Made by a program: the position numbers and the translations under genes. 64,000 bases of DNA from Chitinophaga sancti (lineage in GTDB: Bacteria > Bacteroidota > Bacteroidia > Chitinophagales > Chitinophagaceae), in assembly GCF_034424315.1 (NCBI RefSeq), contig NZ_CP139972.1, forward strand, positions 3,038,001-3,102,000. Reading direction: 5' to 3'. Below are positions 1-64,000 of this stretch, one piece after another (position 1 is the stretch's first letter; each line of letters starts with the position of its first letter). The notes under the pieces are model-generated. The model ran no database searches. It saw only the letters and a list, made by a program, of their open reading frames with translations, and was not told where the DNA came from.

Positions 1-1
1 C

Positions 2-187
2 ATTGCCAATGGCGAGCTTCGCAGCAATCTGGAAGACCTATCTTACGAAGAAAAAGATGAAGAGCCGGATGCCGCCACCCTGTTTGACGACTTTGCCTTA
101 AGAGCCGCCCAATACATTGACAGTGGAGCAACAGCGATTTCCTGCGCAAATACCCTGGCGATGTTGGCGAAGACCGGCACGGGCTAA
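2..187 (+). CDS. 3' end of an unidentified gene (partial)
   Basis: An open frame runs from the left edge to a TAA stop at 185-187, so only about 61 C-terminal residues are visible. The fragment is acidic in its first half (LEDLSYEEKDEEPD) and then likely helical, ending CANTLAMLAKTGTG. I do not recognise the family. The residue mix and uninterrupted frame suggest a real gene end rather than chance, but nothing in the fragment allows a function to be named. It is on the strand opposite to the next genes, so it belongs to a separate transcription unit. Confidence 0.5.
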   Translation: MANGELRSNLEDLSYEEKDEEPDAATLFDDFALRAAQYIDSGATAISCANTLAMLAKTGTG

Positions 188-598
188 TTCCCGATATGTA
201 TATTACATTTTAATACATGCTTATATTATGTAAGACAGGCCCTTTCCCGGCAGTTCAATTCATTGTGTTCGGCCCCTGCAGCAGGAACTACCGCATTAGC
301 GGAGGTTGTATTGCCCCCGTCAGGAGTTAATTCACATCAGGACTACCGAATTCGCCTTCTCTTTTTGTTGATTACCTTTTCAAAATGTGATCTATTCATA
401 TCAACTATTTGATTTACAACATTTAATATGTGCTGAAGGTGTTCAACTAACCCCTCCCGTTCCGCACACAGGGCCAAAAATTGCTTGAAAAAGTGATTTT
501 TAGCATTTTTTATTGTGGGAATAATTGGGGTTCAGACGGTTATAAAGTGACCTTTATTTTAAAATTTCTATCTAAATTCATTTCCTTATAATGTTTTT
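188..598. other. intergenic region, nothing recognised
   Basis: About 400 bases lie between the plus-strand gene end at 187 and the decayed permease on the minus strand. I saw no convincing gene, RNA or strong terminator. A 36-codon minus-strand frame (226-336) lacks a start codon and resembles nothing I know. The stretch is AT-rich and carries only weak inverted repeats, for example TTACAT/ATGTAA near 213-233. Confidence 0.4.
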
Positions 599-599
599 A

Positions 600-1285
600 C
601 CAGCAATGAAGCGATTCTCCGATAGTAGCTGAGGGCCTTTACTCGATCCAATAACTGGGTTCTATGTGCGTAAAGCTTCGTAAATAATTTCCAACTTGAT
701 ACTATTGGTTAATGAACTATAATCCATTCACTATACAGTATTTTCTCACCTACCCTCTTTTCGCATCCCAAACTAAGGCTGGCGTCATTTCTTTGTGATC
801 CTTGGAAGAAAAAGCATGAGAACCACCGATTAGCGGATTTTTATCATCTTTTAGCTATTTGCAAAACATATCCATTTGTTCGTTAAACAACATTCCCTGT
901 GACTTCAACCACAGATCTCCGCTTTTCAGAATCCTGTGTACTTAAATTTCTGCCAGCAGTGAGTGATATCTGGTAAGTATCTTTATAATAAGCATCAATC
1001 CACCTGTAAATGACTGAAAACGATGTAGGCTTCACAGCATGATCCACATAAATAGGCGTCCACCACATCATTCACCGGGGCCGAATTACTGAAACTAACA
1101 CGAGTTATCTCCCTGATCGCAGTCAGCCTGTCCCTTAAATAACCTACCCTGCTGATACTGAAACTATCCACCGGCACATGTACAATCGTTTCCCTGTCAA
1201 AACCCTTGTTATCGCTTTCAAAATACGTCATCTGCTTCAGCACCACGAAAGTCGCAATAATCAATGCCTAAATTTTCAATACGAT
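600..1285 (-). pseudogene. decayed FtsX/MacB-type ABC permease remnant
   Basis: Minus-strand frames hold pieces typical of the second half of long Bacteroidota FtsX-type permeases, in the right order but split by stops and frameshifts. They are: IIATFVVLKQM (the membrane segment before the second periplasmic domain, around 1230-1285); a periplasmic stretch with DAYYKDTYQISLTAGRNLS (around 920-1000, in another frame); and, after a further shift, SSKDHKEMTPALVW (around 760-810), matching the usual DFH..SL...I.P..L region. The last 150 bases (SSWKLFTKLYAHRTQLL and on) may be the end of the same gene, but this is weaker. It lies directly downstream of an intact paralogue, so it was probably a tandem second permease that has decayed. 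The left boundary is approximate. Confidence 0.65.
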
Positions 1286-1351
1286 CGATTTACAAAAATT
1301 TATGCTCATTTTCGAACACTCTCCTCAAGAGCGGTTGATTTAAACAAGGCC

Positions 1352-3745
1352 CTAATTACTCTTCAAATGTTTAACCGGATTGACCCCGGCAATACTGCCA
1401 ATCTGAATAGCCAGCGTGATACCTGTAGCAATTAACGACAGTACTGTCGTGACAATAAAAGCTCCAAATGGCATATGTATTCTGTAAGCAAAATTATCTA
1501 ACCAATTATTTGCCCAGAAAAACACAACAGGATACGCCAGAAAATTGGCAATGAGTACTAAGCGCAGATACTTCCTGCTAATCATGGTAAGTATTGTTGC
1601 AGAAGATGCACCTAATGTTTTTCTGATGCTGAATTCCTTTAGTCGTTGCCTAATCATAAAAGTAGTCAAAGCAAATAATCCGATCAGAGCAAGCAACAGT
1701 GAAACTATAGAAAAAATGTAATAAATATTCTTCAACCGCTCATGGTCTGCATTCAGCTGGTTATACTCATCTTCCAGAAAATCGTACCTGAGTGGGTATC
1801 CAGGATAATACCGTTCCCATATTCCTTTGATTTTTCCTATCACCATCATTTTTTCACGGTCATTGATTTTAATAAGCAGATGGCTTGTACCTGATGAACC
1901 GATGTGAGTATTTATCATGTAAGCAGATGGACTTACCTTTTTTTCAAAGCCATGATACTTAAAGTCGTTAATGACACCTACCACAGTGAGCGGAAACCGG
2001 TCTTTTCCTCCGTAAATAGTTTTCCCCAATATGTTTTTCCCCAAAAGGTCTGCTGCCGCTTTATTTAATACGACTGCATTTTCTGAGTCAAGTCCATATT
2101 CCTTTGAGAACAATCGTCCCTGCAGTATCTGAACATTCAGTGCATGAAGTGTCTGATAACCAACAGAAACAAGGAACATCTTTTTCATTTGTCCTTCATA
2201 AGAAGTCTCAAATAAAAAATCATCTTCCTGATTGCTCTTTTGAGAACTGACACCCGCATATTTAACACCCGGCAACTGTTCTATTTCATTGATCATACGA
2301 GAATTGACCGGAGATTCAATATGTAACAACTCCATCGGACTAAAGCCCAAATCGCTTTTTTGCATATACCTGATCTGCATCGTCATTACAATCAGGGAAA
2401 TAATAAAGACAACGGTGATAGAAAATTGAAGTACAATAAGTGAATTACCAACAAACTGTCGCTTATTCATTGATCCGTTTTCATCCCTGAAAGCCCCAAG
2501 GGGGCTAAAATTCGTAAAAAACAAACATGGATAAACAGCGGACAACATACACGTCATGATGAAAACACCGAGAAGCTGCAATACAAAAACGGGCAGATTA
2601 ATATTTTGTTTCAGCGAAATCGATACCTGAAAGATGTCATTGATAAAAGGTAATAGCAATACGGAAAGTAAACAACCTAAAAGCAGGGCTATAAGACATT
2701 TAATGGCCACTTCTCCTAATATTTCCAACATCAGATGAATCCTGGATGCGCCTAATATCTTTTTGACACTGATGCTTTTTATACGGTAAAATGATGCGGC
2801 AACGGAAAGGTTCGTAAAATTCGTTACAGCCAGCAGTAATAATAAAAAAGATAGTCCTATTAGTGGCGCTGCAATATTCATAATTCCTTTACCCTGCAAG
2901 GGATGTATATGTATATCTTTTAATGATTGTAACCTAAACCCACCCGCCAATATTTTGTTGCGTACTGTTAGGTTATGGTTCCGCCTTGAATCGTATAGCA
3001 TGCCCATTTCCCTGGCATATATACCATATGCAAGTGTTTGTAACCGCTCTGTGTTTACACCGGGATTTAACCGTATAAAGATCCTGCAGGGCATCGTTTC
3101 TCCCAGATCTGTAGGGGGAATATCCAAATTCCCACCACTGGAATGATATATAGCTGTAAAGCGAAGCTGCGATGGCTTGGCTGGCAACTCAATTACCCCG
3201 TCTACCTGATAGGATATTGATTTGTCCTGGTTCCATCGTTTTAAAGTGACAGATTTACCCACTACTTCTTTTGTACCAAACCATTTCTTTGCAAGCGATT
3301 CTGAAATTACTATTGTGTTAGGATTTTTTAACGCTGTCTTTCGGTCACCGGCAATAAACTTATAAGGGAATACATCAAAAAAGGAGCTATCGCAATCAAG
3401 CATATCCTTTTCAAGAAATGAATTGTTTTCAGTAGTTACTCCAATCTGTCCTCTCCCTTCTGCAACGCTAATCATGGTAAGTGCCTTTACATCAGGCATG
3501 CCGGATCTGAGCGCAAATCCCATTCTTGAATCACAATAGTAAGTCCATTCTCCTTTATCATTAACCTCATCCAATACACCTGCACCATATATGTTTTTTA
3601 ATTCCGGAGACCAGCCGTCATAGTTTAGTTCATAGTTCAGGTACAAGGTGATCACAATTAGACTGGTCAGACCTAGTGCCAATCCGATAATACTTATAAA
3701 GAATGTAGTATTATAGGTTTTCCTGTTTAAAAGAATACTCACCAT
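1352..3745 (-). CDS. FtsX/MacB-type ABC transporter permease
   Basis: This 797-residue protein is a predicted inner-membrane permease of the long, duplicated FtsX type common in Bacteroidota. These work with a separate ATPase to drive periplasmic transport or mechanical work, rather than carrying their own ATPase. Order seen: an N-terminal membrane segment (ISIIGLALGLTSLIVITLYL, residues about 17-37), a MacB-like periplasmic domain, three membrane segments (about 287-415), a second N-terminal-like segment (LIVLQFSITVVFIISLIVMT), a second periplasmic domain, and three C-terminal membrane segments ending NPVKHLKSN. The N-terminus is slightly shorter than usual, lacking the common FKTAWRNL lead-in. 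No ATPase gene is adjacent. It follows the thioredoxin-like gene by 14 bases and probably shares its operon. The transported substrate is unknown; the small secreted peptide upstream is one candidate. Confidence 0.85.
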   Translation of the reverse strand: MVSILLNRKTYNTTFFISIIGLALGLTSLIVITLYLNYELNYDGWSPELKNIYGAGVLDEVNDKGEWTYYCDSRMGFALRSGMPDVKALTMISVAEGRGQIGVTTENNSFLEKDMLDCDSSFFDVFPYKFIAGDRKTALKNPNTIVISESLAKKWFGTKEVVGKSVTLKRWNQDKSISYQVDGVIELPAKPSQLRFTAIYHSSGGNLDIPPTDLGETMPCRIFIRLNPGVNTERLQTLAYGIYAREMGMLYDSRRNHNLTVRNKILAGGFRLQSLKDIHIHPLQGKGIMNIAAPLIGLSFLLLLLAVTNFTNLSVAASFYRIKSISVKKILGASRIHLMLEILGEVAIKCLIALLLGCLLSVLLLPFINDIFQVSISLKQNINLPVFVLQLLGVFIMTCMLSAVYPCLFFTNFSPLGAFRDENGSMNKRQFVGNSLIVLQFSITVVFIISLIVMTMQIRYMQKSDLGFSPMELLHIESPVNSRMINEIEQLPGVKYAGVSSQKSNQEDDFLFETSYEGQMKKMFLVSVGYQTLHALNVQILQGRLFSKEYGLDSENAVVLNKAAADLLGKNILGKTIYGGKDRFPLTVVGVINDFKYHGFEKKVSPSAYMINTHIGSSGTSHLLIKINDREKMMVIGKIKGIWERYYPGYPLRYDFLEDEYNQLNADHERLKNIYYIFSIVSLLLALIGLFALTTFMIRQRLKEFSIRKTLGASSATILTMISRKYLRLVLIANFLAYPVVFFWANNWLDNFAYRIHMPFGAFIVTTVLSLIATGITLAIQIGSIAGVNPVKHLKSN

Positions 3746-3759
3746 AAATGTGGATAATA

Positions 3760-4314
3760 TTATAATGCAGCTAAATATTCTTCAAAAAGATTCATTCTAC
3801 CGGATTTAGGCATAAAGACATCATGCAATTGATTATCCTTTTCCAGCACAAAATAATACGCACTTTCGCCCGCTTTCTTATCAATATCTATCTTGTTTTT
3901 TCCGACAATAAAGATAGGGAAGGTAACCGAAAATTCCTGCTTAACCGCATTTATTGATTGAAAATCTGCAAATACCGCTACATTATACTTTAGTTCATGG
4001 GCTTTCATTTCTAATACTTTCAGACTTTGCGCAATACAAGTGTTACAGTCAGCTGAATGTATCCTTAAAATGAGTAGTGGTTTTATTAAGTGAAGATTCC
4101 CGATAACACTATCAGCAATAGCAAATTTATTGTACCCTATAATCAAGTTGTCATTTAAATAGGATGCTTTTGCCGTAACTTCTGCGATTTGACTTTCTTT
4201 CGCCGCAAGCAGGAAATTTAAATGTTTGATCTGTTCAGAAGAGGTTTTAAGCCGTATTACAAAAAAAACATCCAGCACGGACAATATTACTATAATAACA
4301 ATTCCTAGCTTCAT
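3760..4314 (-). CDS. membrane-anchored thioredoxin-like protein
   Basis: The 184-residue product has an N-terminal membrane anchor (IVIIVILSVLDVFFVI), a short coiled-coil-like linker (residues about 25-50), and a periplasmic thioredoxin-like domain. The domain carries a CxxC pair in HSADCNTCIAQ (about residues 90-93), after a hydrophobic strand (LLILRI), as in TlpA/AhpC-like folds. It would act on periplasmic disulfides or be a redox-inactive relative; the sequence alone does not decide. It lies 14 bases upstream of the ABC permease and 16 bases downstream of the propeller lipoprotein gene. It is the second CxxC thioredoxin-like protein in this small operon, which also encodes a four-cysteine secreted peptide. 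Confidence 0.7.
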   Translation of the reverse strand: MKLGIVIIVILSVLDVFFVIRLKTSSEQIKHLNFLLAAKESQIAEVTAKASYLNDNLIIGYNKFAIADSVIGNLHLIKPLLILRIHSADCNTCIAQSLKVLEMKAHELKYNVAVFADFQSINAVKQEFSVTFPIFIVGKNKIDIDKKAGESAYYFVLEKDNQLHDVFMPKSGRMNLFEEYLAAL

Positions 4315-4330
4315 ATCATTGTATTATTGG

Positions 4331-5440
4331 TTAATAGTTAATATCAGCAGGTAAATCATAAACTACAACTGCTGGCTTGTTTTCATTCCTGTATTTAATC
4401 GCATATAATCTATGTCTCATTTCATCTACAGCAAAAAATCCCAGATACGACTGATTCAGATAATAAACTTTCTTCAGCTGCCCATCCCATGAAAATACAT
4501 GTAACTCCATAGCCGTATTTTCCTGAAAATAATTGGCATATTCCTTATTGAGACATAACGCGTAGAAATAATTATTACCGCTATAAGTAGTTATGTAATA
4601 CGCTCTTGTTTCTGCATAAGGTAGCATCTCATTTCCGGGCTTAACAACCGGTATAGGGCTTTTTGCCGCGCTTTCAAAAATAGATGTCTGGATCTTGTTA
4701 CTGTCTAACATAAAAAAGTCAACTCTCTTAAACAATGCCATTGCAGAGGCCATAATGCCTTTCTTCATATTCAACGCATTCTGCGCATAGTAGTAATAGG
4801 CTTCCGCGTTTGCAGGGATATCGACACTATCTACTTTACTAAAATTCTTAATCCAGCTTGTTTTTCTCTTTTTTATATCATAAACAAAAAACCGGCCTTT
4901 ATAACGTGAGCTGATGCTACTACCATAAATCAGACTATCACGCCATCCCAATAAAGATGCATATCCTGAAATTAAATAAGGCGGAAGCCTGACTGTCCAC
5001 TCCGGTCTTACAATAGTATCTCCCAGCACTTTTCTTAAATTAAATTTAAGGTATAGGTTTTTCCTATAGTCAGTTAGGTAGAAATAGGTCTCATTATCCT
5101 TTACATAATACTGGTTGTCGTACCTTGGGTTCATAAACTGGTAGCTACTATCACCACTGGTACCATATTTGCCCAAAAATTTAAGATCACTGAGCGCATA
5201 AAAGTTAAGATATGCATCGGTATGTGGTGTCACTACTACTAATACAGTATCAATGATACCAATGGAAGAAATTTCTGCACTATCGATCCCGGCAACGGGG
5301 TGTCCTTTTAAGGTATCTATTTTTGCCGCCTCTTCTTTTATAACGATACTGTTATATTTTATCTTATCACTTTTACAAGCCAGCTGACAAAGCAATATAC
5401 TTAAGCCTAACAAGAGTTTATTCTGACTTGACTTGATCAT
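4331..5440 (-). CDS. 6-bladed beta-propeller lipoprotein (BF3222/TolB-like type)
   Basis: The product is about 369 residues from the chosen start. Its N-terminus is a lipoprotein signal (MIKSSQNKLLLGLSILLCQLAC) with the probable lipidated Cys after Leu-Ala. The rest is rich in short beta-strand repeats (for example FYALSDLKFLGKYGTSGDSS and VFSWDGQLKKVYYLN) as in Bacteroidota TolB-like 6-bladed-propeller proteins. A longer frame starts at 5482, but that would overlap the upstream gene by 65 bases and put 14 residues before the signal peptide, so 5440 is preferred. Propellers of this type often lie next to NVEALA-like peptides, as here. The molecular role is unknown; it probably sits in the periplasm or on the outer membrane and binds a partner. 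Confidence 0.7.
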   Translation of the reverse strand: MIKSSQNKLLLGLSILLCQLACKSDKIKYNSIVIKEEAAKIDTLKGHPVAGIDSAEISSIGIIDTVLVVVTPHTDAYLNFYALSDLKFLGKYGTSGDSSYQFMNPRYDNQYYVKDNETYFYLTDYRKNLYLKFNLRKVLGDTIVRPEWTVRLPPYLISGYASLLGWRDSLIYGSSISSRYKGRFFVYDIKKRKTSWIKNFSKVDSVDIPANAEAYYYYAQNALNMKKGIMASAMALFKRVDFFMLDSNKIQTSIFESAAKSPIPVVKPGNEMLPYAETRAYYITTYSGNNYFYALCLNKEYANYFQENTAMELHVFSWDGQLKKVYYLNQSYLGFFAVDEMRHRLYAIKYRNENKPAVVVYDLPADINY

Positions 5441-5963
5441 GGATGATTGTATTATAAAATGAATAAATTGTTTCGTTGCCAACCGGATCTCCTATCATGA
5501 CGACGTTTTCATTTTCATCCAATAAAAAAGTTCCCTGAACATATCTGTCAAGATGGCGATTTAATAAGTAATAACCACTCGTATCCAGATATATGTAAAA
5601 CGCGGGCTTTGTACTATCTACGAATTCCCGAAAATACGTATCAGGTTTCCCCTGGGCTACAAAAATGATTTGATTGACATCCAAATTTTTCTCTGACAGG
5701 AACTTGTTCCATTCATCCATTTTCCGGATGCAGGTTCCACAACTCGTATTAATGAACGAAACAATTTTATACGTTCCCTCATATCTGTGTACGCCATTGG
5801 GGGTATAATACAAGGTGAGCGAATCCCCGGTATTTATCCTATGCCCAACTACATCCTTATAGTCATTCAGATAGGACATCAGTGCTTTCTTATTTTCAGC
5901 GTTATTGCTACATGCACATACCTGTAGTAGCAAGACGTATATAATAAATAAGTTTTTCCGCAT
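5418..5963 (-). CDS. thioredoxin-fold lipoprotein
   Basis: This 181-residue protein starts with a lipoprotein signal (FIIYVLLLQVCACS). It contains a thioredoxin-like core with the motif INTSCGTCIRKMDEW (CxxC at about residues 75-78) and the later strand/cis-Pro region around TKPAFYIYLD. It is likely a lipid-anchored periplasmic disulfide reductase or isomerase relative, but the partner is unknown. Its 3' end overlaps the propeller gene by 23 bases, indicating translational coupling. A perfect hairpin lies between it and the upstream peptide gene, which would let the peptide be expressed at a higher level than this protein. Confidence 0.75.
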   Translation of the reverse strand: MRKNLFIIYVLLLQVCACSNNAENKKALMSYLNDYKDVVGHRINTGDSLTLYYTPNGVHRYEGTYKIVSFINTSCGTCIRKMDEWNKFLSEKNLDVNQIIFVAQGKPDTYFREFVDSTKPAFYIYLDTSGYYLLNRHLDRYVQGTFLLDENENVVMIGDPVGNETIYSFYNTIIHDQVKSE

Positions 5964-5979
5964 CTCCTTCTTTTTTATA

Positions 5980-6009
5980 ATGAGCCATCCCTATTTAAGG
6001 ATGGCTCAT
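5980..6009 (-). terminator. perfect 11-bp hairpin after the small peptide gene
   Basis: An 11-base stem (ATGAGCCATCC and its exact complement) flanks an 8-base loop, five bases past the peptide gene's stop codon. Read on the minus strand, the hairpin is followed by A-rich rather than U-rich sequence. It is therefore more likely an RNA-stabilising or attenuating hairpin than a classical intrinsic terminator. Its position suits differential expression of an abundant peptide over the downstream lipoproteins. Confidence 0.6.
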
Positions 6010-6014
6010 GTTCA

Positions 6015-6323
6015 TTACTTTTTACAAGTGGATTGATCTGAATAGGTACCGGCGGTTGTCTCAGTACATCCATTACATTTTGTAATGGTAGTAGAGCCTC
6101 CGGTATAAGTACTATAGCAATAGATTTTTCCACCGCTCGTATCTCCGCTTGTATCTGTTGTGGTACCAGTGGTACCTGTAGCAGTAACGGCCAGAATGCC
6201 CAAAACGTTTCCGTTTTTGCTTAAAGCGATGTCATAATTTGCGAATGCATACTGGATGTTAAATCCAAGTGCAAATACAAAGGTTGCGATACCAATTGCT
6301 TTTACCAATTTTTGTTTTGTCAT
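6015..6323 (-). CDS. small secreted NVEALA-like Cys-rich peptide
   Basis: The 102-residue precursor has a Lys-rich start, a hydrophobic export segment (AIGIATFVFALGFNIQYAFA), then NYDIALSKNGNVLGILA, which resembles the start of NVEALA-family peptides. A low-complexity Gly/Thr/Ser linker (residues about 47-65) is followed by a tail with four cysteines (C69, C83, C86, C100). NVEALA peptides are a Bacteroidota family of secreted small proteins often placed beside 6-bladed-propeller genes, as here. The four cysteines, together with two CxxC thioredoxin-like proteins encoded immediately downstream, suggest a disulfide-bonded product. Its biological role is not known. Family assignment rests on the N-terminal pattern only. 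Confidence 0.65.
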   Translation of the reverse strand: MTKQKLVKAIGIATFVFALGFNIQYAFANYDIALSKNGNVLGILAVTATGTTGTTTDTSGDTSGGKIYCYSTYTGGSTTITKCNGCTETTAGTYSDQSTCKK

Positions 6324-6339
6324 TGTTTGAGGTTTGAAG

Positions 6340-7617
6340 TTAATAATCGGATTTATTTAAAAAGTGAGCTCTTTCTTTATCCAGCAAATACCGCAGTTCT
6401 GCTTTCAGGGTATCTGAATCATGCCATACGAATGTCCGTTCGTATGCATAGATACCTAGCCCGAAACAATACACGATTATCATTGCGGCATATAACTTCC
6501 TTAGTTTTACCTTTTTTAAAATGAGTTGTTCAAACAACCAGGCAAGTGAGAAAAAGACGCCTGCGGCGGCTAAATAGGCATAACGATCTGCGACTAATTC
6601 AAACCTTTTCAGGGAAAATAAATTCAACACAATACCGATATGTATGAGGAAAAAAATGAAACCGGCAAGCAGTATTCCTAGCTGTTTATAATAACGATAC
6701 AGACAATATCCCATTACGAGTAATATAATTGGATATATCCAGAATCGCAGCTGTAATGGCTCTCCAGGATTATTGGGAAAGACGTATAAATAGGATAATT
6801 TAAACGGTAACAAGCACTTGGTCAGGTATTCGATCAGTGTATAGGAAGCCAGTATTATCCTTTGATAAAAGGGATAAATTTTCTGACCATCAATATTCGC
6901 TGTCCTGTCTTGTGATATTATTGAAAGAATACCAAAAAATATGGATAGCAGAAAGAGTGGAATTTTCTCAAGCCAGACACTCCTTTTATGCATATTACGT
7001 TGTAAGAAATAATCAAACATGATGAGACATACAGGCAAGGTAACAGCCTGTTCCTTCGCACCAAAGGAGACAATAAAAAACAGGATGACCAATAAATAGT
7101 ATCGATATTTCCCTGTAGTGATGTAAGTAATGTAAAAATGCAGCGCTATCAAATAGAATAAAGTATATATAATTATCTTTGATGCCGCCATCCAGGCCAC
7201 TGCCTGTACGAGGAACGGGTGAATGGCGAACAATAATGCCGTCATAAATGGAATCCGCCAGACACCGGCCTGCTCCTTATTTCTGATCAATTGGATTCTA
7301 AGTACCAGAAAGTAGAGTAATAGCACGTTGGAGATGTGTACCAACAAACTGGCAGTATGAAACCAAAATGGATCATATCCAAAAAAGCTATACAACAAAA
7401 TATAGAAAAACTCATTGACAGGTGCATACTGCCCATGGTAAAATTCAGTCAATACATTCCATAGATTATAATGATTCAATCCTTCTTCAGTATACGGGTT
7501 AATGACGACCCACTGATCATCCCATTTATACTGAAAATCATTATTAAAAACCTGCTGGTAGGTGATAAGACAACATGTAATCAAAAAGGCAATAACAACT
7601 AGATTTATCGTCTTCAT
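6340..7617 (-). CDS. polytopic GT-C-like membrane protein (TMTC/mannosyltransferase-like)
   Basis: About 425 residues with roughly ten membrane segments. The first lumenal loop carries an acidic motif, KWDDQWVVINPYTEEG, followed by YAPVNEFFYILLYSFFGYDPFWFH. This is the pattern of GT-C fold glycosyltransferases of the TMTC/O-mannosyltransferase-like group, which use lipid-linked sugars at the membrane. The C-terminal TPR repeats usual in TMTC proteins are absent; it ends soon after the last membrane span. The frame also allows starts at 7677 and 7782, but the family normally begins just before the first membrane helix (MKTINLVVIAFLITCCLITY), so 7617 is chosen with modest confidence. It lies 16 bases upstream of the small peptide gene, so the two could be co-transcribed. 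Substrate unknown. Confidence 0.6.
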   Translation of the reverse strand: MKTINLVVIAFLITCCLITYQQVFNNDFQYKWDDQWVVINPYTEEGLNHYNLWNVLTEFYHGQYAPVNEFFYILLYSFFGYDPFWFHTASLLVHISNVLLLYFLVLRIQLIRNKEQAGVWRIPFMTALLFAIHPFLVQAVAWMAASKIIIYTLFYLIALHFYITYITTGKYRYYLLVILFFIVSFGAKEQAVTLPVCLIMFDYFLQRNMHKRSVWLEKIPLFLLSIFFGILSIISQDRTANIDGQKIYPFYQRIILASYTLIEYLTKCLLPFKLSYLYVFPNNPGEPLQLRFWIYPIILLVMGYCLYRYYKQLGILLAGFIFFLIHIGIVLNLFSLKRFELVADRYAYLAAAGVFFSLAWLFEQLILKKVKLRKLYAAMIIVYCFGLGIYAYERTFVWHDSDTLKAELRYLLDKERAHFLNKSDY

Positions 7618-7782
7618 TTGGATACGGTCGCCTGAACCCAGCTGTGGAGTAAATTTACTTTTGGCTGAATTATTCATTCGATTCAAAAGTGGAAACATAA
7701 ATAGTAAATGAAATATTAAGTATGTTTTAATGGTAATTAAGCAAAATACCTTCCTTTTACATGTAGCATTGTCTTTCATCAA

Positions 7783-8153
7783 TGCATACGCACTTTCCGG
7801 CTCATTTTTCCTGAACCGGATATGGGTTAAATATGTTGAAATTAATCTGTTGTAGAAACTAACTTACAAATCCCACTGAGTGAGATTAATCAACAAACCT
7901 GATAACAAGATTCTTAGGCACGACTGAATAAAAGTGAACTTCTAACTTTGGAAAGGATCGGGTTTAAAAGGTTACATAGCAATAGCCTATTGGTTAAATA
8001 CACAAACTGATTGATCAAATAGAATATTACCCTAGCTGAATCAAATATAAATTAAATTTCGAGGTATACCAATATTTGAATAATTTTTATTCTATTTTAA
8101 CATTACTCAAACTTTTAATCTGCTGATTAATTAACCTGCCAATTATATCCTCC
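7783..8153. promoter_or_regulatory. divergent promoter region between two membrane glycosyltransferase-like genes
   Basis: About 370 AT-rich bases without a supported gene separate two divergent genes. A possible Bacteroidota-type promoter on the minus strand has a -7 box TATATTTG (8042-8049) and a TTG (8070-8072) about 20 bases upstream. On the plus strand a lone TAACTTTG (7943-7950) fits the -7 consensus but lacks a clear -33 partner. Both are pattern matches only and lie far from the start codons. Confidence 0.3.
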
Positions 8154-9578
8154 ATGAAAGACATGTCTTATAAAATAGTCACCCTATTTGCCATCTTTGT
8201 ATATGCTATTGCAGCTGTTTTTTCGGAAGGGTATTATCATCCTGATGAGCATTTTCAAATCTTAGAATTTGCTGCTTATAAATTAGGCCATGTTGAGGAG
8301 TTCCAGTTACCCTGGGAATTTAACGAGGCCATCCGTTCTTCATTTATGCCATGGATAGCCTTTATGATAATGAAAATTGTAGCTAACCCATATACAGTAA
8401 CGCTTATCTTAAGATTGTTGACTACTGCACTTGCTATATTCGCTATCGATCGCTTTTTCAGGGCCACCTCCAAACTATTACCCGTTCATGTACTACTCGT
8501 TTATCAGTTATTATCTTATTTTTTATGGTTCCTGCCATTTATTAATGTAAGGTTTAGTGCAGAGACATGGAGTGGGCTGTTATTTCTTTGGGCTGTAAGT
8601 TATATATATGAAGACAAAGGCGCGGCTGCTATTGTAGGTATATTGTGTGGGTTTGCTTTTCTTGCGCGTTTTCAGGCTGGGATCATGTTTGCAGGATTAT
8701 TTTCGTGGCTGTTTTTTATCGGGAAGTGGCAGGCGAAAAAATTATTGATTATTGGTGTTTCATTTGCCGGTATACTATTAACAGGTGTTTGGCTGGATTA
8801 TCTCTTCTATGATAGCTTTACGCTTACTGCCATTAATTATTTTAACATAAATATAGTTCGGAATGTAGCGTCACAATTTGGAACAATGAGCTGGTCTGCA
8901 TTTTTAGCTGAAACTATCATTGCATGTATATGGCCTGTAGGCATCCTCATTTATATTGCAGTGATGATTGTTGCCTACAGGAAACCAGCTTCATTATTAT
9001 TATGGTGTATTATTCCCTTATCACTTGTACATTTCATTATCATGCACAAGGAAGTACGGTTCTTATTTCCAATAGCTAACTTCTTACCATTCCTCATATT
9101 GACTGCATTTTATTCTCTGCAGCGAATAATGATTACCCGTATAGTGTTTTGGGGGTTATCAGCTATCAATATCATTGCTTTGATAACTATTATATGTTAC
9201 AAGCCATCGGAAGGAAGAATTGCTATGACGAGATATATTTATACGCATATGGACCGCTCTGCCAGAATATATTTCTTAGAGGGAGATAATCCCTTTCAGC
9301 CTTATAATTTTCTGACACAGTCTTTCTATGATATTCCGGCACTACATTTTACAACTTTAGCTTCTTATTCAAATTTAAAAGATGAGGATTTTAACAGGGC
9401 TGATGGTTTGATTATTCGATACAGGGTAATTAAAGATACCGGGTTAATAAGGCATATAGAAAGGCTACATTTAAAGGTCGTGAAAGCAGGGAATTATAAT
9501 TGGATAAGCACAATTAAAAAGGCATATTATGGAAAACTATTTAACGATGATGGTTATGTATTATTGATGAAGGAATAG
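8154..9578 (+). CDS. GT22-type mannosyltransferase-like membrane protein
   Basis: This 474-residue polytopic protein has the hallmark GYYHPDEHFQILE after the first membrane segment (residues about 26-38). This matches the first-loop acidic HPDE signature of GT22 enzymes (the ALG9/ALG12/PIG-B family of lipid-sugar-dependent mannosyltransferases). Further family-like features are VRFSAETWSG and MHKEVRFLFPIANFLPFL. It would transfer a sugar from a lipid carrier on the outer face of the inner membrane; the acceptor is unknown. It is the only complete plus-strand gene here and is divergent from the GT-C-like gene, convergent with the NRPS operon. After the TAG stop the frame stays open for a further 47 codons to 9719, probably by chance. 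Confidence 0.8.
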   Translation: MKDMSYKIVTLFAIFVYAIAAVFSEGYYHPDEHFQILEFAAYKLGHVEEFQLPWEFNEAIRSSFMPWIAFMIMKIVANPYTVTLILRLLTTALAIFAIDRFFRATSKLLPVHVLLVYQLLSYFLWFLPFINVRFSAETWSGLLFLWAVSYIYEDKGAAAIVGILCGFAFLARFQAGIMFAGLFSWLFFIGKWQAKKLLIIGVSFAGILLTGVWLDYLFYDSFTLTAINYFNINIVRNVASQFGTMSWSAFLAETIIACIWPVGILIYIAVMIVAYRKPASLLLWCIIPLSLVHFIIMHKEVRFLFPIANFLPFLILTAFYSLQRIMITRIVFWGLSAINIIALITIICYKPSEGRIAMTRYIYTHMDRSARIYFLEGDNPFQPYNFLTQSFYDIPALHFTTLASYSNLKDEDFNRADGLIIRYRVIKDTGLIRHIERLHLKVVKAGNYNWISTIKKAYYGKLFNDDGYVLLMKE

Positions 9579-9718
9579 TTTTACTTTAAAATCCGCTTCT
9601 CACAACAATTGCATTCAAAGAACCAGATGATTATTTTCCCGAGTTTGAATAATGAAGAGATAAAGGTAAATCTAATTAATCGTTATCCCCATCTAAACGG
9701 ATATTTTGATGTCGAAAA
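9579..9718. other. short convergent intergenic region
   Basis: This 140-base gap holds the ends of two converging transcription units. No clear hairpin with a T-run was seen on either strand. A 31-codon plus-strand frame from an ATG at 9627 (MIIFPSLNNEEIKVN and on) lies in frame with the upstream gene after its stop; it may be a chance open stretch or the relic of a longer C-terminus. Confidence 0.35.
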
Positions 9719-10642
9719 CTAATCAAACAAGTTCTTTAATTCTAAATCATTGATCATCTCAGCAAGTGCATATTCAGCAGGCTGCGCCTGCAATTGCTGT
9801 AAGAGGGCCGTCTTCACTTCTTCCACCGTAATACTTTTCATACAGGGCTTCCCATAAGGGCATGGCGCCCTGAATATCAGGTCCAGACAGGGAGAACAAC
9901 GCAAAGGCTTGTAAATATTAATATTATTATCATGCCCCCAGATAGTAGGCTGCGAAGGGCCGAACAACACGACGCCGGGAATATCAAAAGCATTAGTCGC
10001 ATGAGAAAAAGAAGAGTTTACACCCACAAAGCTTCGGGAATATTTAATGAGCGCCAGCGTATCTCTGAAAGAAACCTTCCCTCTCAGATCAACAGCATTC
10101 TTTACCCTTGCCTCACTTTCTATTCCCAGCTGAATAAAAGTATACTCCGGCATCTGTTCCACCAGCGCCTCCCAGCTTTCCAGCTCCCATTCCTGATTCT
10201 TCGATGTTTGAGAAGTAATATGCATGACGATAGGATTCTTATACTGCGCCATCACATTCCTTGCCTTTTTTTCCTCCTCCGGTGAAAAGAATACTTCAAT
10301 CTTATCATCCTTCAAAGGCACCCCCAGCAGATCAGCGATCAGCTCCTTCGAATTTTTATTACCAAACAAGGTAGGCATCAGCCCTGCATAAAAATCATCA
10401 TGGAATTTGGCCCACTTCATATAATAACGGATAAAGGAAACTGGATTCCGTAGAAAGGAAGTCCTGGTTACCCGGTCTATGTGGGGGTTATTTTTAAATA
10501 TTGTTTTCTGACGGTTATTAAAACAGAACAGCACGATCCTGCAACCAGGATATTCTTTTTTCAGCGCCCTGAAAGCAGGTGTGCTCAATAATGCATCTCC
10601 CAGCCCTCCAAATAATATAATACGAAATACTTTTCCGGCCAT
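9719..10642 (-). CDS. GT9-type (heptosyltransferase-like) glycosyltransferase
   Basis: The 307-residue cytosolic protein starts with the GT9 nucleotide-sugar fold signature RIILFGGLGDALLSTPAFRALK. It continues with LFGPSQPTIWGHD near the C-terminal donor site, as in ADP-heptose:LPS heptosyltransferases. A Cys-rich patch (CSPCLDLIFRAPCPYGKPC) follows, seen in several GT9 relatives. It is about 40 residues shorter than classical WaaF/WaaC. It is the last gene of the NRPS-containing operon, one base after the 65-aa gene. It could glycosylate the peptide product or simply be a cell-envelope gene caught at the operon end; the sequence cannot distinguish these. Confidence 0.8.
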   Translation of the reverse strand: MAGKVFRIILFGGLGDALLSTPAFRALKKEYPGCRIVLFCFNNRQKTIFKNNPHIDRVTRTSFLRNPVSFIRYYMKWAKFHDDFYAGLMPTLFGNKNSKELIADLLGVPLKDDKIEVFFSPEEEKKARNVMAQYKNPIVMHITSQTSKNQEWELESWEALVEQMPEYTFIQLGIESEARVKNAVDLRGKVSFRDTLALIKYSRSFVGVNSSFSHATNAFDIPGVVLFGPSQPTIWGHDNNINIYKPLRCSPCLDLIFRAPCPYGKPCMKSITVEEVKTALLQQLQAQPAEYALAEMINDLELKNLFD

Positions 10643-10643
10643 G

Positions 10644-10841
10644 TTATTGTTGATTTAATACCCAATCCAATTGCTGTATGGCATATTCCCATACGCTTTT
10701 CTCTTTATGCAAAAAGTGCAACAAACGTTTATCTCTTTTTCTGAAATGCTTCTTCAGCTCTTCTTCTGTTCTTTGCTCAATGATCAGAAGGTTTGTCTTT
10801 AGCTCGGCAACCCGGGCCTGTATTACTGCTGCTTCCTTCAT
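10644..10841 (-). CDS. 65-residue hypothetical helical protein
   Basis: A small, highly charged protein predicted to be almost all helix (VAELKTNLLIIEQRTEEELKK) with no signal peptide or membrane segment. I do not recognise the family. It is supported as a real gene by its tight packing: one base before the glycosyltransferase start and 12 bases after the hydrolase stop. Position suggests a role with the glycosyltransferase, but that is guesswork. Confidence 0.55.
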   Translation of the reverse strand: MKEAAVIQARVAELKTNLLIIEQRTEEELKKHFRKRDKRLLHFLHKEKSVWEYAIQQLDWVLNQQ

Positions 10842-10853
10842 AAATTGATATTA

Positions 10854-12803
10854 TTAGAATAAACCCCAGGAGAAGAAGTAAACACTTACCACCACAAATC
10901 CCGCTACAGCCACCCAGGAGAAAGCTTTTTCCCTGCCACTTATATGCTGTCTTTTCAATATCAGTACAATGGCCGAAACCAGCGCCCCCAATACTACCAG
11001 GTAAGGCATTGTAAAGAGATAGGCAAACCGCTCAGGTAATCCTAAAACCAGGATATAGAAATTCCTCGCTGCCACCGTGTTGATAGCATTTGTAAGGCCA
11101 ATGAAGGTGAACAGTACCAGTATAGCTGTGATAGCTATTGCCAGCCGAACAGACAACACGCCACTGCTTTTTTTCGGGCGGATCAGGAAGATAATCAGCC
11201 TGACGATCAGATATACCAGCGATAACACCAGCACAAGTACAATGGGTAACCAGCTGCTCCACACCGGCTGGTTCAACAGCATCGCCAATTTGTAAATACC
11301 TCCATTGATCCTGATATGGGTAGCAAAGGACAACGGTTCCTGCTTGCTGACCACCGGCAATACTATAGTATTGTTCAAAAAGGCTACAATCATATCGGTA
11401 CCTGCTTTCGAAGATCCGGGCGCATGTCCCTGATCAGGTATCACCACGGCCTTACTACCAGGGATCACCTTTTCCAGTACCTTTCCATTGGCCGGCGGTG
11501 TCACAGGATCAAACTGACCAGAGAGGATCAGCGTCGGAACATTCGTAGATAAATGTAATGGTGCCCCCAGTGTATCAGCGATCACTGTACTATCATGTGT
11601 GCCCCATTTATCACAGATATAATAATCTCCTTTGTAAAAAGGTAGTCCATCAGCCACCAATCCCTTGTACCTGGCAGCATCCGACTTGTATTCAGATAAA
11701 GAATTGACAGGTAAAGTTTCGTTACAAAGCACACAATAATAAGTGCCATAATCCAGATTCAATCTTCCCTTCATAGATGTAACAAGGGCCGTTACCAAAT
11801 TCTTATTCCTCTGATTGAACTGTTGTATCAGCGCCGGCAATACCTCAATAAATTTCCTGTCATATAATCCCTGCTGAACGGCTACCATAAAGTCCTGCGC
11901 ATTCAGCGTGAATTTTCCTCCCGGAACAATATTACTGGGAACCTGCACTGTAATAGGATCCTTCTGCAAGGCATCGATCGTACTATAGAAAAGGCTTGAA
12001 ATATCTCCATACTCCTTCCTGCATTGTTCATCCTGACCAGCACGTTCAAAGAGTAAACCCAGTGAGCGCATATAATTGCTGGTGTTATTATCATATAAGC
12101 CAGCATATGGCAGCACCGGAGAATCAAGGATCAGGCGTTCAATATCGGAAGGGAAATCTCTCAGGTATTCAAATCCCATACGGGTGCCGTAGGATACCCC
12201 ATATACACTCCAGGATGTATAGCCAAGTGCTGCTTTTAATGCATGGAGATCCTGCGCTACACTGGTGCTATTATATGCACTCACGTCGATATGTTTTTTA
12301 AGCAGCTCATCCCTGCAAGCCAGCGTTACTTTCACACGATCCTCCACTTCTCTATTGTTGTCATCATCATCGGCCAGGATTCCCATGTAAGACTTGCTCA
12401 GATCAGGGCATAACTGTGGCTGGGAGAATCCTGTACCTCTGGGGTCCATCAATACAATATCTTTGTCTTCCCGCAATGGATGATTGAGCCATCGTTTCAT
12501 TCCCTTCAGGGCGTTTCCACCGGGGCCCCCGGGAAGAAACACCACCGCTCCCCTGGCTTGTTTGTTCCGGCTTTTTATGATGACCACGGCCAGACTGATC
12601 TTATTCCCCTGCGGGTTTTTCCAGTTTTCGGGAACAGTTAAATGCCCCCATTGAATTTCCTTATCCTGGATATCCATTCCAGAGTAGTTAGAGGATTTTT
12701 CCAGTGTAAATGGCTGTTCATTTAATGACTGTCCCTTTACAAGCGATAGCTGTAGGAACAGCATGAACAGTAAGCAGGCAAAATGCAGTTTTCTTGTTTT
12801 CAT
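10854..12803 (-). CDS. secreted S33-type alpha/beta hydrolase with C-terminal membrane tail
   Basis: About 649 residues. A signal peptide (LHFACLLFMLFLQLSLVKGQ) leads into an alpha/beta hydrolase of the S33/TAP-like peptidase type. Oxyanion region FLPGGPGGN, MDPRGTGFS, nucleophile elbow GVSYGT (Ser204 from this start), acid in SGQFDPVTPP and catalytic His in PDQGHAPG are all present. After the catalytic domain come four membrane segments (starting WLPIVLVLVLSLVYLIV), an unusual addition for this family. The start at 12803 avoids overlap with the NRPS gene and places the signal correctly; 12824 is the longer alternative. Being exported, it is unlikely to be the cytosolic release thioesterase. 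It could process the exported peptide, for example by removing an N-terminal part, or act in self-protection. Confidence 0.8.
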   Translation of the reverse strand: MKTRKLHFACLLFMLFLQLSLVKGQSLNEQPFTLEKSSNYSGMDIQDKEIQWGHLTVPENWKNPQGNKISLAVVIIKSRNKQARGAVVFLPGGPGGNALKGMKRWLNHPLREDKDIVLMDPRGTGFSQPQLCPDLSKSYMGILADDDDNNREVEDRVKVTLACRDELLKKHIDVSAYNSTSVAQDLHALKAALGYTSWSVYGVSYGTRMGFEYLRDFPSDIERLILDSPVLPYAGLYDNNTSNYMRSLGLLFERAGQDEQCRKEYGDISSLFYSTIDALQKDPITVQVPSNIVPGGKFTLNAQDFMVAVQQGLYDRKFIEVLPALIQQFNQRNKNLVTALVTSMKGRLNLDYGTYYCVLCNETLPVNSLSEYKSDAARYKGLVADGLPFYKGDYYICDKWGTHDSTVIADTLGAPLHLSTNVPTLILSGQFDPVTPPANGKVLEKVIPGSKAVVIPDQGHAPGSSKAGTDMIVAFLNNTIVLPVVSKQEPLSFATHIRINGGIYKLAMLLNQPVWSSWLPIVLVLVLSLVYLIVRLIIFLIRPKKSSGVLSVRLAIAITAILVLFTFIGLTNAINTVAARNFYILVLGLPERFAYLFTMPYLVVLGALVSAIVLILKRQHISGREKAFSWVAVAGFVVVSVYFFSWGLF

Positions 12804-12807
12804 GGTA

Positions 12808-15800
12808 TCAGAAATGAAATTCAATGTTTAGGTTATCAGGCTTCATGGACTTTTCAATGTCTAATGCAATGTCCTGTTCCATAATAGCTTTATCCGGTGT
12901 AGCTACTAATCCCTGTAGCAATCTTTGATATCGCTCCATAATGAGCAGAATTGTTGGGGCTTCATAAATACCTGTATCGTAAATTGTTTCAAAGGCAATC
13001 ACATCCCCCTTATCAAAGAAATTGAGGGCAAGTGGTAGTCTGCTCCGCGTATATGATACGGGGTGCTCTTCCAGAGAAAATCCATCAAATGCATGGATGT
13101 GCCCCAGGTCGATGCCCGGATCCTGAAAGGCCACCATCATATCAAAAGGCATATGTTGTATGTGCAGGGCTTTCATTATTTCACTCAGGGGAAAATCATG
13201 GTGCTGTAATGCATGCAATACCTGCTCCCTGGCTTTCATACAAACATCTTCAAAAGTGACAGCTTTGTTATATTTTCCCCTCAGGACCACCGTGTTTGCA
13301 AACATGCCTAACAGCTCCTGCAGCTCCGGATGTGATCTCCCTCCTACCGGCATCCCTATACAGACATCCTGTTGGCTGGTGAGACGGAAGACCAGCGCCT
13401 GTACTGAAGCCAGGAGAAATTGATTGATAGTAATCCCCATCCGGTTGGCCAGCCGTCGGATGGCAGATGTATGCTCATCATTAAGATCGAAGCGTAGCAA
13501 ACCACCTTTATAAGAAGGTGTATCCCCATCCCACTCAAATGTCTGAACAGGCTGAAAATCTCCCAGCTGTTGGATCCAGTAATCCCTGCTCATATGCAGT
13601 GCCTCTTCCTCCAACTGCTGACGAATCCAGACAGCATAGTCTTTATATTGTATGCGTACCGGTGATAAAAGGGGAGCTTTGCCCTGCAGTTGACTATTAT
13701 ATACTTCCGCCACTTCCCTGATCAAAATGCCGAAGCCGGGTCCATCCATGATCAGGTGATGTGTCAGGAAGATCAGTTGCTGTATTCCATTATTATCAAC
13801 CAGCCAACCTTTCAGCAATAGCTCATTTTCAATATCAAATGCAGTTGCTAATGCTGCATCTGATTGTTGTAGACGAAAATGATATTTATCAGGTGCCTGC
13901 ACTACCTGCACAGGCATGCCCTGCAGCTCCCTGAAATTGCTCCGAAGCACTTCATGCCGCTGGATGACGAGCGTAAAAGCAGTCTCCAGTACCTGTATAT
14001 TAATAGCCCCTGTCATATCAAATACAGCACTCATATTATAAGCCACATTCGATGCCTCCTGCTGACTAGCCAGCCAGATCATATGCTGGGCAGGGGTGAT
14101 TGGGTACACGGCTTGCTGAGGTGCCAGCGGAATAAGGGGATACTGATCTTTGCGTGCACTGGCAATAATAGCCGCCTGTGCCCGTATATTGGAATGGTCA
14201 AAAATATCCCTGATAGCAATGGGCACGCTGAAATGCTGACGGATAGTATTTACTAATTGAGCTGCCTTAATAGAATGTCCTCCCAACGAAAAGAAATCAC
14301 TCCTCACATCCGTAACGGCTACCTGTAAATTCTCTTCCCATAACCGGGCTAAATCCTTCTCAACAGGAGTGGTCGGCGGTATTACATCCCCACGATGGCT
14401 GATGAAAGCTGTAATATCCCGCTGCGATAAACTTGTCCGATCTACTTTTTTATTTGGTGTCAGGGGAAGCTCACTTACCGGCACTACGACTCCCGGGATC
14501 ATATAATCCGGTAAAGTAGCTCTCAGGTGCGCTATTAAATGCGCAGGAATGCCTGCAGCCGCCTTTACAAAAGCAATCAGGAAAGCGCCCTGATCATCCG
14601 TTTTTTTAGCCACCACACAGGCTTCATCTACTTCCTCGAGCAGCATGATCGTTTTCTCAATCTCGCCCAGCTCAATCCGAAAACCTCTGATTTTCACCTG
14701 GCTGTCTTTTCTTCCTAAAAACAGGATTTCTCCCTTTTCATTCCACTGCCCTACATCTCCTGTATCATACATTCTCGCTCCGGGTTGAAATGGATCAGGA
14801 ACAAAACGTGCTGCAGTCAGTGTGGGATTACGGTAATATCCATGTGCCAAACCTGCACCTCCAATATACAGGTTGCCAATAGCTCCTACAGGCAAAGGAT
14901 TCATCCATCGATCCAGGACATAAAACCGGGTGTTATCAATAGGCTTACCAATATTGCGGGCATCTTCCCCACTAATCACCTGCTTCAGGGAAGACCAGAT
15001 CGTTGTCTCAGTAGGGCCATACATATTCCAAAGCTCCTTACCTGCATTCAACAGCTTTTCAGCCAGTGCTACACTCAGCAAATCTCCTCCACAAAGCAGT
15101 TTTAACCTTTGGGCTCCCTGCCAGCCCGCATTGAGGAGCAGCTGATAAAAGCCAGGCGTAGCCTGCATAATAGTCGGCTGTACCTTCTCGAGCTCAGTGA
15201 TAAGGTGCCCCGGATCAGACAAGACCCATTTATCTGCAATGTATACGGTGGCCCCAGTGATCAATGGAAGAAAAAACTCTAATAGAGAAATATCAAATGA
15301 ATAGGTCGTAACACTAAATAAGAGATCTTCAGCATGCAGCCCTGGCTGTACCTGCATACTCCTCAAAAAGTTAAGCAGGGAGCGGTGTCCGATCTCTACT
15401 CCTTTCGGCGTACCTGTGGAGCCGGAAGTATAGATAATATAAGCCGCATGCTCAGGCCCCAACAGTTCATCTTTGTATGGCACGGTATTCCGGGCTACCT
15501 GAAGCAATGCATCTGGCGATATTCCTCCTTCCCCAATAATCACTTTTGCCTGGCTGTTCTCAATGATATGTGCCAACCTTGCCTGAGGGAATGAAGGATC
15601 CAGTGGAATATAAGGTCTTCCGGCTTTCATTATACCCAGCAGTACTATTGGCAATAGGGCTGATCTTTCCATGATCACCGCTACGGGACCTGCTTCTTCG
15701 CTTTGTAACACCCCTGCTATCCCGCCAGAAAAGTCCTGCATCTCTTTATATGAATAACTGGTATACCCGTCTTGTATGGCGATCTTATCCGGATAGGCTG

Positions 15801-17193
15801 TGGCATGAGCATCTATCATATCCAGTAATGTATTTGCTTCGAAAAACGACTTATCCGTCTTATTAAAGCGATACAATACCTGCTCTTCTTCTGCCGGAGA
15901 TAATAAGCTGAGCGTCTTTAATTGTTTTTCCGGCGCCTGCAACACTTCATCAAACAGCATCGCTACATGCGAGATCAGCTGACGGATGGACGCTTCATTG
16001 AAATAATTCAGACTATAATCAAAATCAAACTTCACATCCCTGTGCTGATCAAACTCCCGTATATACACCGCCAGTGCTACCCTTTCGGCTTCATGCGTGA
16101 GTGGAAGTACCTGCGTAATTGTATCCTGAAATGCATCGGCATAATCATGCCGTTCATAAGACAGTGTGATATTAAACAGCCGCTCCCGCTCCTGCCGGAG
16201 GTGCAGCTCTCTGATCAGCCTTCCCAAAGGGAATCGCTGATGGCGGTAATCCTGGCGAAGCTGATCTTTAATAGCTATTGCCAGCTGGCGGAAGCTATCC
16301 TCCCAATTCAGATGCATCCTTAGCGGTGACACTCCCATAAAGAGGCCTACTGTCTTTTTATGAATGGCTTTATCCCTGTTTAAAACAGGTAAACCTATAG
16401 CAAGATCATCACAGTTGTAATATCGTCCGAAGTAAGTATATAATACACCCATGATAATATGAAAAGCAGATACGCCCCATGCTTTGGCCAGTCCATTCAT
16501 TTTATCATAAGTAGCCCGGGGCACCATCCATTCCTGTCGCCTGCTTTCAGGTAGATAAGCGGCTCTGTTCAGGCGGGGAATGAATGTCTCCCCTAATGCG
16601 CGGAACCGCTCCATCCAGTACTCTTTGTCTGATACCATTGTCGGGCTTTCCTGATATATCGCATCATCGTCCACGTAGTTCCTGTATGTAAAAGGATATT
16701 CGCTCTGCACATGTCCTGTAGCAAGGATCTCATTATAGTTCTTTACCAGGCGCTGGAACATAAGGGAAGTGCCCCATCCATCCGTTATCAGGTGATGATA
16801 AACGGAAAACAGGTAATGAAAATCATCCGCTACTTTTACCAGGCAGAATGTATGCAGCATTCGACCAGCCGTCAGGTCAAAAGGCTTTTTAAATTCCCGC
16901 TGCATGTAGGTATTGGCGGCAACGTATGCATCATCAGAAAGGGAGAAATCCACAAAGCCCAGTACAGCCTCATTCTTTTCCTGTATTTGGAAAGCAGGTT
17001 CGTTATTGTCGGTCGTTATAACAATACCCCGAAAGGAGTCATGCTGTGCTATCAGGCATTCATACGCCTCCCGCATGGCATCTGGCTGAAGTGGACCACG
17101 GATCTCGATTTTAGCACCAATATTATAGATAGGCAAACCAGGATACATTAATTGCTCATAATAAATATCCTGTTGTGGTAAGGTCAGTTTCAT
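12808..17193 (-). CDS. NRPS-D: C-A(Gly)-T-C
   Basis: About 1461 residues. Domains: condensation C (1-410, intact HHLITDG), adenylation A (445-918, YIIYTSGSTGTPKG, MYGPTE), carrier T (958-976, LGGHS), condensation C (1026-1445, HHLIMDG). The specificity residues read by eye are D-I-L-Q-L-G-M-I-W, close to the known glycine code. There is no thioesterase; the protein ends right after the second C domain. The first C domain begins LPQQDIYYEQLMYPG...YNIG, not the SPLQ type that follows epimerases. NRPS-C ends in a C-like domain and NRPS-D starts with another, so simple colinear docking is not obvious. NRPS-D may act last, in trans, or even at the start of the line. The start at 17193 is preferred over 17256, which would overlap the ABC transporter gene by 41 bases. 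Confidence 0.93.
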   Translation of the reverse strand: MKLTLPQQDIYYEQLMYPGLPIYNIGAKIEIRGPLQPDAMREAYECLIAQHDSFRGIVITTDNNEPAFQIQEKNEAVLGFVDFSLSDDAYVAANTYMQREFKKPFDLTAGRMLHTFCLVKVADDFHYLFSVYHHLITDGWGTSLMFQRLVKNYNEILATGHVQSEYPFTYRNYVDDDAIYQESPTMVSDKEYWMERFRALGETFIPRLNRAAYLPESRRQEWMVPRATYDKMNGLAKAWGVSAFHIIMGVLYTYFGRYYNCDDLAIGLPVLNRDKAIHKKTVGLFMGVSPLRMHLNWEDSFRQLAIAIKDQLRQDYRHQRFPLGRLIRELHLRQERERLFNITLSYERHDYADAFQDTITQVLPLTHEAERVALAVYIREFDQHRDVKFDFDYSLNYFNEASIRQLISHVAMLFDEVLQAPEKQLKTLSLLSPAEEEQVLYRFNKTDKSFFEANTLLDMIDAHATAYPDKIAIQDGYTSYSYKEMQDFSGGIAGVLQSEEAGPVAVIMERSALLPIVLLGIMKAGRPYIPLDPSFPQARLAHIIENSQAKVIIGEGGISPDALLQVARNTVPYKDELLGPEHAAYIIYTSGSTGTPKGVEIGHRSLLNFLRSMQVQPGLHAEDLLFSVTTYSFDISLLEFFLPLITGATVYIADKWVLSDPGHLITELEKVQPTIMQATPGFYQLLLNAGWQGAQRLKLLCGGDLLSVALAEKLLNAGKELWNMYGPTETTIWSSLKQVISGEDARNIGKPIDNTRFYVLDRWMNPLPVGAIGNLYIGGAGLAHGYYRNPTLTAARFVPDPFQPGARMYDTGDVGQWNEKGEILFLGRKDSQVKIRGFRIELGEIEKTIMLLEEVDEACVVAKKTDDQGAFLIAFVKAAAGIPAHLIAHLRATLPDYMIPGVVVPVSELPLTPNKKVDRTSLSQRDITAFISHRGDVIPPTTPVEKDLARLWEENLQVAVTDVRSDFFSLGGHSIKAAQLVNTIRQHFSVPIAIRDIFDHSNIRAQAAIIASARKDQYPLIPLAPQQAVYPITPAQHMIWLASQQEASNVAYNMSAVFDMTGAINIQVLETAFTLVIQRHEVLRSNFRELQGMPVQVVQAPDKYHFRLQQSDAALATAFDIENELLLKGWLVDNNGIQQLIFLTHHLIMDGPGFGILIREVAEVYNSQLQGKAPLLSPVRIQYKDYAVWIRQQLEEEALHMSRDYWIQQLGDFQPVQTFEWDGDTPSYKGGLLRFDLNDEHTSAIRRLANRMGITINQFLLASVQALVFRLTSQQDVCIGMPVGGRSHPELQELLGMFANTVVLRGKYNKAVTFEDVCMKAREQVLHALQHHDFPLSEIMKALHIQHMPFDMMVAFQDPGIDLGHIHAFDGFSLEEHPVSYTRSRLPLALNFFDKGDVIAFETIYDTGIYEAPTILLIMERYQRLLQGLVATPDKAIMEQDIALDIEKSMKPDNLNIEFHF

Positions 17194-17215
17194 GGGGGTC
17201 ACAGGGTTTAATACG

Positions 17216-18859
17216 TTATAATTCCCACAGGGTTTCCGTTTCCAGCGGCTTTTCATTTACCTGTATATCCCGGACGATCTTTCCATAATCAAATTTGATC
17301 ACCCGATCAGCATATTTGAAATAGGCATCATCATGTGTAACAGCTATGATCGTCTTACCCTGTTTCTTTAATTCGGGTAATAATTTCTCGTAAAAGTATT
17401 TTCTGAAATATGGGTCCTGATCTGCAGCCCATTCATCCAGCACCAGCACAGGGGCATCTTCCATCAGTGCGAAGATCATCGCCATACGTTTACTCTGGCC
17501 TTTTGAAAACTTCCTCCTGGCTGATTCCTCCCGGTCATCGGCCACTACATTATCCAGCTTCATCACTTTCAACAGCCGCTCGTATTTTTTATTCCCCTCA
17601 AGGGAATAGTTGTCATAGTTTCGGGAAAATAAATGATTATCCGTAAATATGGCGGTCATATGATTCCTGTAGTATTGGTCATCATTCCCTACTTCCTGAT
17701 CATTCAGGAAGATTCGGCCGCCGGTAGGTTTATAGAGTCCTGTCAGGCAATTGATGAAAGTACTCTTCCCACTGCCATTCCCGCCAATGATGAAAATGGT
17801 TTCTCCTTTTGTGATATTGAGATCAACAGGTCCCAGGTGAAAAGTGCTATCCCCTATCCTGGACTCATAATGATAAGTAATATTTTCAAACCGTAAAGCA
17901 CTGACCTCACTCAATGCAGTCAGGGGCTCATGTACAATTTCATTCAGGGGAAGGTTTTTCATTTCTTCCAGGAATGTAGCAATACGCCCGTTGGCCACAA
18001 AGGCACGGGTATAATAATTTTGTAAGCCCAAAAGTGTAGAGACAGGCCCAATAATAAACAGCAGGAGCACCACAAAGGGAATGACCTCTTTTTGTTGCAA
18101 TAAATGTACTGCCGGTAATATGAAGAGGATAATGCCCATCATAAGATAAAGTCCATATTGGCTAAAGAGATTTAAGGCAAGATAGCGGTTCCCGATGCCC
18201 GTCTCCAGATCTCTCACTTCCCGCCTGTTGCGTCCCAGAAAGTGCTCAAACAGGTTATGGCTTTTTATGGTATTCATCTTAAGCTCCTTGAAGCCTTTAA
18301 TAGCGTCATCCACGACTTTGAAATACGCATCATTCATGGACCGCAGGGACAAGACCCTTTGAAAGAGCCGCTTGTTGATAAAGACATACAACAGCACAAG
18401 AAAGCCAATTAGCAATATCACTACCAGCGCCGCTTTTACAGAAAGGATAAAATAATAGGTCAGGCAGATGATCAATGACATCAGCGCACTCAGCGTGGCC
18501 GACAGAAATCCCGGCATGTAGGCAAACAACCTTACATCTTCTACAATACCATAGATCCGCTCCGGACCAATGGTCTCCAATTGTTTGAGACTAGTCTGGC
18601 GAAGAGACTGAAAAATCCTGATCTCATTCTCATAGATCAAATTGAAAGTAAAGCCCACTATCTTCCGTTGGAAAAACAGGTTGAGCCCAAATGAAAGGGC
18701 TATAATGACGAAGAAGAGCTTATCCAGATCAGCTGAAATGAAAATATTTTTGCCTGTAACAATACTATTAATGATAAACAATATCCCAAAGGTGAAAAGG
18801 GAATTGGGAATGGAAATGAGGCAGAGGAAGAGGATCTGTTTCCAATCAGGTTTGAACAT
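17216..18859 (-). CDS. PvdE/SyrD-type peptide-export ABC transporter
   Basis: This 547-residue half-transporter fuses six membrane segments (residues about 10-290) to a C-terminal ATPase. The Walker A is IGGNGSGKST, the signature motif is the degenerate KFSKGQSKRMA, and Walker B is APVLVLDEWAADQDP, followed by the switch His in VTHDD. The size, the degenerate signature and the DEWAADQDP Walker B are typical of the cyclic-peptide exporter family that includes PvdE and SyrD, found with siderophore and lipopeptide NRPS clusters. It likely moves the peptide product, or an acylated precursor, from the cytoplasm to the periplasm. It lies 22 bases upstream of NRPS-D and 70 bases downstream of the DUF2807 gene. 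Confidence 0.92.
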   Translation of the reverse strand: MFKPDWKQILFLCLISIPNSLFTFGILFIINSIVTGKNIFISADLDKLFFVIIALSFGLNLFFQRKIVGFTFNLIYENEIRIFQSLRQTSLKQLETIGPERIYGIVEDVRLFAYMPGFLSATLSALMSLIICLTYYFILSVKAALVVILLIGFLVLLYVFINKRLFQRVLSLRSMNDAYFKVVDDAIKGFKELKMNTIKSHNLFEHFLGRNRREVRDLETGIGNRYLALNLFSQYGLYLMMGIILFILPAVHLLQQKEVIPFVVLLLFIIGPVSTLLGLQNYYTRAFVANGRIATFLEEMKNLPLNEIVHEPLTALSEVSALRFENITYHYESRIGDSTFHLGPVDLNITKGETIFIIGGNGSGKSTFINCLTGLYKPTGGRIFLNDQEVGNDDQYYRNHMTAIFTDNHLFSRNYDNYSLEGNKKYERLLKVMKLDNVVADDREESARRKFSKGQSKRMAMIFALMEDAPVLVLDEWAADQDPYFRKYFYEKLLPELKKQGKTIIAVTHDDAYFKYADRVIKFDYGKIVRDIQVNEKPLETETLWEL

Positions 18860-18929
18860 AAATAAAATATTACGTGTAAATGCCGTGGAGATAAAACTAA
18901 AGTGTGGTTAACAAACAGGGCGATAAATT

Positions 18930-19490
18930 TTATGATTTTATAACATGCAGGGCACTGTTGTCAAGGGAGCCTTTAGGAGCTGTAGAATGGATGGTCTGGG
19001 TATCCGTCTTACCACTGATCTTCAGGTCTGCAGCGTCTTTTGTAGTAATATCGAGCGTGGTCACATCTACATCCAGTGTAGCAGCGGCATTACCGCTTAC
19101 CGTCACATCCAGATGCGTAGCTTTCAGCGTGTTCCCGGCATGCAATTCAGCGGCATTACCCACCTGAATTTTTTTCAGATGACGATAGCTCACATACACA
19201 TTCACGGTTTCTCCATTATGGGTACCTTTGGTGGTTATCTTCAGTATGCTATCTTTCACCGCCACGATCACATCACTAGCAGGAATTCCGGCTATCTTCA
19301 GGGTTGCCTTTTCTTCATTTCCCTGTTTAATATATACTTTGGCAAGGCCACTTACTTCCAGAGAATGAAATCCGGTTAAGGGTTGTGCTGTTTGCTGGGC
19401 AAATCCCATTTTCGCAGGCAACAGCCCTGCGATGCATAACATTACAATGATAATGTTAGTTACGGTTGGTAGCTTTTTCTTTTCTTTCAC
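18930..19490 (-). CDS. DUF2807 (GIN-domain) secreted protein
   Basis: A 186-residue exported protein with an N-terminal hydrophobic signal (IIIVMLCIAGLLPAKMGFAQ). Its single beta-helical head domain has the DUF2807 pattern: GFHSLEVSGLAKVYIKQGNE, then repeating strands with NAAELHAGN, SGNAAATLDVD and KDAADLKISG. Such proteins are common in the Bacteroidota envelope and are thought to be surface or periplasmic adhesin-like modules; no enzymatic role is known. The first 35 bases overlap the end of the TonB-dependent receptor gene, so the two are probably coupled. Its presence inside an NRPS operon is unusual and may mean that the receptor and this protein handle the product at the cell surface. 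Confidence 0.8.
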   Translation of the reverse strand: MKEKKKLPTVTNIIIVMLCIAGLLPAKMGFAQQTAQPLTGFHSLEVSGLAKVYIKQGNEEKATLKIAGIPASDVIVAVKDSILKITTKGTHNGETVNVYVSYRHLKKIQVGNAAELHAGNTLKATHLDVTVSGNAAATLDVDVTTLDITTKDAADLKISGKTDTQTIHSTAPKGSLDNSALHVIKS

Positions 19491-21843
19491 TTTGGTTACT
19501 ATTTTGGTTAAAACGATATACTACACTCAGTCTATACCGGGCGGCATTACTGTTAATGACCCTGTTGAAGACAAAGTTGTCTCCTTTCACTGTTACCCGG
19601 GTCTTTCTTGTATTCAATACATTGGTGGCATCAAATACAACGACACATTTATCTTTCAGGAAGCTCTTGCTCAATCCAAGATCTACATAGTAAAATGATT
19701 TGGTATGGCTTTGTGCATTGTTCTGAGGGCTGACCAGATTATACCGCCCCTGGAAAGTGAAGCCATAGATCATTTTGACACGGGTGCCTATCCTCGTATT
19801 CCAGGATACATTGGAATAGTCAAAGTTCAATCTGTTATATTCCCCCCGCTGTTCGAATCCGTATAGATTATATTCTGCGGTGAATTGAAGCCATTTTAGT
19901 GGGTCATAAGTACCAGACAGCTCTACGCCATAGCGGGTTTCCTTATCCAGGTTTACAGGCATGGTGATAAAGCTGGCGTTGTCATTCCGGGATGTATAGA
20001 AGAATATGAAGTCTTTCGTTTGCTGAAAATATATAGATGGATGAAAGGTAATCTTAGACCAGTGCTGTAAGAGGTTTAACTGCACCACATTTGAATAGGC
20101 CGGATCCATCTCCGGATTGCCGATATACTGGGAATTGAAATTCGTCAGCTCCACAAAAGGATACAATAACTGTAAAGAAGGGCGGCTGATCCGCCGGCTA
20201 AAATTTAGCTGTAAGGTAGTGCTCTCTTTCAGCAGATAGCTCACTCCCAGTGAAGGGAAAAGCTTATTATAATCTTTCCTGTTATTGTAAGTATTATCAT
20301 GGTCACTAATCTCAATGTGGGTAAACTCCGCACGCAGGCCCGCCATATAGCTGAATTTGCCTGCTTTGGACTGGAACTGTGCATAGGCACTGCCGATCCT
20401 TTCATCGTAATCAAGTACATTATTGATACCCTCATAGATCAGCCATTGATCGGCGACCAGTGTCTCTGCCCTGTAATCACTGACTACAGATCTGTTCTCC
20501 AGCTTGACACCCAGGTCCAGTTTGGATTTCTCGCCTATAGGATTTGCAAAGTCGGATTGTATCAGAAAATCTTTGCTGCTGCCATCAGAGCTTGTGCGGA
20601 GTGGTGACAAATCTTTTTCTACAGGGTAGGTCTTTTTCGTATCCAGATGCCAGTCTTTGTCACTGTTCCAGAAATCATATTGCATATCCAGGGTAAGCTT
20701 CCGGTCCTTTTTCTCAAAATGGTGTGTATAATTGAACTCAAGCTGATTATAATTCCGGTTTTCCTTCGAAGTACCACTTCTGGCAAGGGTACTATCTTTC
20801 AGGTCGGTGCTGTTAGCGTCTCCATAACTATAGTCCAGCCTGTCTTTATCACTATCCCGGGTCTCATTTCTGAAAAATGCCAGTGTGACACTGTTCTTAT
20901 CATTGATAAAATAGTCTCCACCCAGATAAAATACTTTCCCATCATCATGCCTTTTTTCGTGCTGTACCATGTTTAACAGGGTGGTCACACCAGTATCTGT
21001 CACTGACTGCGATGATGTGTAGTAGCCGATATAGTCAGCGTAGAGATACCCAATATTGGAAAAGAGGTTGAGTTTACCGGTTCTGTAGTTAAGGTTCACA
21101 TTCACTCTTTCGTCATTCGGGTGGCCCCCAACGACCCTTACCTGTCCGGTAAATCCGGAGTCTTTACTTTTCTTCAGGACGATATTAATAATTCCGGCCG
21201 ATCCTTCAGCATCGTATTGTGCGGAAGGAGTAGTGATCAGCTCTATCTTTTCAATATTATCGGCGGGGATCTGTTCCAGCGCATTATTCAGTGTAAGCCC
21301 TGAACGTTTTCCATTGACCAGCACATTGACATTGCTATTGCCGCGAATACTCACTACACCCTTTGCATCTACTGTCACTGAGGGTATATTGTCCAGTATA
21401 TCTATAGCGGAGCCGCTTTGGGAAAGGATATCCTTCCCTACCAGGAAGACCTTTTTATCCAATTGCAGCATCACCTGCGATTTCTCGCCGGTAACTACAT
21501 GCTCATTCAGGTCTGTGATATTTCGCTCCAGCAGCAGATTGCCCAGATGTTGCTTCGCCTTCTCAGGAGTGATCATGATATCCTTTTCAAATAAACGGTA
21601 ACCAACATATTGGACCTGTAACTTGTAATGACCGGCCGGAATTTCATTTATTTCAAAATCCCCTTTCTCATTAGTAATTACTCCGGAGATGACTTTCATG
21701 GAAGTATCCCGCAGCCCAATAGAAGCATACGGCACTGGTGCCTGGGTCTTTGTGTCTAAAACTTTACCTGTAACTGCACCGGACTGCTGGGCGTACATTC
21801 TGAAACTGATCAGCAATAATAAGAGGGAAAGGGTCTTCTGCAT
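19456..21843 (-). CDS. TonB-dependent receptor-like outer-membrane barrel
   Basis: This 795-residue protein has a signal peptide (LSLLLLLISFRMYAQ), a CarboxypepD_reg-like domain (GAVTGKVLDTKTQAPVPYAS, residues about 22-105), a plug domain (IDILDNIPSVTVDAKG...NGKRSG), and a large beta-barrel of the Bacteroidota 'outer membrane beta-barrel' type. The barrel ends RLSVVYRF before a short charged extension. Such receptors import ligands with TonB energy. Inside an NRPS operon next to a PvdE-type exporter it could re-import a metal-loaded product, bind the product for self-protection, or act as an exit partner. It lies 16 bases after the CmlA-like gene. The specific ligand cannot be read from sequence. 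Confidence 0.85.
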   Translation of the reverse strand: MQKTLSLLLLLISFRMYAQQSGAVTGKVLDTKTQAPVPYASIGLRDTSMKVISGVITNEKGDFEINEIPAGHYKLQVQYVGYRLFEKDIMITPEKAKQHLGNLLLERNITDLNEHVVTGEKSQVMLQLDKKVFLVGKDILSQSGSAIDILDNIPSVTVDAKGVVSIRGNSNVNVLVNGKRSGLTLNNALEQIPADNIEKIELITTPSAQYDAEGSAGIINIVLKKSKDSGFTGQVRVVGGHPNDERVNVNLNYRTGKLNLFSNIGYLYADYIGYYTSSQSVTDTGVTTLLNMVQHEKRHDDGKVFYLGGDYFINDKNSVTLAFFRNETRDSDKDRLDYSYGDANSTDLKDSTLARSGTSKENRNYNQLEFNYTHHFEKKDRKLTLDMQYDFWNSDKDWHLDTKKTYPVEKDLSPLRTSSDGSSKDFLIQSDFANPIGEKSKLDLGVKLENRSVVSDYRAETLVADQWLIYEGINNVLDYDERIGSAYAQFQSKAGKFSYMAGLRAEFTHIEISDHDNTYNNRKDYNKLFPSLGVSYLLKESTTLQLNFSRRISRPSLQLLYPFVELTNFNSQYIGNPEMDPAYSNVVQLNLLQHWSKITFHPSIYFQQTKDFIFFYTSRNDNASFITMPVNLDKETRYGVELSGTYDPLKWLQFTAEYNLYGFEQRGEYNRLNFDYSNVSWNTRIGTRVKMIYGFTFQGRYNLVSPQNNAQSHTKSFYYVDLGLSKSFLKDKCVVVFDATNVLNTRKTRVTVKGDNFVFNRVINSNAARYRLSVVYRFNQNSNQSERKEKATNRN

Positions 21844-21859
21844 TAAACTGGATTATTAG

Positions 21860-23488
21860 CTACAGCGCCAATTCAGGTGCTGTTTTATATTCTATGATCT
21901 TTTCACCAAAAAGCCGTTCTGGTTCTATTCCTTTTGCCCGGCAATATTCCAACAGCTTATTAGATTCTACAATGGGCTTGGATTCATCTGTATATTTGAT
22001 AGAGCTGATATATTTCAACCAGGGCTCCATCCCCATTGCATATACAAATACATTATCCGGACTGAATACATCGATCAGGGCTTTTGACTGTTCAAAGTTA
22101 CAACCAGCCAGACGTCTGGAATCATCCTTATCACGAGGCAGCTGCTCAGGCATCAAAGGACCATACAGCCATGTGAGTGGTGCGCCTTCACACTCCATAC
22201 CCAGGAAAATGACATTGATATCTCCTACTACCTTGTGTATCCGCTCATATAATTTGGGTGAAATATTACAGGAATCGGCGGCGAAGAGCATGCTAAACCC
22301 ATCACTGAATTTTACAAAGTGGCATAATTTACTCCTTACATCCAGATCACAGTGCTCACCAATAAATGGTAATCCTGTAATGACACAATCGTCAAATGTG
22401 ATCGTTTCCATTTCGCCCAGCTCTATGATATTATTGAATCCTATTCTCTGGAACATCATCTTCAGGCTTGGGTCCTGAAGGGTACCACCATTACACCTGG
22501 GCACAACAATATTCTTTATTCTTTTCCTGATCCGTAACAAGGTCTCAAACAAAATGTGATCCTGGTGATTATGTGTTATCAATACATAGTCGATGGTTTC
22601 AGGTAGGTCCTCATAAGAATATCTTGAAATATCAGATTCATATCCGTAACTGATCAGCGGGTCTGCCAGAATCGTCGTATGCTTGGTTTCAGTCAGAATG
22701 CAGGCATGGCCAAAATATCTGGTCAACACTCCATCTCCGGAATAACGTTCGTATCTTTTTGGTTCTTCTGTGGTAAAGAAACTTTTAAACAACGCTTCTT
22801 TATCCGGCTCAATATAGAATAATTCCTTTATGTAGCCAAATTTTCCGGGCTTGTCCGCCATCTCGAAAAGCTCGTCTATCACAGTACTTCTGAATGGCAT
22901 GTTCACTCTTAATATGTCATCGCCTGGCAGTTTAGGAGTGCTCAGTACAAATGAACGGGAGTCGTCATCTTTCACCAGGAAGAGATTGAAGCTCTGAAGG
23001 GATTCGTCATAAAACTCAGTTTCATACAAGAGAGATTCAAAAAACCGGAATGAAGGATTATTGTTCACGTCATAGACAAGCTCCACCAATCCCTGTAAGC
23101 GTTGAGGGATCTTTGGATATAGATCTGTCAGGGAATATCCCTTCGCTTCCTTTCTGAGCATTTCATTCAGCTGCATAATGTCATCCCTAAGGCCCAGTAA
23201 GCCGGCACATTTATCGAGGGTATTATTGATCAGCCCTTTGATCTCATCTACTCTTTTTCCATTATAGTCTATAAATGGACCGCCCAGCATCTTAGGGCTC
23301 TTTACTGCTGCCGCGTGGATCATTGGGTTCTGAACATAGGAGTTCATTATTTTAAGATGCCTGTCTTTGATATTCATGGCAGCCGTTGCAGGCGATACCA
23401 GATGGGGCCAGGCATACCAGTTATCTACAAGGGGCTCTATCGCCAGATTAGGCTTGATATAGACAAGATCTTCATTTTTGATTTCCAT
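21860..23488 (-). CDS. CmlA-type diiron beta-hydroxylase (MBL fold)
   Basis: This 542-residue protein pairs a unique N-terminal domain (about 1-245) with a metallo-beta-lactamase-fold domain. The metal motif is THNHQDH (H306, H308, D310, H311), followed by FIGEHCDL (E378) and FAADSCN (D405). Spacing and the added glutamate match CmlA and FrsH, non-haem diiron oxygenases that beta-hydroxylate amino acids held on NRPS carrier domains. The length also matches CmlA (about 530). Expected role here is beta-hydroxylation of one carrier-bound residue. Which one is uncertain; Tyr on NRPS-A is a candidate because CmlA itself acts on an aromatic residue. It lies between the decarboxylase and the receptor genes, with gaps of 16-20 bases. 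A plain hydrolase of the MBL fold is the alternative. Confidence 0.8.
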   Translation of the reverse strand: MEIKNEDLVYIKPNLAIEPLVDNWYAWPHLVSPATAAMNIKDRHLKIMNSYVQNPMIHAAAVKSPKMLGGPFIDYNGKRVDEIKGLINNTLDKCAGLLGLRDDIMQLNEMLRKEAKGYSLTDLYPKIPQRLQGLVELVYDVNNNPSFRFFESLLYETEFYDESLQSFNLFLVKDDDSRSFVLSTPKLPGDDILRVNMPFRSTVIDELFEMADKPGKFGYIKELFYIEPDKEALFKSFFTTEEPKRYERYSGDGVLTRYFGHACILTETKHTTILADPLISYGYESDISRYSYEDLPETIDYVLITHNHQDHILFETLLRIRKRIKNIVVPRCNGGTLQDPSLKMMFQRIGFNNIIELGEMETITFDDCVITGLPFIGEHCDLDVRSKLCHFVKFSDGFSMLFAADSCNISPKLYERIHKVVGDINVIFLGMECEGAPLTWLYGPLMPEQLPRDKDDSRRLAGCNFEQSKALIDVFSPDNVFVYAMGMEPWLKYISSIKYTDESKPIVESNKLLEYCRAKGIEPERLFGEKIIEYKTAPELAL

Positions 23489-23508
23489 GATATAAAATAT
23501 TTAATGAT

Positions 23509-24996
23509 TTAAAGTATTACTGCTGCTGCAATGGTTTCCTGTTCCTGCAGTATCTCCTGCAGATCCTGAGGGGATGTATAAGGGTTCATGAGTACAGCCC
23601 TCAGCCAGACAACCCTTTCCCCACTACCTGAGGCATCGGGGATTTCGGTATAAGAGACAAAGGAGCTTCCTTTATCAAACTGCCTTTTCTGGATAATGAC
23701 ATTCAACCGGTTCAGCTCCTGTTGTTCCGTTTTGGATAAGGTTCCTTTCTTCACCCTGGTGCGCAACCAGGTGGGCACATAACGGTATAGCACGATGTTC
23801 AGTTCTGGTGTGTTATACAGCTCAAAACTGCCATGAGCCGCCACCAGCTCACCAAAATACCGGGCACGGTCATGATTGCTTTCCAGGATCTCGGCATATC
23901 CTTCTTTTCCGATCAGGCGCAATACGCCATGGATAATAAATGCTGAAAAGGGTCTGGAGCCTTCGATGGTATATTTCCCCAGATCGATACCGCCCTTACG
24001 GGCCTGATAATGACTGTTTATTTCAGAATATCCGGCCAGCTCAGGGCTCTTAAATAGGCAGACGCTTATACCCATAGGCAGGTAGAGCTGTTTGTGACCA
24101 CATAAGGTGATCGAATCCGCCTGCGTTATGCCCTGCAGCTTATCAGCCAGCTTGTCGGAGAACATGAAAGCACCGCCAAAAGCCGCGTCAACGTGAAAAT
24201 GTACATCATGTTCGGCTGCTACTTCTGCCATCATCTCCAGGGGATCAATAATGCCAGCTTCCGTGGTACCAGCAACGCCTATGAGAGCCAGCACCAGTGT
24301 GCCTGCTTTCTTATAGTTCTCCATCATCCCGCTCAGCATCCCGCGACCTTCTGCCGATTTCAGTATAGCCGGGTCAATCTTGATAAACGATTGGTAACCT
24401 AATCCCAGCAGCCGCATCGCCTTATTCATAGAATAATGGGAATGTGCTGTACCCAGGACGACTATATCCGTATACCCTTTATTGACCATACTTTTCAGCA
24501 GGCCTATATTATTAATCGATGCCGAAGGATCTTCAGGGTTGCTTAGTTTCTTTGATAAGGCATAGCTCAGTGCAGTAATGTTCGACAAGGTACCGCCACT
24601 GGTAATATTTCCCAGGCAATGATCGGGATCAGGGGTATAATACTTATAGAATTCTTCTCCCTTCTGAAAGAATATCCTGTGCAGTTCACCAATCACTTCT
24701 CTTTCAATGTGGGTGGCTATACCGGAAGTCTCCAGTTTTACGAGATTTTGGTTGAACAAGGCCATACATCCATGCAGTTCATGCATGAGTGGTGGCACCG
24801 GCCCGGTCATGTGTCCTATATACCGGGGATGGGCGACATTTACAATTTGAGGTGCCAGCTCCTGTTTTACAAAATCGATATATGCCTCTGCACTGGCTGG
24901 TGTATATCCCTGCTCAAATGGGAAAGCATCTAATAATTTTCCTTCAAACTGACAGGAGAATAGTTTGGGTATTCCAATAGCGGCTGTAGTTTTCAC
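23509..24996 (-). CDS. PanP-like PLP-dependent aspartate 1-decarboxylase
   Basis: This 495-residue group II PLP decarboxylase shows TSGGTLSNITAL (phosphate-binding region), FHVDAAFGGAF (the Asp that contacts the pyridine ring), and the PLP lysine in LCGHKQLYLPMG. The HKQLY.PMG form, together with NQNLVKLETSG...ER.VIGELHRIF, is characteristic of PanP-type aspartate 1-decarboxylases rather than of glutamate or aromatic decarboxylases, which usually have a DxHKW motif. The expected reaction is L-Asp to beta-alanine plus CO2 in the cytoplasm. This fits an NRPS-C adenylation domain with a beta-alanine-like code in the same operon, so it probably supplies a dedicated building block. It follows the nucleotidyltransferase by 139 bases and precedes the CmlA-like gene by 20. 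Confidence 0.82.
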   Translation of the reverse strand: MKTTAAIGIPKLFSCQFEGKLLDAFPFEQGYTPASAEAYIDFVKQELAPQIVNVAHPRYIGHMTGPVPPLMHELHGCMALFNQNLVKLETSGIATHIEREVIGELHRIFFQKGEEFYKYYTPDPDHCLGNITSGGTLSNITALSYALSKKLSNPEDPSASINNIGLLKSMVNKGYTDIVVLGTAHSHYSMNKAMRLLGLGYQSFIKIDPAILKSAEGRGMLSGMMENYKKAGTLVLALIGVAGTTEAGIIDPLEMMAEVAAEHDVHFHVDAAFGGAFMFSDKLADKLQGITQADSITLCGHKQLYLPMGISVCLFKSPELAGYSEINSHYQARKGGIDLGKYTIEGSRPFSAFIIHGVLRLIGKEGYAEILESNHDRARYFGELVAAHGSFELYNTPELNIVLYRYVPTWLRTRVKKGTLSKTEQQELNRLNVIIQKRQFDKGSSFVSYTEIPDASGSGERVVWLRAVLMNPYTSPQDLQEILQEQETIAAAVIL

Positions 24997-25019
24997 CGGC
25001 TAAGTATTTTAAGGTTCGG

Positions 25020-25129
25020 CTAATTTTGTAATATACCGGCTGTCACCTGTTTCTCCCTGAGGTCTGTGATCCAGGTGGTCATTTCTTCAGCGGGTTTGGG
25101 AAAGCCTGATCGGGATAGTGGCTGATCAT
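25020..25129 (-). pseudogene. 3' remnant of a second ANT(6)-like gene
   Basis: The gap before the decarboxylase is not empty. On the minus strand it encodes ISHYPDQAFPNP in one frame, then, after a one-base shift, PAEEMTTWITDLREKQ followed by a stop at 25020-25022. This aligns with the C-terminal part of the intact neighbour (ISAYPELTFLNP then AKEVTAWIYALREKKE). It is therefore a frameshifted copy of that gene's 3' end, left by a tandem duplication and deletion, or the original end displaced by recombination. Confidence 0.75.
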
Positions 25130-25135
25130 AATACT

Positions 25136-26146
25136 TTACATTTCTTTATCTTTATTCATTCTGGTGGTTTTTGGAGTTGAATAATGACTGTACAGGGGGA
25201 GTTTCTGCTGTTCCTTTTTTTCCCGGAGTGCATAGATCCATGCTGTCACTTCCTTTGCCGGATTCAGGAAAGTAAGCTCAGGGTATGCGCTGATTATGAA
25301 ATCTGTCAGATAAGTGAATAATGAAATAGTCTCTATCAGACTGTTCCAGGCATCATCCGGCTCATAATGCCCAAATATGTATGGTAGCCTGCTTACTACA
25401 TATGACTCTCCCCATTCTTCTACATAGCGACCACTTTGCCAGGTCTCAAAATCTTTTCCTTTCAACGTTTTCGTTTGTAGCTCCATTAAATAGAGAAGAT
25501 TATATTTCAGGCCGTTGTCGTATTGGATCTTTGCACTGAAATAATTACCCCGGTGTAGTTTTACTGCCATAAACCATGCATGATGCCAAAATTTATTTAC
25601 AATATGGCCTACACGATCCAGGTTAAAATAATTCTCCGGAAGGAACCTGCATTTCTGTTCTATGTAAGTCAGTCTCTTATGATAATCCTTCTTATCTACC
25701 AAACAGTGAAACCCTCTGCTGATGTATTCCATAAAAAAGGAAATCCTTTGGTCAATGACCTTCTTCAGGTGAGTAGGTATAACGGCATACAATAATTTCT
25801 GATCCTTTAACCGCACATATTGAAAGAGCCAGAACAAGAGGCGGCTATCCAGGAAAAAGACATCCAGTGCCACTTCTCCGGAAAAGAAGATCTTTTTACC
25901 CATCAGGCCTGCTGCAATATTATCCTGGTAGCAGGCAATTGGTGGGGCGATCTGTGCTACCCATTCGCTTGTATTTTCATACCATTTTACATTACGGGAA
26001 AAGATGGAAATGTCAATATCAGAATATTCGTCTGCCTGCTTGTGCTGCCTGCTTTGAGAGCCGGTGATGATAACATAGGCTATATCTTCATTTTGAGCAG
26101 CCCAATGCCGTAATTTATCAATGATCGCTTCCTTGTGCTTGTTCAT
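25136..26146 (-). CDS. ANT(6)-like nucleotidyltransferase
   Basis: The 336-residue protein resembles aminoglycoside 6-adenylyltransferases (AadE/streptomycin type). The nucleotidyltransferase core is ITGSQSRQ...YSDIDISIF (G29-S30, metal-binding D43 and D45). It continues with VALDVFFLD and a helical second half including HIVNKFWHHAWFMAVKLHRG and DNGLKYNLLYLMELQ, typical of the ANT(6) C-terminal domain. It overlaps the 3' end of NRPS-C by 29 bases, so it is translationally coupled to the synthetase. No aminoglycoside genes are nearby. It may adenylylate the peptide, an intermediate or a competing compound, for self-resistance or tailoring; this is inference. The last ~20 residues (YSHYSTPKTTRMNKDKEM) extend beyond the part shared with the adjacent remnant. 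Confidence 0.75.
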   Translation of the reverse strand: MNKHKEAIIDKLRHWAAQNEDIAYVIITGSQSRQHKQADEYSDIDISIFSRNVKWYENTSEWVAQIAPPIACYQDNIAAGLMGKKIFFSGEVALDVFFLDSRLLFWLFQYVRLKDQKLLYAVIPTHLKKVIDQRISFFMEYISRGFHCLVDKKDYHKRLTYIEQKCRFLPENYFNLDRVGHIVNKFWHHAWFMAVKLHRGNYFSAKIQYDNGLKYNLLYLMELQTKTLKGKDFETWQSGRYVEEWGESYVVSRLPYIFGHYEPDDAWNSLIETISLFTYLTDFIISAYPELTFLNPAKEVTAWIYALREKKEQQKLPLYSHYSTPKTTRMNKDKEM

Positions 26147-29100
26147 TCAATGCGGTATCTTGAGGTGAGTAATAAACTGAAAGTGGCAACATCGGTTGCT
26201 TCAATGTTGTTCTCAACAAAGCAGTCAGCATGTTTACAGAAGAGCCATTCCTGTAATAGGCCCTATTGTTCATCGATATCTTTATCACCATTCCATCTCC
26301 ATAGTTATCACACCTGATATCAACAGGATATTCCTTTTTGCCATTTTCCTTTTGCGCTTCATTTGGAGAAGGCATTGGAATACCGGGCAGATCCCGATAA
26401 TTATAGGCAGCAAAAACATACTGTTGCAGATCTGTTCCAAGTGCCTTTTCGATACTATCGTAAGGAACCTGCCCATGAGCGCGGCCATCCAGATGTACCT
26501 GATGGATCTGCCGGAACACATCGGACAGGCTGGCATTGCTGTCAATCGTGATCCCTAGAGGCAGCACATTGGAGAACTGCCCTATTCCCTGTTCGTTTTC
26601 CCGGATATTCACGATGGTATTGACAATAAATTCCTTCCTGCCCCCCTGTAAAAAATATTGATCCAGTAATGCCAGTGACAGTATAAAGCTACCTGGGGTA
26701 ATATTATTTATCCTGCAGAATTGTAATGTGTCGAGATAATCGTCATGCAAGATCCTGCATTCAAAGTCTAGAGTATGCGCTGGCTCCGGATATATACTTT
26801 GCTCACCCAGGAGTGGCGTTAGTGTACTTCTCCAATATTGCAGTTGCTCCTGAGCGGCATTGGATTGCAGGAAGAGACGCTGTAAGGCTGCAAACCGACG
26901 ATGTTCTACAGGGTCGATCACTATCCTATTACTGTTATGATATCTTCCATGGAGCCAGTTCCGCAACAATCTGTTGGAAGCATCATCTGTGAGCGCGTGG
27001 TGGATCATGACATAGGCAATGGCCTTTTCTCCTTTATAACATACACAGGAACGAATACCGTTCCCCTGTCCGAGGTTTAGCGGGCGTTCCTGTACTTTTT
27101 TTATAGTTTTCACATCATGCAGATCATCAACTTCCAGGAAGGTGACATCCGGTTCAATAGCTGATATTGGCAGCGGGGATTGCTTTAGTATGCCATCAAC
27201 AACATAGATCTTCATCCGCAATATTTCCATCTCTTTACATGCCTGCTCCATCACCTGTAACCATTGCTGTTGGTTGAATGGATGTAGTTCCAGACTGAAT
27301 ATTCCTACGGCATGACGATACTCATTATCTCTAAAATAGGCGAGCTGATTGCCAGTTAGTTCAAATGCTTCATTTCCGATATTGACTTCTGCCACTCCAT
27401 CCAGATGAGTAACGAAAGGCGCCAGTGTTTCTATAGTGGGATGTTTCAATATGCGGACTACATCCACGTGAAAATGGGCTTGTTTCAATCGGGCAACGAT
27501 ATGGACAGAGCGCAACGAATTTCCACCCAGCTCATAAAAGTTATCACTGATACCGATCCGGGCTACGCCGAGTACATCCTGCCAAATATCAGCTAATAAT
27601 CGTTCTATGCTATTTTGAGGGGCTTTGTACGTTTTCCTGACAAGATCTTTATCCTCTACCTCTGGCAAAGCTCTTTTATTCACCTTCCCGCTATAGGTCA
27701 ATGGAATTTGTTCCAGTTCCACGATATAAGCGGGGAGCATATATACAGGTAATGTTGTCTCCAGAAAAGCTTTCAGGGCCACCTTATCCAGAATATCCGC
27801 TGCTACCACATAGGCTACAATTACTTTCTCTCCTCCCACTTCTTTTGTTATCACCACTGCCTGGTTCACCATTTCTTTTTTCCTTAGCAAGGCCTGTTCT
27901 ATTTCTTTCAGCTCTACCCTATTGCCTCTGATCTTTACCTGACTATCTTTTCTGCCCATGTAAGCAATATTGCCGTCAGGCAACCATCTAGCCAGGTCTC
28001 CAGTCAGATAAAGCTTTTCACCTTTTTCAAAAGGATGATCAATAAAACGTTCCCCTGTAAGATCCGGACGATGCAGATAGCCTGCAGAAACACCTGCACC
28101 CGATACGCACAGCTCTCCTGTAATGCCCGGTGGTAATAACGCCAGACTATCAGACAAAATATAAACAGCAGTATTATATATCGGCTTACCTATACACCCC
28201 TTAGGTGACTGATCCCCTTTTGACAGCGCATAACAAGTAGCATCTGCAGTGACCTCTGTTGACCCATAAATATTCAGAAGGGTATTTTCGCCAAACAGGT
28301 TGAAGAAGTTGTTAATTAATGTATCTGGTAGTTCTTCGCCACTACAGGTCCAGTATTTCAGGTCTTTCAGGAGGTATGCCTTCTTATTGAGCAGCATTTC
28401 TTTTAACAGCGATGGTACCAATACGATCCTGCTGACTTTATGTTCATAAAGGCTGCTGATAAATCCATCAATATCCAATACTGCACGTTTTCTGAATATA
28501 ACCAGACTGATCCCCTTCAATAAGGGACCAAACAGCTCCCAAAGATGATCTACAAAGCTGACAGACGTTTTCATGGAAGACACTTCATGTGCTTCAAATG
28601 GATATTCCTGCCACATCCAGTAGAGGCGGTTCAGCAAGTTGGAATGGCTGATACAGGTTCCTTTCGGGGTACCGGTAGAGCCGGAAGTGTAGATCACTGC
28701 AAGCATGTCCTCCACTGGACCGGCAGGAGTATATACGCCTTCATAAGCCAGTGCCGCTTCAATGTTTCCTGCATCCAGCAGGTGCCTGCAGCGGGCATCA
28801 TCCATGATGTAATTAACACGTTCCTGTGGGGTTTCTTCATCCATTGGCACATATACTGCCCCTGTCTTCAATACACCCAGAATAGCCATAACCAGCTTCT
28901 CTCCCTGATCCAGTCTGATCCCAACGAGGTCCCCAGCCTTCATCTGATAGATTTGCTGCAGATAAGCTGCCAGGCGATTAGCCCTTTCATTTATTTCCTG
29001 ATAGGTGAATGTCTGGCCTTCGAATACAAGCGCAATACTTTCAGGTGTTTGACTCGCCTGTGTTTCAAACAGTGCTATGACATTTTTATCAGTAGGACAG

Positions 29101-32100
29101 GCGAATTTATTTTCTTCATGCGACGCCAGTAACCATTGTCTTTCTTCTTTTGTTACAATACTGATGTCAGCAACCGGACTGCTTCCCTCTCTGATAATAT
29201 TTTCTAAGGTATGCCTGAAATGGTCCTTGATCATCTCTACCCAGTGGCCTTGCAGCAGCTCACTATTATAGCTAAAGTTAAATACCAGCTTATCATACAG
29301 ATTCACCATGATGGTAAGCAGGTAATTCGTTTGCTCATTTAATTCCTTTCGCCCTGTTTTCAAGGGTAGCCCCTCCGGTACCTGTGTTGATTTAGGATAA
29401 TTCTCAAAGATCAGGATGCTATCAAAAAGATCTCCTTTCAGTTCAGTCCAATGTTGTATATCATTCAGACTGGTATATTGGTACTTTCTCGCTGTCGTAT
29501 GCCCCTGCTGCAATTCCCTCAACCATTCACCAACAGATTGTGCCTTTGGGATCACCGTGCGTAATGGCAGGCTGTTAATATACAACCCTACCCGATTCTC
29601 AGCATCTTTCAGGTCCGAAGGGCGGCCAGATACTACCACACCGAAAGCTACATCAGAAAGCCCCGTATACCAATGCAACAGCAATGACCAGGCTCCCTGC
29701 ACCAGCGTATTGACAGTGATCTGCTGTTGCTGGCAATATTGCCTGATCTGTTCTGTCATTTGCTCATCTATGGCCATCCGGCTATAATTCACCTTGCCAT
29801 CCCGTTTATTCCTGTCAGGAAGATTTTCTGCAAATGGCAGGAATGTCTTTTCATGATACCCCGACAGATAGTTTTTCCAGAAAACTGTTGCTTCATGTTC
29901 ATCACCGGCGGATATATACCTGATATAATCCGCATACCTGTCTTCTTCAATTCCAACGACTCTTTTTCCGTTCACAAAACCAGTATAAGCTTCCAGCAGC
30001 TCTCTGATCAGTACTGCATTAGACCATCCATCCAGAATGATATGATAATGTGTCCATACCATCTTATAAACGGATGCACTCAGCTTTATCAGTGTGATCC
30101 GCATTAAAGGAGGTCGTTCCAGATCAAATTCCCGCTGTAGATCCTCTTCCAGAAATGCGGCTACGCTTGTTTCCTGTTCGGCTGATGGCAAATGGCTATA
30201 ATCGATTTCTGTAACAGGCAAGGTTACTTTATCGTACACACATTGCACTGGTATACTTAATACATCAGCCACAAAACCAGTCCTGAGAATACTGTGCTTG
30301 TTAATAATATGCTGCCAGGAGGCTTTAAAGGCTGGTATATCCAATCCTTCGGGAAAATCCAGCCGCAGCTGTTCCATGAAAGATCTACCTTTTCGGTTGT
30401 AGAGATAGTGGAACAACATGCCTTTTTGTAAAGGGCTCAAAGGGTATATATCACTTAGATGCTCCTGGTCGGTTGTTTTCAGGAACTTATTAAGTTCCTG
30501 AAAACCTACTGCGGGTGCCAGTCCATAATCCGAAGGCGTATAAACCCGTTGAGGGACTCCTATGCAATGCCGGATCAGTTCCTGTAATTGACTGATATAA
30601 GCAGAAGCCAATGCTGCAATATTAGCCTCTTCAAACTGAGAAGCTGCATAGTTCCAATACAGCACCAGCATGCCTCCCTTTATGATACTGTTTACTTCTA
30701 TCTTATTTCGAAGCACATAAGCAGCACTGATATTCTCTCCCGCCGACTCTGCGGCTCCCTGTATCAGCTCCTCTTTATCTATAACGTTATCGGATTGGCC
30801 CAGATAATTAAATACCAGATCCCAGTGCTGGCCCGACAACGATTCCCTTACCTCATTATCGGGATGCAAATAACGTAATAAGCCATACCCCAGACCTTTC
30901 TGTGGTACCTGCCGCAAACGTTCCTTTACGGAGCTGATATGCTCCCCTATTGACAAGCTTTTATCAGCCAATAGTTGCACCGGATACATACTGGTGAACC
31001 AGCCTACTGTATTGCTGAGATCCAGCTCCCTACTGATAAATTCACGTCCATGGCCTTCCATACCTATTACCACCTGTGACTGCCCACTCCATGATAACAA
31101 AGCCTGCGCAAGTGCACTTAATAAGATGTCATTGATCTCCGTATGATAAGCCCGGTTTACATCCTGCAACAAATAGCGGGTTAATTCCCCATCAAGGCTA
31201 ACCGAATACGTTTTACGATCTGCAAATACTGCTGTTTCAGGCGCTGCGGGCAATGGCTGATAAGCAGCTGCAATGGATTTCCAGTACGGCAATTGTGAAG
31301 TGATTGCATGCGTTGTTACAAGTGTTTTCAATGCTTCTACCCACTCCCGCACAGAGCTGCTCTTGCTGCCAAATGCAATGGCCACCCCATTCATTACCTG
31401 CTGTAATGCAGATTGAAAATGATTTAGCAGTATACGCCAGGAAACACCGTCTACAGACAAATGATGTATAGCGATCAATAACCTGTTATGACTTTCATTA
31501 TCGGGTGTTTTGATCAATACGGCCCGGATCACCTTTCCTGTATGGATGTCCAGACGCTGTTGCCAGCGATTACAAATGGTGGTAATATCCTCAGCTGAAG
31601 GTTCCAATATCACTTCTTCAAAACATTCCTGCATGTCACCAAAATATTGAAGCCATTTTTCTCCTTCCTTCCTATACCCAGCACGCAATGCATCATGGTA
31701 AGCCAGCAATGCATGCATGACAGCAGCAATCTGATCTCCCTTTACGGATTTATCTATGCTTAAAAGACGGGATTGATTAAAATGTGAAGGATGGGTCTGG
31801 ACTGTTTCAAAGAACCATTGCTGTATAGGTAGCAGATCGGCTTCTCCACTCAGCATGCCCTGTTCGGCAGCAATACCGGCCGCCTGTTCGTTCACCCGCT
31901 CTGCCAGCAAAGCAATTGTTTGCCGGTCGAAGATGTCCTGCGGATGCAAAGACATCCCCTGACTATTGCATCGGCTTACTACCTGAATACTGATGATTGA
32001 ATCTCCTCCCAGCTCAAAGAAATTATCATGGATGCCTACCTGGCCAACCTTCAACAAGCCCTGCCATATCTCTGCCAACTTATATTCTATTTCATTTCGG

Positions 32101-35100
32101 GGGGCCACATAAGGCTGTGTCGCCAGTGATGCCACCTCAGGATCAGGCAATGCTTTCTGATCAATCTTTCCATTGTGTGTCATCGGAAGTGCTGTCATTT
32201 CTACCATTAGCGCAGGTACCATGTAATCCGGCAATATATTTTTCAAATACTCCCGGATCGCCTCCTTGTCATATGCTCCTACAGGAACGATATAAGCAAC
32301 CAGCTTTCTGTTCCCATCTGCATCTGCCCTTGCCAGCACGGTGGCTTGCTCCACTTTACTACAGCTATTCAGTACTGCGATGATCTCTCCCAATTCTATA
32401 CGGTGTCCTCTTATCTTCACCTGATCATCGATCCTGCCAAGATAAAGAATACTACCATCTGGCAGCCATTTACCCAGGTCACCTGTCTTATACAAACGGC
32501 CCTCTCCAAATGGATTCGCAATGAACTTCTCTGCTGTAAGCGCAGGACGTTTCAGATAGCCACGAGCCAATCCGGCGCCACCGATATACAGCTCTCCACT
32601 ACTCCCTACTGGTACTAAATTCTTGTCAGCATCCAATATATACATAGCCGTATTCCATAAAGGAGATCCGATAGTCACTGGCGTATCCGCATCACTGATC
32701 TCCTGTACGCTACTACCAATAGTTGTCTCTGTAGGCCCATATTCATTGTAGATCACCATATAGGGATTCAGTTGCTTCAGGATGCGAATATGATAAGCGT
32801 GTAAAGCTTCTCCCCCTACGATCGCACATTGTATAGTGCTGGAAAACTGCTGTCCTTCTAACAGACGTATATGAGATGGAGTGAGCTTAATACTATTCAG
32901 CGCTGTGTGCTGAAAGATCCGCGGCAACACCTCTCCCGGTTCACGGCTGTTCTCTATATATAGAGTTCCTCCTGTCAGCAAGGTCAGGAAAATGCTGGTC
33001 TGCGTCAGGTCAAAAGATAGCGCTGTAAATAAAGGGAAGTTAAACGGCGTTCCCTCAATATGATAACTTTCCAGTGAATAATTCAGGTAGTTCAATAAGC
33101 TGTTATGCTCGATCATAACCCCCTTAGGATTACCTGTAGAGCCGGAAGTATAAATAACATACACCAGGTCATGCAGCCCCGCTATCGTCTTTTTTACAGC
33201 CGTAGTTTGCTCAAAGGTCTCCAGCTGGATATCAATGGATAATACCGGTACCTCCAGCTCTAAAACATCAAACATGGAGGCCGATTCTATAATTAATAAT
33301 TTCAGCCCGGTATCTTTTATTATAAAGGATTTCCGTTCAATGGGGTAATCTATTTCAATAGGTACATAGGCACCTCCGGCTTTTAATATACCCAGTATGG
33401 AAATAATCGCCCAGATAGAACGATCCATCATCACACCTACCAGATCATCTGGTTGCAAGGAATAATTTACCTGTAAATGGCAGGCAAGCTGCGCTACCTT
33501 ATCATATAATTCCTGGTACGTCAATCGCTCTCTGCCACATACGAGTGCGATATGATCGGGATGATTAGCCTCCTGGGCCTCAAACCGGGATATGATATCA
33601 GTGTTTCTGTCATCCGCAACCGTTGTAGCATTGAAGTCTGCTAATATCTGATGTGATTCCCTGCTGGTCAACATTTGCAGCGTCGCCATTGGTTGATGGG
33701 GATTGCGCACTATTGCTGACAGTAACTGGCAATAATGCCCTTTCATCCGCTCTATAGTGGATGCCATAAACAGATCACTACAATAACCCAGTCGGAAATG
33801 AATACCGTATTCATCCTCTTTAACGATCCATTCCAGATCGAATTTCGACTTCCTGTCCTGCGACAATACATCTACATCAAAATCAAGTAATGTCACTCCG
33901 CCTGGCCGGTCTTTCCGCGCCTGTTGTATGCCGGCGGTACTATGTAAATCAAACCACACCTGGAATAATGGTGTATTTGTCACATTCCTTTCCTTTACGA
34001 CCCTTTGTACAATCTTTTCAAAAGGCACTTCCTGATGCTGATAAGCCTCCAGTACAGTTTCTTTTACATCAGACAATAATTTACTAAATGATTCTCCGCT
34101 ATTCACTTCCGTACGTAATGCCAGGGCATTCAGAAAATAGCCGATCAGTGGCTCCAGCTCTTTCATTTGCCTGTTTGCAACAGGGCTACCTACACAAAGG
34201 TCTGGCTGGCCGGTATATTTATATAAAAGCAGTTTAAAGGCTGACAATAACAACATGAATAAAGTGACCCCTTCCTGCCTGCACAGCTCATGAAGCTCCT
34301 TTACAAGCTGTTCATCCAGATCAAATTTCACAGCGCCCCCCCGGGTGCTCTGTATAGCAGGACGAGCAAAATCCAGTGGGATATCCAAATTGGGTAATTG
34401 TGCCAGCTTCTTTTCCCAGTAAGCCAATTTATCGCCCAACACCTGCTCTCTTTGCCAAATTGCATAATCAGCATACTGTATTTCCAGTGGCTTCAGCAGG
34501 GGCAATCTATCTGCGGAGGCAGCATTGTACAGCTCCGTCAGCTCCTGGCCCAATATATTGGCTGACCAGTCATCTGCTGAAATATGATGAAGGACCAATA
34601 CAAGCACGTAATCATTCGTTACATTTCTTTCAAATAAAACGGCTCTGAAAGGATGGTCTTTTGCAAGGTCAAAAGGTGTATTGATCGCCTCCTGCAACTG
34701 TAGTTGAAAAGCCTCTTCTCCATTATCCTGCAGCTTCTCATAGTGAAATACCCAACTATTCTGAGGCAGGATCTCCTGATAAGCGATACCTCCTTCTTCT
34801 CTGATTACTGTCCTAAGTGCCTCATGCCTGTTTACAATAGCATGCAATGCAGCACGTAAATGAGCGATGTTAATAGAACGTCCGAACTTCCGCACATAAG
34901 GAATATGATAGTTGACACTCCCCCCCAACTGATCAATAAACCACAGCCTTTCCTGAGAATATGACAAAGGAATCCTGGTGCCTCTCGCAGCAGGCGATAT
35001 ACCTTGCGGCAGCAGCATGGATTTGTTTTTTCCCTCTATAATCGCACTCAGGGAAGCAACGGTAGGATTGGTAAACAGTTCCTTCAGAGAAACTTCTACC

Positions 35101-38100
35101 TGCAAGTGTTTTCTCAATGCGGCAATCACTCTCATAGCCAACAGAGAGTGGCCTCCCAGCTCAAAGAAATTGTCGTAAATACCTATCTGACCAATGTGCA
35201 GTAAATCCTGCCAGAGGTTGACCATTATCACTTCTGTTTCATTACGGGGTGCTACATAGTCAGCGGCATTTAACTTTACTACATCCGGAACCGGTAAGGC
35301 ACTTCTGTTGATTTTCCCATTAGCAGTTAAAGGCATTTCATCCACTTCTATCCAAAGGGATGGTATCATATACGCTGGCAACCTGGTGCTCAGATATGCC
35401 TGCAATTGTTTTTTATCATAGTTATCTACCGGCACCACATAGGCGATAAGCCGTTGGGCGCCGGTACTGTCTTCCTTTGCTACTACCGCATTACGGCCTA
35501 CCATAGCCGATTGCTGCAGTACATTCTCAATTTCTCCCAGCTCGATGCGGTAACCACGTATTTTCACCTGGTTATCCATTCTGTCCAGATAAACCAGATG
35601 ACCATCTTCCCGCCATTTTGCGAGGTCTCCCGTTCTGTATAAACGTCCCTGACCAAATGAATTGGAAATAAATTTCTCTGCTGTAAGCTCGTGTCTATTT
35701 AAATATCCTCTGGCGACCCCATCTCCACTGATGCACAATTCTCCTTTCACACCTGCCGGCACCAGCTGCATATATTTGTCTACAATATAAACCTGCGTAT
35801 TATGGATAGGCCTGCCAATCACCACCGCTTCTCCGCTATACAATTGTTTCATAGTAGACCAGATAGTGGTCTCCGTAGGGCCGAACATATTCCATACTTC
35901 GCGTCCACCCAATGCCACCAGACTTTCTTTGAGGGCATCTTTGATAGCTTCTCCTCCGGATAATATCACGATTTCTTCTTTATTTCGCCAGCCACTGTCC
36001 AGCAATAATTGCCAGGTAGCAGGTGTCGCCTGCATATGGGTAGGTCGCTCATTGTCCAGCATTTCCTGCAAAAGGAAGCCATCCATGGCTACCTCCCTGG
36101 AAGCCATAATCACTCGTCCTCCTGTAAGCAAAGGCATATATAGCTCCAGATAAGAAATGTCGAAGCAGAATGTAGTCACTGCCAGCAAACTATTATCAGC
36201 AGAAAAACGCAGCTGCGCTGTCATAGCGCATAGGAAATTGACCAATGCCTTGTGCTCAATCATCACGCCTTTAGGTCGTCCTGTAGAACCGGAAGTATAG
36301 ATCACATAGGCCAGGTCTTCAGGAGCCGCAAGGGCAATCAGGTCGTCTGCTGCTTCTGCCGCAATAGCAGACTGTAAGGTGTCTAATAATACTAAACGAC
36401 GCTCTTCAATGCCCAGCAATGCCTGAAGCGATGAAGTGCTCATCACCAATGGCGCCGCTGAATCAGACAACATATAGCTGATACGATCAGCAGGATATTC
36501 GGGATCAATGGGAATATAAGCAGCACCTGTTTTCAGAATGGATAAAAGGCCGATAAGCATGTCATGAGACCTGTCCAGACAAATACCCACCAGCGTTCCC
36601 GGACCTGCTCCTTTCTTTTGCAGGTAGCGGGCCAGCCTGTTGGCGCTTTCATTCAGTTCTTTGTAGGTAAGGCTTTTACCTCCAAATGTAAGGGCAGGAC
36701 GATCCGGCGTTTGCTGAGCCTGCGCTTCAAACAGCTGCACAAAAGTCTTTCCCTGCGGATATGCTTTGGCGGTAGCATTGAGGTCTACTAGCAAATATTG
36801 CTCCTCTGCCGGGGTTAATATATTAATATCAGATAAACGGGCATCCGGCGTTTCGATCACCTGCTTCAGGGCATGCTCAAAATGCCCTTTTATCATCTCT
36901 ACATCAGCCGTTGCAAGTAACGCAGTATTATATTTAAAATCTACCGTTATCCGGCTATTCAGGTTTACTTCAATAGATAACAGATAGTTATTATTCTCTT
37001 CCACCTGCACATTGCCTATTGCCAGTGTTCGCTCACGGCTCCCGCCTCCTCCCATTAAAGGATAATTCCTGAATACCAGGATACTATCAAAGATATCTCC
37101 ACTCAGTTTGTTCCACTTACGGATATTGGTAAGAGAAGCATATTGATATTCACGTGCCTTTACATGCATACGCTGACTATCCATCAACCAGTCACTAATA
37201 CGAAGATCAGGAATGAACCGGGCTCTGAATGGCAGGGTATTGATATATAAGCCCACTTTATTATCATACTTTGTTTCAGCAGGCCTACCGGAAACTGTCA
37301 CACCAAAAACAATATCGTCCTTTCCACTATATTTAGATAAAAGGATAGCCCAGATGCCCTGAATAAATGTGCTGACAGTAATATGGGCAGATTGTACATA
37401 CTGTTCAATACGACTGGTCCATGTTTCTCCCAGTGCCAGCGTCTGCTCTCTGAAGGTACCTACCCCTTTGTTACGATCGCCAGTATTCGCAGTAAAAGGT
37501 AATAAGGCTGGTTCTTCAAATCCTGCCAGGTATTCTTTCCAGAACTGCTTTTCCTTGTATGGATCAATGCTGCTGATAAACTTGATATAATCCTCATATT
37601 GATCTACAGGTCGCTCAGCTGGCTGTTCTCCATTTACATAGGCTTTATAGGCCGACAGTACCTCACTGATGATCACCTGTCCAGACCATCCATCCCAAAG
37701 GATATGATGCTTTGTCCAGATCATCCTCATGGCTATTTCATCCATTTTGACCAATGTCACCCTCGTTAAAGGAGGTTTGTCAAAATCAAAGCCCTTATGC
37801 TGATCTTCCAACAACAACGCACTATATTGATTCTCCTGCTCCTGTTTGCTTAAATGGCTATAATCCAGTACAGCAAAAGGCAGTGTGACATCTTTATATA
37901 CACATTGTAAAGGGATGCTTACCTTATCATGGATAAATGCAGTTCTGAGGATGGTATGGTTACGTACCACAAACTTCCAGGACTGCTCAAATGCTGCCAC
38001 ATCCAACCCTTCCGGGAAATCGACACTAAACTGGGTAATATAAGTGGTCGTCTTATTATCATATAGACTATGAAACAACATCCCTTCCTGCAAAGGGCTC

Positions 38101-38348
38101 AGTGCATACATAGCCGCGATGTCGTTCAGACGCAGCTTGCTTGTACCATTTTCCTGCTTTTTAGCAGAAAAATATTGTACCAGCTGCGCCTTATTATCTT
38201 TGATAAAAGTAGAGATATACGGGTTTTGCTTTATGTGCAACAGCTCTTCGGGTCTCAATTTTCCATTACTACCTGATAATAACAGATCTCCATTCTTTTC
38301 CTTTAATGACAGCCCTAGCTGTTCGAGCTCTTTTATAAACGTTTCCAT
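26118..38348 (-). CDS. NRPS-C: docking-C-A(Gly)-T-C-A(Asn)-T-E-C-A(beta-Ala)-T-C
   Basis: The 4076-residue protein has, in order: a TubC-like N-terminal docking domain (1-60); C (78-490, HHILWDG, SPLQ type expected after an epimerase); A (525-1020); T (~1060, LGGHS); C (1120-1555, HHISADD); A (1585-2065); T (~2110, LGGDS); E (2155-2605, HHLSVDG, EGHGRE); C (2633-3050, YHIILDG, SPLQ type); A (3090-3555); T (~3605, LGGNS); terminal C-like domain (3655-4065, HHALTDD). Specificity residues read by eye are DILQLGMIW (Gly), DLTKIGEIG (Asn), and VDWVTSIAD, which lacks the usual Asp235 and matches the beta-alanine type. Predicted segment: Gly, D-Asn, beta-Ala. The docking domain and the SPLQ-type first C suit direct transfer from the E domain ending NRPS-B, whose gene is 6 bases upstream. 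No thioesterase follows. Confidence 0.95.
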   Translation of the reverse strand: METFIKELEQLGLSLKEKNGDLLLSGSNGKLRPEELLHIKQNPYISTFIKDNKAQLVQYFSAKKQENGTSKLRLNDIAAMYALSPLQEGMLFHSLYDNKTTTYITQFSVDFPEGLDVAAFEQSWKFVVRNHTILRTAFIHDKVSIPLQCVYKDVTLPFAVLDYSHLSKQEQENQYSALLLEDQHKGFDFDKPPLTRVTLVKMDEIAMRMIWTKHHILWDGWSGQVIISEVLSAYKAYVNGEQPAERPVDQYEDYIKFISSIDPYKEKQFWKEYLAGFEEPALLPFTANTGDRNKGVGTFREQTLALGETWTSRIEQYVQSAHITVSTFIQGIWAILLSKYSGKDDIVFGVTVSGRPAETKYDNKVGLYINTLPFRARFIPDLRISDWLMDSQRMHVKAREYQYASLTNIRKWNKLSGDIFDSILVFRNYPLMGGGGSRERTLAIGNVQVEENNNYLLSIEVNLNSRITVDFKYNTALLATADVEMIKGHFEHALKQVIETPDARLSDINILTPAEEQYLLVDLNATAKAYPQGKTFVQLFEAQAQQTPDRPALTFGGKSLTYKELNESANRLARYLQKKGAGPGTLVGICLDRSHDMLIGLLSILKTGAAYIPIDPEYPADRISYMLSDSAAPLVMSTSSLQALLGIEERRLVLLDTLQSAIAAEAADDLIALAAPEDLAYVIYTSGSTGRPKGVMIEHKALVNFLCAMTAQLRFSADNSLLAVTTFCFDISYLELYMPLLTGGRVIMASREVAMDGFLLQEMLDNERPTHMQATPATWQLLLDSGWRNKEEIVILSGGEAIKDALKESLVALGGREVWNMFGPTETTIWSTMKQLYSGEAVVIGRPIHNTQVYIVDKYMQLVPAGVKGELCISGDGVARGYLNRHELTAEKFISNSFGQGRLYRTGDLAKWREDGHLVYLDRMDNQVKIRGYRIELGEIENVLQQSAMVGRNAVVAKEDSTGAQRLIAYVVPVDNYDKKQLQAYLSTRLPAYMIPSLWIEVDEMPLTANGKINRSALPVPDVVKLNAADYVAPRNETEVIMVNLWQDLLHIGQIGIYDNFFELGGHSLLAMRVIAALRKHLQVEVSLKELFTNPTVASLSAIIEGKNKSMLLPQGISPAARGTRIPLSYSQERLWFIDQLGGSVNYHIPYVRKFGRSINIAHLRAALHAIVNRHEALRTVIREEGGIAYQEILPQNSWVFHYEKLQDNGEEAFQLQLQEAINTPFDLAKDHPFRAVLFERNVTNDYVLVLVLHHISADDWSANILGQELTELYNAASADRLPLLKPLEIQYADYAIWQREQVLGDKLAYWEKKLAQLPNLDIPLDFARPAIQSTRGGAVKFDLDEQLVKELHELCRQEGVTLFMLLLSAFKLLLYKYTGQPDLCVGSPVANRQMKELEPLIGYFLNALALRTEVNSGESFSKLLSDVKETVLEAYQHQEVPFEKIVQRVVKERNVTNTPLFQVWFDLHSTAGIQQARKDRPGGVTLLDFDVDVLSQDRKSKFDLEWIVKEDEYGIHFRLGYCSDLFMASTIERMKGHYCQLLSAIVRNPHQPMATLQMLTSRESHQILADFNATTVADDRNTDIISRFEAQEANHPDHIALVCGRERLTYQELYDKVAQLACHLQVNYSLQPDDLVGVMMDRSIWAIISILGILKAGGAYVPIEIDYPIERKSFIIKDTGLKLLIIESASMFDVLELEVPVLSIDIQLETFEQTTAVKKTIAGLHDLVYVIYTSGSTGNPKGVMIEHNSLLNYLNYSLESYHIEGTPFNFPLFTALSFDLTQTSIFLTLLTGGTLYIENSREPGEVLPRIFQHTALNSIKLTPSHIRLLEGQQFSSTIQCAIVGGEALHAYHIRILKQLNPYMVIYNEYGPTETTIGSSVQEISDADTPVTIGSPLWNTAMYILDADKNLVPVGSSGELYIGGAGLARGYLKRPALTAEKFIANPFGEGRLYKTGDLGKWLPDGSILYLGRIDDQVKIRGHRIELGEIIAVLNSCSKVEQATVLARADADGNRKLVAYIVPVGAYDKEAIREYLKNILPDYMVPALMVEMTALPMTHNGKIDQKALPDPEVASLATQPYVAPRNEIEYKLAEIWQGLLKVGQVGIHDNFFELGGDSIISIQVVSRCNSQGMSLHPQDIFDRQTIALLAERVNEQAAGIAAEQGMLSGEADLLPIQQWFFETVQTHPSHFNQSRLLSIDKSVKGDQIAAVMHALLAYHDALRAGYRKEGEKWLQYFGDMQECFEEVILEPSAEDITTICNRWQQRLDIHTGKVIRAVLIKTPDNESHNRLLIAIHHLSVDGVSWRILLNHFQSALQQVMNGVAIAFGSKSSSVREWVEALKTLVTTHAITSQLPYWKSIAAAYQPLPAAPETAVFADRKTYSVSLDGELTRYLLQDVNRAYHTEINDILLSALAQALLSWSGQSQVVIGMEGHGREFISRELDLSNTVGWFTSMYPVQLLADKSLSIGEHISSVKERLRQVPQKGLGYGLLRYLHPDNEVRESLSGQHWDLVFNYLGQSDNVIDKEELIQGAAESAGENISAAYVLRNKIEVNSIIKGGMLVLYWNYAASQFEEANIAALASAYISQLQELIRHCIGVPQRVYTPSDYGLAPAVGFQELNKFLKTTDQEHLSDIYPLSPLQKGMLFHYLYNRKGRSFMEQLRLDFPEGLDIPAFKASWQHIINKHSILRTGFVADVLSIPVQCVYDKVTLPVTEIDYSHLPSAEQETSVAAFLEEDLQREFDLERPPLMRITLIKLSASVYKMVWTHYHIILDGWSNAVLIRELLEAYTGFVNGKRVVGIEEDRYADYIRYISAGDEHEATVFWKNYLSGYHEKTFLPFAENLPDRNKRDGKVNYSRMAIDEQMTEQIRQYCQQQQITVNTLVQGAWSLLLHWYTGLSDVAFGVVVSGRPSDLKDAENRVGLYINSLPLRTVIPKAQSVGEWLRELQQGHTTARKYQYTSLNDIQHWTELKGDLFDSILIFENYPKSTQVPEGLPLKTGRKELNEQTNYLLTIMVNLYDKLVFNFSYNSELLQGHWVEMIKDHFRHTLENIIREGSSPVADISIVTKEERQWLLASHEENKFACPTDKNVIALFETQASQTPESIALVFEGQTFTYQEINERANRLAAYLQQIYQMKAGDLVGIRLDQGEKLVMAILGVLKTGAVYVPMDEETPQERVNYIMDDARCRHLLDAGNIEAALAYEGVYTPAGPVEDMLAVIYTSGSTGTPKGTCISHSNLLNRLYWMWQEYPFEAHEVSSMKTSVSFVDHLWELFGPLLKGISLVIFRKRAVLDIDGFISSLYEHKVSRIVLVPSLLKEMLLNKKAYLLKDLKYWTCSGEELPDTLINNFFNLFGENTLLNIYGSTEVTADATCYALSKGDQSPKGCIGKPIYNTAVYILSDSLALLPPGITGELCVSGAGVSAGYLHRPDLTGERFIDHPFEKGEKLYLTGDLARWLPDGNIAYMGRKDSQVKIRGNRVELKEIEQALLRKKEMVNQAVVITKEVGGEKVIVAYVVAADILDKVALKAFLETTLPVYMLPAYIVELEQIPLTYSGKVNKRALPEVEDKDLVRKTYKAPQNSIERLLADIWQDVLGVARIGISDNFYELGGNSLRSVHIVARLKQAHFHVDVVRILKHPTIETLAPFVTHLDGVAEVNIGNEAFELTGNQLAYFRDNEYRHAVGIFSLELHPFNQQQWLQVMEQACKEMEILRMKIYVVDGILKQSPLPISAIEPDVTFLEVDDLHDVKTIKKVQERPLNLGQGNGIRSCVCYKGEKAIAYVMIHHALTDDASNRLLRNWLHGRYHNSNRIVIDPVEHRRFAALQRLFLQSNAAQEQLQYWRSTLTPLLGEQSIYPEPAHTLDFECRILHDDYLDTLQFCRINNITPGSFILSLALLDQYFLQGGRKEFIVNTIVNIRENEQGIGQFSNVLPLGITIDSNASLSDVFRQIHQVHLDGRAHGQVPYDSIEKALGTDLQQYVFAAYNYRDLPGIPMPSPNEAQKENGKKEYPVDIRCDNYGDGMVIKISMNNRAYYRNGSSVNMLTALLRTTLKQPMLPLSVYYSPQDTALNEQAQGSDH
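26150..27380 (-). other. terminal condensation-like domain of NRPS-C
   Basis: After the last carrier domain (LGGNS) come about 410 residues with a condensation-family pattern: ELTGNQLAYF, IAYVMIHHALTDDAS, TPGSFILSLALL, FIVNTIVNIREN, GQFSNVLPLGITI. The active site is HHALTDD, retaining both His and the Asp but with Asp replacing the final Gly. It could be a release/cyclising condensation domain or pass the chain on to NRPS-D. It is divergent from the other C domains in this window. Confidence 0.7.
27680..29080 (-). other. adenylation domain with beta-alanine-like code
   Basis: The third A domain of NRPS-C reads SFVDHLWEL at the A4 region, so Asp sits at position 236 and Val at 235, where alpha-amino acid domains keep Asp235. 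The other code positions are V278, T299, S301, I322, A330, D331. The A5 motif is IYGSTE instead of YGPTE. The pattern VDWVxSxAD is the one reported for beta-alanine-activating domains, and a PanP-like aspartate decarboxylase lies in the same operon. Confidence 0.72.
38170..38348 (-). other. TubC-like N-terminal docking domain of NRPS-C
   Basis: Residues 1-60 of NRPS-C (METFIKELEQLGLSL, then DLLLSG, LRPEELLHIKQN, IKDNKAQLVQYF) have the helix-strand-strand-helix pattern of TubC-type docking domains, which bind the C-terminus of the preceding synthetase. This supports transfer from NRPS-B to NRPS-C. Confidence 0.8.
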
Positions 38349-38354
38349 CGTGCA

Positions 38355-41300
38355 TTAAAATTTAATGATGCCTTCATCGTCGGCTACCTGATCTAAACCC
38401 AGCAGCTCATCCAGCTCCTTATAATCCAGTTTGCCATTGAGACCAAAATCTGCCGGGGTCACTGCTTTCTCTTTTTGGGTTGTACAATGGTCTATGAGTT
38501 CCCTGAGGTGATGCATGTATTCCCGTACTAACCGGGTGACCGTTTCGCCCTGGAATTGTTCAGGAGAATAGCTCCAGGAAAGGCTGAACACATCAGCGGC
38601 AATGCCAGCTTTCAGTACAAACTTTTCTCTCGTGAAATAATCAGGATCAATATGCTCTCCGGATGGCTCAGTAGCAGCTTCAAACCAGCTACCTGCATTG
38701 ATCACATTGTCCATCTGTCCCAGGTAGTTAAAAACAATGTCCCAACAGTTGGATCGGAGACTGTGTCTGATAGCAGGCTCAGGGTGCAGGTAACGCAGTG
38801 CCCCAAATCCCATCCCCTTATCAGGAATATTACGCAGCTGCTCTTTTACGGATTTGATCGTATTGCCTATGCTGTCATCGTCGGCTATTTCGAGCAATAC
38901 AGGATATTTATTGGTAAACCATCCTACTGTATTGGTGATATCAATACCCGGGAATATATTTTCTCTTCCATGGCCTTCCAGACCAATAATAACCTGAGGA
39001 TTTTTCCGCCAGCTACTGATGGTCATACCCAGGGCACAGAGAAGAATATCATTGATATCTGTATTATATGCGAAATTTGTTTCTTTCAGCAATCGCGCTG
39101 TATATTCAGGACTCAGGCGCATATCTATAGCGACCAGCTCACTTCGTCTGGAGAGATGGCCATTTAATGCAGAGGACAACGGCTGATGGCTATTGCTTAC
39201 TTTCTGCCAGTAATCCTTTTGTGTAAGCACCTGTTCTGTCTGCGCATAATCCGTCAGGGCATTCACCCATTCACGGTAGGAGCTGGTCTTCAATCCAAGG
39301 TCCAATTCCTCAGTTGCAGAATATGCATCCAGCAAGCTTTGCATTTCATCGATCAGGATCCTCCATGAAACACCATCTACTACGAGGTGGTGTGCTACTA
39401 TGAATAAGCGGTCTGACGGCTCCGTATGTGGGGTGCGGAACAATATAAACCGGATCAATGCACCTGCTGTAATACTAAACTCTCTCTGCACCACGCGACA
39501 GGCTGTTGTAATTTCCTCCAGCTGGCTCAGCTCCATTATTTCCAGCTTCCCTTTTGTAGGGCCATAGGTTTGTTCTTTCCCATCATAATAAAACCTTAAT
39601 GCATCGTGCCGATCCACCAGTACTTTGATGGCCCGCCCAAGGTCTTCCTGGCGAATAGCTTTATTGACCTGCAGCAAAACGGCCTGATTAAAATGAGAAG
39701 GATTCGGTTGTTCCTGCTCAAAGAACCATTGCTGAATAGGTGAGAGCAAAGCGGAGCCCGTCAGCAGGCCTTGCTCTGCTACTACGGTAGCTGTATTATT
39801 TTGTTCAATTAAGAGGGCCAGTGCAGTGATGGTCTGATGATCAAACAAATCCTGTACCTGTAGTTGATAGCCTTTTCGTTTGGCTTTGCTGACTACCTGT
39901 ATTACGATTATAGAATCTCCTCCCAGCTCAAAGAAGTTATCGTTCACACCTATCTTATCTGCTTTCAGGAGCGATTCCCATATGGTCACCAGCTCTTCTT
40001 CCACTTTATTACGAGGTGCCAGATATGTTTTACCCCGAACAGTATCACCCGCAATATCCGGTAAAGCTTTACGGTCTATTTTCCCATTCGGTGTCAATGG
40101 CATTTCCTCCAGCTCCATCATCAGGGATGGGATCATATAATCTGGCAGTACCGATTGCAGGTATTTCACTATACCTTCTTTATCAAAGGTACCCTCAGGT
40201 ACGACATATGCTACCAGACGGTCTTCCCGGAACACCACTGCACACTGGCGTACCAGATCCGATGCTGACAATACTACCGCCACTTCTCCGGGCTCTACAC
40301 GATAACCTCGTATCTTCACCTGATCATCTATCCGACCTAAAAAGAAGATCTCGCCTTCGGCATTTCTGCGTACCAGATCGCCAGTTCTATACAAGCGTCC
40401 CTGACCGAATGGATTGCTAATAAACTTTTCTGCTGTCAGGTCCTCACGATTCAGATAACCAGGAGAAATACCATCACCTCCTAATAACAGCTCTCCCGGT
40501 ACCCCAATAGGACAAAGCCTCATGAAGCCGTTTACAATATAGGCTGTCGTATGGGAGAAAGGCTGTCCAATAGGTACACTGTCGTAAGTTCTGGATGGAT
40601 CAATTCGATGTAATAACTTTCCGATAGTAGCCTCCGTCGGACCATAGTGATTGATGATCTGCAACGCAGGATGAATAGCCTTTATCTTTTCTATTACCCC
40701 TGATGATAATGCTTCACCTCCAAAGATGATAGTCCGGGCAGGTAATAATAATCCCCTTTCTGATTCCAGTGCACTCCAGTAAGAGGGCACCAGCTTTATA
40801 CAATCAATGGAATGCCTGGCGAAATAATCATGTACCACTGCTGCATTCATTAAAGACGTTTTTGGCAACAGATGCAGCACACTGCCACTCAGTAATGCGC
40901 CAAATAAAACAGTATTTCCAAGGTCTGCCGACAAGGCGGACATTAAGGCAAAAGACCTGTTTTCATCAATACCTGTCCGTGCCTGCAAACCGAAATAATA
41001 ATCAACAATATTCCTGTGAGTGATCTTAACACCCTTTGGCTGTCCGGTAGTACCGGAAGTATATATCACATAGGCAAGGTCCTCTCCCCCTGGCTGTTCA
41101 AGACCCCCTGCTACTGTTGTTGTTTCCTCAAACTGAATATCTATCGAAAACACAGGTACAGACAGGTCCATCACATCAAACAAACTCTCCGACACAATAA
41201 TCAACGTCTTCATGCCCGTATCATTCACTATAAACGCCTTCCTGTCCTGTGGCAATCCTCCATCAACTGGCACATATGCTGCGCCTGCCTTCAATATACC

Positions 41301-44300
41301 CAGGATCGACACGATATACCAGCTGGAAGTTTCCATTAATATACCCACCCGATCACCCGCTGACAAATCATAGGTCTGTTTCAGATAACGCCCCAAACAA
41401 TTCGCCTTTTCATCAAGCTCACTGTAGCTCAACGTTATATTTCCAAACACTACAGCAGTGGCATCCGGAGTCTTTTCCACCTGTTCTTCAAACAGGGTCA
41501 GGATATTGCAGGCTGCAGCCTTTTCCATCCATGGCAATACCTGCTCCTGTAATAACAGCTGTTCTTCTGCCGGATCCAGTATATTCAATGCATGGATCGC
41601 CTGCATATGATTGTTTACCACACCTTGTAATAGCATCTCATAATGTGATTGCATGCGTGCGATAGTGGCCGGCAGGAAAAGATCCCTGCAATAGTTTATG
41701 GTAACAGCAATACCCAATGCTGTCTCCTGAACAAAGAAGGTCAGGTCGAATTTGGCAATTACATTATGCTGTGGAAGGGGTTGGATGCTCACATCTCCTA
41801 AACTGTGAATGGATATATCTTCATTATTATTCAGTACGAACAATGCCTGGAAGATAGAGCTACGGCTTTTATCACGCACATTTTCTACAGCATCTACGAC
41901 CTTCTCAAAAGGAACAGTGATGTGCTCATACGCCGATAAAGTAGTATTCTTCACACGTGCCAGCAGATCCGTAAATGAGGGGTCTCCAGCAAGGTCTGTT
42001 CTTAGTGCCAGCGTATTTACAAAAAATCCTATCAGCGGTTCTATTTCCTGTTGTGGCCTGTGGGCGACTGTAGTGCCCACACAGATATCTGTCTGCCCGC
42101 TATACCGGTATAGCAATATTTTATATACAGAAAGCAACAGCATAAACATGGACACGCCCTGCTGCTGTGCCAGTAACTGCAACTGCTCACTCAGGCCCTT
42201 AGCGATCATGAAACTATGATCGGCTCCTTTTGTGCTTTGTAATACAGGACGGGGAAAATCAAGCGGCAGATGCAATGGAGCCAGTTCCTGTAATTGTTCT
42301 TTCCAGAAGGACAGCTGTGCATCCAGCAATTCTCCGGACAAATATGCCCGTTGCCATAATGTATAATCTGCATACTGAAGAGGTAACACTGGCAATTGAG
42401 AAACGCGTTTCTCTTTGCCTGCACAATACAATTCCGTGAGCTCATTCACGATCAGCGATACAGACCATCCATCTGAAGCAATGTGATGCCTTACCAGTAC
42501 CAACAAATAATCATCCAGCCCCAATTGCAACAAACGGGCGCGGATCATATGATCAGTAGAAAGATTAAAAGGTCTGGCTATCTCCTGCTCTATCAAGGCG
42601 GGCAGCTCATCCTCTGTAGCGGTGCCCACATCCAGTTTCCAGCCATCTTTGTCAAGTATTTCCTGATAACCGATGCCTTCCTCTTCCTTGAATACAGTGC
42701 GCAACGATTCATGGCGATTGACGATTTCCCTGAATGCTGATTCTAACAATGGTTTATCCAATGCCCCATTCAACCTGAACATGGAAGGCATATGATAATG
42801 GGTACTTCCCCTCAGCTGATCAATAAACCACAGCCTTTCCTGTGCATATGAAAGCGGGATCCGGGCTGGTCTTTCCTGCCTGATTAACGGTGGCAGCAAA
42901 GTACGCTGACCTTGTTTTCCTATAAAATCTGCCAGTGAGGCAATAGTGACATATTCAAAGAGATCCGTAATAGCGATCTCCATGCCCAGCTTTTTCCGGA
43001 TAGCCGACAGCACTCTGATGGCCAACAACGAATGTCCTCCAAGATCAAAGAAGTTGTCATACACACCAATCGTATCTTTTTCCAGCAGCGATTCCCATAT
43101 TACCACCAGCTCTTCTTCAATCTGATTGCGAGGTGCTGTATAGGTAGTGCTACGATCTGTAGCACCAGCAATGTCGGGTAAAGCTTTACGGTTTATTTTC
43201 CCATTCGGTGTCAATGGCATTTCGGCCAGCTCCATCATTAGAGACGGGATCATATAATCGGGCAGCGCCGATTGCAGATATTTTACTATACCATCCTTAT
43301 CATAGGCGCCCTCAGGTACGATATAGGCAGCCAGACGCTCTTCCTGTACGACCACCGTACACTGGCGTACCAGCTCCGATGCAGACAATACCACTGCCAC
43401 CTCTCCGGGTTCTACACGATAACCACGGATCTTCACCTGATCATCTATTCTTCCTAAAAAGAAGATCTCTCCAGCCTCATTTCTGCGTACCAGATCCCCT
43501 GTTCTATACAATCGGCCCTGTCCAAAAGGATTACTGATAAAGCTTTCTGCTGTCAGTGCCTCCCGGTGCAGATAACCAGGAGAGATACCATCACCTCCTA
43601 TCAAAAGCTCTCCCGGAACGCCAACAGGACAAAGCCCCATGGATCCATTTACAATATATGTTGTAGTATGGGAGAAAGGCTTCCCTATAGGTACGCTGTC
43701 ATAGGACCGGGATGAATCTATACGATGCAATAATTTCCCGATAGTGGTTTCTGTCGGTCCATAGTGATTGATGATCTGTAATGCAGGAGCGGCCCTCCTG
43801 ATCTTTTCTACCACCGCCGGTGATAATGCCTCACCACCAAAGATGATGGTCCGGGCAGGTAATAATAACCCCCTGTCGGATTCCAGCGCACTCCAATGTG
43901 AAGGCACAATTTTAATACAATCAATGGTATGCTTTTCAAAATAATCATGCAGCACATCGGCATTCATTAAGTATGCCTTAGGCAGCAGATGGAGCTCCCC
44001 ACCACTCAATAATGATCCAAATAAAACAGTATTTCCAAGGTCTGCAGACAAAGCAGACATCAAAGCAAAAGATCTGTTCTCTGCAACACCTATATGTGCC
44101 TCCAGGCCAAAATAATAATCAGTAATATTCCGATTAGTGATCTTTACTCCTTTAGGCTGACCAGTAGTGCCAGAGGTATAGATCACATAAGCCAGATCAC
44201 TCATGGTCGCTCCCGGGCCGTCTGTTATTCCGGACACCGCTTCTTCCAGCTGCAGATCTATTGAAAAGACAGGCGCATTTACATCCATCACTTCAAACAA

Positions 44301-47300
44301 ATGCTCTGATAAAATAATCAGCACCTTCACCCCTGTATCCTGTATAATAAAATTCCGGCGATCGGGAGGCAGGCTAATATCAATAGGTACATATGCTGCC
44401 CCTGTTTTGAGAATGCCTAATATCGATACCAAATACCAGTCAGCCGTATCCATCATAATACCTGCCAGATCATTTAGACCCAGCTGATAGTTATTTCGGA
44501 GATGACAGGCAAGTCTGTCTGCCTGTTCATTTAGCGCCTGATAGCTCCATTGCTGCTTTCCATACACTAGTGCTGTTGCAGCTGGTGTACGTACTACCTG
44601 ATCTTCAAATAAGCTGATAACAGTACGATTGCCTGCATACTCATGCGGAACAGGCATGACGGGAGATAACAATTCTTCCTGCTCACCGGATCGTAATAAC
44701 TGCAATGACATGATCTGTTGACCGCGATCCCTTACAACCGCCGACAGCAAGGTTTCATAATGCCCCTTCATGCGCTCAATCGTCTGGGGCAGGAACAGAT
44801 CACTACAATAGTTAATAGTAATAGCAATACCTTCAGCTGTTTCCCTGGCGAAGAAGGTAAGATCAAATTTTGCGATCTCATGCTGCAACAAAACAGGGAT
44901 CACACGCAGGTCTCCCAGCGAATGCACACTAGCATCTTCATTATTATTCAGCACAAACAGTACCTGAAACAATGAGCTACGGCTTTTATCACGATCCTTT
45001 TCTACTGCATCTACCACTTTTTCAAATGGCACGGCAATATGATCATATGCTGCAAGTGTATTACGCTTCACCTGGGCCAGGAGGTCTGTAAATGCAGGAT
45101 TCCCATCAAGATCACTACGAAGCGCTACAGCATTTACAAAAAATCCGATCATCGCTTCCATTTCCTGCTGAGGCCTGTGAGCGATGGTGGTACCTACACA
45201 AATATCCGTTTGCCTGCTATATTGATATAACAACACTTTATATACAGACAGCAGCAGCATAAAGAGCGTCACGCCCTCTTCTGCAGCCAGTTCCTGCAAT
45301 TGCCTGCTTACCTGGCTATCAACGATAAAACTTAGGCGTGCGCCTTTTGTACTTTGTATAGGAGGTCTTGTAAAGTCTGTAGGCAGGTGAAGCGGTGTCA
45401 ACTCTGTAAGCGTCTCTTTCCAGTAATCCAGCTGTTGGGCCAGGATATCTCCACTCATATGCCTTCGTTGCCAGATCGCGTAGTCGGCATATTGAAAATC
45501 CAATAGTGGCAGTTCTTGCTTACCACTATAGAGTGAGAGGAATTCCTGTACGATCAGCGCCTCAGACCAACCATCCGCAGCAATATGGTGCATCACCAGT
45601 ATCAATAAATGCTCCTGCTCAGTGATTTTTAATAAAGTAACTCTGAGCATATGATCACAGGAAAGATGGAATGGGCGGGTCACTTCGGCTGTAATGAATG
45701 GCTCCAGTTCTTCTTCTGCCAGTGATGCATCTATATAATTGATATGCCAGCCATCCAACGCCAGCACTTCCTGGTAAGGTATCCCTTCTTCTTCCTTAAA
45801 AACAGTCCGCAGTGGTTCGTGGCGGTTGATGATCTGCCTGAAACAGTCTTCCAGCAGGTTCACATTCAAATGACCCTCCAGTCTGAAAACGGACGGCATA
45901 TGATAATGAGCACTTCCCATCAGCCGGTCTATGAACCATAAACGTTCCTGAGAGAATGATAAAGGGATATGTGCAGACCGTTCTTTCCTAACTACCTGTG
46001 GCAATAAAGGCTGTGCCGTTCTGCCCTGCACCAGTGCTGAAAGATCCCTGATGGTCGGGCTGGTAAAAAGATCTTTTACCGCCAGATCAGCATTCATCTC
46101 TTTCCTGATCCCGGATATTAATCGCATGGCGAGCAGTGAATGCCCACCCATGTCAAAAAAGTTATCGTCTATCCCTACTTTGCTGATATGAAATACTTCC
46201 TGCCAAATCTGCGCGATCCCGATCTCTACAAGAGTAGTAGGCGCAATATATACAGTTTGATTTTTGCTATGATATAAGAATGGGTCTGGCAACTTTCCCG
46301 GATCCAGCTTCCCATTTGCGGTAAGGGGAATTTCTTTTACAGGGATGAAAAAACCTGGTATCATATACTCTGGCAGGCGGGTGTGCAAATACTGTTTCAG
46401 CACATCTGCAGGGAATGTTTCGCTGGCTGTATAGTAAGCAGCAATATGCTTTTCTGCTGCCTGATCTTGCTTTACGACCACGATGACCTGCCCTATACCT
46501 TCATATTTTGCCAATTGCACCTGAATCTCTCCCAATTCGATACGGTTGCCTCTTATCTTAACCTGATCGTCCATCCTTCCCTGGTATTTCATATTCCCAT
46601 CAGGAAGCAGGCATCCCAGGTCTCCGGTACGATAATATCTTTTAGGGCCAAAGAAATCCAGTGTTACAAACTTCTCAGCTGTCAGCTGCTCCTGCTTCCA
46701 ATATCCCTGTGCCACCCCCCTACCAGCGATATACAGCTCTCCCGATACGCCAACAGGCAATAATTCCTGCCGCTCATTCAGCACCAGTACCTCCATATTC
46801 GCAATAGGCCTTCCTATCAGTATCAGCTGCTCATCAGGAGCGATTTCCTTTACAATGCAGCCTACAGTTGCTTCGGTAGGTCCATACTCATTATAGATCT
46901 TAATACCGGGAGCGATCCTTCTCAGGGTAGCTACCTGAGAGGGAAGCAATTCCTCCCCTCCTACAATAGCACATTGAATATTCGAATGCGACACCTCTAC
47001 ATCTGCCAACAATGAAATATGTGTAGGGGTTAATTTTATGGCATTAATGGCATTAGCTGGCGAAAAACAATACTGTAATTGTTCTATCAGACTCAGTTCG
47101 CTATCAGGACAGAAAAGCGTATGTCCTCTGCTAAGCGTAGTGAAAATAGAAGTAATCGTAAGGTCGAAACTAAGGTTGGTTAACAAAGGAAAATTACCTT
47201 CTTCCCCACCCCTGAAATAATAACCATTCGCCCAATGGATATAATTTGACAAATGCTTATGCAGCAGATGACAGCCTTTGGGCTTGCCGGTGGTACCAGA

Positions 47301-48962
47301 AGTGAAAATAAGGTAAGCAGTATCCTCAGGCCTGGCACAGATGAATTCCTGTTGCAAGGATCCTGAAGCACCTGCCTGTTCCAGCTGGTCAAGTGTCACG
47401 CCCAGCTTAGATGCTGGCAGCTCCCTGAGGGCGACCATAGCAGCAGCATCTGTGATAATACACTTACAACCACTCTCCTCTATAATTCCCTGTAAGCGCC
47501 CCGGTGGATTATTCCTATCCAATGGCACATAACCTGCTCCTGAAAACAAAATGCCCAGCAAAGCTACAGGTGTCTCTACACTGTTGTCCATCATGATGCC
47601 AACAAGGTCGCCCCGTTGTACCCCGATCTGTTGTATCAGCGCTGTTGCTACCTGCTTTACCCGGCCGCTGAGCATGCCATAGGTCATGCGCTTCTTTTCA
47701 CTCTGTACAGCAATCGCATGCTCTCTTTCCTGGAACACAGTCAAAATTGCTTCAGGAATAGTGCTCAGGGAGAGTGTATCGTCGACGGTGTTATTATATT
47801 CCCCGATAAATGCCTGATCAAAGGTATTTACATAATACCGTGGCGTTAAAGTTTCTTCCAGCCTACATTTAAGGTCTTCACTGAGGAATGTAGCCATCTC
47901 CCTGTAGGAAGAGCTTCCCGGGAATACAAGTGTCGCCTTCCATGCATCATTTGTACGACTGATCCGCAATTTCAGGGCAGCTGTCGTTCCTTCGTTAAAA
48001 ATAAGCGCATCCGTATCATCAAATTCAAACAGAAAACGGAAATCTTTTTGTGCTAAAGACACATAATAGTAATCATTCCAGTTCCTGGCTTCTTCCAGCC
48101 GCTGCCCAACAAGGACAGCCAGTTGCTGTACATCATCAGCTATATTTTCAGGAACCAAAAATGGATAATATCTGGAAAGAGGCCCTAATACAGCACTCAA
48201 TTCTTCATAATACCGTCCATGTTCCAGACATCCGATAGTAAAAGGTGCATGGTCTGTATAGCGCGACAGGCTCTGGCCAAAGACCGCAATCAGTATTGCC
48301 TGTGGAGAAACCTTAAGGAGAACAGATAAAGCCTCTATTTTCGCGGCATTGAATGAAAAAGCTATCCTGGCAGCCGGCTCCACCGATGCTGCTGGTACAG
48401 GTACAGTAGCTGACACTTTCTCTCTAAGTTCCGTCCAGAATGCCAATGCTTCCGGATTCCCCTCCTCAATGACCTGTGCTTCCCATTCGGTATAATTGCC
48501 AAACTGTAAGATGTCAGCAGCATCGCTCAGAGTAGTATCTGCCTGAAGGATAGCTATCACTTCCTTACGTATCTCATTTGCAGAATAGGTATCCAGGATC
48601 AAAGGCAGTGCCTTCAGTATGATAGTATGCACTCCTGTATCCCTTTGCACGACGGCAATAGACAGGGGATGCTCAAGCGTTAATGTAGTTGTCGAAAAAC
48701 AATCATTCCCAATGCCAGCGGCAGCTGCCACTATCTGAAAAGGGATATGTATGCCTTCCCGGAAAACAAAGGCTGTTCTCAGAAGATCGTGTCTGTCTGT
48801 TACAAGCGCCAATGTGGCTAATATCTGTTCTGTAGGGTAATCTCCCCTTATGTTCATCTCTATTTGAATGTTGCTGAGGCCACCGGACAACAGGCGCTCA
48901 TAATCCAGCAACTGCTGTGCGGACAATTGAAACTGAGGCAAATTCATGGTCTTACAATACAA
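38355..48962 (-). CDS. NRPS-B: C*-A(Asn)-T-C-A(Asp)-T-C-A(Asp)-T-E
   Basis: 3535 residues. It begins with a condensation-like domain (10-400) in which the catalytic HHxxxDG is replaced by LPLILDTYS (119-127), so it should not form peptide bonds. Then A (407-897), T (~935), C (997-1410, HHIAADG), A (1440-1925), T (~1975), C (2034-2450, HHIASDG), A (2480-2970), T (~3010, LGGDS) and E (3062-3515, HHLVVDG, EGHGRE). Codes by eye: DLTKIGEVG (Asn), DLTKIGHIG twice (Asp). Predicted segment: Asn, Asp, D-Asp. The inactive first domain directly after a TauD-type hydroxylase gene suggests it recruits that enzyme; the real condensation would be done by the C domain ending NRPS-A. Modules 2 and 3 are near-copies 3117 bases apart. 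Met6 (48947) is an alternative start. Confidence 0.95.
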   Translation of the reverse strand: MYCKTMNLPQFQLSAQQLLDYERLLSGGLSNIQIEMNIRGDYPTEQILATLALVTDRHDLLRTAFVFREGIHIPFQIVAAAAGIGNDCFSTTTLTLEHPLSIAVVQRDTGVHTIILKALPLILDTYSANEIRKEVIAILQADTTLSDAADILQFGNYTEWEAQVIEEGNPEALAFWTELREKVSATVPVPAASVEPAARIAFSFNAAKIEALSVLLKVSPQAILIAVFGQSLSRYTDHAPFTIGCLEHGRYYEELSAVLGPLSRYYPFLVPENIADDVQQLAVLVGQRLEEARNWNDYYYVSLAQKDFRFLFEFDDTDALIFNEGTTAALKLRISRTNDAWKATLVFPGSSSYREMATFLSEDLKCRLEETLTPRYYVNTFDQAFIGEYNNTVDDTLSLSTIPEAILTVFQEREHAIAVQSEKKRMTYGMLSGRVKQVATALIQQIGVQRGDLVGIMMDNSVETPVALLGILFSGAGYVPLDRNNPPGRLQGIIEESGCKCIITDAAAMVALRELPASKLGVTLDQLEQAGASGSLQQEFICARPEDTAYLIFTSGTTGKPKGCHLLHKHLSNYIHWANGYYFRGGEEGNFPLLTNLSFDLTITSIFTTLSRGHTLFCPDSELSLIEQLQYCFSPANAINAIKLTPTHISLLADVEVSHSNIQCAIVGGEELLPSQVATLRRIAPGIKIYNEYGPTEATVGCIVKEIAPDEQLILIGRPIANMEVLVLNERQELLPVGVSGELYIAGRGVAQGYWKQEQLTAEKFVTLDFFGPKRYYRTGDLGCLLPDGNMKYQGRMDDQVKIRGNRIELGEIQVQLAKYEGIGQVIVVVKQDQAAEKHIAAYYTASETFPADVLKQYLHTRLPEYMIPGFFIPVKEIPLTANGKLDPGKLPDPFLYHSKNQTVYIAPTTLVEIGIAQIWQEVFHISKVGIDDNFFDMGGHSLLAMRLISGIRKEMNADLAVKDLFTSPTIRDLSALVQGRTAQPLLPQVVRKERSAHIPLSFSQERLWFIDRLMGSAHYHMPSVFRLEGHLNVNLLEDCFRQIINRHEPLRTVFKEEEGIPYQEVLALDGWHINYIDASLAEEELEPFITAEVTRPFHLSCDHMLRVTLLKITEQEHLLILVMHHIAADGWSEALIVQEFLSLYSGKQELPLLDFQYADYAIWQRRHMSGDILAQQLDYWKETLTELTPLHLPTDFTRPPIQSTKGARLSFIVDSQVSRQLQELAAEEGVTLFMLLLSVYKVLLYQYSRQTDICVGTTIAHRPQQEMEAMIGFFVNAVALRSDLDGNPAFTDLLAQVKRNTLAAYDHIAVPFEKVVDAVEKDRDKSRSSLFQVLFVLNNNEDASVHSLGDLRVIPVLLQHEIAKFDLTFFARETAEGIAITINYCSDLFLPQTIERMKGHYETLLSAVVRDRGQQIMSLQLLRSGEQEELLSPVMPVPHEYAGNRTVISLFEDQVVRTPAATALVYGKQQWSYQALNEQADRLACHLRNNYQLGLNDLAGIMMDTADWYLVSILGILKTGAAYVPIDISLPPDRRNFIIQDTGVKVLIILSEHLFEVMDVNAPVFSIDLQLEEAVSGITDGPGATMSDLAYVIYTSGTTGQPKGVKITNRNITDYYFGLEAHIGVAENRSFALMSALSADLGNTVLFGSLLSGGELHLLPKAYLMNADVLHDYFEKHTIDCIKIVPSHWSALESDRGLLLPARTIIFGGEALSPAVVEKIRRAAPALQIINHYGPTETTIGKLLHRIDSSRSYDSVPIGKPFSHTTTYIVNGSMGLCPVGVPGELLIGGDGISPGYLHREALTAESFISNPFGQGRLYRTGDLVRRNEAGEIFFLGRIDDQVKIRGYRVEPGEVAVVLSASELVRQCTVVVQEERLAAYIVPEGAYDKDGIVKYLQSALPDYMIPSLMMELAEMPLTPNGKINRKALPDIAGATDRSTTYTAPRNQIEEELVVIWESLLEKDTIGVYDNFFDLGGHSLLAIRVLSAIRKKLGMEIAITDLFEYVTIASLADFIGKQGQRTLLPPLIRQERPARIPLSYAQERLWFIDQLRGSTHYHMPSMFRLNGALDKPLLESAFREIVNRHESLRTVFKEEEGIGYQEILDKDGWKLDVGTATEDELPALIEQEIARPFNLSTDHMIRARLLQLGLDDYLLVLVRHHIASDGWSVSLIVNELTELYCAGKEKRVSQLPVLPLQYADYTLWQRAYLSGELLDAQLSFWKEQLQELAPLHLPLDFPRPVLQSTKGADHSFMIAKGLSEQLQLLAQQQGVSMFMLLLSVYKILLYRYSGQTDICVGTTVAHRPQQEIEPLIGFFVNTLALRTDLAGDPSFTDLLARVKNTTLSAYEHITVPFEKVVDAVENVRDKSRSSIFQALFVLNNNEDISIHSLGDVSIQPLPQHNVIAKFDLTFFVQETALGIAVTINYCRDLFLPATIARMQSHYEMLLQGVVNNHMQAIHALNILDPAEEQLLLQEQVLPWMEKAAACNILTLFEEQVEKTPDATAVVFGNITLSYSELDEKANCLGRYLKQTYDLSAGDRVGILMETSSWYIVSILGILKAGAAYVPVDGGLPQDRKAFIVNDTGMKTLIIVSESLFDVMDLSVPVFSIDIQFEETTTVAGGLEQPGGEDLAYVIYTSGTTGQPKGVKITHRNIVDYYFGLQARTGIDENRSFALMSALSADLGNTVLFGALLSGSVLHLLPKTSLMNAAVVHDYFARHSIDCIKLVPSYWSALESERGLLLPARTIIFGGEALSSGVIEKIKAIHPALQIINHYGPTEATIGKLLHRIDPSRTYDSVPIGQPFSHTTAYIVNGFMRLCPIGVPGELLLGGDGISPGYLNREDLTAEKFISNPFGQGRLYRTGDLVRRNAEGEIFFLGRIDDQVKIRGYRVEPGEVAVVLSASDLVRQCAVVFREDRLVAYVVPEGTFDKEGIVKYLQSVLPDYMIPSLMMELEEMPLTPNGKIDRKALPDIAGDTVRGKTYLAPRNKVEEELVTIWESLLKADKIGVNDNFFELGGDSIIVIQVVSKAKRKGYQLQVQDLFDHQTITALALLIEQNNTATVVAEQGLLTGSALLSPIQQWFFEQEQPNPSHFNQAVLLQVNKAIRQEDLGRAIKVLVDRHDALRFYYDGKEQTYGPTKGKLEIMELSQLEEITTACRVVQREFSITAGALIRFILFRTPHTEPSDRLFIVAHHLVVDGVSWRILIDEMQSLLDAYSATEELDLGLKTSSYREWVNALTDYAQTEQVLTQKDYWQKVSNSHQPLSSALNGHLSRRSELVAIDMRLSPEYTARLLKETNFAYNTDINDILLCALGMTISSWRKNPQVIIGLEGHGRENIFPGIDITNTVGWFTNKYPVLLEIADDDSIGNTIKSVKEQLRNIPDKGMGFGALRYLHPEPAIRHSLRSNCWDIVFNYLGQMDNVINAGSWFEAATEPSGEHIDPDYFTREKFVLKAGIAADVFSLSWSYSPEQFQGETVTRLVREYMHHLRELIDHCTTQKEKAVTPADFGLNGKLDYKELDELLGLDQVADDEGIIKF
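39890..45970 (-). repeat. tandem near-identical C-A-T modules in NRPS-B
   Basis: Modules 2 and 3 of NRPS-B repeat with a register of exactly 3117 bases (1039 codons), measured at the shared CCATAGTGATTGATGATCTG (43759 and 40642). C, A and T domains are all closely similar, with identical aspartate codes. This points to duplication of a whole module. Confidence 0.85.
47760..48930 (-). other. catalytically dead condensation-like domain (candidate interface domain)
   Basis: The first domain of NRPS-B has condensation-fold landmarks (QLLDYERLLSGG...IQIEMNIRGD, DRHDLLRTAF, GCLEHGRYYEEL, RFLFEFDD), but the active-site HHxxxDG is replaced by LPLILDT. Loss of both histidines rules out ordinary condensation. 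C-family 'interface' domains with a lost motif are known to partner with SyrP-like beta-hydroxylases, and such a hydroxylase gene sits immediately upstream. Confidence 0.7.
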
Positions 48963-48980
48963 TAGTGTGATGGGTCGTAA

Positions 48981-50015
48981 TTATTTATCTCCCGCGGGTT
49001 CAATGATGGCAGTAGCAATCAGGCGACTGCCTTTATAGGAACTCCTTCCATGAGCGGCCAGCATATTGTCCAGGAATATGATATCTCCCTTTTCATAGAG
49101 GAAGGAGATCGTATTTTTATCATATGCCTGTTTCAGCTGCAGGTACTCTTCCATAATGATGTCTGTTCCATCTCCAAACAACGTATCAGTATGGATCAGA
49201 TCTGCTGGCAATGGGTCTCCGGGACGAATACCCAATTCTTCATACCTGGAATATTTATTGAAGAAAAAGACGTGATTGAACCATGTCTCTTCATTTGATT
49301 GTGGATGGGTATATACAGCTTTCTTATTCCATTCTATCTCCAGATGATCTTCACTGATGAAAGTATATCTGATATCATTTTCATAACATACATCTTCAAC
49401 AATCCTCCGGTCTGTAGTCTGGAAAACCTCCTGCCACGACATACCCAGTCCTTTGATGAGCTTTCGCCTGTATAATACTCCTTTATCCCGGAATTTCTGT
49501 ACCAGCGCGGAAGGGATATCTGCAAGAATCTTTCGGGAATCGGCAATAGGGGTCTCTCCTCCTTCCTCTGCTACCTGCAGGCAACAGAACAGGATCTTCA
49601 TGCCCCATGAACGGCTATAAGAAGATTCATTATGCAAATTGATCTTCTCTTCTTTAGGATAGACGGTTGAATTATATACATGCTTCACTTCCTCTTTCAG
49701 CTCATGCCTGGGGGAAGAACGAAACATATAAGGTAAGGGAGCGGTATCAAATATGCCTACAAAACGGCCAAAATCTTCCAGGCTCTGTATATCGAAACCT
49801 CTTAATAATACCCCTCCATACTTAAGCAAATCAGCGTCAAACTCGCTCCTGTTCTTTTTCACCCAATCCGCCAGGTCCACGCCTTTATACCGGGGCTTTA
49901 TCACCAACGGGAATACCTGCTCTCTACTCAATGGGGATTTAACCACCAGCGACTGTCCATTGACAGTAGGAACGGACCTTGTCTGTATGCGTTTTAATTT
50001 GCTCAAATTATCCAT
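48981..50015 (-). CDS. SyrP-like TauD-family Fe(II)/2-oxoglutarate hydroxylase
   Basis: The 344-residue protein is a TauD/TfdA-fold dioxygenase. The iron-binding facial triad is visible as LHNESSYS (H128, E130) and distal MLAAHGRSSYKGSR (H322), with R331 placed to bind 2-oxoglutarate. The HxE form and LHNESSYS context are those of SyrP-like enzymes, which beta-hydroxylate aspartyl or related residues while tethered to an NRPS carrier domain. It lies 11 bases after NRPS-A and 18 bases before NRPS-B, whose first domain is a catalytically dead C-like domain followed by an Asn-type adenylation domain. The most economical role is beta-hydroxylation of the Asn (or Asp) loaded by that module. Confidence 0.88.
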   Translation of the reverse strand: MDNLSKLKRIQTRSVPTVNGQSLVVKSPLSREQVFPLVIKPRYKGVDLADWVKKNRSEFDADLLKYGGVLLRGFDIQSLEDFGRFVGIFDTAPLPYMFRSSPRHELKEEVKHVYNSTVYPKEEKINLHNESSYSRSWGMKILFCCLQVAEEGGETPIADSRKILADIPSALVQKFRDKGVLYRRKLIKGLGMSWQEVFQTTDRRIVEDVCYENDIRYTFISEDHLEIEWNKKAVYTHPQSNEETWFNHVFFFNKYSRYEELGIRPGDPLPADLIHTDTLFGDGTDIIMEEYLQLKQAYDKNTISFLYEKGDIIFLDNMLAAHGRSSYKGSRLIATAIIEPAGDK

Positions 50016-50026
50016 ACCATAGGGCT

Positions 50027-53000
50027 TTAAAGGTGTTTTTTCAATTTTTTAATATTAGACTCCCGCTGATGCTTCATTCTGGAATCTTTCGCCTGTTTCT
50101 CATCGGCTGCTACAAGTGACTGAATCGATGATAATGACAGCTGACTATCAGCAAGACAATGTCCGATGAGGTATTTCAGCTTATCCAGCAACGTACTGAT
50201 ATAGGATTCTTCAAATACCTCCTTCCTGTAAGAGACTTCAAAGGAAACAGCATCTTCCAGCTCTGTAATATCAAACCAGATATCCGCCTTTACATATCGC
50301 TCTTCTTTTTGCAGGGGCTTGAAATCAAATCCAGGATAATTAATATTGCGGGTAGGTACTTTAGGGTTCAGGTTAAAACCAATATTAAACTCTCCGCCTC
50401 CTTTTCCCGTCTCCGCTCCTTCCAGCACTGCCAGCTTCAGATAAGGATATTCACTATGCGCAAGTGCAGAGACTGTAGCATCCTTCACGATCTCATAAAT
50501 AGTATCAAATCCCGGATCTGCTGCTACGATAGTCCTCACAATGATCGTATTCAGGAAGAGGCCTACGATATTGGACAATTCATGATTGTTACGACTATTT
50601 ACCGGACAGCCAAAACTAAGATCCTGCTGGCCCGTTTCCAGATATATCAATGTCTTCACCAGCGACAGCAACATTACGAACATAGTACCCTGACGCTCCC
50701 GGTTATAAGTCCTCATGGTATTGACCCATCCTGCCTCATTGATCACCAGTTTTACTACACCCGCCTGATTGGATGCTGCCGGTAATGACCTGGCTCCAGG
50801 TAATCTGACACCAAGCTGGCGACCCGATAGATAAGTCTTCCAGAAATTTTCGCTTTTCAGCTGGTCTTCTTCCCGCGCCTGCGTTGCCTGTGACCAGGAA
50901 TAGTCTTTGAAGGAGAACTTCGGAACAGGCTGCAGCACCCCACTTCTACCCTGCTGCAGATAGTGGTAGGATAAAAGCAGATCATTGAAAATAATCTGTA
51001 AAGAGAATGGATCTGATATAATGTGATGGGTATTGAAGAATATAAAGTATTCAGCCGGTGTGTTCCTTATGATCTTAATTCTCATCAATGGCCCTTTCCT
51101 GAAATCAAAGAGGAACTTGTTCTCTTCATCAAATAAACGAATCGCCCCTTTTTCGTCTACCGGCTCATTGACCATGTCCAGGAAAATGAAACCTTCGGCT
51201 GTTTGAGCAGGGTCCTGCAGATAAAACCGCAGCTCACCCTTTTCATCATAATCGATAATATAACGCAGGATCTCATGTCTATCCAGCAGCAATGTGTATG
51301 CCGATGCGATCTTATCCAGGTCAATCGCAGCTTTCACATTCCAGCCCAGCGTTGTGTTATAAGAAACAGATACGTTGTCCTGCTGTGAAGCCAGCCAATA
51401 GGCTTTCTGAATCTCTGTCAATGGATAGCTATCGGAGACAGGAGCAAGCAGCAGACTATTCTCAAATTTTCTTTCCTGAGCATCTATTAGTCTGGCCAGC
51501 GCTTCGATAGTTGGGTGTTCAAAAAGGTCTTTGATACTGATCTTCACCTTTAGGGTATTTCCTATCAGCGTGATGATCTGAATGGCCATAAAGGAATTAC
51601 CACCCAGGTCAAAGAAGTTATCCCGGATGCTTACCTTTTTCATCTTCAGCAATGTAGCCCAGATATTCGCCAGCTGTTCTTCCGTCTCATTGGCAGGCGC
51701 TTCATAATGCCCTTCATATAAGGTAGGATCTGCAGGATCCGGCAGCGCTTTTTTATCGATCTTTCCATTTGGGGTCAATGGCAATTTTTCAAGGGTCAGC
51801 AGGAAAGAAGGGATCATATAAGCCGGCAGCCTGGAACGCATATATTCCTGTAATTCCTGCTTATTGTAGGCAGGCCCCGGCACCACATAACCCACCAGTC
51901 GTTTGTTATTATTCGCATCCTCCTTCTTCACGACAACACACTCATGGATATGTGGAAACTCTTTCATGATGGTCTCTATTTCGCCCATCTCTATCCTGTG
52001 TCCGCTAATCTTCACCTGATCATCTATTCTACCCAGGCATTCGATCTCTCCGTCTGGCAGCCATCTCGCCAGGTCGCCGGTCCTATATACTTTTTCACCG
52101 GGTCTGTAAGGATTATCAAAGAATTTCTCTGCAGTAAGCCCGGGTCTCTTCAAATATCCTACCGCAACACCTTCTCCTCCTATGCACAATTCTCCTGCTA
52201 CACCTACAGGAGTAAGATGGCCCAGGGTATCTAAAATATAGATCTGCGTATTGGCAATTGGGGTACCGATGGTTACTTTATCAGGATCTATGATCTGCTT
52301 GATGGTAGACCAGATAGTTGTCTCCGTAGGCCCGTACATATTGAATATAGACCCATTCATATACCGGAACAGCTCTCTTGTCAGGGAGACAGGCAAAGCT
52401 TCTCCACCTACGAGCACAGCTTCCATCTGTTGTAAAGCCAGCTGTCCTTCAGTAGTGGTCACCAGTTCCCGGGCAAAGGAAGGTGTACATTGCATATGTG
52501 TAACACCATGTTCCTGCATCAGCTCCTCAGGAGCCCATTTCTTTTCCAATCTTTTTGCCAGCAGCTTTTTCTGAACCTCCAGCTGTTTGATAAGGTCCTG
52601 GAGCTTTTTAAGGAATGGCAGATGTGCCAGAGTAATGTCTACATCTATACCGAAATCAATCAGACAGGCCACCTCATTGACACCTGCTGCATGTAGCTCC
52701 CGGATACGGGAGAGGCATGTTTCGGGCGTACCAAAGAGACCACTGGAATAGAAGTAGCGTTGAAATCCCATTTCCAGTATGACTTCAAGATCCGTTTCGG
52801 GATCCAGCCCTGCCTGATCCACCACTGGTTTCAGGAGATCAATAGAATGGCGCAGATAATTTTTAAACGGCTCTTTTACTGTTTCTTTGATAACCTGCAG
52901 GTCATCCCCTACAAAGGTATGCAGCATGACAGCCACCCTTCCCTGTTCAGGATCAAAGCCATTTGCTGCCAGCGCCGCACGGTACTGACTGATCTTATCT

Positions 53001-56000
53001 CCCAGATCCTCTATCGATTGGCCTAAAAGATGGGTCAGCACATTCGCGCCGATACTACCTGCATATTTAAATGTCTCAGGATTGCCTGCTGCTGTAAGCC
53101 ATATCGGCAATGAGGACTGTACTGGTTTAGGATGTATGGTAACAGCAAAATCATTGCCTGCGCCATTTTTACGAAGCACTGTTTCTCCATTCCACAACTG
53201 GTGCAGTGTTACCAGCTTATCCTTCATTTTCTGATGACGCGTTTTATAATCCTCCGGCATAAAGACGAAGTCATTGGGGTGCCATCCGGAAGCTACCGAC
53301 AATTCTACGCGGCCATTGGAAAGATTGTCCACCATGGACCATTCTTCCGCGACCCTGATGGGATCATGGAGAGGTAATACCACACTTCCCGATCTGATCC
53401 GGATATTATTTGTGAGCGCAGCCACTGCTGCAGCTGCCACGGATGGATTAGGGAACTGGTCGCCAAAGCTATGGAAGTGGCGCTCCGGTATCCAGACAGC
53501 CTCCAGTCCATTATTGTCGGCAAACTTTGCCCCTTCCAGTAATAACCGATATTTATTGCCGGCAGTGATCTCTTCCTGTGCAGCGAAATAGAATAAGCTG
53601 AAATCCATGACGGTTCTTTCTGTCATCGGCACCGGTCTGTCTGGTAATATCACTACTTTTTTGCCGTTGGTCAATGTCCAGAATAATTCCAATACTGAAA
53701 TATCAAAGCTTATACTGGTAACTGCCAGCCAGGTCTCCTGCTTTTCTGACTTGCCGAATTTTATATCCAGTCCTACAAAGAAATTCGTCACATTGCGATG
53801 ATGGATCATCACTCCTTTAGGCCTTCCGGTGGAACCAGAAGTATAGATCACATAAGCCAGTGGCTGCTCTTTCCAATGTAACCGTATGTCAGAACCAGGT
53901 TTACCGGCCAATAGCTGTTGCAGCGCCTGTTCATCCAGGTTCAGCGTATGCTTTACCTGATCAGCCGGAAGTATATGTTGCGTATCATTATTAACAAGGA
54001 GATATTCAGCTTCTGAATCGCCAAGCATATATATAAGGCGATCCACAGGATAGGTAGGATCCAACGGGATATAGGCTCCTCCCGATTTCAGGATACCCAA
54101 CAATCCTATCATCATGTCCAGAGAGCGGTCAATACAAATAGCCACCATATCCCTTTCTTTCACCCCTTTTTCTTTCAGGTGCCATGCCAGCTGATTGGCC
54201 TTTTCATTCAATTCTTTATACGTCAGTGACTTTCCTTCAAAAACCAGGGCTATATGATCCGGCGTTTTTTCCACCTGTGCCTCAAAAAGATCTACGATAG
54301 TCATTTCTCTGGCATAATCCACGGCCGTATCATTAAATGCTGTGATCAACTGCTGCTGTTCATCCCTGGCAAGAATGGATATCATTGACATCGGCTTGTC
54401 AGCAGCTTTCAGCAGCTCCAGCAAGGTACTTTCAAAATGACCTTTGATCATGCCTGAATAATAGGGTGCCAGGAGCTCACTATTATAACCAAAATCAAAA
54501 CGCAATCCTTCTTCCTGATCTACAGCAGTGAGGGTCATTAAATAATTGGTGCGCTCTTCCAGCTGGATATTCGCGGCAGGCAGCAGACGGGCGGCTTCCG
54601 GAGATTCCATCTTCGGATAGTTTTCGAATACTACTATCGTATCAAATGGTTCACCATGTAAACCAATCCATTGCTGGATCTCATTCAGTGATGAATATTG
54701 ATAACGACGGGCCTCAGTATGGCCTTTTTGTAATGAGCGCAACCAGTCGATCAACAGCTCATCGCCTGCTATCCTGCTCCGCAAAGGCAGGTTATTGATG
54801 TATAAACCTACCCGACGTTCTGATTCCGGCAGGTCTGAAGGACGACCAGATACCACTACGCCAAACACGACATCGGAACTGCCTGTGTACTTGCTCAGCA
54901 GAATAGACCAGATACCCTGTACAAAAGTATTTACCGTGATCTGATGCTGCTGACAATAGCTTCTAACCTGCTCTGTCAATACAGGTGCCAGCAACAGCTG
55001 CTCATGTTTCACCGCTGCGCCGCCTTTATTCCTGTGATGATCAGATATATTGGATACAAATGGTAATAAGGTCTTATTGGAAATATCCGACATATAGGTC
55101 TTCCAGAAAGACATCGCGGCATAATGGTCAGTCCGGGTGATATAGCGGATATAATCTCCATAATGATCAATGGTCTTACCTACCGGAGCCCCCCCTCTGG
55201 AATAGGCTGCATAAGCCTGCTGGAAGGAGGCTATTAGCGAAGCATTTGACCAGCCGTCCAGAATGATATGATAATGGGTCCACACCATTTTATACAATCG
55301 CTCACTGAGACGTATCAGGGTGATCCGCATCAATGGTGCTTCCTGGAAATTAAAACCTCGTTGCAGGTCGGCCGCCAGGAAAGCTGTCAGATGTGCTTCC
55401 TGTTCTTCTGTACTTAAATAACTATAATCCAATACCTCAAATGGCAGGCTTACTTCTTTGAACACACATTGTACAGGAATGCTCAGGGCATCTGCAAAAA
55501 ATCCACTCCTCAATATGGTATGATGCTTCAGCAGATCCTCCCAGGCTGCCCTGAAAGCGACAAGATCAATTCCTTCCGGAAAATCAACCCTTAATTGTTC
55601 CATGTATGCTTTTCCATCCTCATCATAAAGATGATGGAACAATATGCCTTTCTGTAATGGGCTGAGACGATACAGATCACTGATCTTATCCCTGCCTTTA
55701 GCATCCAGGAAACGGGACAGCTCTTTATACCCGACTTCCGGCGCCAGACCATAGTCAGATGGCGTACGCTCTCTTTCTCCCAGATCACGGCAATGCCCGA
55801 TCAATGCACCTAAATGATCAATAAAAGCAGCCGATAAGCTTGCGATAGTTTGCGTATCATATTGTTCATGTGAATAGCTCCAGCGAACTGTCAACATCCC
55901 CTCGCTGATAATACCACTAATATCCAGCTTCGTAGTATAAGGCCATCCTGCACCAGTAGTATCTCCCATATGTTCCTGTGCCCCTCCTAACAATGTATCA

Positions 56001-59000
56001 TCTTCCAGTACATTGTCTGTCTGTCCCAGATAATTGAACACAATATCCCATCGTCCGCCAGACAAACGTTTATCCGGATGCAGATAACGTAATAATCCAT
56101 ACCCAAGACCTTTCTGTGGCACATGACGCAACTGCTCTTTGATACTCCTGATCTGATCGGCCCCTGTAGCAATATCTCCGGTGTCCAGTAATATCGGATA
56201 CAGGCTGGTGAACCAGCCCACTGTCTTGCTGGTATCCAGATCATGTGAAATATATTCCCTGCCATGACCTTCCATTCCTAGCAGCACTTTGGAGGATCCT
56301 GTCCATGTGGACAATGTCATCGACAAGGCGCTTAATAAAATATCATTAATCTCTGTATTATAAGCACTATTCACTTCCAGCAACAGCGATCGGGTCAGAT
56401 CCCTATCCAGCTGTACCGTGTGATGCACACGGGTGGCGGCGGTATTATTACCAGCCCTATCTACTGGCAATGGGGTATAATGAGAGATGACTTCTTCCCA
56501 GTAAGCTAACTGAGATGTAACAATCGGGCTTACCGCATACGCTTTCAGCGCATCCGCCCACTGCCGGTAGGAAGTACTCTTCTTACCCAGATGAATGGCA
56601 TCTCCTGCCAGCACCATCTTCAATGCTGCATGGAACTGTTCCAGCAGAATGCGCCACGATACACCGTCTACCGCCAGGTGATGAATCACCAGTAATAAAC
56701 GGTTATGACGCTCAGAGGATGGCGTATTAATCAGCACACCTTTTATCAGATAGCCTTTCTCTATATCCAGACTCCTTTGGTATATGTCACAGACATCTGT
56801 AATACTACCTGCAAGCACAACTTCTTCCATCTCTGGCTGCGTATCACTATATCGCTGTACCCAGGCATCTGCCAGCTGTTCATAACGGAATCGTAAAGCA
56901 TCATGCTGTGATACCAGGGCTTTTAATACATGCGACAGCTGTATGATAGAGATCTCCTTATCTATACTTAATAACTGTGACTGATTATAATGAGAACGAC
57001 TATCATAATCCTGATCCAGAAACCATTGCTGTATAGGCAACAACGCAGCTTCTCCCGTCAGTACTCCCTGCTCTGCAGCATTATTCGTCTGCTCTTCCTG
57101 CAGCTTCGCCGCCAGCACCGCTATGGTCTGGCCCTCAAAAAGATCCTGCGGATGCAAGGTCAATCCATAACGACTGGCACGACTGACTACCTGTATACTG
57201 ATAATAGAATCACCCCCCAGCTCAAAGAAGTTATCATGGATCCCGATACGTTTAGTATGCAACAACTCCTGCCAGATAGTGGCCAGCCGCTCTTCTGTTT
57301 CATTCCTGGGCGCCTCATATTCATTGCTCGTTAATACTGATACTTCAGGATCCGGCAAAGCCTTCTTATCTATCTTTCCATTAGTCGTCACAGGTAACGC
57401 GGATAATTCCATCAGAAGAGCAGGCACCATATAATCTGGTAACCGCTGCTTCAGATATGCCTGGATAGCTTCTCTGTCATAGCGCCCCGTTGCTACGATA
57501 TAAGCTATCAGCCGCTTATGACCACCTCCGTCTTCACGGGCTATTACAATACCCTGATCCAGTAAAGGGCAGCTATTCAACACAACGTTTACCTCCCCAA
57601 GCTCTATGCGATAGCCACGGATCTTCACCTGATCATCCACACGGCCCAGGAACTCAATATTTCCATCCGGCAACCATCTGGCAACATCACCTGTCTTATA
57701 CAAACGCCCCTCGCCAAATGGATTCGCAATAAATTTCTCCGCCGTCAGCGCTGGCCTGTGCAGATAACCTCGTGCCAGACCAGCACCGCTCACATATAAA
57801 TGCCCTTCCACACCTATTGGCACTAACTGCATATGCGCATCCACGATGAATACCTTCATATTCGCCAATGGCTTGCCTACCGGAATCTGATTCCGTATGT
57901 CAGCATGCTTATCCACTGCATAGGTAGATACGCAGACAGCACATTCAGTAGGGCCATAAGCATTGTAATAGCCACCAATACCTGCATAATAAAGGGCATC
58001 TGCTACTATAGCTGCTTCCCCTGCTGTGATGATGGCACGTAAAGCAGGCATCTTCCTGCGATCCAGCGTCTGTAGATACACTGGCGGGAAAGTGATCACA
58101 CTGATGCTATGCTCTTTTATATAGGTCAGGAAGCTGTTTGCATCTGCAATAACAGCTTCAGGTATTAATACCAGTGTAGCCCCACAATAAAAGGCCATAA
58201 AGATCTCAGAAACAGAAGCATCGAATGACAAAGAAGCAAATTGCAGCACTCTGTCATTGGCAGTAACCCCGAACTTTCGGATCTGATCCAGCGACATATT
58301 TACATTGCTGGTATGCTCGATCATCACACCCTTAGGCAGGCCAGTCGAACCGGATGTATAGATCACATAAGCCAGGTCTGTAGGCTTGATCTCATAATCC
58401 CGCTTATATACATCCTTCTTTTCAAAATCATCAAATTGCAGATCCACGGGCAATATGCTCACCTGCAGGTCCATGGTATCAAACATGGACGAAGATTCAA
58501 TGATCAGCACCTTAAGCCCCGTATCATTTATAATATAGGATTTACGATCCAGTGGATAAGTGATATCTATTGGCACATACGCCGCACCTGCCTTTAACAC
58601 CCCAAGAATAGCCACCACTGACCATATGGAGCGATCCATCATAATACCTACCAGATCATCAGCCTGTAAAGCATATACAGTGCGTAAATAATGGGCGAGA
58701 CGATCTGCACGCTCATTCAGTTCCTGATATGTCAGGGCCTCCCCTTTATAGATCAAAGCTGTCTGATCAGGTGTTTTGCCTACCTGCTCCTCAAAGACAT
58801 CTACAATGGTTTTGTCGCTCGGATATTCAGTAGTAGTATCATTAAACTCAACCAGTAAACCCTCTTCTTCTGCAGAGGTCAATATCTTGATATCGGCGAC
58901 CCGTTCTTCTCCTACATTAAGCAGGTGGTTAAACACCTGTTCAAAATGCCCTTTTATCATCCGGGCATACACAGATTGCAAAAGATCACTGTTATACGCG

Positions 59001-62000
59001 AAGTCAATGACCAATTGTTCCCGAAGACTTACAGATAGACTTAACAGATAGTTCCTGCGTTCTTTCAGATGCAGCCCTTCTGCTTTTAACAATTGCTCTT
59101 CTGCCTTGTATTTTGCTTTGGGATAATTGTCAAATACCAGTACGCTATCGAAAAGATCTCCCTTCAGGTCTGTCCAGTGCTGTATGTCATTAAGAGATAC
59201 ATATTGATAGCGTCTTGTATCCGTATGGTCATTTTGCAGTTTACGCAACCAGCTGCCTACTGTCTGATCTGGTTCAATGCTGACACGAAGAGGTAGATTA
59301 TTAATAAATAATCCTACCCTTTCTTCTGCATGAGGAAGATCTTCCGGTCTTCCGGATACAACCACACCAAATCCTATATCCCGGCTACCTGTATATCTTC
59401 CCAGCAATAAGGACCATACACCCTGAATGAGCGTATTCATGGTAATCTGCTGCCCCTGACAATATTGTTTCAGGTCTTCTGTTAATGCAGGGCTGATACG
59501 AAGAAACTCATGCCTTACCTTTCCATCTCCCTTGTTCCGTTCATGATCCTGGATATTACCGGCAAATGGCAGTAAAGATTTACTAAACCCTGCCATCCGG
59601 TTCTTCCAGAAATGTGCTGCAGCATGGTGATCAATACCTGCTATGTAGCGGATATAATCTCCATAGTTATCCTCCTCCCTTACTGCCGGTTTATTGCCTT
59701 TCACCAGTGCAGTATAAGCCTGTAAAAACTCGCCGATCAGTACAGAGTTGGACCATCCATCCAATACGATATGATAACGTGTCCAAACCATCCTGTACAG
59801 CTTACTGTTCAGGCGGATCAGCGTGATCCTCATCAACGGGGGAGCCTGCAGATCAAATCCCTGTCTGAAATCGGATTCCAGAAATGATGACAATGCAGCA
59901 TCCTGTTCCTCTTTATTCAAATGGCTATAATCCAGCAGTGCAAAAGGCATCTCTACCTGCTTATGTATTACCTGAACAGGAATGCTTAATACATCCACTA
60001 TAAAAGCAGCCCTTAATGCAGTATGCTGATGCAGTATATAACTCCAGGAATCTGTAAACGCAGCAATATCTATCCCTGCAGGGAAATCCAGTAATACCTG
60101 TTCCAGATAAGAAGTGCTTTTATCATATAAATAGTGGAACAGCATTCCCTTTTGTAAAGGGCTGATACGGAAAATATCACTGATCTGATCTCTGCCCTGT
60201 GTATCCAGGAAAAGAGACAATTCTTTATAACCTACTTCCGGTACCAATCCGTAATCAGAAGGCGTATGCTCTTTTTCACTTAGCTCACGGCAATGCACTA
60301 TCAGCTCACGCAGGTTATCAATAAAGGAAGCCGACAAGCCTGCAATGGTCTGTGCATTATATTGCTCGTGCGAATAGCTCCAGCGCATATTTAATAGGCC
60401 ATCACTGATCACCCCACTGATATCCAGTTTGCTTCCAAAAGGCCATCCCGCGCCTGATACGGCTCCCATATCCTCTGTAGCAGCCTCCAGCAGCGCATCA
60501 TCTTCCAGTACATTGTCGGTCTGTCCGAGATAATTGAATACGACATCCCATTGTCCGGCAGATAAGCTTTTCTCCGGATGCAGGTAGCGCAATAACCCAT
60601 ACCCAAGACCTTTTTGAGGCACATTACGCAATTGCTCTTTGATACTCCTGATCTGATCGCCGGGAGTAGCGATATCACCCGCATCCAGCAATAATGGATA
60701 CAGACTGGTGAACCAACCTACTGTCTTGCTGGTATCCAGCTCATGTGAGATATACTCCCTGCCATGGCCTTCTATACCTACCAGCAATTTAGATTCTCCT
60801 GTCCATGCACATAAGGTCTTTGCCAAAGCGCTTAATAGTAAATCATTGATATCTGTGTTATAAGCAGTATTTACTTCCAACAACAATGAACGTGTCAGCT
60901 CACGGTCCAGCTGTAAACTGTGATGTACACGAGTCGCAGCTGTATTGTGACCAGACCTGTCTACTGGCAACGGGGTATAATGAGCAATAACATCTTCCCA
61001 GTAAGATAACTGACCAGTAATATGAGGGCTTACCGCATACGCTTTCAGCGCATCGCCCCATTGCCTGTAGGAACTACTCTTCCTGCCCAAATTAATGGCA
61101 TCTCCTACCAGCACCATACTCAGCGCTGTCTGGAACTGCTCCAGCAGTATACGCCATGACACACCATCCACTGCCAGGTGATGCACCACCAGCAATAACC
61201 GGTTGTGACGCTCTGACGATGGCGTATTGATCAACACTCCTTTTATCAATTGCCCTTTAACCACATCCAGGCTACTTTGATAACGGGTACAGATGTCGGT
61301 GATATTTTCTTTCAGCACCACCTCTTCCAGCACCGGCAGCGTGTCACTATAACGTTGCATCCAGTGAGCTCCTATCTGCTGATAACTGAAACGTAAGGCA
61401 TCATGCTGTAATACCAATGCTTTAAATACCTGCGATAACTGTGAAAAAGTGATCGCCTTATCTATACTTAATAGTTGTGACTGATTGTAATGAGAACGAC
61501 TATCATACTCCTGCTCCAGGAACCATTGCTGTATCGGCAATAATTCAGCGGTACCAGACAATTCCCCTTGTTCAGCTGCCGTGCTAACCTGCTCCTGTTG
61601 TAGTTTTGCCGATAATACAGCAATTGTCTGGCTCTCAAATATATCACGTGGATGCAAGGTCAGTCCATAACGGCTGGCACGGCTCACTACCTGTATACTG
61701 ATAATGGAGTCACCACCCAGCTCAAAGAAGTTGTCATAGATCCCAATCCGTTTCGCGTGCAACAATTCCTGCCAGATAGTTACCAGCCGCTCTTCTGTTG
61801 CATTACGAGGTCCTACATACTCATTGGATGCCAGCGCAGATACATCCGGATCTGGCAACGCTTTCTTATCAATCTTTCCATTTGATGTCAAAGGCAGCCC
61901 AGATAATTCCACCAATAAGGATGGCACCATATAATCTGGCAGATGTGCTTTCAGATAGTCCAGCATACCGTTCCTGTCATAACGCCCCGCTGCTACAACA

Positions 62001-64000
62001 TAAGCTATCAGACGCTTGTGACCATTTCCATCTTCACGTGCGATCACAATACCCTGATCCAGTAAAGAACAGTTATTTAGCACCGCTGTTACCTCACCCA
62101 GCTCTATACGATAGCCACGTATCTTTACCTGATCATCCATACGGCCCAGGTATTCAATATTCCCATCGGTTAACCATCTCGCCACATCCCCCGTCCTATA
62201 CAGACGTCCTTCACCAAATGGATTCGTAATAAACTTCTCTGATGTCAGCTGGGGTCTGTGTAAATACCCCGTTGCCAGTCCCACTCCTCCGATATACAAT
62301 TCTCCCGATACGCCTACAGGCACAGGCCTTCCCGAAACATCCAATATATAAAGACTTGTATTTGGGATAGGACGGCCAATAGAAATGCCCGCATCCGTAG
62401 GGATCAGCTGATCCCCGGTATTGAATGTATATACACTACAGCCTACTGTCGCTTCTGTAGGCCCATATTCATTAATAATATCAACGGAAATACCTTTATC
62501 TGACAGGAACTCTACATCCTTCAGATGCAAGGCCTCTCCTCCTAAAACGTATTTATAAGTTAGCCCCTTCAGTTGTGCTTCTTCTACACTATTTCCCAGT
62601 ATCGTCATATGACTGGGAGTAAGCTTAATAAAATCATATGGGGCATACCTGACCAGATTCGGATCTGCAAAAGCATCCAAGCCCTTACGGTCTGCTATCA
62701 CCGCATATTTCCCAACTAACAGGGGAACATAAAAAGCAGTTATAGCCGCATCAAAAGTGGGCGGCAGATGTATATAGCTACCTGCATGAGCGCCTTCTAC
62801 CGAATAGGCCGCAATAGCATGGGCGATATAATTATTCAGGCTCTGATGAGTAATGGCTACTCCTTTAGGCTGTCCGGTAGAACCGGAAGTATAGATCACA
62901 TAAGCCAGATGGTGGATACTTATCTGCCTGTAAGGTGCCGCCAGAGGTCCTTGTTCGATCTTTGACCATTCTTTATCCAGTACGACAGCACGTTCCTCAT
63001 CAAATAAATGAGCATAATTTTCTGTGGTAATGACAGCAGCAGCCCGGGTATCTTCCATCATATAAGCAATACGCTCCAGTGGGTAAGCCGGATCCAGTGG
63101 CACATAAGCCGCCCCTGCCTTCATAATGCCCCATATGCTCACCATCATATCTATCGACTGGTCCATACATACGGCTACCAGCGCTTCCTGTTTTACCCCT
63201 TTTGCGCGCAGGTAATGAGCTACCTGATTGGCACGTACATCCAGCTCTCTGAAAGTAATGGTATGTTCTCCATATACCAGCGCAGGCTGTTCCCCATTCC
63301 TTTCCACCTGCTCCTCAAATAGCGTTACCACTGTTATATCCTGCGGGTAGGATTGTAGTGTATTATTAAAGTCCGTCAATAACTGCTGCCGCTCTTTATC
63401 TGTAAGTATTGATACGTCGGAAATCTTTATGTCCCTTACCCTCAACAATTGTGGTACTATCACTTCAATGTGGCCCCTGATCATTTCCACGTATGCTTTA
63501 TCCAGCAATGCACTGTTATAGCCCAGATCAAAACGAAGCCCCGGTTCCTGATCTACTGCTGTAACGGTCAGCAGATAGTTGGTGCGCTCTTCCAATTCGA
63601 TCTTCCCTATGGAAAGCAGTGGTGCCTCCTCCGTATCCATCTTTGGATAGTTTTCAAATACCAGGATCGTATCAAATGGCTCTCCGTTTAATCCAACCCA
63701 GCGTTGAATCTCATTCAATGAAGTATACTGATAACGACGTGCTTCCGTATGTTCTTTTTGTAAAGACCGTACCCAGTCGACGAACAGCTCATCTTCTGCT
63801 ATCCTGCTACGTAAAGGAAGGTTATTGATATATAGGCCTACCCTTCTTTCTGAAGCCGCTAAATCTGAAGGACGTCCGGATACAACGACACCAAATACAA
63901 CGTCGTTATTCCCAGTGTACCTGCTCAGCAACAATGACCAGATACCTTGTACAAAAGTATTCACCGTGATCTGGTGCTGCTGGCAATATTCCCTTACCTG
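50027..64000 (-). CDS. NRPS-A (5' end missing): (C)-A(Asn)-T-E-C-A(Tyr)-T-E-C-A(Gly)[MOX]-T-C
   Basis: The frame is open through the right edge; the first methionine-like codon at 63964 is an internal GTG, so about 4657 residues are visible of a longer protein. Numbered from the edge: end of a C domain (1-200); A (223-707); T (~760, LGGDS); E (810-1250); C (1273-1725, YHIVLDG); A (1730-2210); T (~2260); E (2310-2747); C (2773-3223, YHIILDG); A (3230-4087) interrupted by a luciferase-like monooxygenase (about 3453-3813); T (~4130, LGGNS); C (4190-4617, HHIISDP). Codes by eye: DATKVGEVG (Asn-like), DASTIAAVC (Tyr-like), DILQLGMIW (Gly). Predicted segment: D-Asn, D-Tyr, Gly or alpha-hydroxy-Gly. 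The partial first C closely resembles the C domains that follow E domains, so another epimerising module probably lies just outside the window. Confidence 0.95.
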   Translation of the reverse strand, partial: QVREYCQQHQITVNTFVQGIWSLLLSRYTGNNDVVFGVVVSGRPSDLAASERRVGLYINNLPLRSRIAEDELFVDWVRSLQKEHTEARRYQYTSLNEIQRWVGLNGEPFDTILVFENYPKMDTEEAPLLSIGKIELEERTNYLLTVTAVDQEPGLRFDLGYNSALLDKAYVEMIRGHIEVIVPQLLRVRDIKISDVSILTDKERQQLLTDFNNTLQSYPQDITVVTLFEEQVERNGEQPALVYGEHTITFRELDVRANQVAHYLRAKGVKQEALVAVCMDQSIDMMVSIWGIMKAGAAYVPLDPAYPLERIAYMMEDTRAAAVITTENYAHLFDEERAVVLDKEWSKIEQGPLAAPYRQISIHHLAYVIYTSGSTGQPKGVAITHQSLNNYIAHAIAAYSVEGAHAGSYIHLPPTFDAAITAFYVPLLVGKYAVIADRKGLDAFADPNLVRYAPYDFIKLTPSHMTILGNSVEEAQLKGLTYKYVLGGEALHLKDVEFLSDKGISVDIINEYGPTEATVGCSVYTFNTGDQLIPTDAGISIGRPIPNTSLYILDVSGRPVPVGVSGELYIGGVGLATGYLHRPQLTSEKFITNPFGEGRLYRTGDVARWLTDGNIEYLGRMDDQVKIRGYRIELGEVTAVLNNCSLLDQGIVIAREDGNGHKRLIAYVVAAGRYDRNGMLDYLKAHLPDYMVPSLLVELSGLPLTSNGKIDKKALPDPDVSALASNEYVGPRNATEERLVTIWQELLHAKRIGIYDNFFELGGDSIISIQVVSRASRYGLTLHPRDIFESQTIAVLSAKLQQEQVSTAAEQGELSGTAELLPIQQWFLEQEYDSRSHYNQSQLLSIDKAITFSQLSQVFKALVLQHDALRFSYQQIGAHWMQRYSDTLPVLEEVVLKENITDICTRYQSSLDVVKGQLIKGVLINTPSSERHNRLLLVVHHLAVDGVSWRILLEQFQTALSMVLVGDAINLGRKSSSYRQWGDALKAYAVSPHITGQLSYWEDVIAHYTPLPVDRSGHNTAATRVHHSLQLDRELTRSLLLEVNTAYNTDINDLLLSALAKTLCAWTGESKLLVGIEGHGREYISHELDTSKTVGWFTSLYPLLLDAGDIATPGDQIRSIKEQLRNVPQKGLGYGLLRYLHPEKSLSAGQWDVVFNYLGQTDNVLEDDALLEAATEDMGAVSGAGWPFGSKLDISGVISDGLLNMRWSYSHEQYNAQTIAGLSASFIDNLRELIVHCRELSEKEHTPSDYGLVPEVGYKELSLFLDTQGRDQISDIFRISPLQKGMLFHYLYDKSTSYLEQVLLDFPAGIDIAAFTDSWSYILHQHTALRAAFIVDVLSIPVQVIHKQVEMPFALLDYSHLNKEEQDAALSSFLESDFRQGFDLQAPPLMRITLIRLNSKLYRMVWTRYHIVLDGWSNSVLIGEFLQAYTALVKGNKPAVREEDNYGDYIRYIAGIDHHAAAHFWKNRMAGFSKSLLPFAGNIQDHERNKGDGKVRHEFLRISPALTEDLKQYCQGQQITMNTLIQGVWSLLLGRYTGSRDIGFGVVVSGRPEDLPHAEERVGLFINNLPLRVSIEPDQTVGSWLRKLQNDHTDTRRYQYVSLNDIQHWTDLKGDLFDSVLVFDNYPKAKYKAEEQLLKAEGLHLKERRNYLLSLSVSLREQLVIDFAYNSDLLQSVYARMIKGHFEQVFNHLLNVGEERVADIKILTSAEEEGLLVEFNDTTTEYPSDKTIVDVFEEQVGKTPDQTALIYKGEALTYQELNERADRLAHYLRTVYALQADDLVGIMMDRSIWSVVAILGVLKAGAAYVPIDITYPLDRKSYIINDTGLKVLIIESSSMFDTMDLQVSILPVDLQFDDFEKKDVYKRDYEIKPTDLAYVIYTSGSTGLPKGVMIEHTSNVNMSLDQIRKFGVTANDRVLQFASLSFDASVSEIFMAFYCGATLVLIPEAVIADANSFLTYIKEHSISVITFPPVYLQTLDRRKMPALRAIITAGEAAIVADALYYAGIGGYYNAYGPTECAVCVSTYAVDKHADIRNQIPVGKPLANMKVFIVDAHMQLVPIGVEGHLYVSGAGLARGYLHRPALTAEKFIANPFGEGRLYKTGDVARWLPDGNIEFLGRVDDQVKIRGYRIELGEVNVVLNSCPLLDQGIVIAREDGGGHKRLIAYIVATGRYDREAIQAYLKQRLPDYMVPALLMELSALPVTTNGKIDKKALPDPEVSVLTSNEYEAPRNETEERLATIWQELLHTKRIGIHDNFFELGGDSIISIQVVSRASRYGLTLHPQDLFEGQTIAVLAAKLQEEQTNNAAEQGVLTGEAALLPIQQWFLDQDYDSRSHYNQSQLLSIDKEISIIQLSHVLKALVSQHDALRFRYEQLADAWVQRYSDTQPEMEEVVLAGSITDVCDIYQRSLDIEKGYLIKGVLINTPSSERHNRLLLVIHHLAVDGVSWRILLEQFHAALKMVLAGDAIHLGKKSTSYRQWADALKAYAVSPIVTSQLAYWEEVISHYTPLPVDRAGNNTAATRVHHTVQLDRDLTRSLLLEVNSAYNTEINDILLSALSMTLSTWTGSSKVLLGMEGHGREYISHDLDTSKTVGWFTSLYPILLDTGDIATGADQIRSIKEQLRHVPQKGLGYGLLRYLHPDKRLSGGRWDIVFNYLGQTDNVLEDDTLLGGAQEHMGDTTGAGWPYTTKLDISGIISEGMLTVRWSYSHEQYDTQTIASLSAAFIDHLGALIGHCRDLGERERTPSDYGLAPEVGYKELSRFLDAKGRDKISDLYRLSPLQKGILFHHLYDEDGKAYMEQLRVDFPEGIDLVAFRAAWEDLLKHHTILRSGFFADALSIPVQCVFKEVSLPFEVLDYSYLSTEEQEAHLTAFLAADLQRGFNFQEAPLMRITLIRLSERLYKMVWTHYHIILDGWSNASLIASFQQAYAAYSRGGAPVGKTIDHYGDYIRYITRTDHYAAMSFWKTYMSDISNKTLLPFVSNISDHHRNKGGAAVKHEQLLLAPVLTEQVRSYCQQHQITVNTFVQGIWSILLSKYTGSSDVVFGVVVSGRPSDLPESERRVGLYINNLPLRSRIAGDELLIDWLRSLQKGHTEARRYQYSSLNEIQQWIGLHGEPFDTIVVFENYPKMESPEAARLLPAANIQLEERTNYLMTLTAVDQEEGLRFDFGYNSELLAPYYSGMIKGHFESTLLELLKAADKPMSMISILARDEQQQLITAFNDTAVDYAREMTIVDLFEAQVEKTPDHIALVFEGKSLTYKELNEKANQLAWHLKEKGVKERDMVAICIDRSLDMMIGLLGILKSGGAYIPLDPTYPVDRLIYMLGDSEAEYLLVNNDTQHILPADQVKHTLNLDEQALQQLLAGKPGSDIRLHWKEQPLAYVIYTSGSTGRPKGVMIHHRNVTNFFVGLDIKFGKSEKQETWLAVTSISFDISVLELFWTLTNGKKVVILPDRPVPMTERTVMDFSLFYFAAQEEITAGNKYRLLLEGAKFADNNGLEAVWIPERHFHSFGDQFPNPSVAAAAVAALTNNIRIRSGSVVLPLHDPIRVAEEWSMVDNLSNGRVELSVASGWHPNDFVFMPEDYKTRHQKMKDKLVTLHQLWNGETVLRKNGAGNDFAVTIHPKPVQSSLPIWLTAAGNPETFKYAGSIGANVLTHLLGQSIEDLGDKISQYRAALAANGFDPEQGRVAVMLHTFVGDDLQVIKETVKEPFKNYLRHSIDLLKPVVDQAGLDPETDLEVILEMGFQRYFYSSGLFGTPETCLSRIRELHAAGVNEVACLIDFGIDVDITLAHLPFLKKLQDLIKQLEVQKKLLAKRLEKKWAPEELMQEHGVTHMQCTPSFARELVTTTEGQLALQQMEAVLVGGEALPVSLTRELFRYMNGSIFNMYGPTETTIWSTIKQIIDPDKVTIGTPIANTQIYILDTLGHLTPVGVAGELCIGGEGVAVGYLKRPGLTAEKFFDNPYRPGEKVYRTGDLARWLPDGEIECLGRIDDQVKISGHRIEMGEIETIMKEFPHIHECVVVKKEDANNNKRLVGYVVPGPAYNKQELQEYMRSRLPAYMIPSFLLTLEKLPLTPNGKIDKKALPDPADPTLYEGHYEAPANETEEQLANIWATLLKMKKVSIRDNFFDLGGNSFMAIQIITLIGNTLKVKISIKDLFEHPTIEALARLIDAQERKFENSLLLAPVSDSYPLTEIQKAYWLASQQDNVSVSYNTTLGWNVKAAIDLDKIASAYTLLLDRHEILRYIIDYDEKGELRFYLQDPAQTAEGFIFLDMVNEPVDEKGAIRLFDEENKFLFDFRKGPLMRIKIIRNTPAEYFIFFNTHHIISDPFSLQIIFNDLLLSYHYLQQGRSGVLQPVPKFSFKDYSWSQATQAREEDQLKSENFWKTYLSGRQLGVRLPGARSLPAASNQAGVVKLVINEAGWVNTMRTYNRERQGTMFVMLLSLVKTLIYLETGQQDLSFGCPVNSRNNHELSNIVGLFLNTIIVRTIVAADPGFDTIYEIVKDATVSALAHSEYPYLKLAVLEGAETGKGGGEFNIGFNLNPKVPTRNINYPGFDFKPLQKEERYVKADIWFDITELEDAVSFEVSYRKEVFEESYISTLLDKLKYLIGHCLADSQLSLSSIQSLVAADEKQAKDSRMKHQRESNIKKLKKHL
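52560..53640 (-). other. luciferase-like monooxygenase domain inserted in a glycine adenylation domain
   Basis: About 360 residues of a flavin-dependent LLM-class monooxygenase interrupt the third adenylation domain of NRPS-A between core motifs A4 (SISFDISVLELF) and A5 (MYGPTE). Recognisable pieces are DFSLFYFAAQEE, EAVWIPERHFHSFG, RIRSGSVVLPLHDPIRVAEEW, VELSVASGWHPNDF and PIWLTAAGNPETF. The fold and placement match the natural-product luciferase-like monooxygenase domains inside A domains such as those of MtaG and MelG, which oxidise carrier-bound glycine at the alpha carbon. The host domain has a glycine code, consistent with that activity. Confidence 0.88.
55760..61740 (-). repeat. duplicated T-E segments in NRPS-A
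   Basis: The carrier-epimerase segments of the first two visible NRPS-A modules (about 61737-60250 and 57240-55760) are near copies at a register of exactly 4500 bases, measured at CTGTATACTGATAAT (61691 and 57191). The intervening A domains differ in specificity (Asn-like versus Tyr-like). The pattern fits duplication followed by A-domain replacement. Confidence 0.8.

Follow-up and report, generated by a model that had tools for sequence, protein, structure and literature searches.

An internal glycine module with an embedded luciferase-like monooxygenase in Chitinophaga sancti is predicted to keep alpha-hydroxyglycine in the peptide chain

We analyzed 64,000 nt of the Chitinophaga sancti genome (GCF_034424315.1, NZ_CP139972.1, positions 3,038,001-3,102,000; here called the window, in whose positions all coordinates are given) that encode a nonribosomal peptide synthetase (NRPS) assembly line. 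Its fifth module has an FMN-type luciferase-like monooxygenase (MOX) inserted into a glycine adenylation (A) domain. MOX probably hydroxylates carrier-bound peptidyl-glycine, with the alpha-hydroxyglycine kept and the chain passed to the next protein, NrpsB, through a divergent condensation (C) domain, C*. Domain identity, glycine code, insertion site, domain order, and conserved neighbors are read directly from the sequence, and the chemistry is predicted from them.

The earlier note had placed a luciferase-like monooxygenase inside an A domain at 52560-53640. This is confirmed to within about 40 bases, as PF00296 (174 bits, Pfam) and TIGR04020 both match in frame in the minus-strand open reading frame, where MOX spans 52601-53608. 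The match to TIGR04020 (MupA/Atu3671 LLM) scores 481.7 bits against a curated cut-off of 244.45 bits, covers model positions 1-340 of 341, and is the only one above the cut-off in the 8.42-Mb genome, which holds three weaker matches elsewhere. An AlphaFold model of MOX (pLDDT 84.3) has the luciferase-like barrel fold. Its best PDB match is the OX domain of the puwainaphycin synthetase PuwE (6KET; TM 0.88-0.90, 48-49% identical in the structural match), and luciferases follow at TM values of about 0.73-0.81, normalized by query. Profile comparison with the PuwE domain gives 488 bits and similarity along the whole length. The PuwE domain is likewise a luciferase-like monooxygenase in an assembly line, with a proposed part in forming a 2-hydroxy acyl group that the chain retains; according to the passages drawn on here, it sits between PKS and NRPS parts and has a beta-amino acyl substrate, whereas MOX lies in a glycine A domain (PMC4219810).

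Could MOX be inactive, or act on another substrate, so that plain glycine is incorporated? We regard this as highly unlikely. Catalysis is a prediction, and skipping of the flavin monooxygenase step is reported for solanimycin A in the part of PMC10204066 consulted. The column of luciferase His44 holds Arg in MOX, as it does in PuwE, and the model has low quality around the presumed active site, at residues 44-51 and 109-119. MOX keeps the columns that are invariant among six relatives, but with these loops poorly modeled, its FMN and active-site residues are only putatively intact. Against inactivity stand a likeness to PuwE that extends over the whole domain, a closest orthologue at 78% identity, a reading frame open all through the split A domain and its insert, and a consistent pairing with glycine: where the code of a MOX-bearing A domain could be read, it was that of glycine in 92 non-redundant cases out of 94 and beta-Ala-like in two.

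The host module lies in NrpsA (50027..64000, minus strand, as are all features below). The window covers two thirds of this gene, at its 3′ end, and the reading frame of 7,229 aa runs about 7.7 kb past the window. Module 5 opens with a DCL-type C domain (54353..55624), placed behind module 4's E domain. The N-terminal part of the A domain, A5 (53609..54286), runs through motif a4 and supplies code residues D-I-L, and the C-terminal part (51743..52600) runs from a5 on and supplies Q-L-G-M-I-W. On the A-domain profile, the first part reaches position 221 of 480 and the second restarts at 196, so that the two overlap at their edges around a split in the a4-a5 interval. Codes were read from profile columns; with the insert masked, A5 gives DILQLGMIW, which we take to be a glycine code. 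The motifs YTSGSTGRPKG and NMYGPTE are present in A5, as is LGGNS in the carrier domain T5 (51482..51685). The code and the a4-a5 split thus bear out the proposal that a glycine-coded A domain hosts the monooxygenase. The module is also internal, as had been claimed: behind T5 come a full C domain on NrpsA and then six modules on NrpsB and NrpsC.

Published systems, as described in the passages drawn on here, resemble module 5 in different respects. By published description, the myxothiazol and melithiazol proteins MtaG and MelG have their monooxygenase inserted into a glycine A domain at a4-a5, the interval also used in A5; in them, a TE follows at the end of the line and the product is released as a C-terminal amide (PMC10204066, PMC9396620), whereas module 5 is followed by C* and six modules with no TE. 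Module 4 of SolF is, like module 5, an internal glycine module with further modules behind it, and solanimycin B is reported to contain alpha-hydroxyglycine with the chain continuing (PMC10204066); in the window, chain continuation is our inference. The flavin monooxygenase of SolF is inserted at a8-a9, in contrast to the a4-a5 interval of module 5, and a run of dehydroalanines follows it, with no C*/dead-C split mentioned in those passages. Alpha-hydroxyglycine is also found in nonribosomal peptides made with skyllamycin Sky39 and epoxinnamide EpcG (PMC9321520, PMC10204066), which are separate oxygenase proteins, unlike the NRPS domain MOX.

In the proposed sequence of events, module 5 would load glycine and join onto it the upstream peptide, whose last residue would be Phe/Tyr-like and D-configured. 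MOX, with reduced FMN presumably drawn from a separate reductase, would hydroxylate the glycine alpha-carbon on T5 to give a peptidyl-alpha-hydroxyglycyl thioester. The hemiaminal would stay uncleaved, C* would hand the chain on to T6 of NrpsB, loaded with Asn, and NrpsB and NrpsC would then add six residues. An internal alpha-hydroxyglycine, one of the two outcomes put forward in the earlier note, is therein supported as a reading whose chemistry is predicted from sequence.

The handover would depend on two unusual domains. C* (50093..51379), at the C terminus of NrpsA, carries HHIISDP for HHxxxDG and thus keeps HHxxxD, with Pro replacing Gly. With its orthologues, it forms a separate clade in the C-domain tree (stem branch 1.87). 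Its top PDB matches include C domains of Txo1, bacitracin synthase 3, Txo2, and PvdL, and the fourth-best bears the title "Special condensation domain in NRPS." Given its divergence, the Pro in its motif, and this match, the activity of C* is uncertain. NrpsB opens with a condensation remnant (47853..48962) that has LPLILD at the HHxxxDG site, and the HH motif is absent in all four genomes aligned. Without HHxxxD in this domain, module 6 needs outside help. A terminal C domain on the near upstream gene accompanies five of ten genes that start with a dead C domain versus two of 69 that start with an active one, where four of the five pairs belong to the set of the window's orthologues, one genome supplying two of the four, and one pair, L123, lies outside it. 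The other five dead-C starts have a T or E domain upstream.

The same two domains bear on the earlier note's other outcome, programmed cleavage, in which the alpha-hydroxyglycyl peptide would yield a C-terminal amide and a glyoxylyl thioester, C* would hydrolyze the latter as the TE does in MtaG, and NrpsB would start a second peptide. The a4-a5 site is that of MtaG and MelG, which cleave (PMC10204066, in the part consulted), and C* falls in a divergent clade of its own that has the motif HHxxSDP. The first domain of NrpsB is a C domain from which HH is missing, and NrpsA begins with about 250 aa that, judged by eye, look like a degenerate C piece. Start modules might look like this, which would make NrpsB a possible second start. 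Crocacin offers a precedent for a C-like domain that releases the chain by hydrolysis. However, Pfam detects no TE on the four NRPS proteins NrpsA, NrpsB, NrpsC, and NrpsD, and C* retains HHxxxD, a motif missing from the first C domain of NrpsB. The terminal C/dead-C pairing recurs outside the orthologues (L123), and close relatives of MOX have further modules in cis. Once the orthologues are set aside, the closest relative is P0013 (representing Pedobacter P0014/L011), whose protein continues behind the domain with E-C-A-T and a TE. The order of C*, a TauD/TfdA-type dioxygenase gene (48981..50015), and the dead C-A start of NrpsB is also conserved, with gaps of only 11 and 18 bases between the three genes. 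Cleavage is accordingly disfavored, and we consider it decidedly unlikely.

The dioxygenase gene occupies the same place in three other genomes, and the whole set of MOX module, C*, TauD gene, and dead C domain is found again in Mucilaginibacter lappiensis and in two further Chitinophaga genomes; an orthologue is present in C. flava. Its position directly downstream in four orthologous loci is consistent with alpha-hydroxyglycine being formed on the line and processed later, whether by oxidation or cross-linking, for which TauD is one candidate, or by cleavage once the product is released, and N-acyl hemiaminals are labile. Yet NrpsA and NrpsB carry Asp/Asn codes, and TauD may simply serve as a beta-hydroxylase of Asp/Asn; we judge such later processing unlikely.

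Under the preferred reading, retention and transfer to NrpsB, the rest of the line elongates the chain. NrpsB (38355..48962) reads dead C-A6(Asn)-T-C-A7(Asp)-T-C-A8(Asp)-T-E, and NrpsC (26118..38348) reads C-A9(Gly)-T-C-A10(Asn)-T-E-C-A11(beta-Ala-like)-T-terminal C (HHALTDD). A PLP decarboxylase (23509..24996), whose best NCBIfam match is the aspartate 1-decarboxylase PanP at a score below that family's cut-off, probably supplies beta-alanine for A11. Next to it lies a CmlA-type diiron beta-hydroxylase (21860..23488; CmlA_N, 304 bits). NrpsD (12808..17256; C-A12(Gly)-T-C) is possibly the first protein of the line. A single clade of C* and the terminal C domain of NrpsD is not supported by the tree, leaving domain counts and gene order as the basis for the order D-A-B-C. 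Falcitidin was dropped as a candidate product; the literature passages concerned deal with chitinopeptins and are silent on this cluster.

To place module 5 among its relatives, we surveyed 80 genome loci, in 74 of which the oxygenase sits within an A domain; L081 and L085 were left out of this count, as their domain is not flanked by A-domain parts. An elongation module comes directly next in 55 of the 74, through a C or E domain on the same protein (17 loci), a gene starting with KS (33), or a gene starting with C (5). Four have a TE- or reductase-sized tail, and 15 end without a near neighbor or could not be placed. The view that an internal position is unusual is therefore not borne out, SolF being a published case, and we reject rarity as the novelty here. 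A MOX tree did not separate final from internal modules: the labels are scattered (seven a4-a5 rows with a large tail require six changes), so the tree does not predict cleavage. No match named MtaG or MelG appears among the 120 listed from the domain search. Oxygenase-in-A-domain arrangements are common in sequence databases and little studied.

Among the relatives, an E domain comes next after 10 of 43 MOX-glycine modules versus one of 41 plain glycine modules (Fisher p 0.007, with rows that are not independent). The plain set came from a dedicated search, and its single exception is P0216; a smaller plain-glycine control has an E domain next in none of six (p 0.32). This excess suggests that the stereocenter is retained. 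Pedobacter sp. KBW06 has a cluster with the order A[MOX]-T-E. Module 5 itself has no E domain after it in the window.

Two fates of oxidized carrier-bound glycine are known from the passages cited above: amide release (MtaG/MelG, a4-a5) and retention of alpha-hydroxyglycine (SolF, a8-a9). The window's family joins the MtaG site with an internal position and can thus test what decides between cleavage and retention, for which the E-domain pattern offers a testable sequence sign of the latter. We tentatively propose, as a possibility somewhat short of even, that internal MOX-glycine modules are a widespread, nearly uncharacterized device for writing chiral alpha-hydroxyglycine into the backbone, with the E domain setting the configuration in several lineages, an FkbM-type domain in the same A domain O-methylating in others, and the C* of the window's family having evolved to take a hemiaminal donor across a split module. 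Domain searches, each over its own length range, returned 7,319 and 990 proteins, with embedding checked for part of them, so known structures may greatly understate how common alpha-hydroxy- or alpha-alkoxyglycines are.

The glycine-oxidizing A[MOX] module is a known type, and the fifth module of NrpsA is most likely a variant of it that places alpha-hydroxyglycine in the middle of a peptide. NrpsA is a minus-strand frame of 7,229 aa that extends about 7.7 kb beyond the window end, in a genome consisting of a single 8.42-Mb contig. Profile mapping, with profiles made from the window's own sequences, resolves it into A1-T, C-A2-T-E, C-A3-T-E, C-A4-T-E, and C-A5[MOX]-T5-C*, where MOX is a luciferase-like monooxygenase (52601-53608, minus strand) and C* a divergent C-terminal condensation domain. 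By eye, about 250 aa ahead of A1 look like a degenerate fragment of a C domain. Next, downstream and on the same strand, lie a TauD gene, NrpsB (dead C-A6-T, C-A7-T, C-A8-T-E; the dead C lacks HHxxxD), and NrpsC (C-A9-T, C-A10-T-E, C-A11-T, terminal C). Genes for a nucleotidyltransferase, a PLP decarboxylase, a CmlA-type beta-hydroxylase, a TonB-dependent receptor (19456-21843), a short product (18930-19490), an ABC transporter, and NrpsD (C-A12-T-C) follow, and an alpha/beta-hydrolase gene (10854-12824) adjoins the last. Pfam scans of NrpsA, B, C, and D found no thioesterase (TE) in these four proteins. The terminal C domain of NrpsC is divergent, with HHALTDD (26178-27275, minus strand).

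The MOX domain scores 481.7 bits against TIGR04020 (cut-off, 244.45) and 174 bits against PF00296, and its nearest solved protein is the PuwE OX domain (6KET; 360 bits, or 488 bits by profile). An AlphaFold model from a six-sequence input (pLDDT, 84.3) superposes on both 6KET chains with TM scores of 0.88 and 0.90, while loops 44-51 and 109-119, near the expected active site, fall below a pLDDT of 50. The motif PERHFH is common to the window MOX and PuwE; bacterial luciferase has E-H-H at this position, and its His44 (luciferase numbering) aligns with Arg. The active site is plausible, short of proof. PMC10204066 sets SolF, an internal Gly-FMO module with its insert at a8-a9, against MtaG/MelG, where the insert is at a4-a5; the window MOX has the latter site. 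Searches of an open-access library, which covered few subscription journals, listed no paper dealing with internal a4-a5 MOX-Gly modules and none dealing with E domains behind them.

The arrangement A[MOX]-T-C*, TauD, and dead C-A recurs as an orthologous set in the window, Chitinophaga sp. YR573 (L010, the same genome as G355), genome G310, and Mucilaginibacter lappiensis (L009). The HH motif is missing from the opening C domain of NrpsB in all four aligned sequences. C* stands behind a MOX module in six distinct proteins; across 79 genomes of the genus, it matches its own genome, G355, and G310 at 44-100% identity, and a fourth match, at 29%, resembles a generic C domain. A tree built by a quick method from 84 rows of C/E domains, and carrying a long-branch warning, groups C* with its orthologues in a single clade (100*) whose stem is long.

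Retention of alpha-hydroxyglycine is favored over chain cleavage by the internal placement, in cis, of close MOX relatives. One of these, from Pedobacter sp. KBW06 (70% identical), lies in a single protein with the order C-A[MOX]-T-E-C-A-T plus a TE. When modules that have a cis E or C domain behind them are counted, E comes next in 10 of 43 MOX-Gly modules, in 1 of 41 plain Gly modules, and in 88 of 806 others; the MOX-Gly and plain Gly sets were de-duplicated at 92%, the third set was not. The MOX-Gly and plain Gly modules differ (Fisher P = 0.007), with rows that are not independent and mostly come from separate searches, making lineage bias possible. Alpha-hydroxyglycine has a stereocenter and glycine has none, and we count the E excess for retention. 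E occurs in 14 of 179 MOX rows and requires at least 11 changes on a FastTree tree; when only well-supported branches are considered, no fewer than 5 are required for the 11 rows that have E and lack a late A-domain insert. Such a further insert is present in 40 of the 179 rows; the one checked matches an FkbM methyltransferase (PF05050), an activity that would fit O-methylation of the newly made hydroxyl. Against retention, C* is atypical, NrpsB might itself start a chain, and the insertion site is that of the amide-releasing MtaG/MelG. A near upstream gene ends in a terminal C for 2 of 69 active-C starts and 5 of 10 dead-C starts, although four of these five come from the window's own orthologous set, in which one genome is counted twice, and L123 alone is independent. 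Other starts, without a C domain, have it in 4 of 10 cases, one being orthologue L117.

With alpha-hydroxyglycine retained, the peptide is most likely Asp/Asn-rich and about twelve residues long if NrpsD starts the line. We take the codes of A1 and A4 (both DASTIAAVC) to be aromatic; A2, A7, and A8 (all DLTKIGHIG), Asp; A3 (DATKVGEVG), Asn-like; A6 (DLTKIGEVG) and A10 (DLTKIGEIG), Asn; and A5[MOX] (DILQLGMIW), A9 (DILQIGMIW), and the NrpsD A domain, Gly. A11 of NrpsC (27666-29069; VDWVTSIAD) has a beta-Ala-like code. The PLP decarboxylase (23509-24996) is nearest to the aspartate decarboxylase PanP (439 bits, under the cut-off of 606), and, taken with the A11 code, the cluster probably supplies its own beta-alanine. 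An Asn-Asp-Asp-Gly stretch is predicted from 38355-48962 and 35295-36731 (minus strand); together with the CmlA/TauD hydroxylase genes and the TonB-dependent receptor, it points to a possible metal-binding acidic peptide. Iron binding is described in PMC9248904 for chitinopeptins, which also come from this genus. The nucleotidyltransferase gene of the cluster is aminoglycoside-6-adenylyltransferase-like (25136-26146, minus strand; PF04439; 58 bits against the AadS model, cut-off 450), perhaps for tailoring or self-protection. In another Chitinophaga genome, a relative of it (L126, 14299-15231 in minus-strand numbering) is next to a CmlA gene, and an A[MOX]-T-E protein precedes them.

The earlier note was correct that a monooxygenase is embedded in a Gly A domain, and its anatomy holds, but it overstated the rarity of the internal position. 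Protein searches with the domain gave 990 matches among large proteins and 7,319 among smaller ones, the best 120 of each being listed. Of the 555 stretches confirmed by a species-genome scan, we kept the 80 best. This sample is skewed toward close relatives, includes MAGs, and draws more than one locus from some genomes. MOX lies between A-domain parts in 74 of these 80 loci, and another elongation module stands directly behind it in 55 of the 74. C or E comes next on the same protein in 17; in the remaining 38 the next gene opens with a new domain, KS for 33 loci and C for 5. Of the other loci, 4 carry a TE- or reductase-sized tail (TE in L048 and L064, a reductase-type domain in L020 and L057), and 15 have no near neighbor, a contig edge, or no visible T. 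The MOX family is present in 16 of 79 genomes of the genus, several in other kinds of cluster, and in 3 of 294 genomes drawn evenly from the taxonomic family. Where A[MOX]-T precedes a KS-starting gene (33 of the 74), extension of alpha-hydroxyglycine by a PKS would give an N-acyl aminal, a feature of pederin-type polyketides. Two further proteins, P0005 and P0006, carry MOX late (a8-a9 interval) in A domains coded ADWVVSLAD and VDWVVSLAD, respectively; in these beta-Ala-like domains, MOX would yield isoserine.
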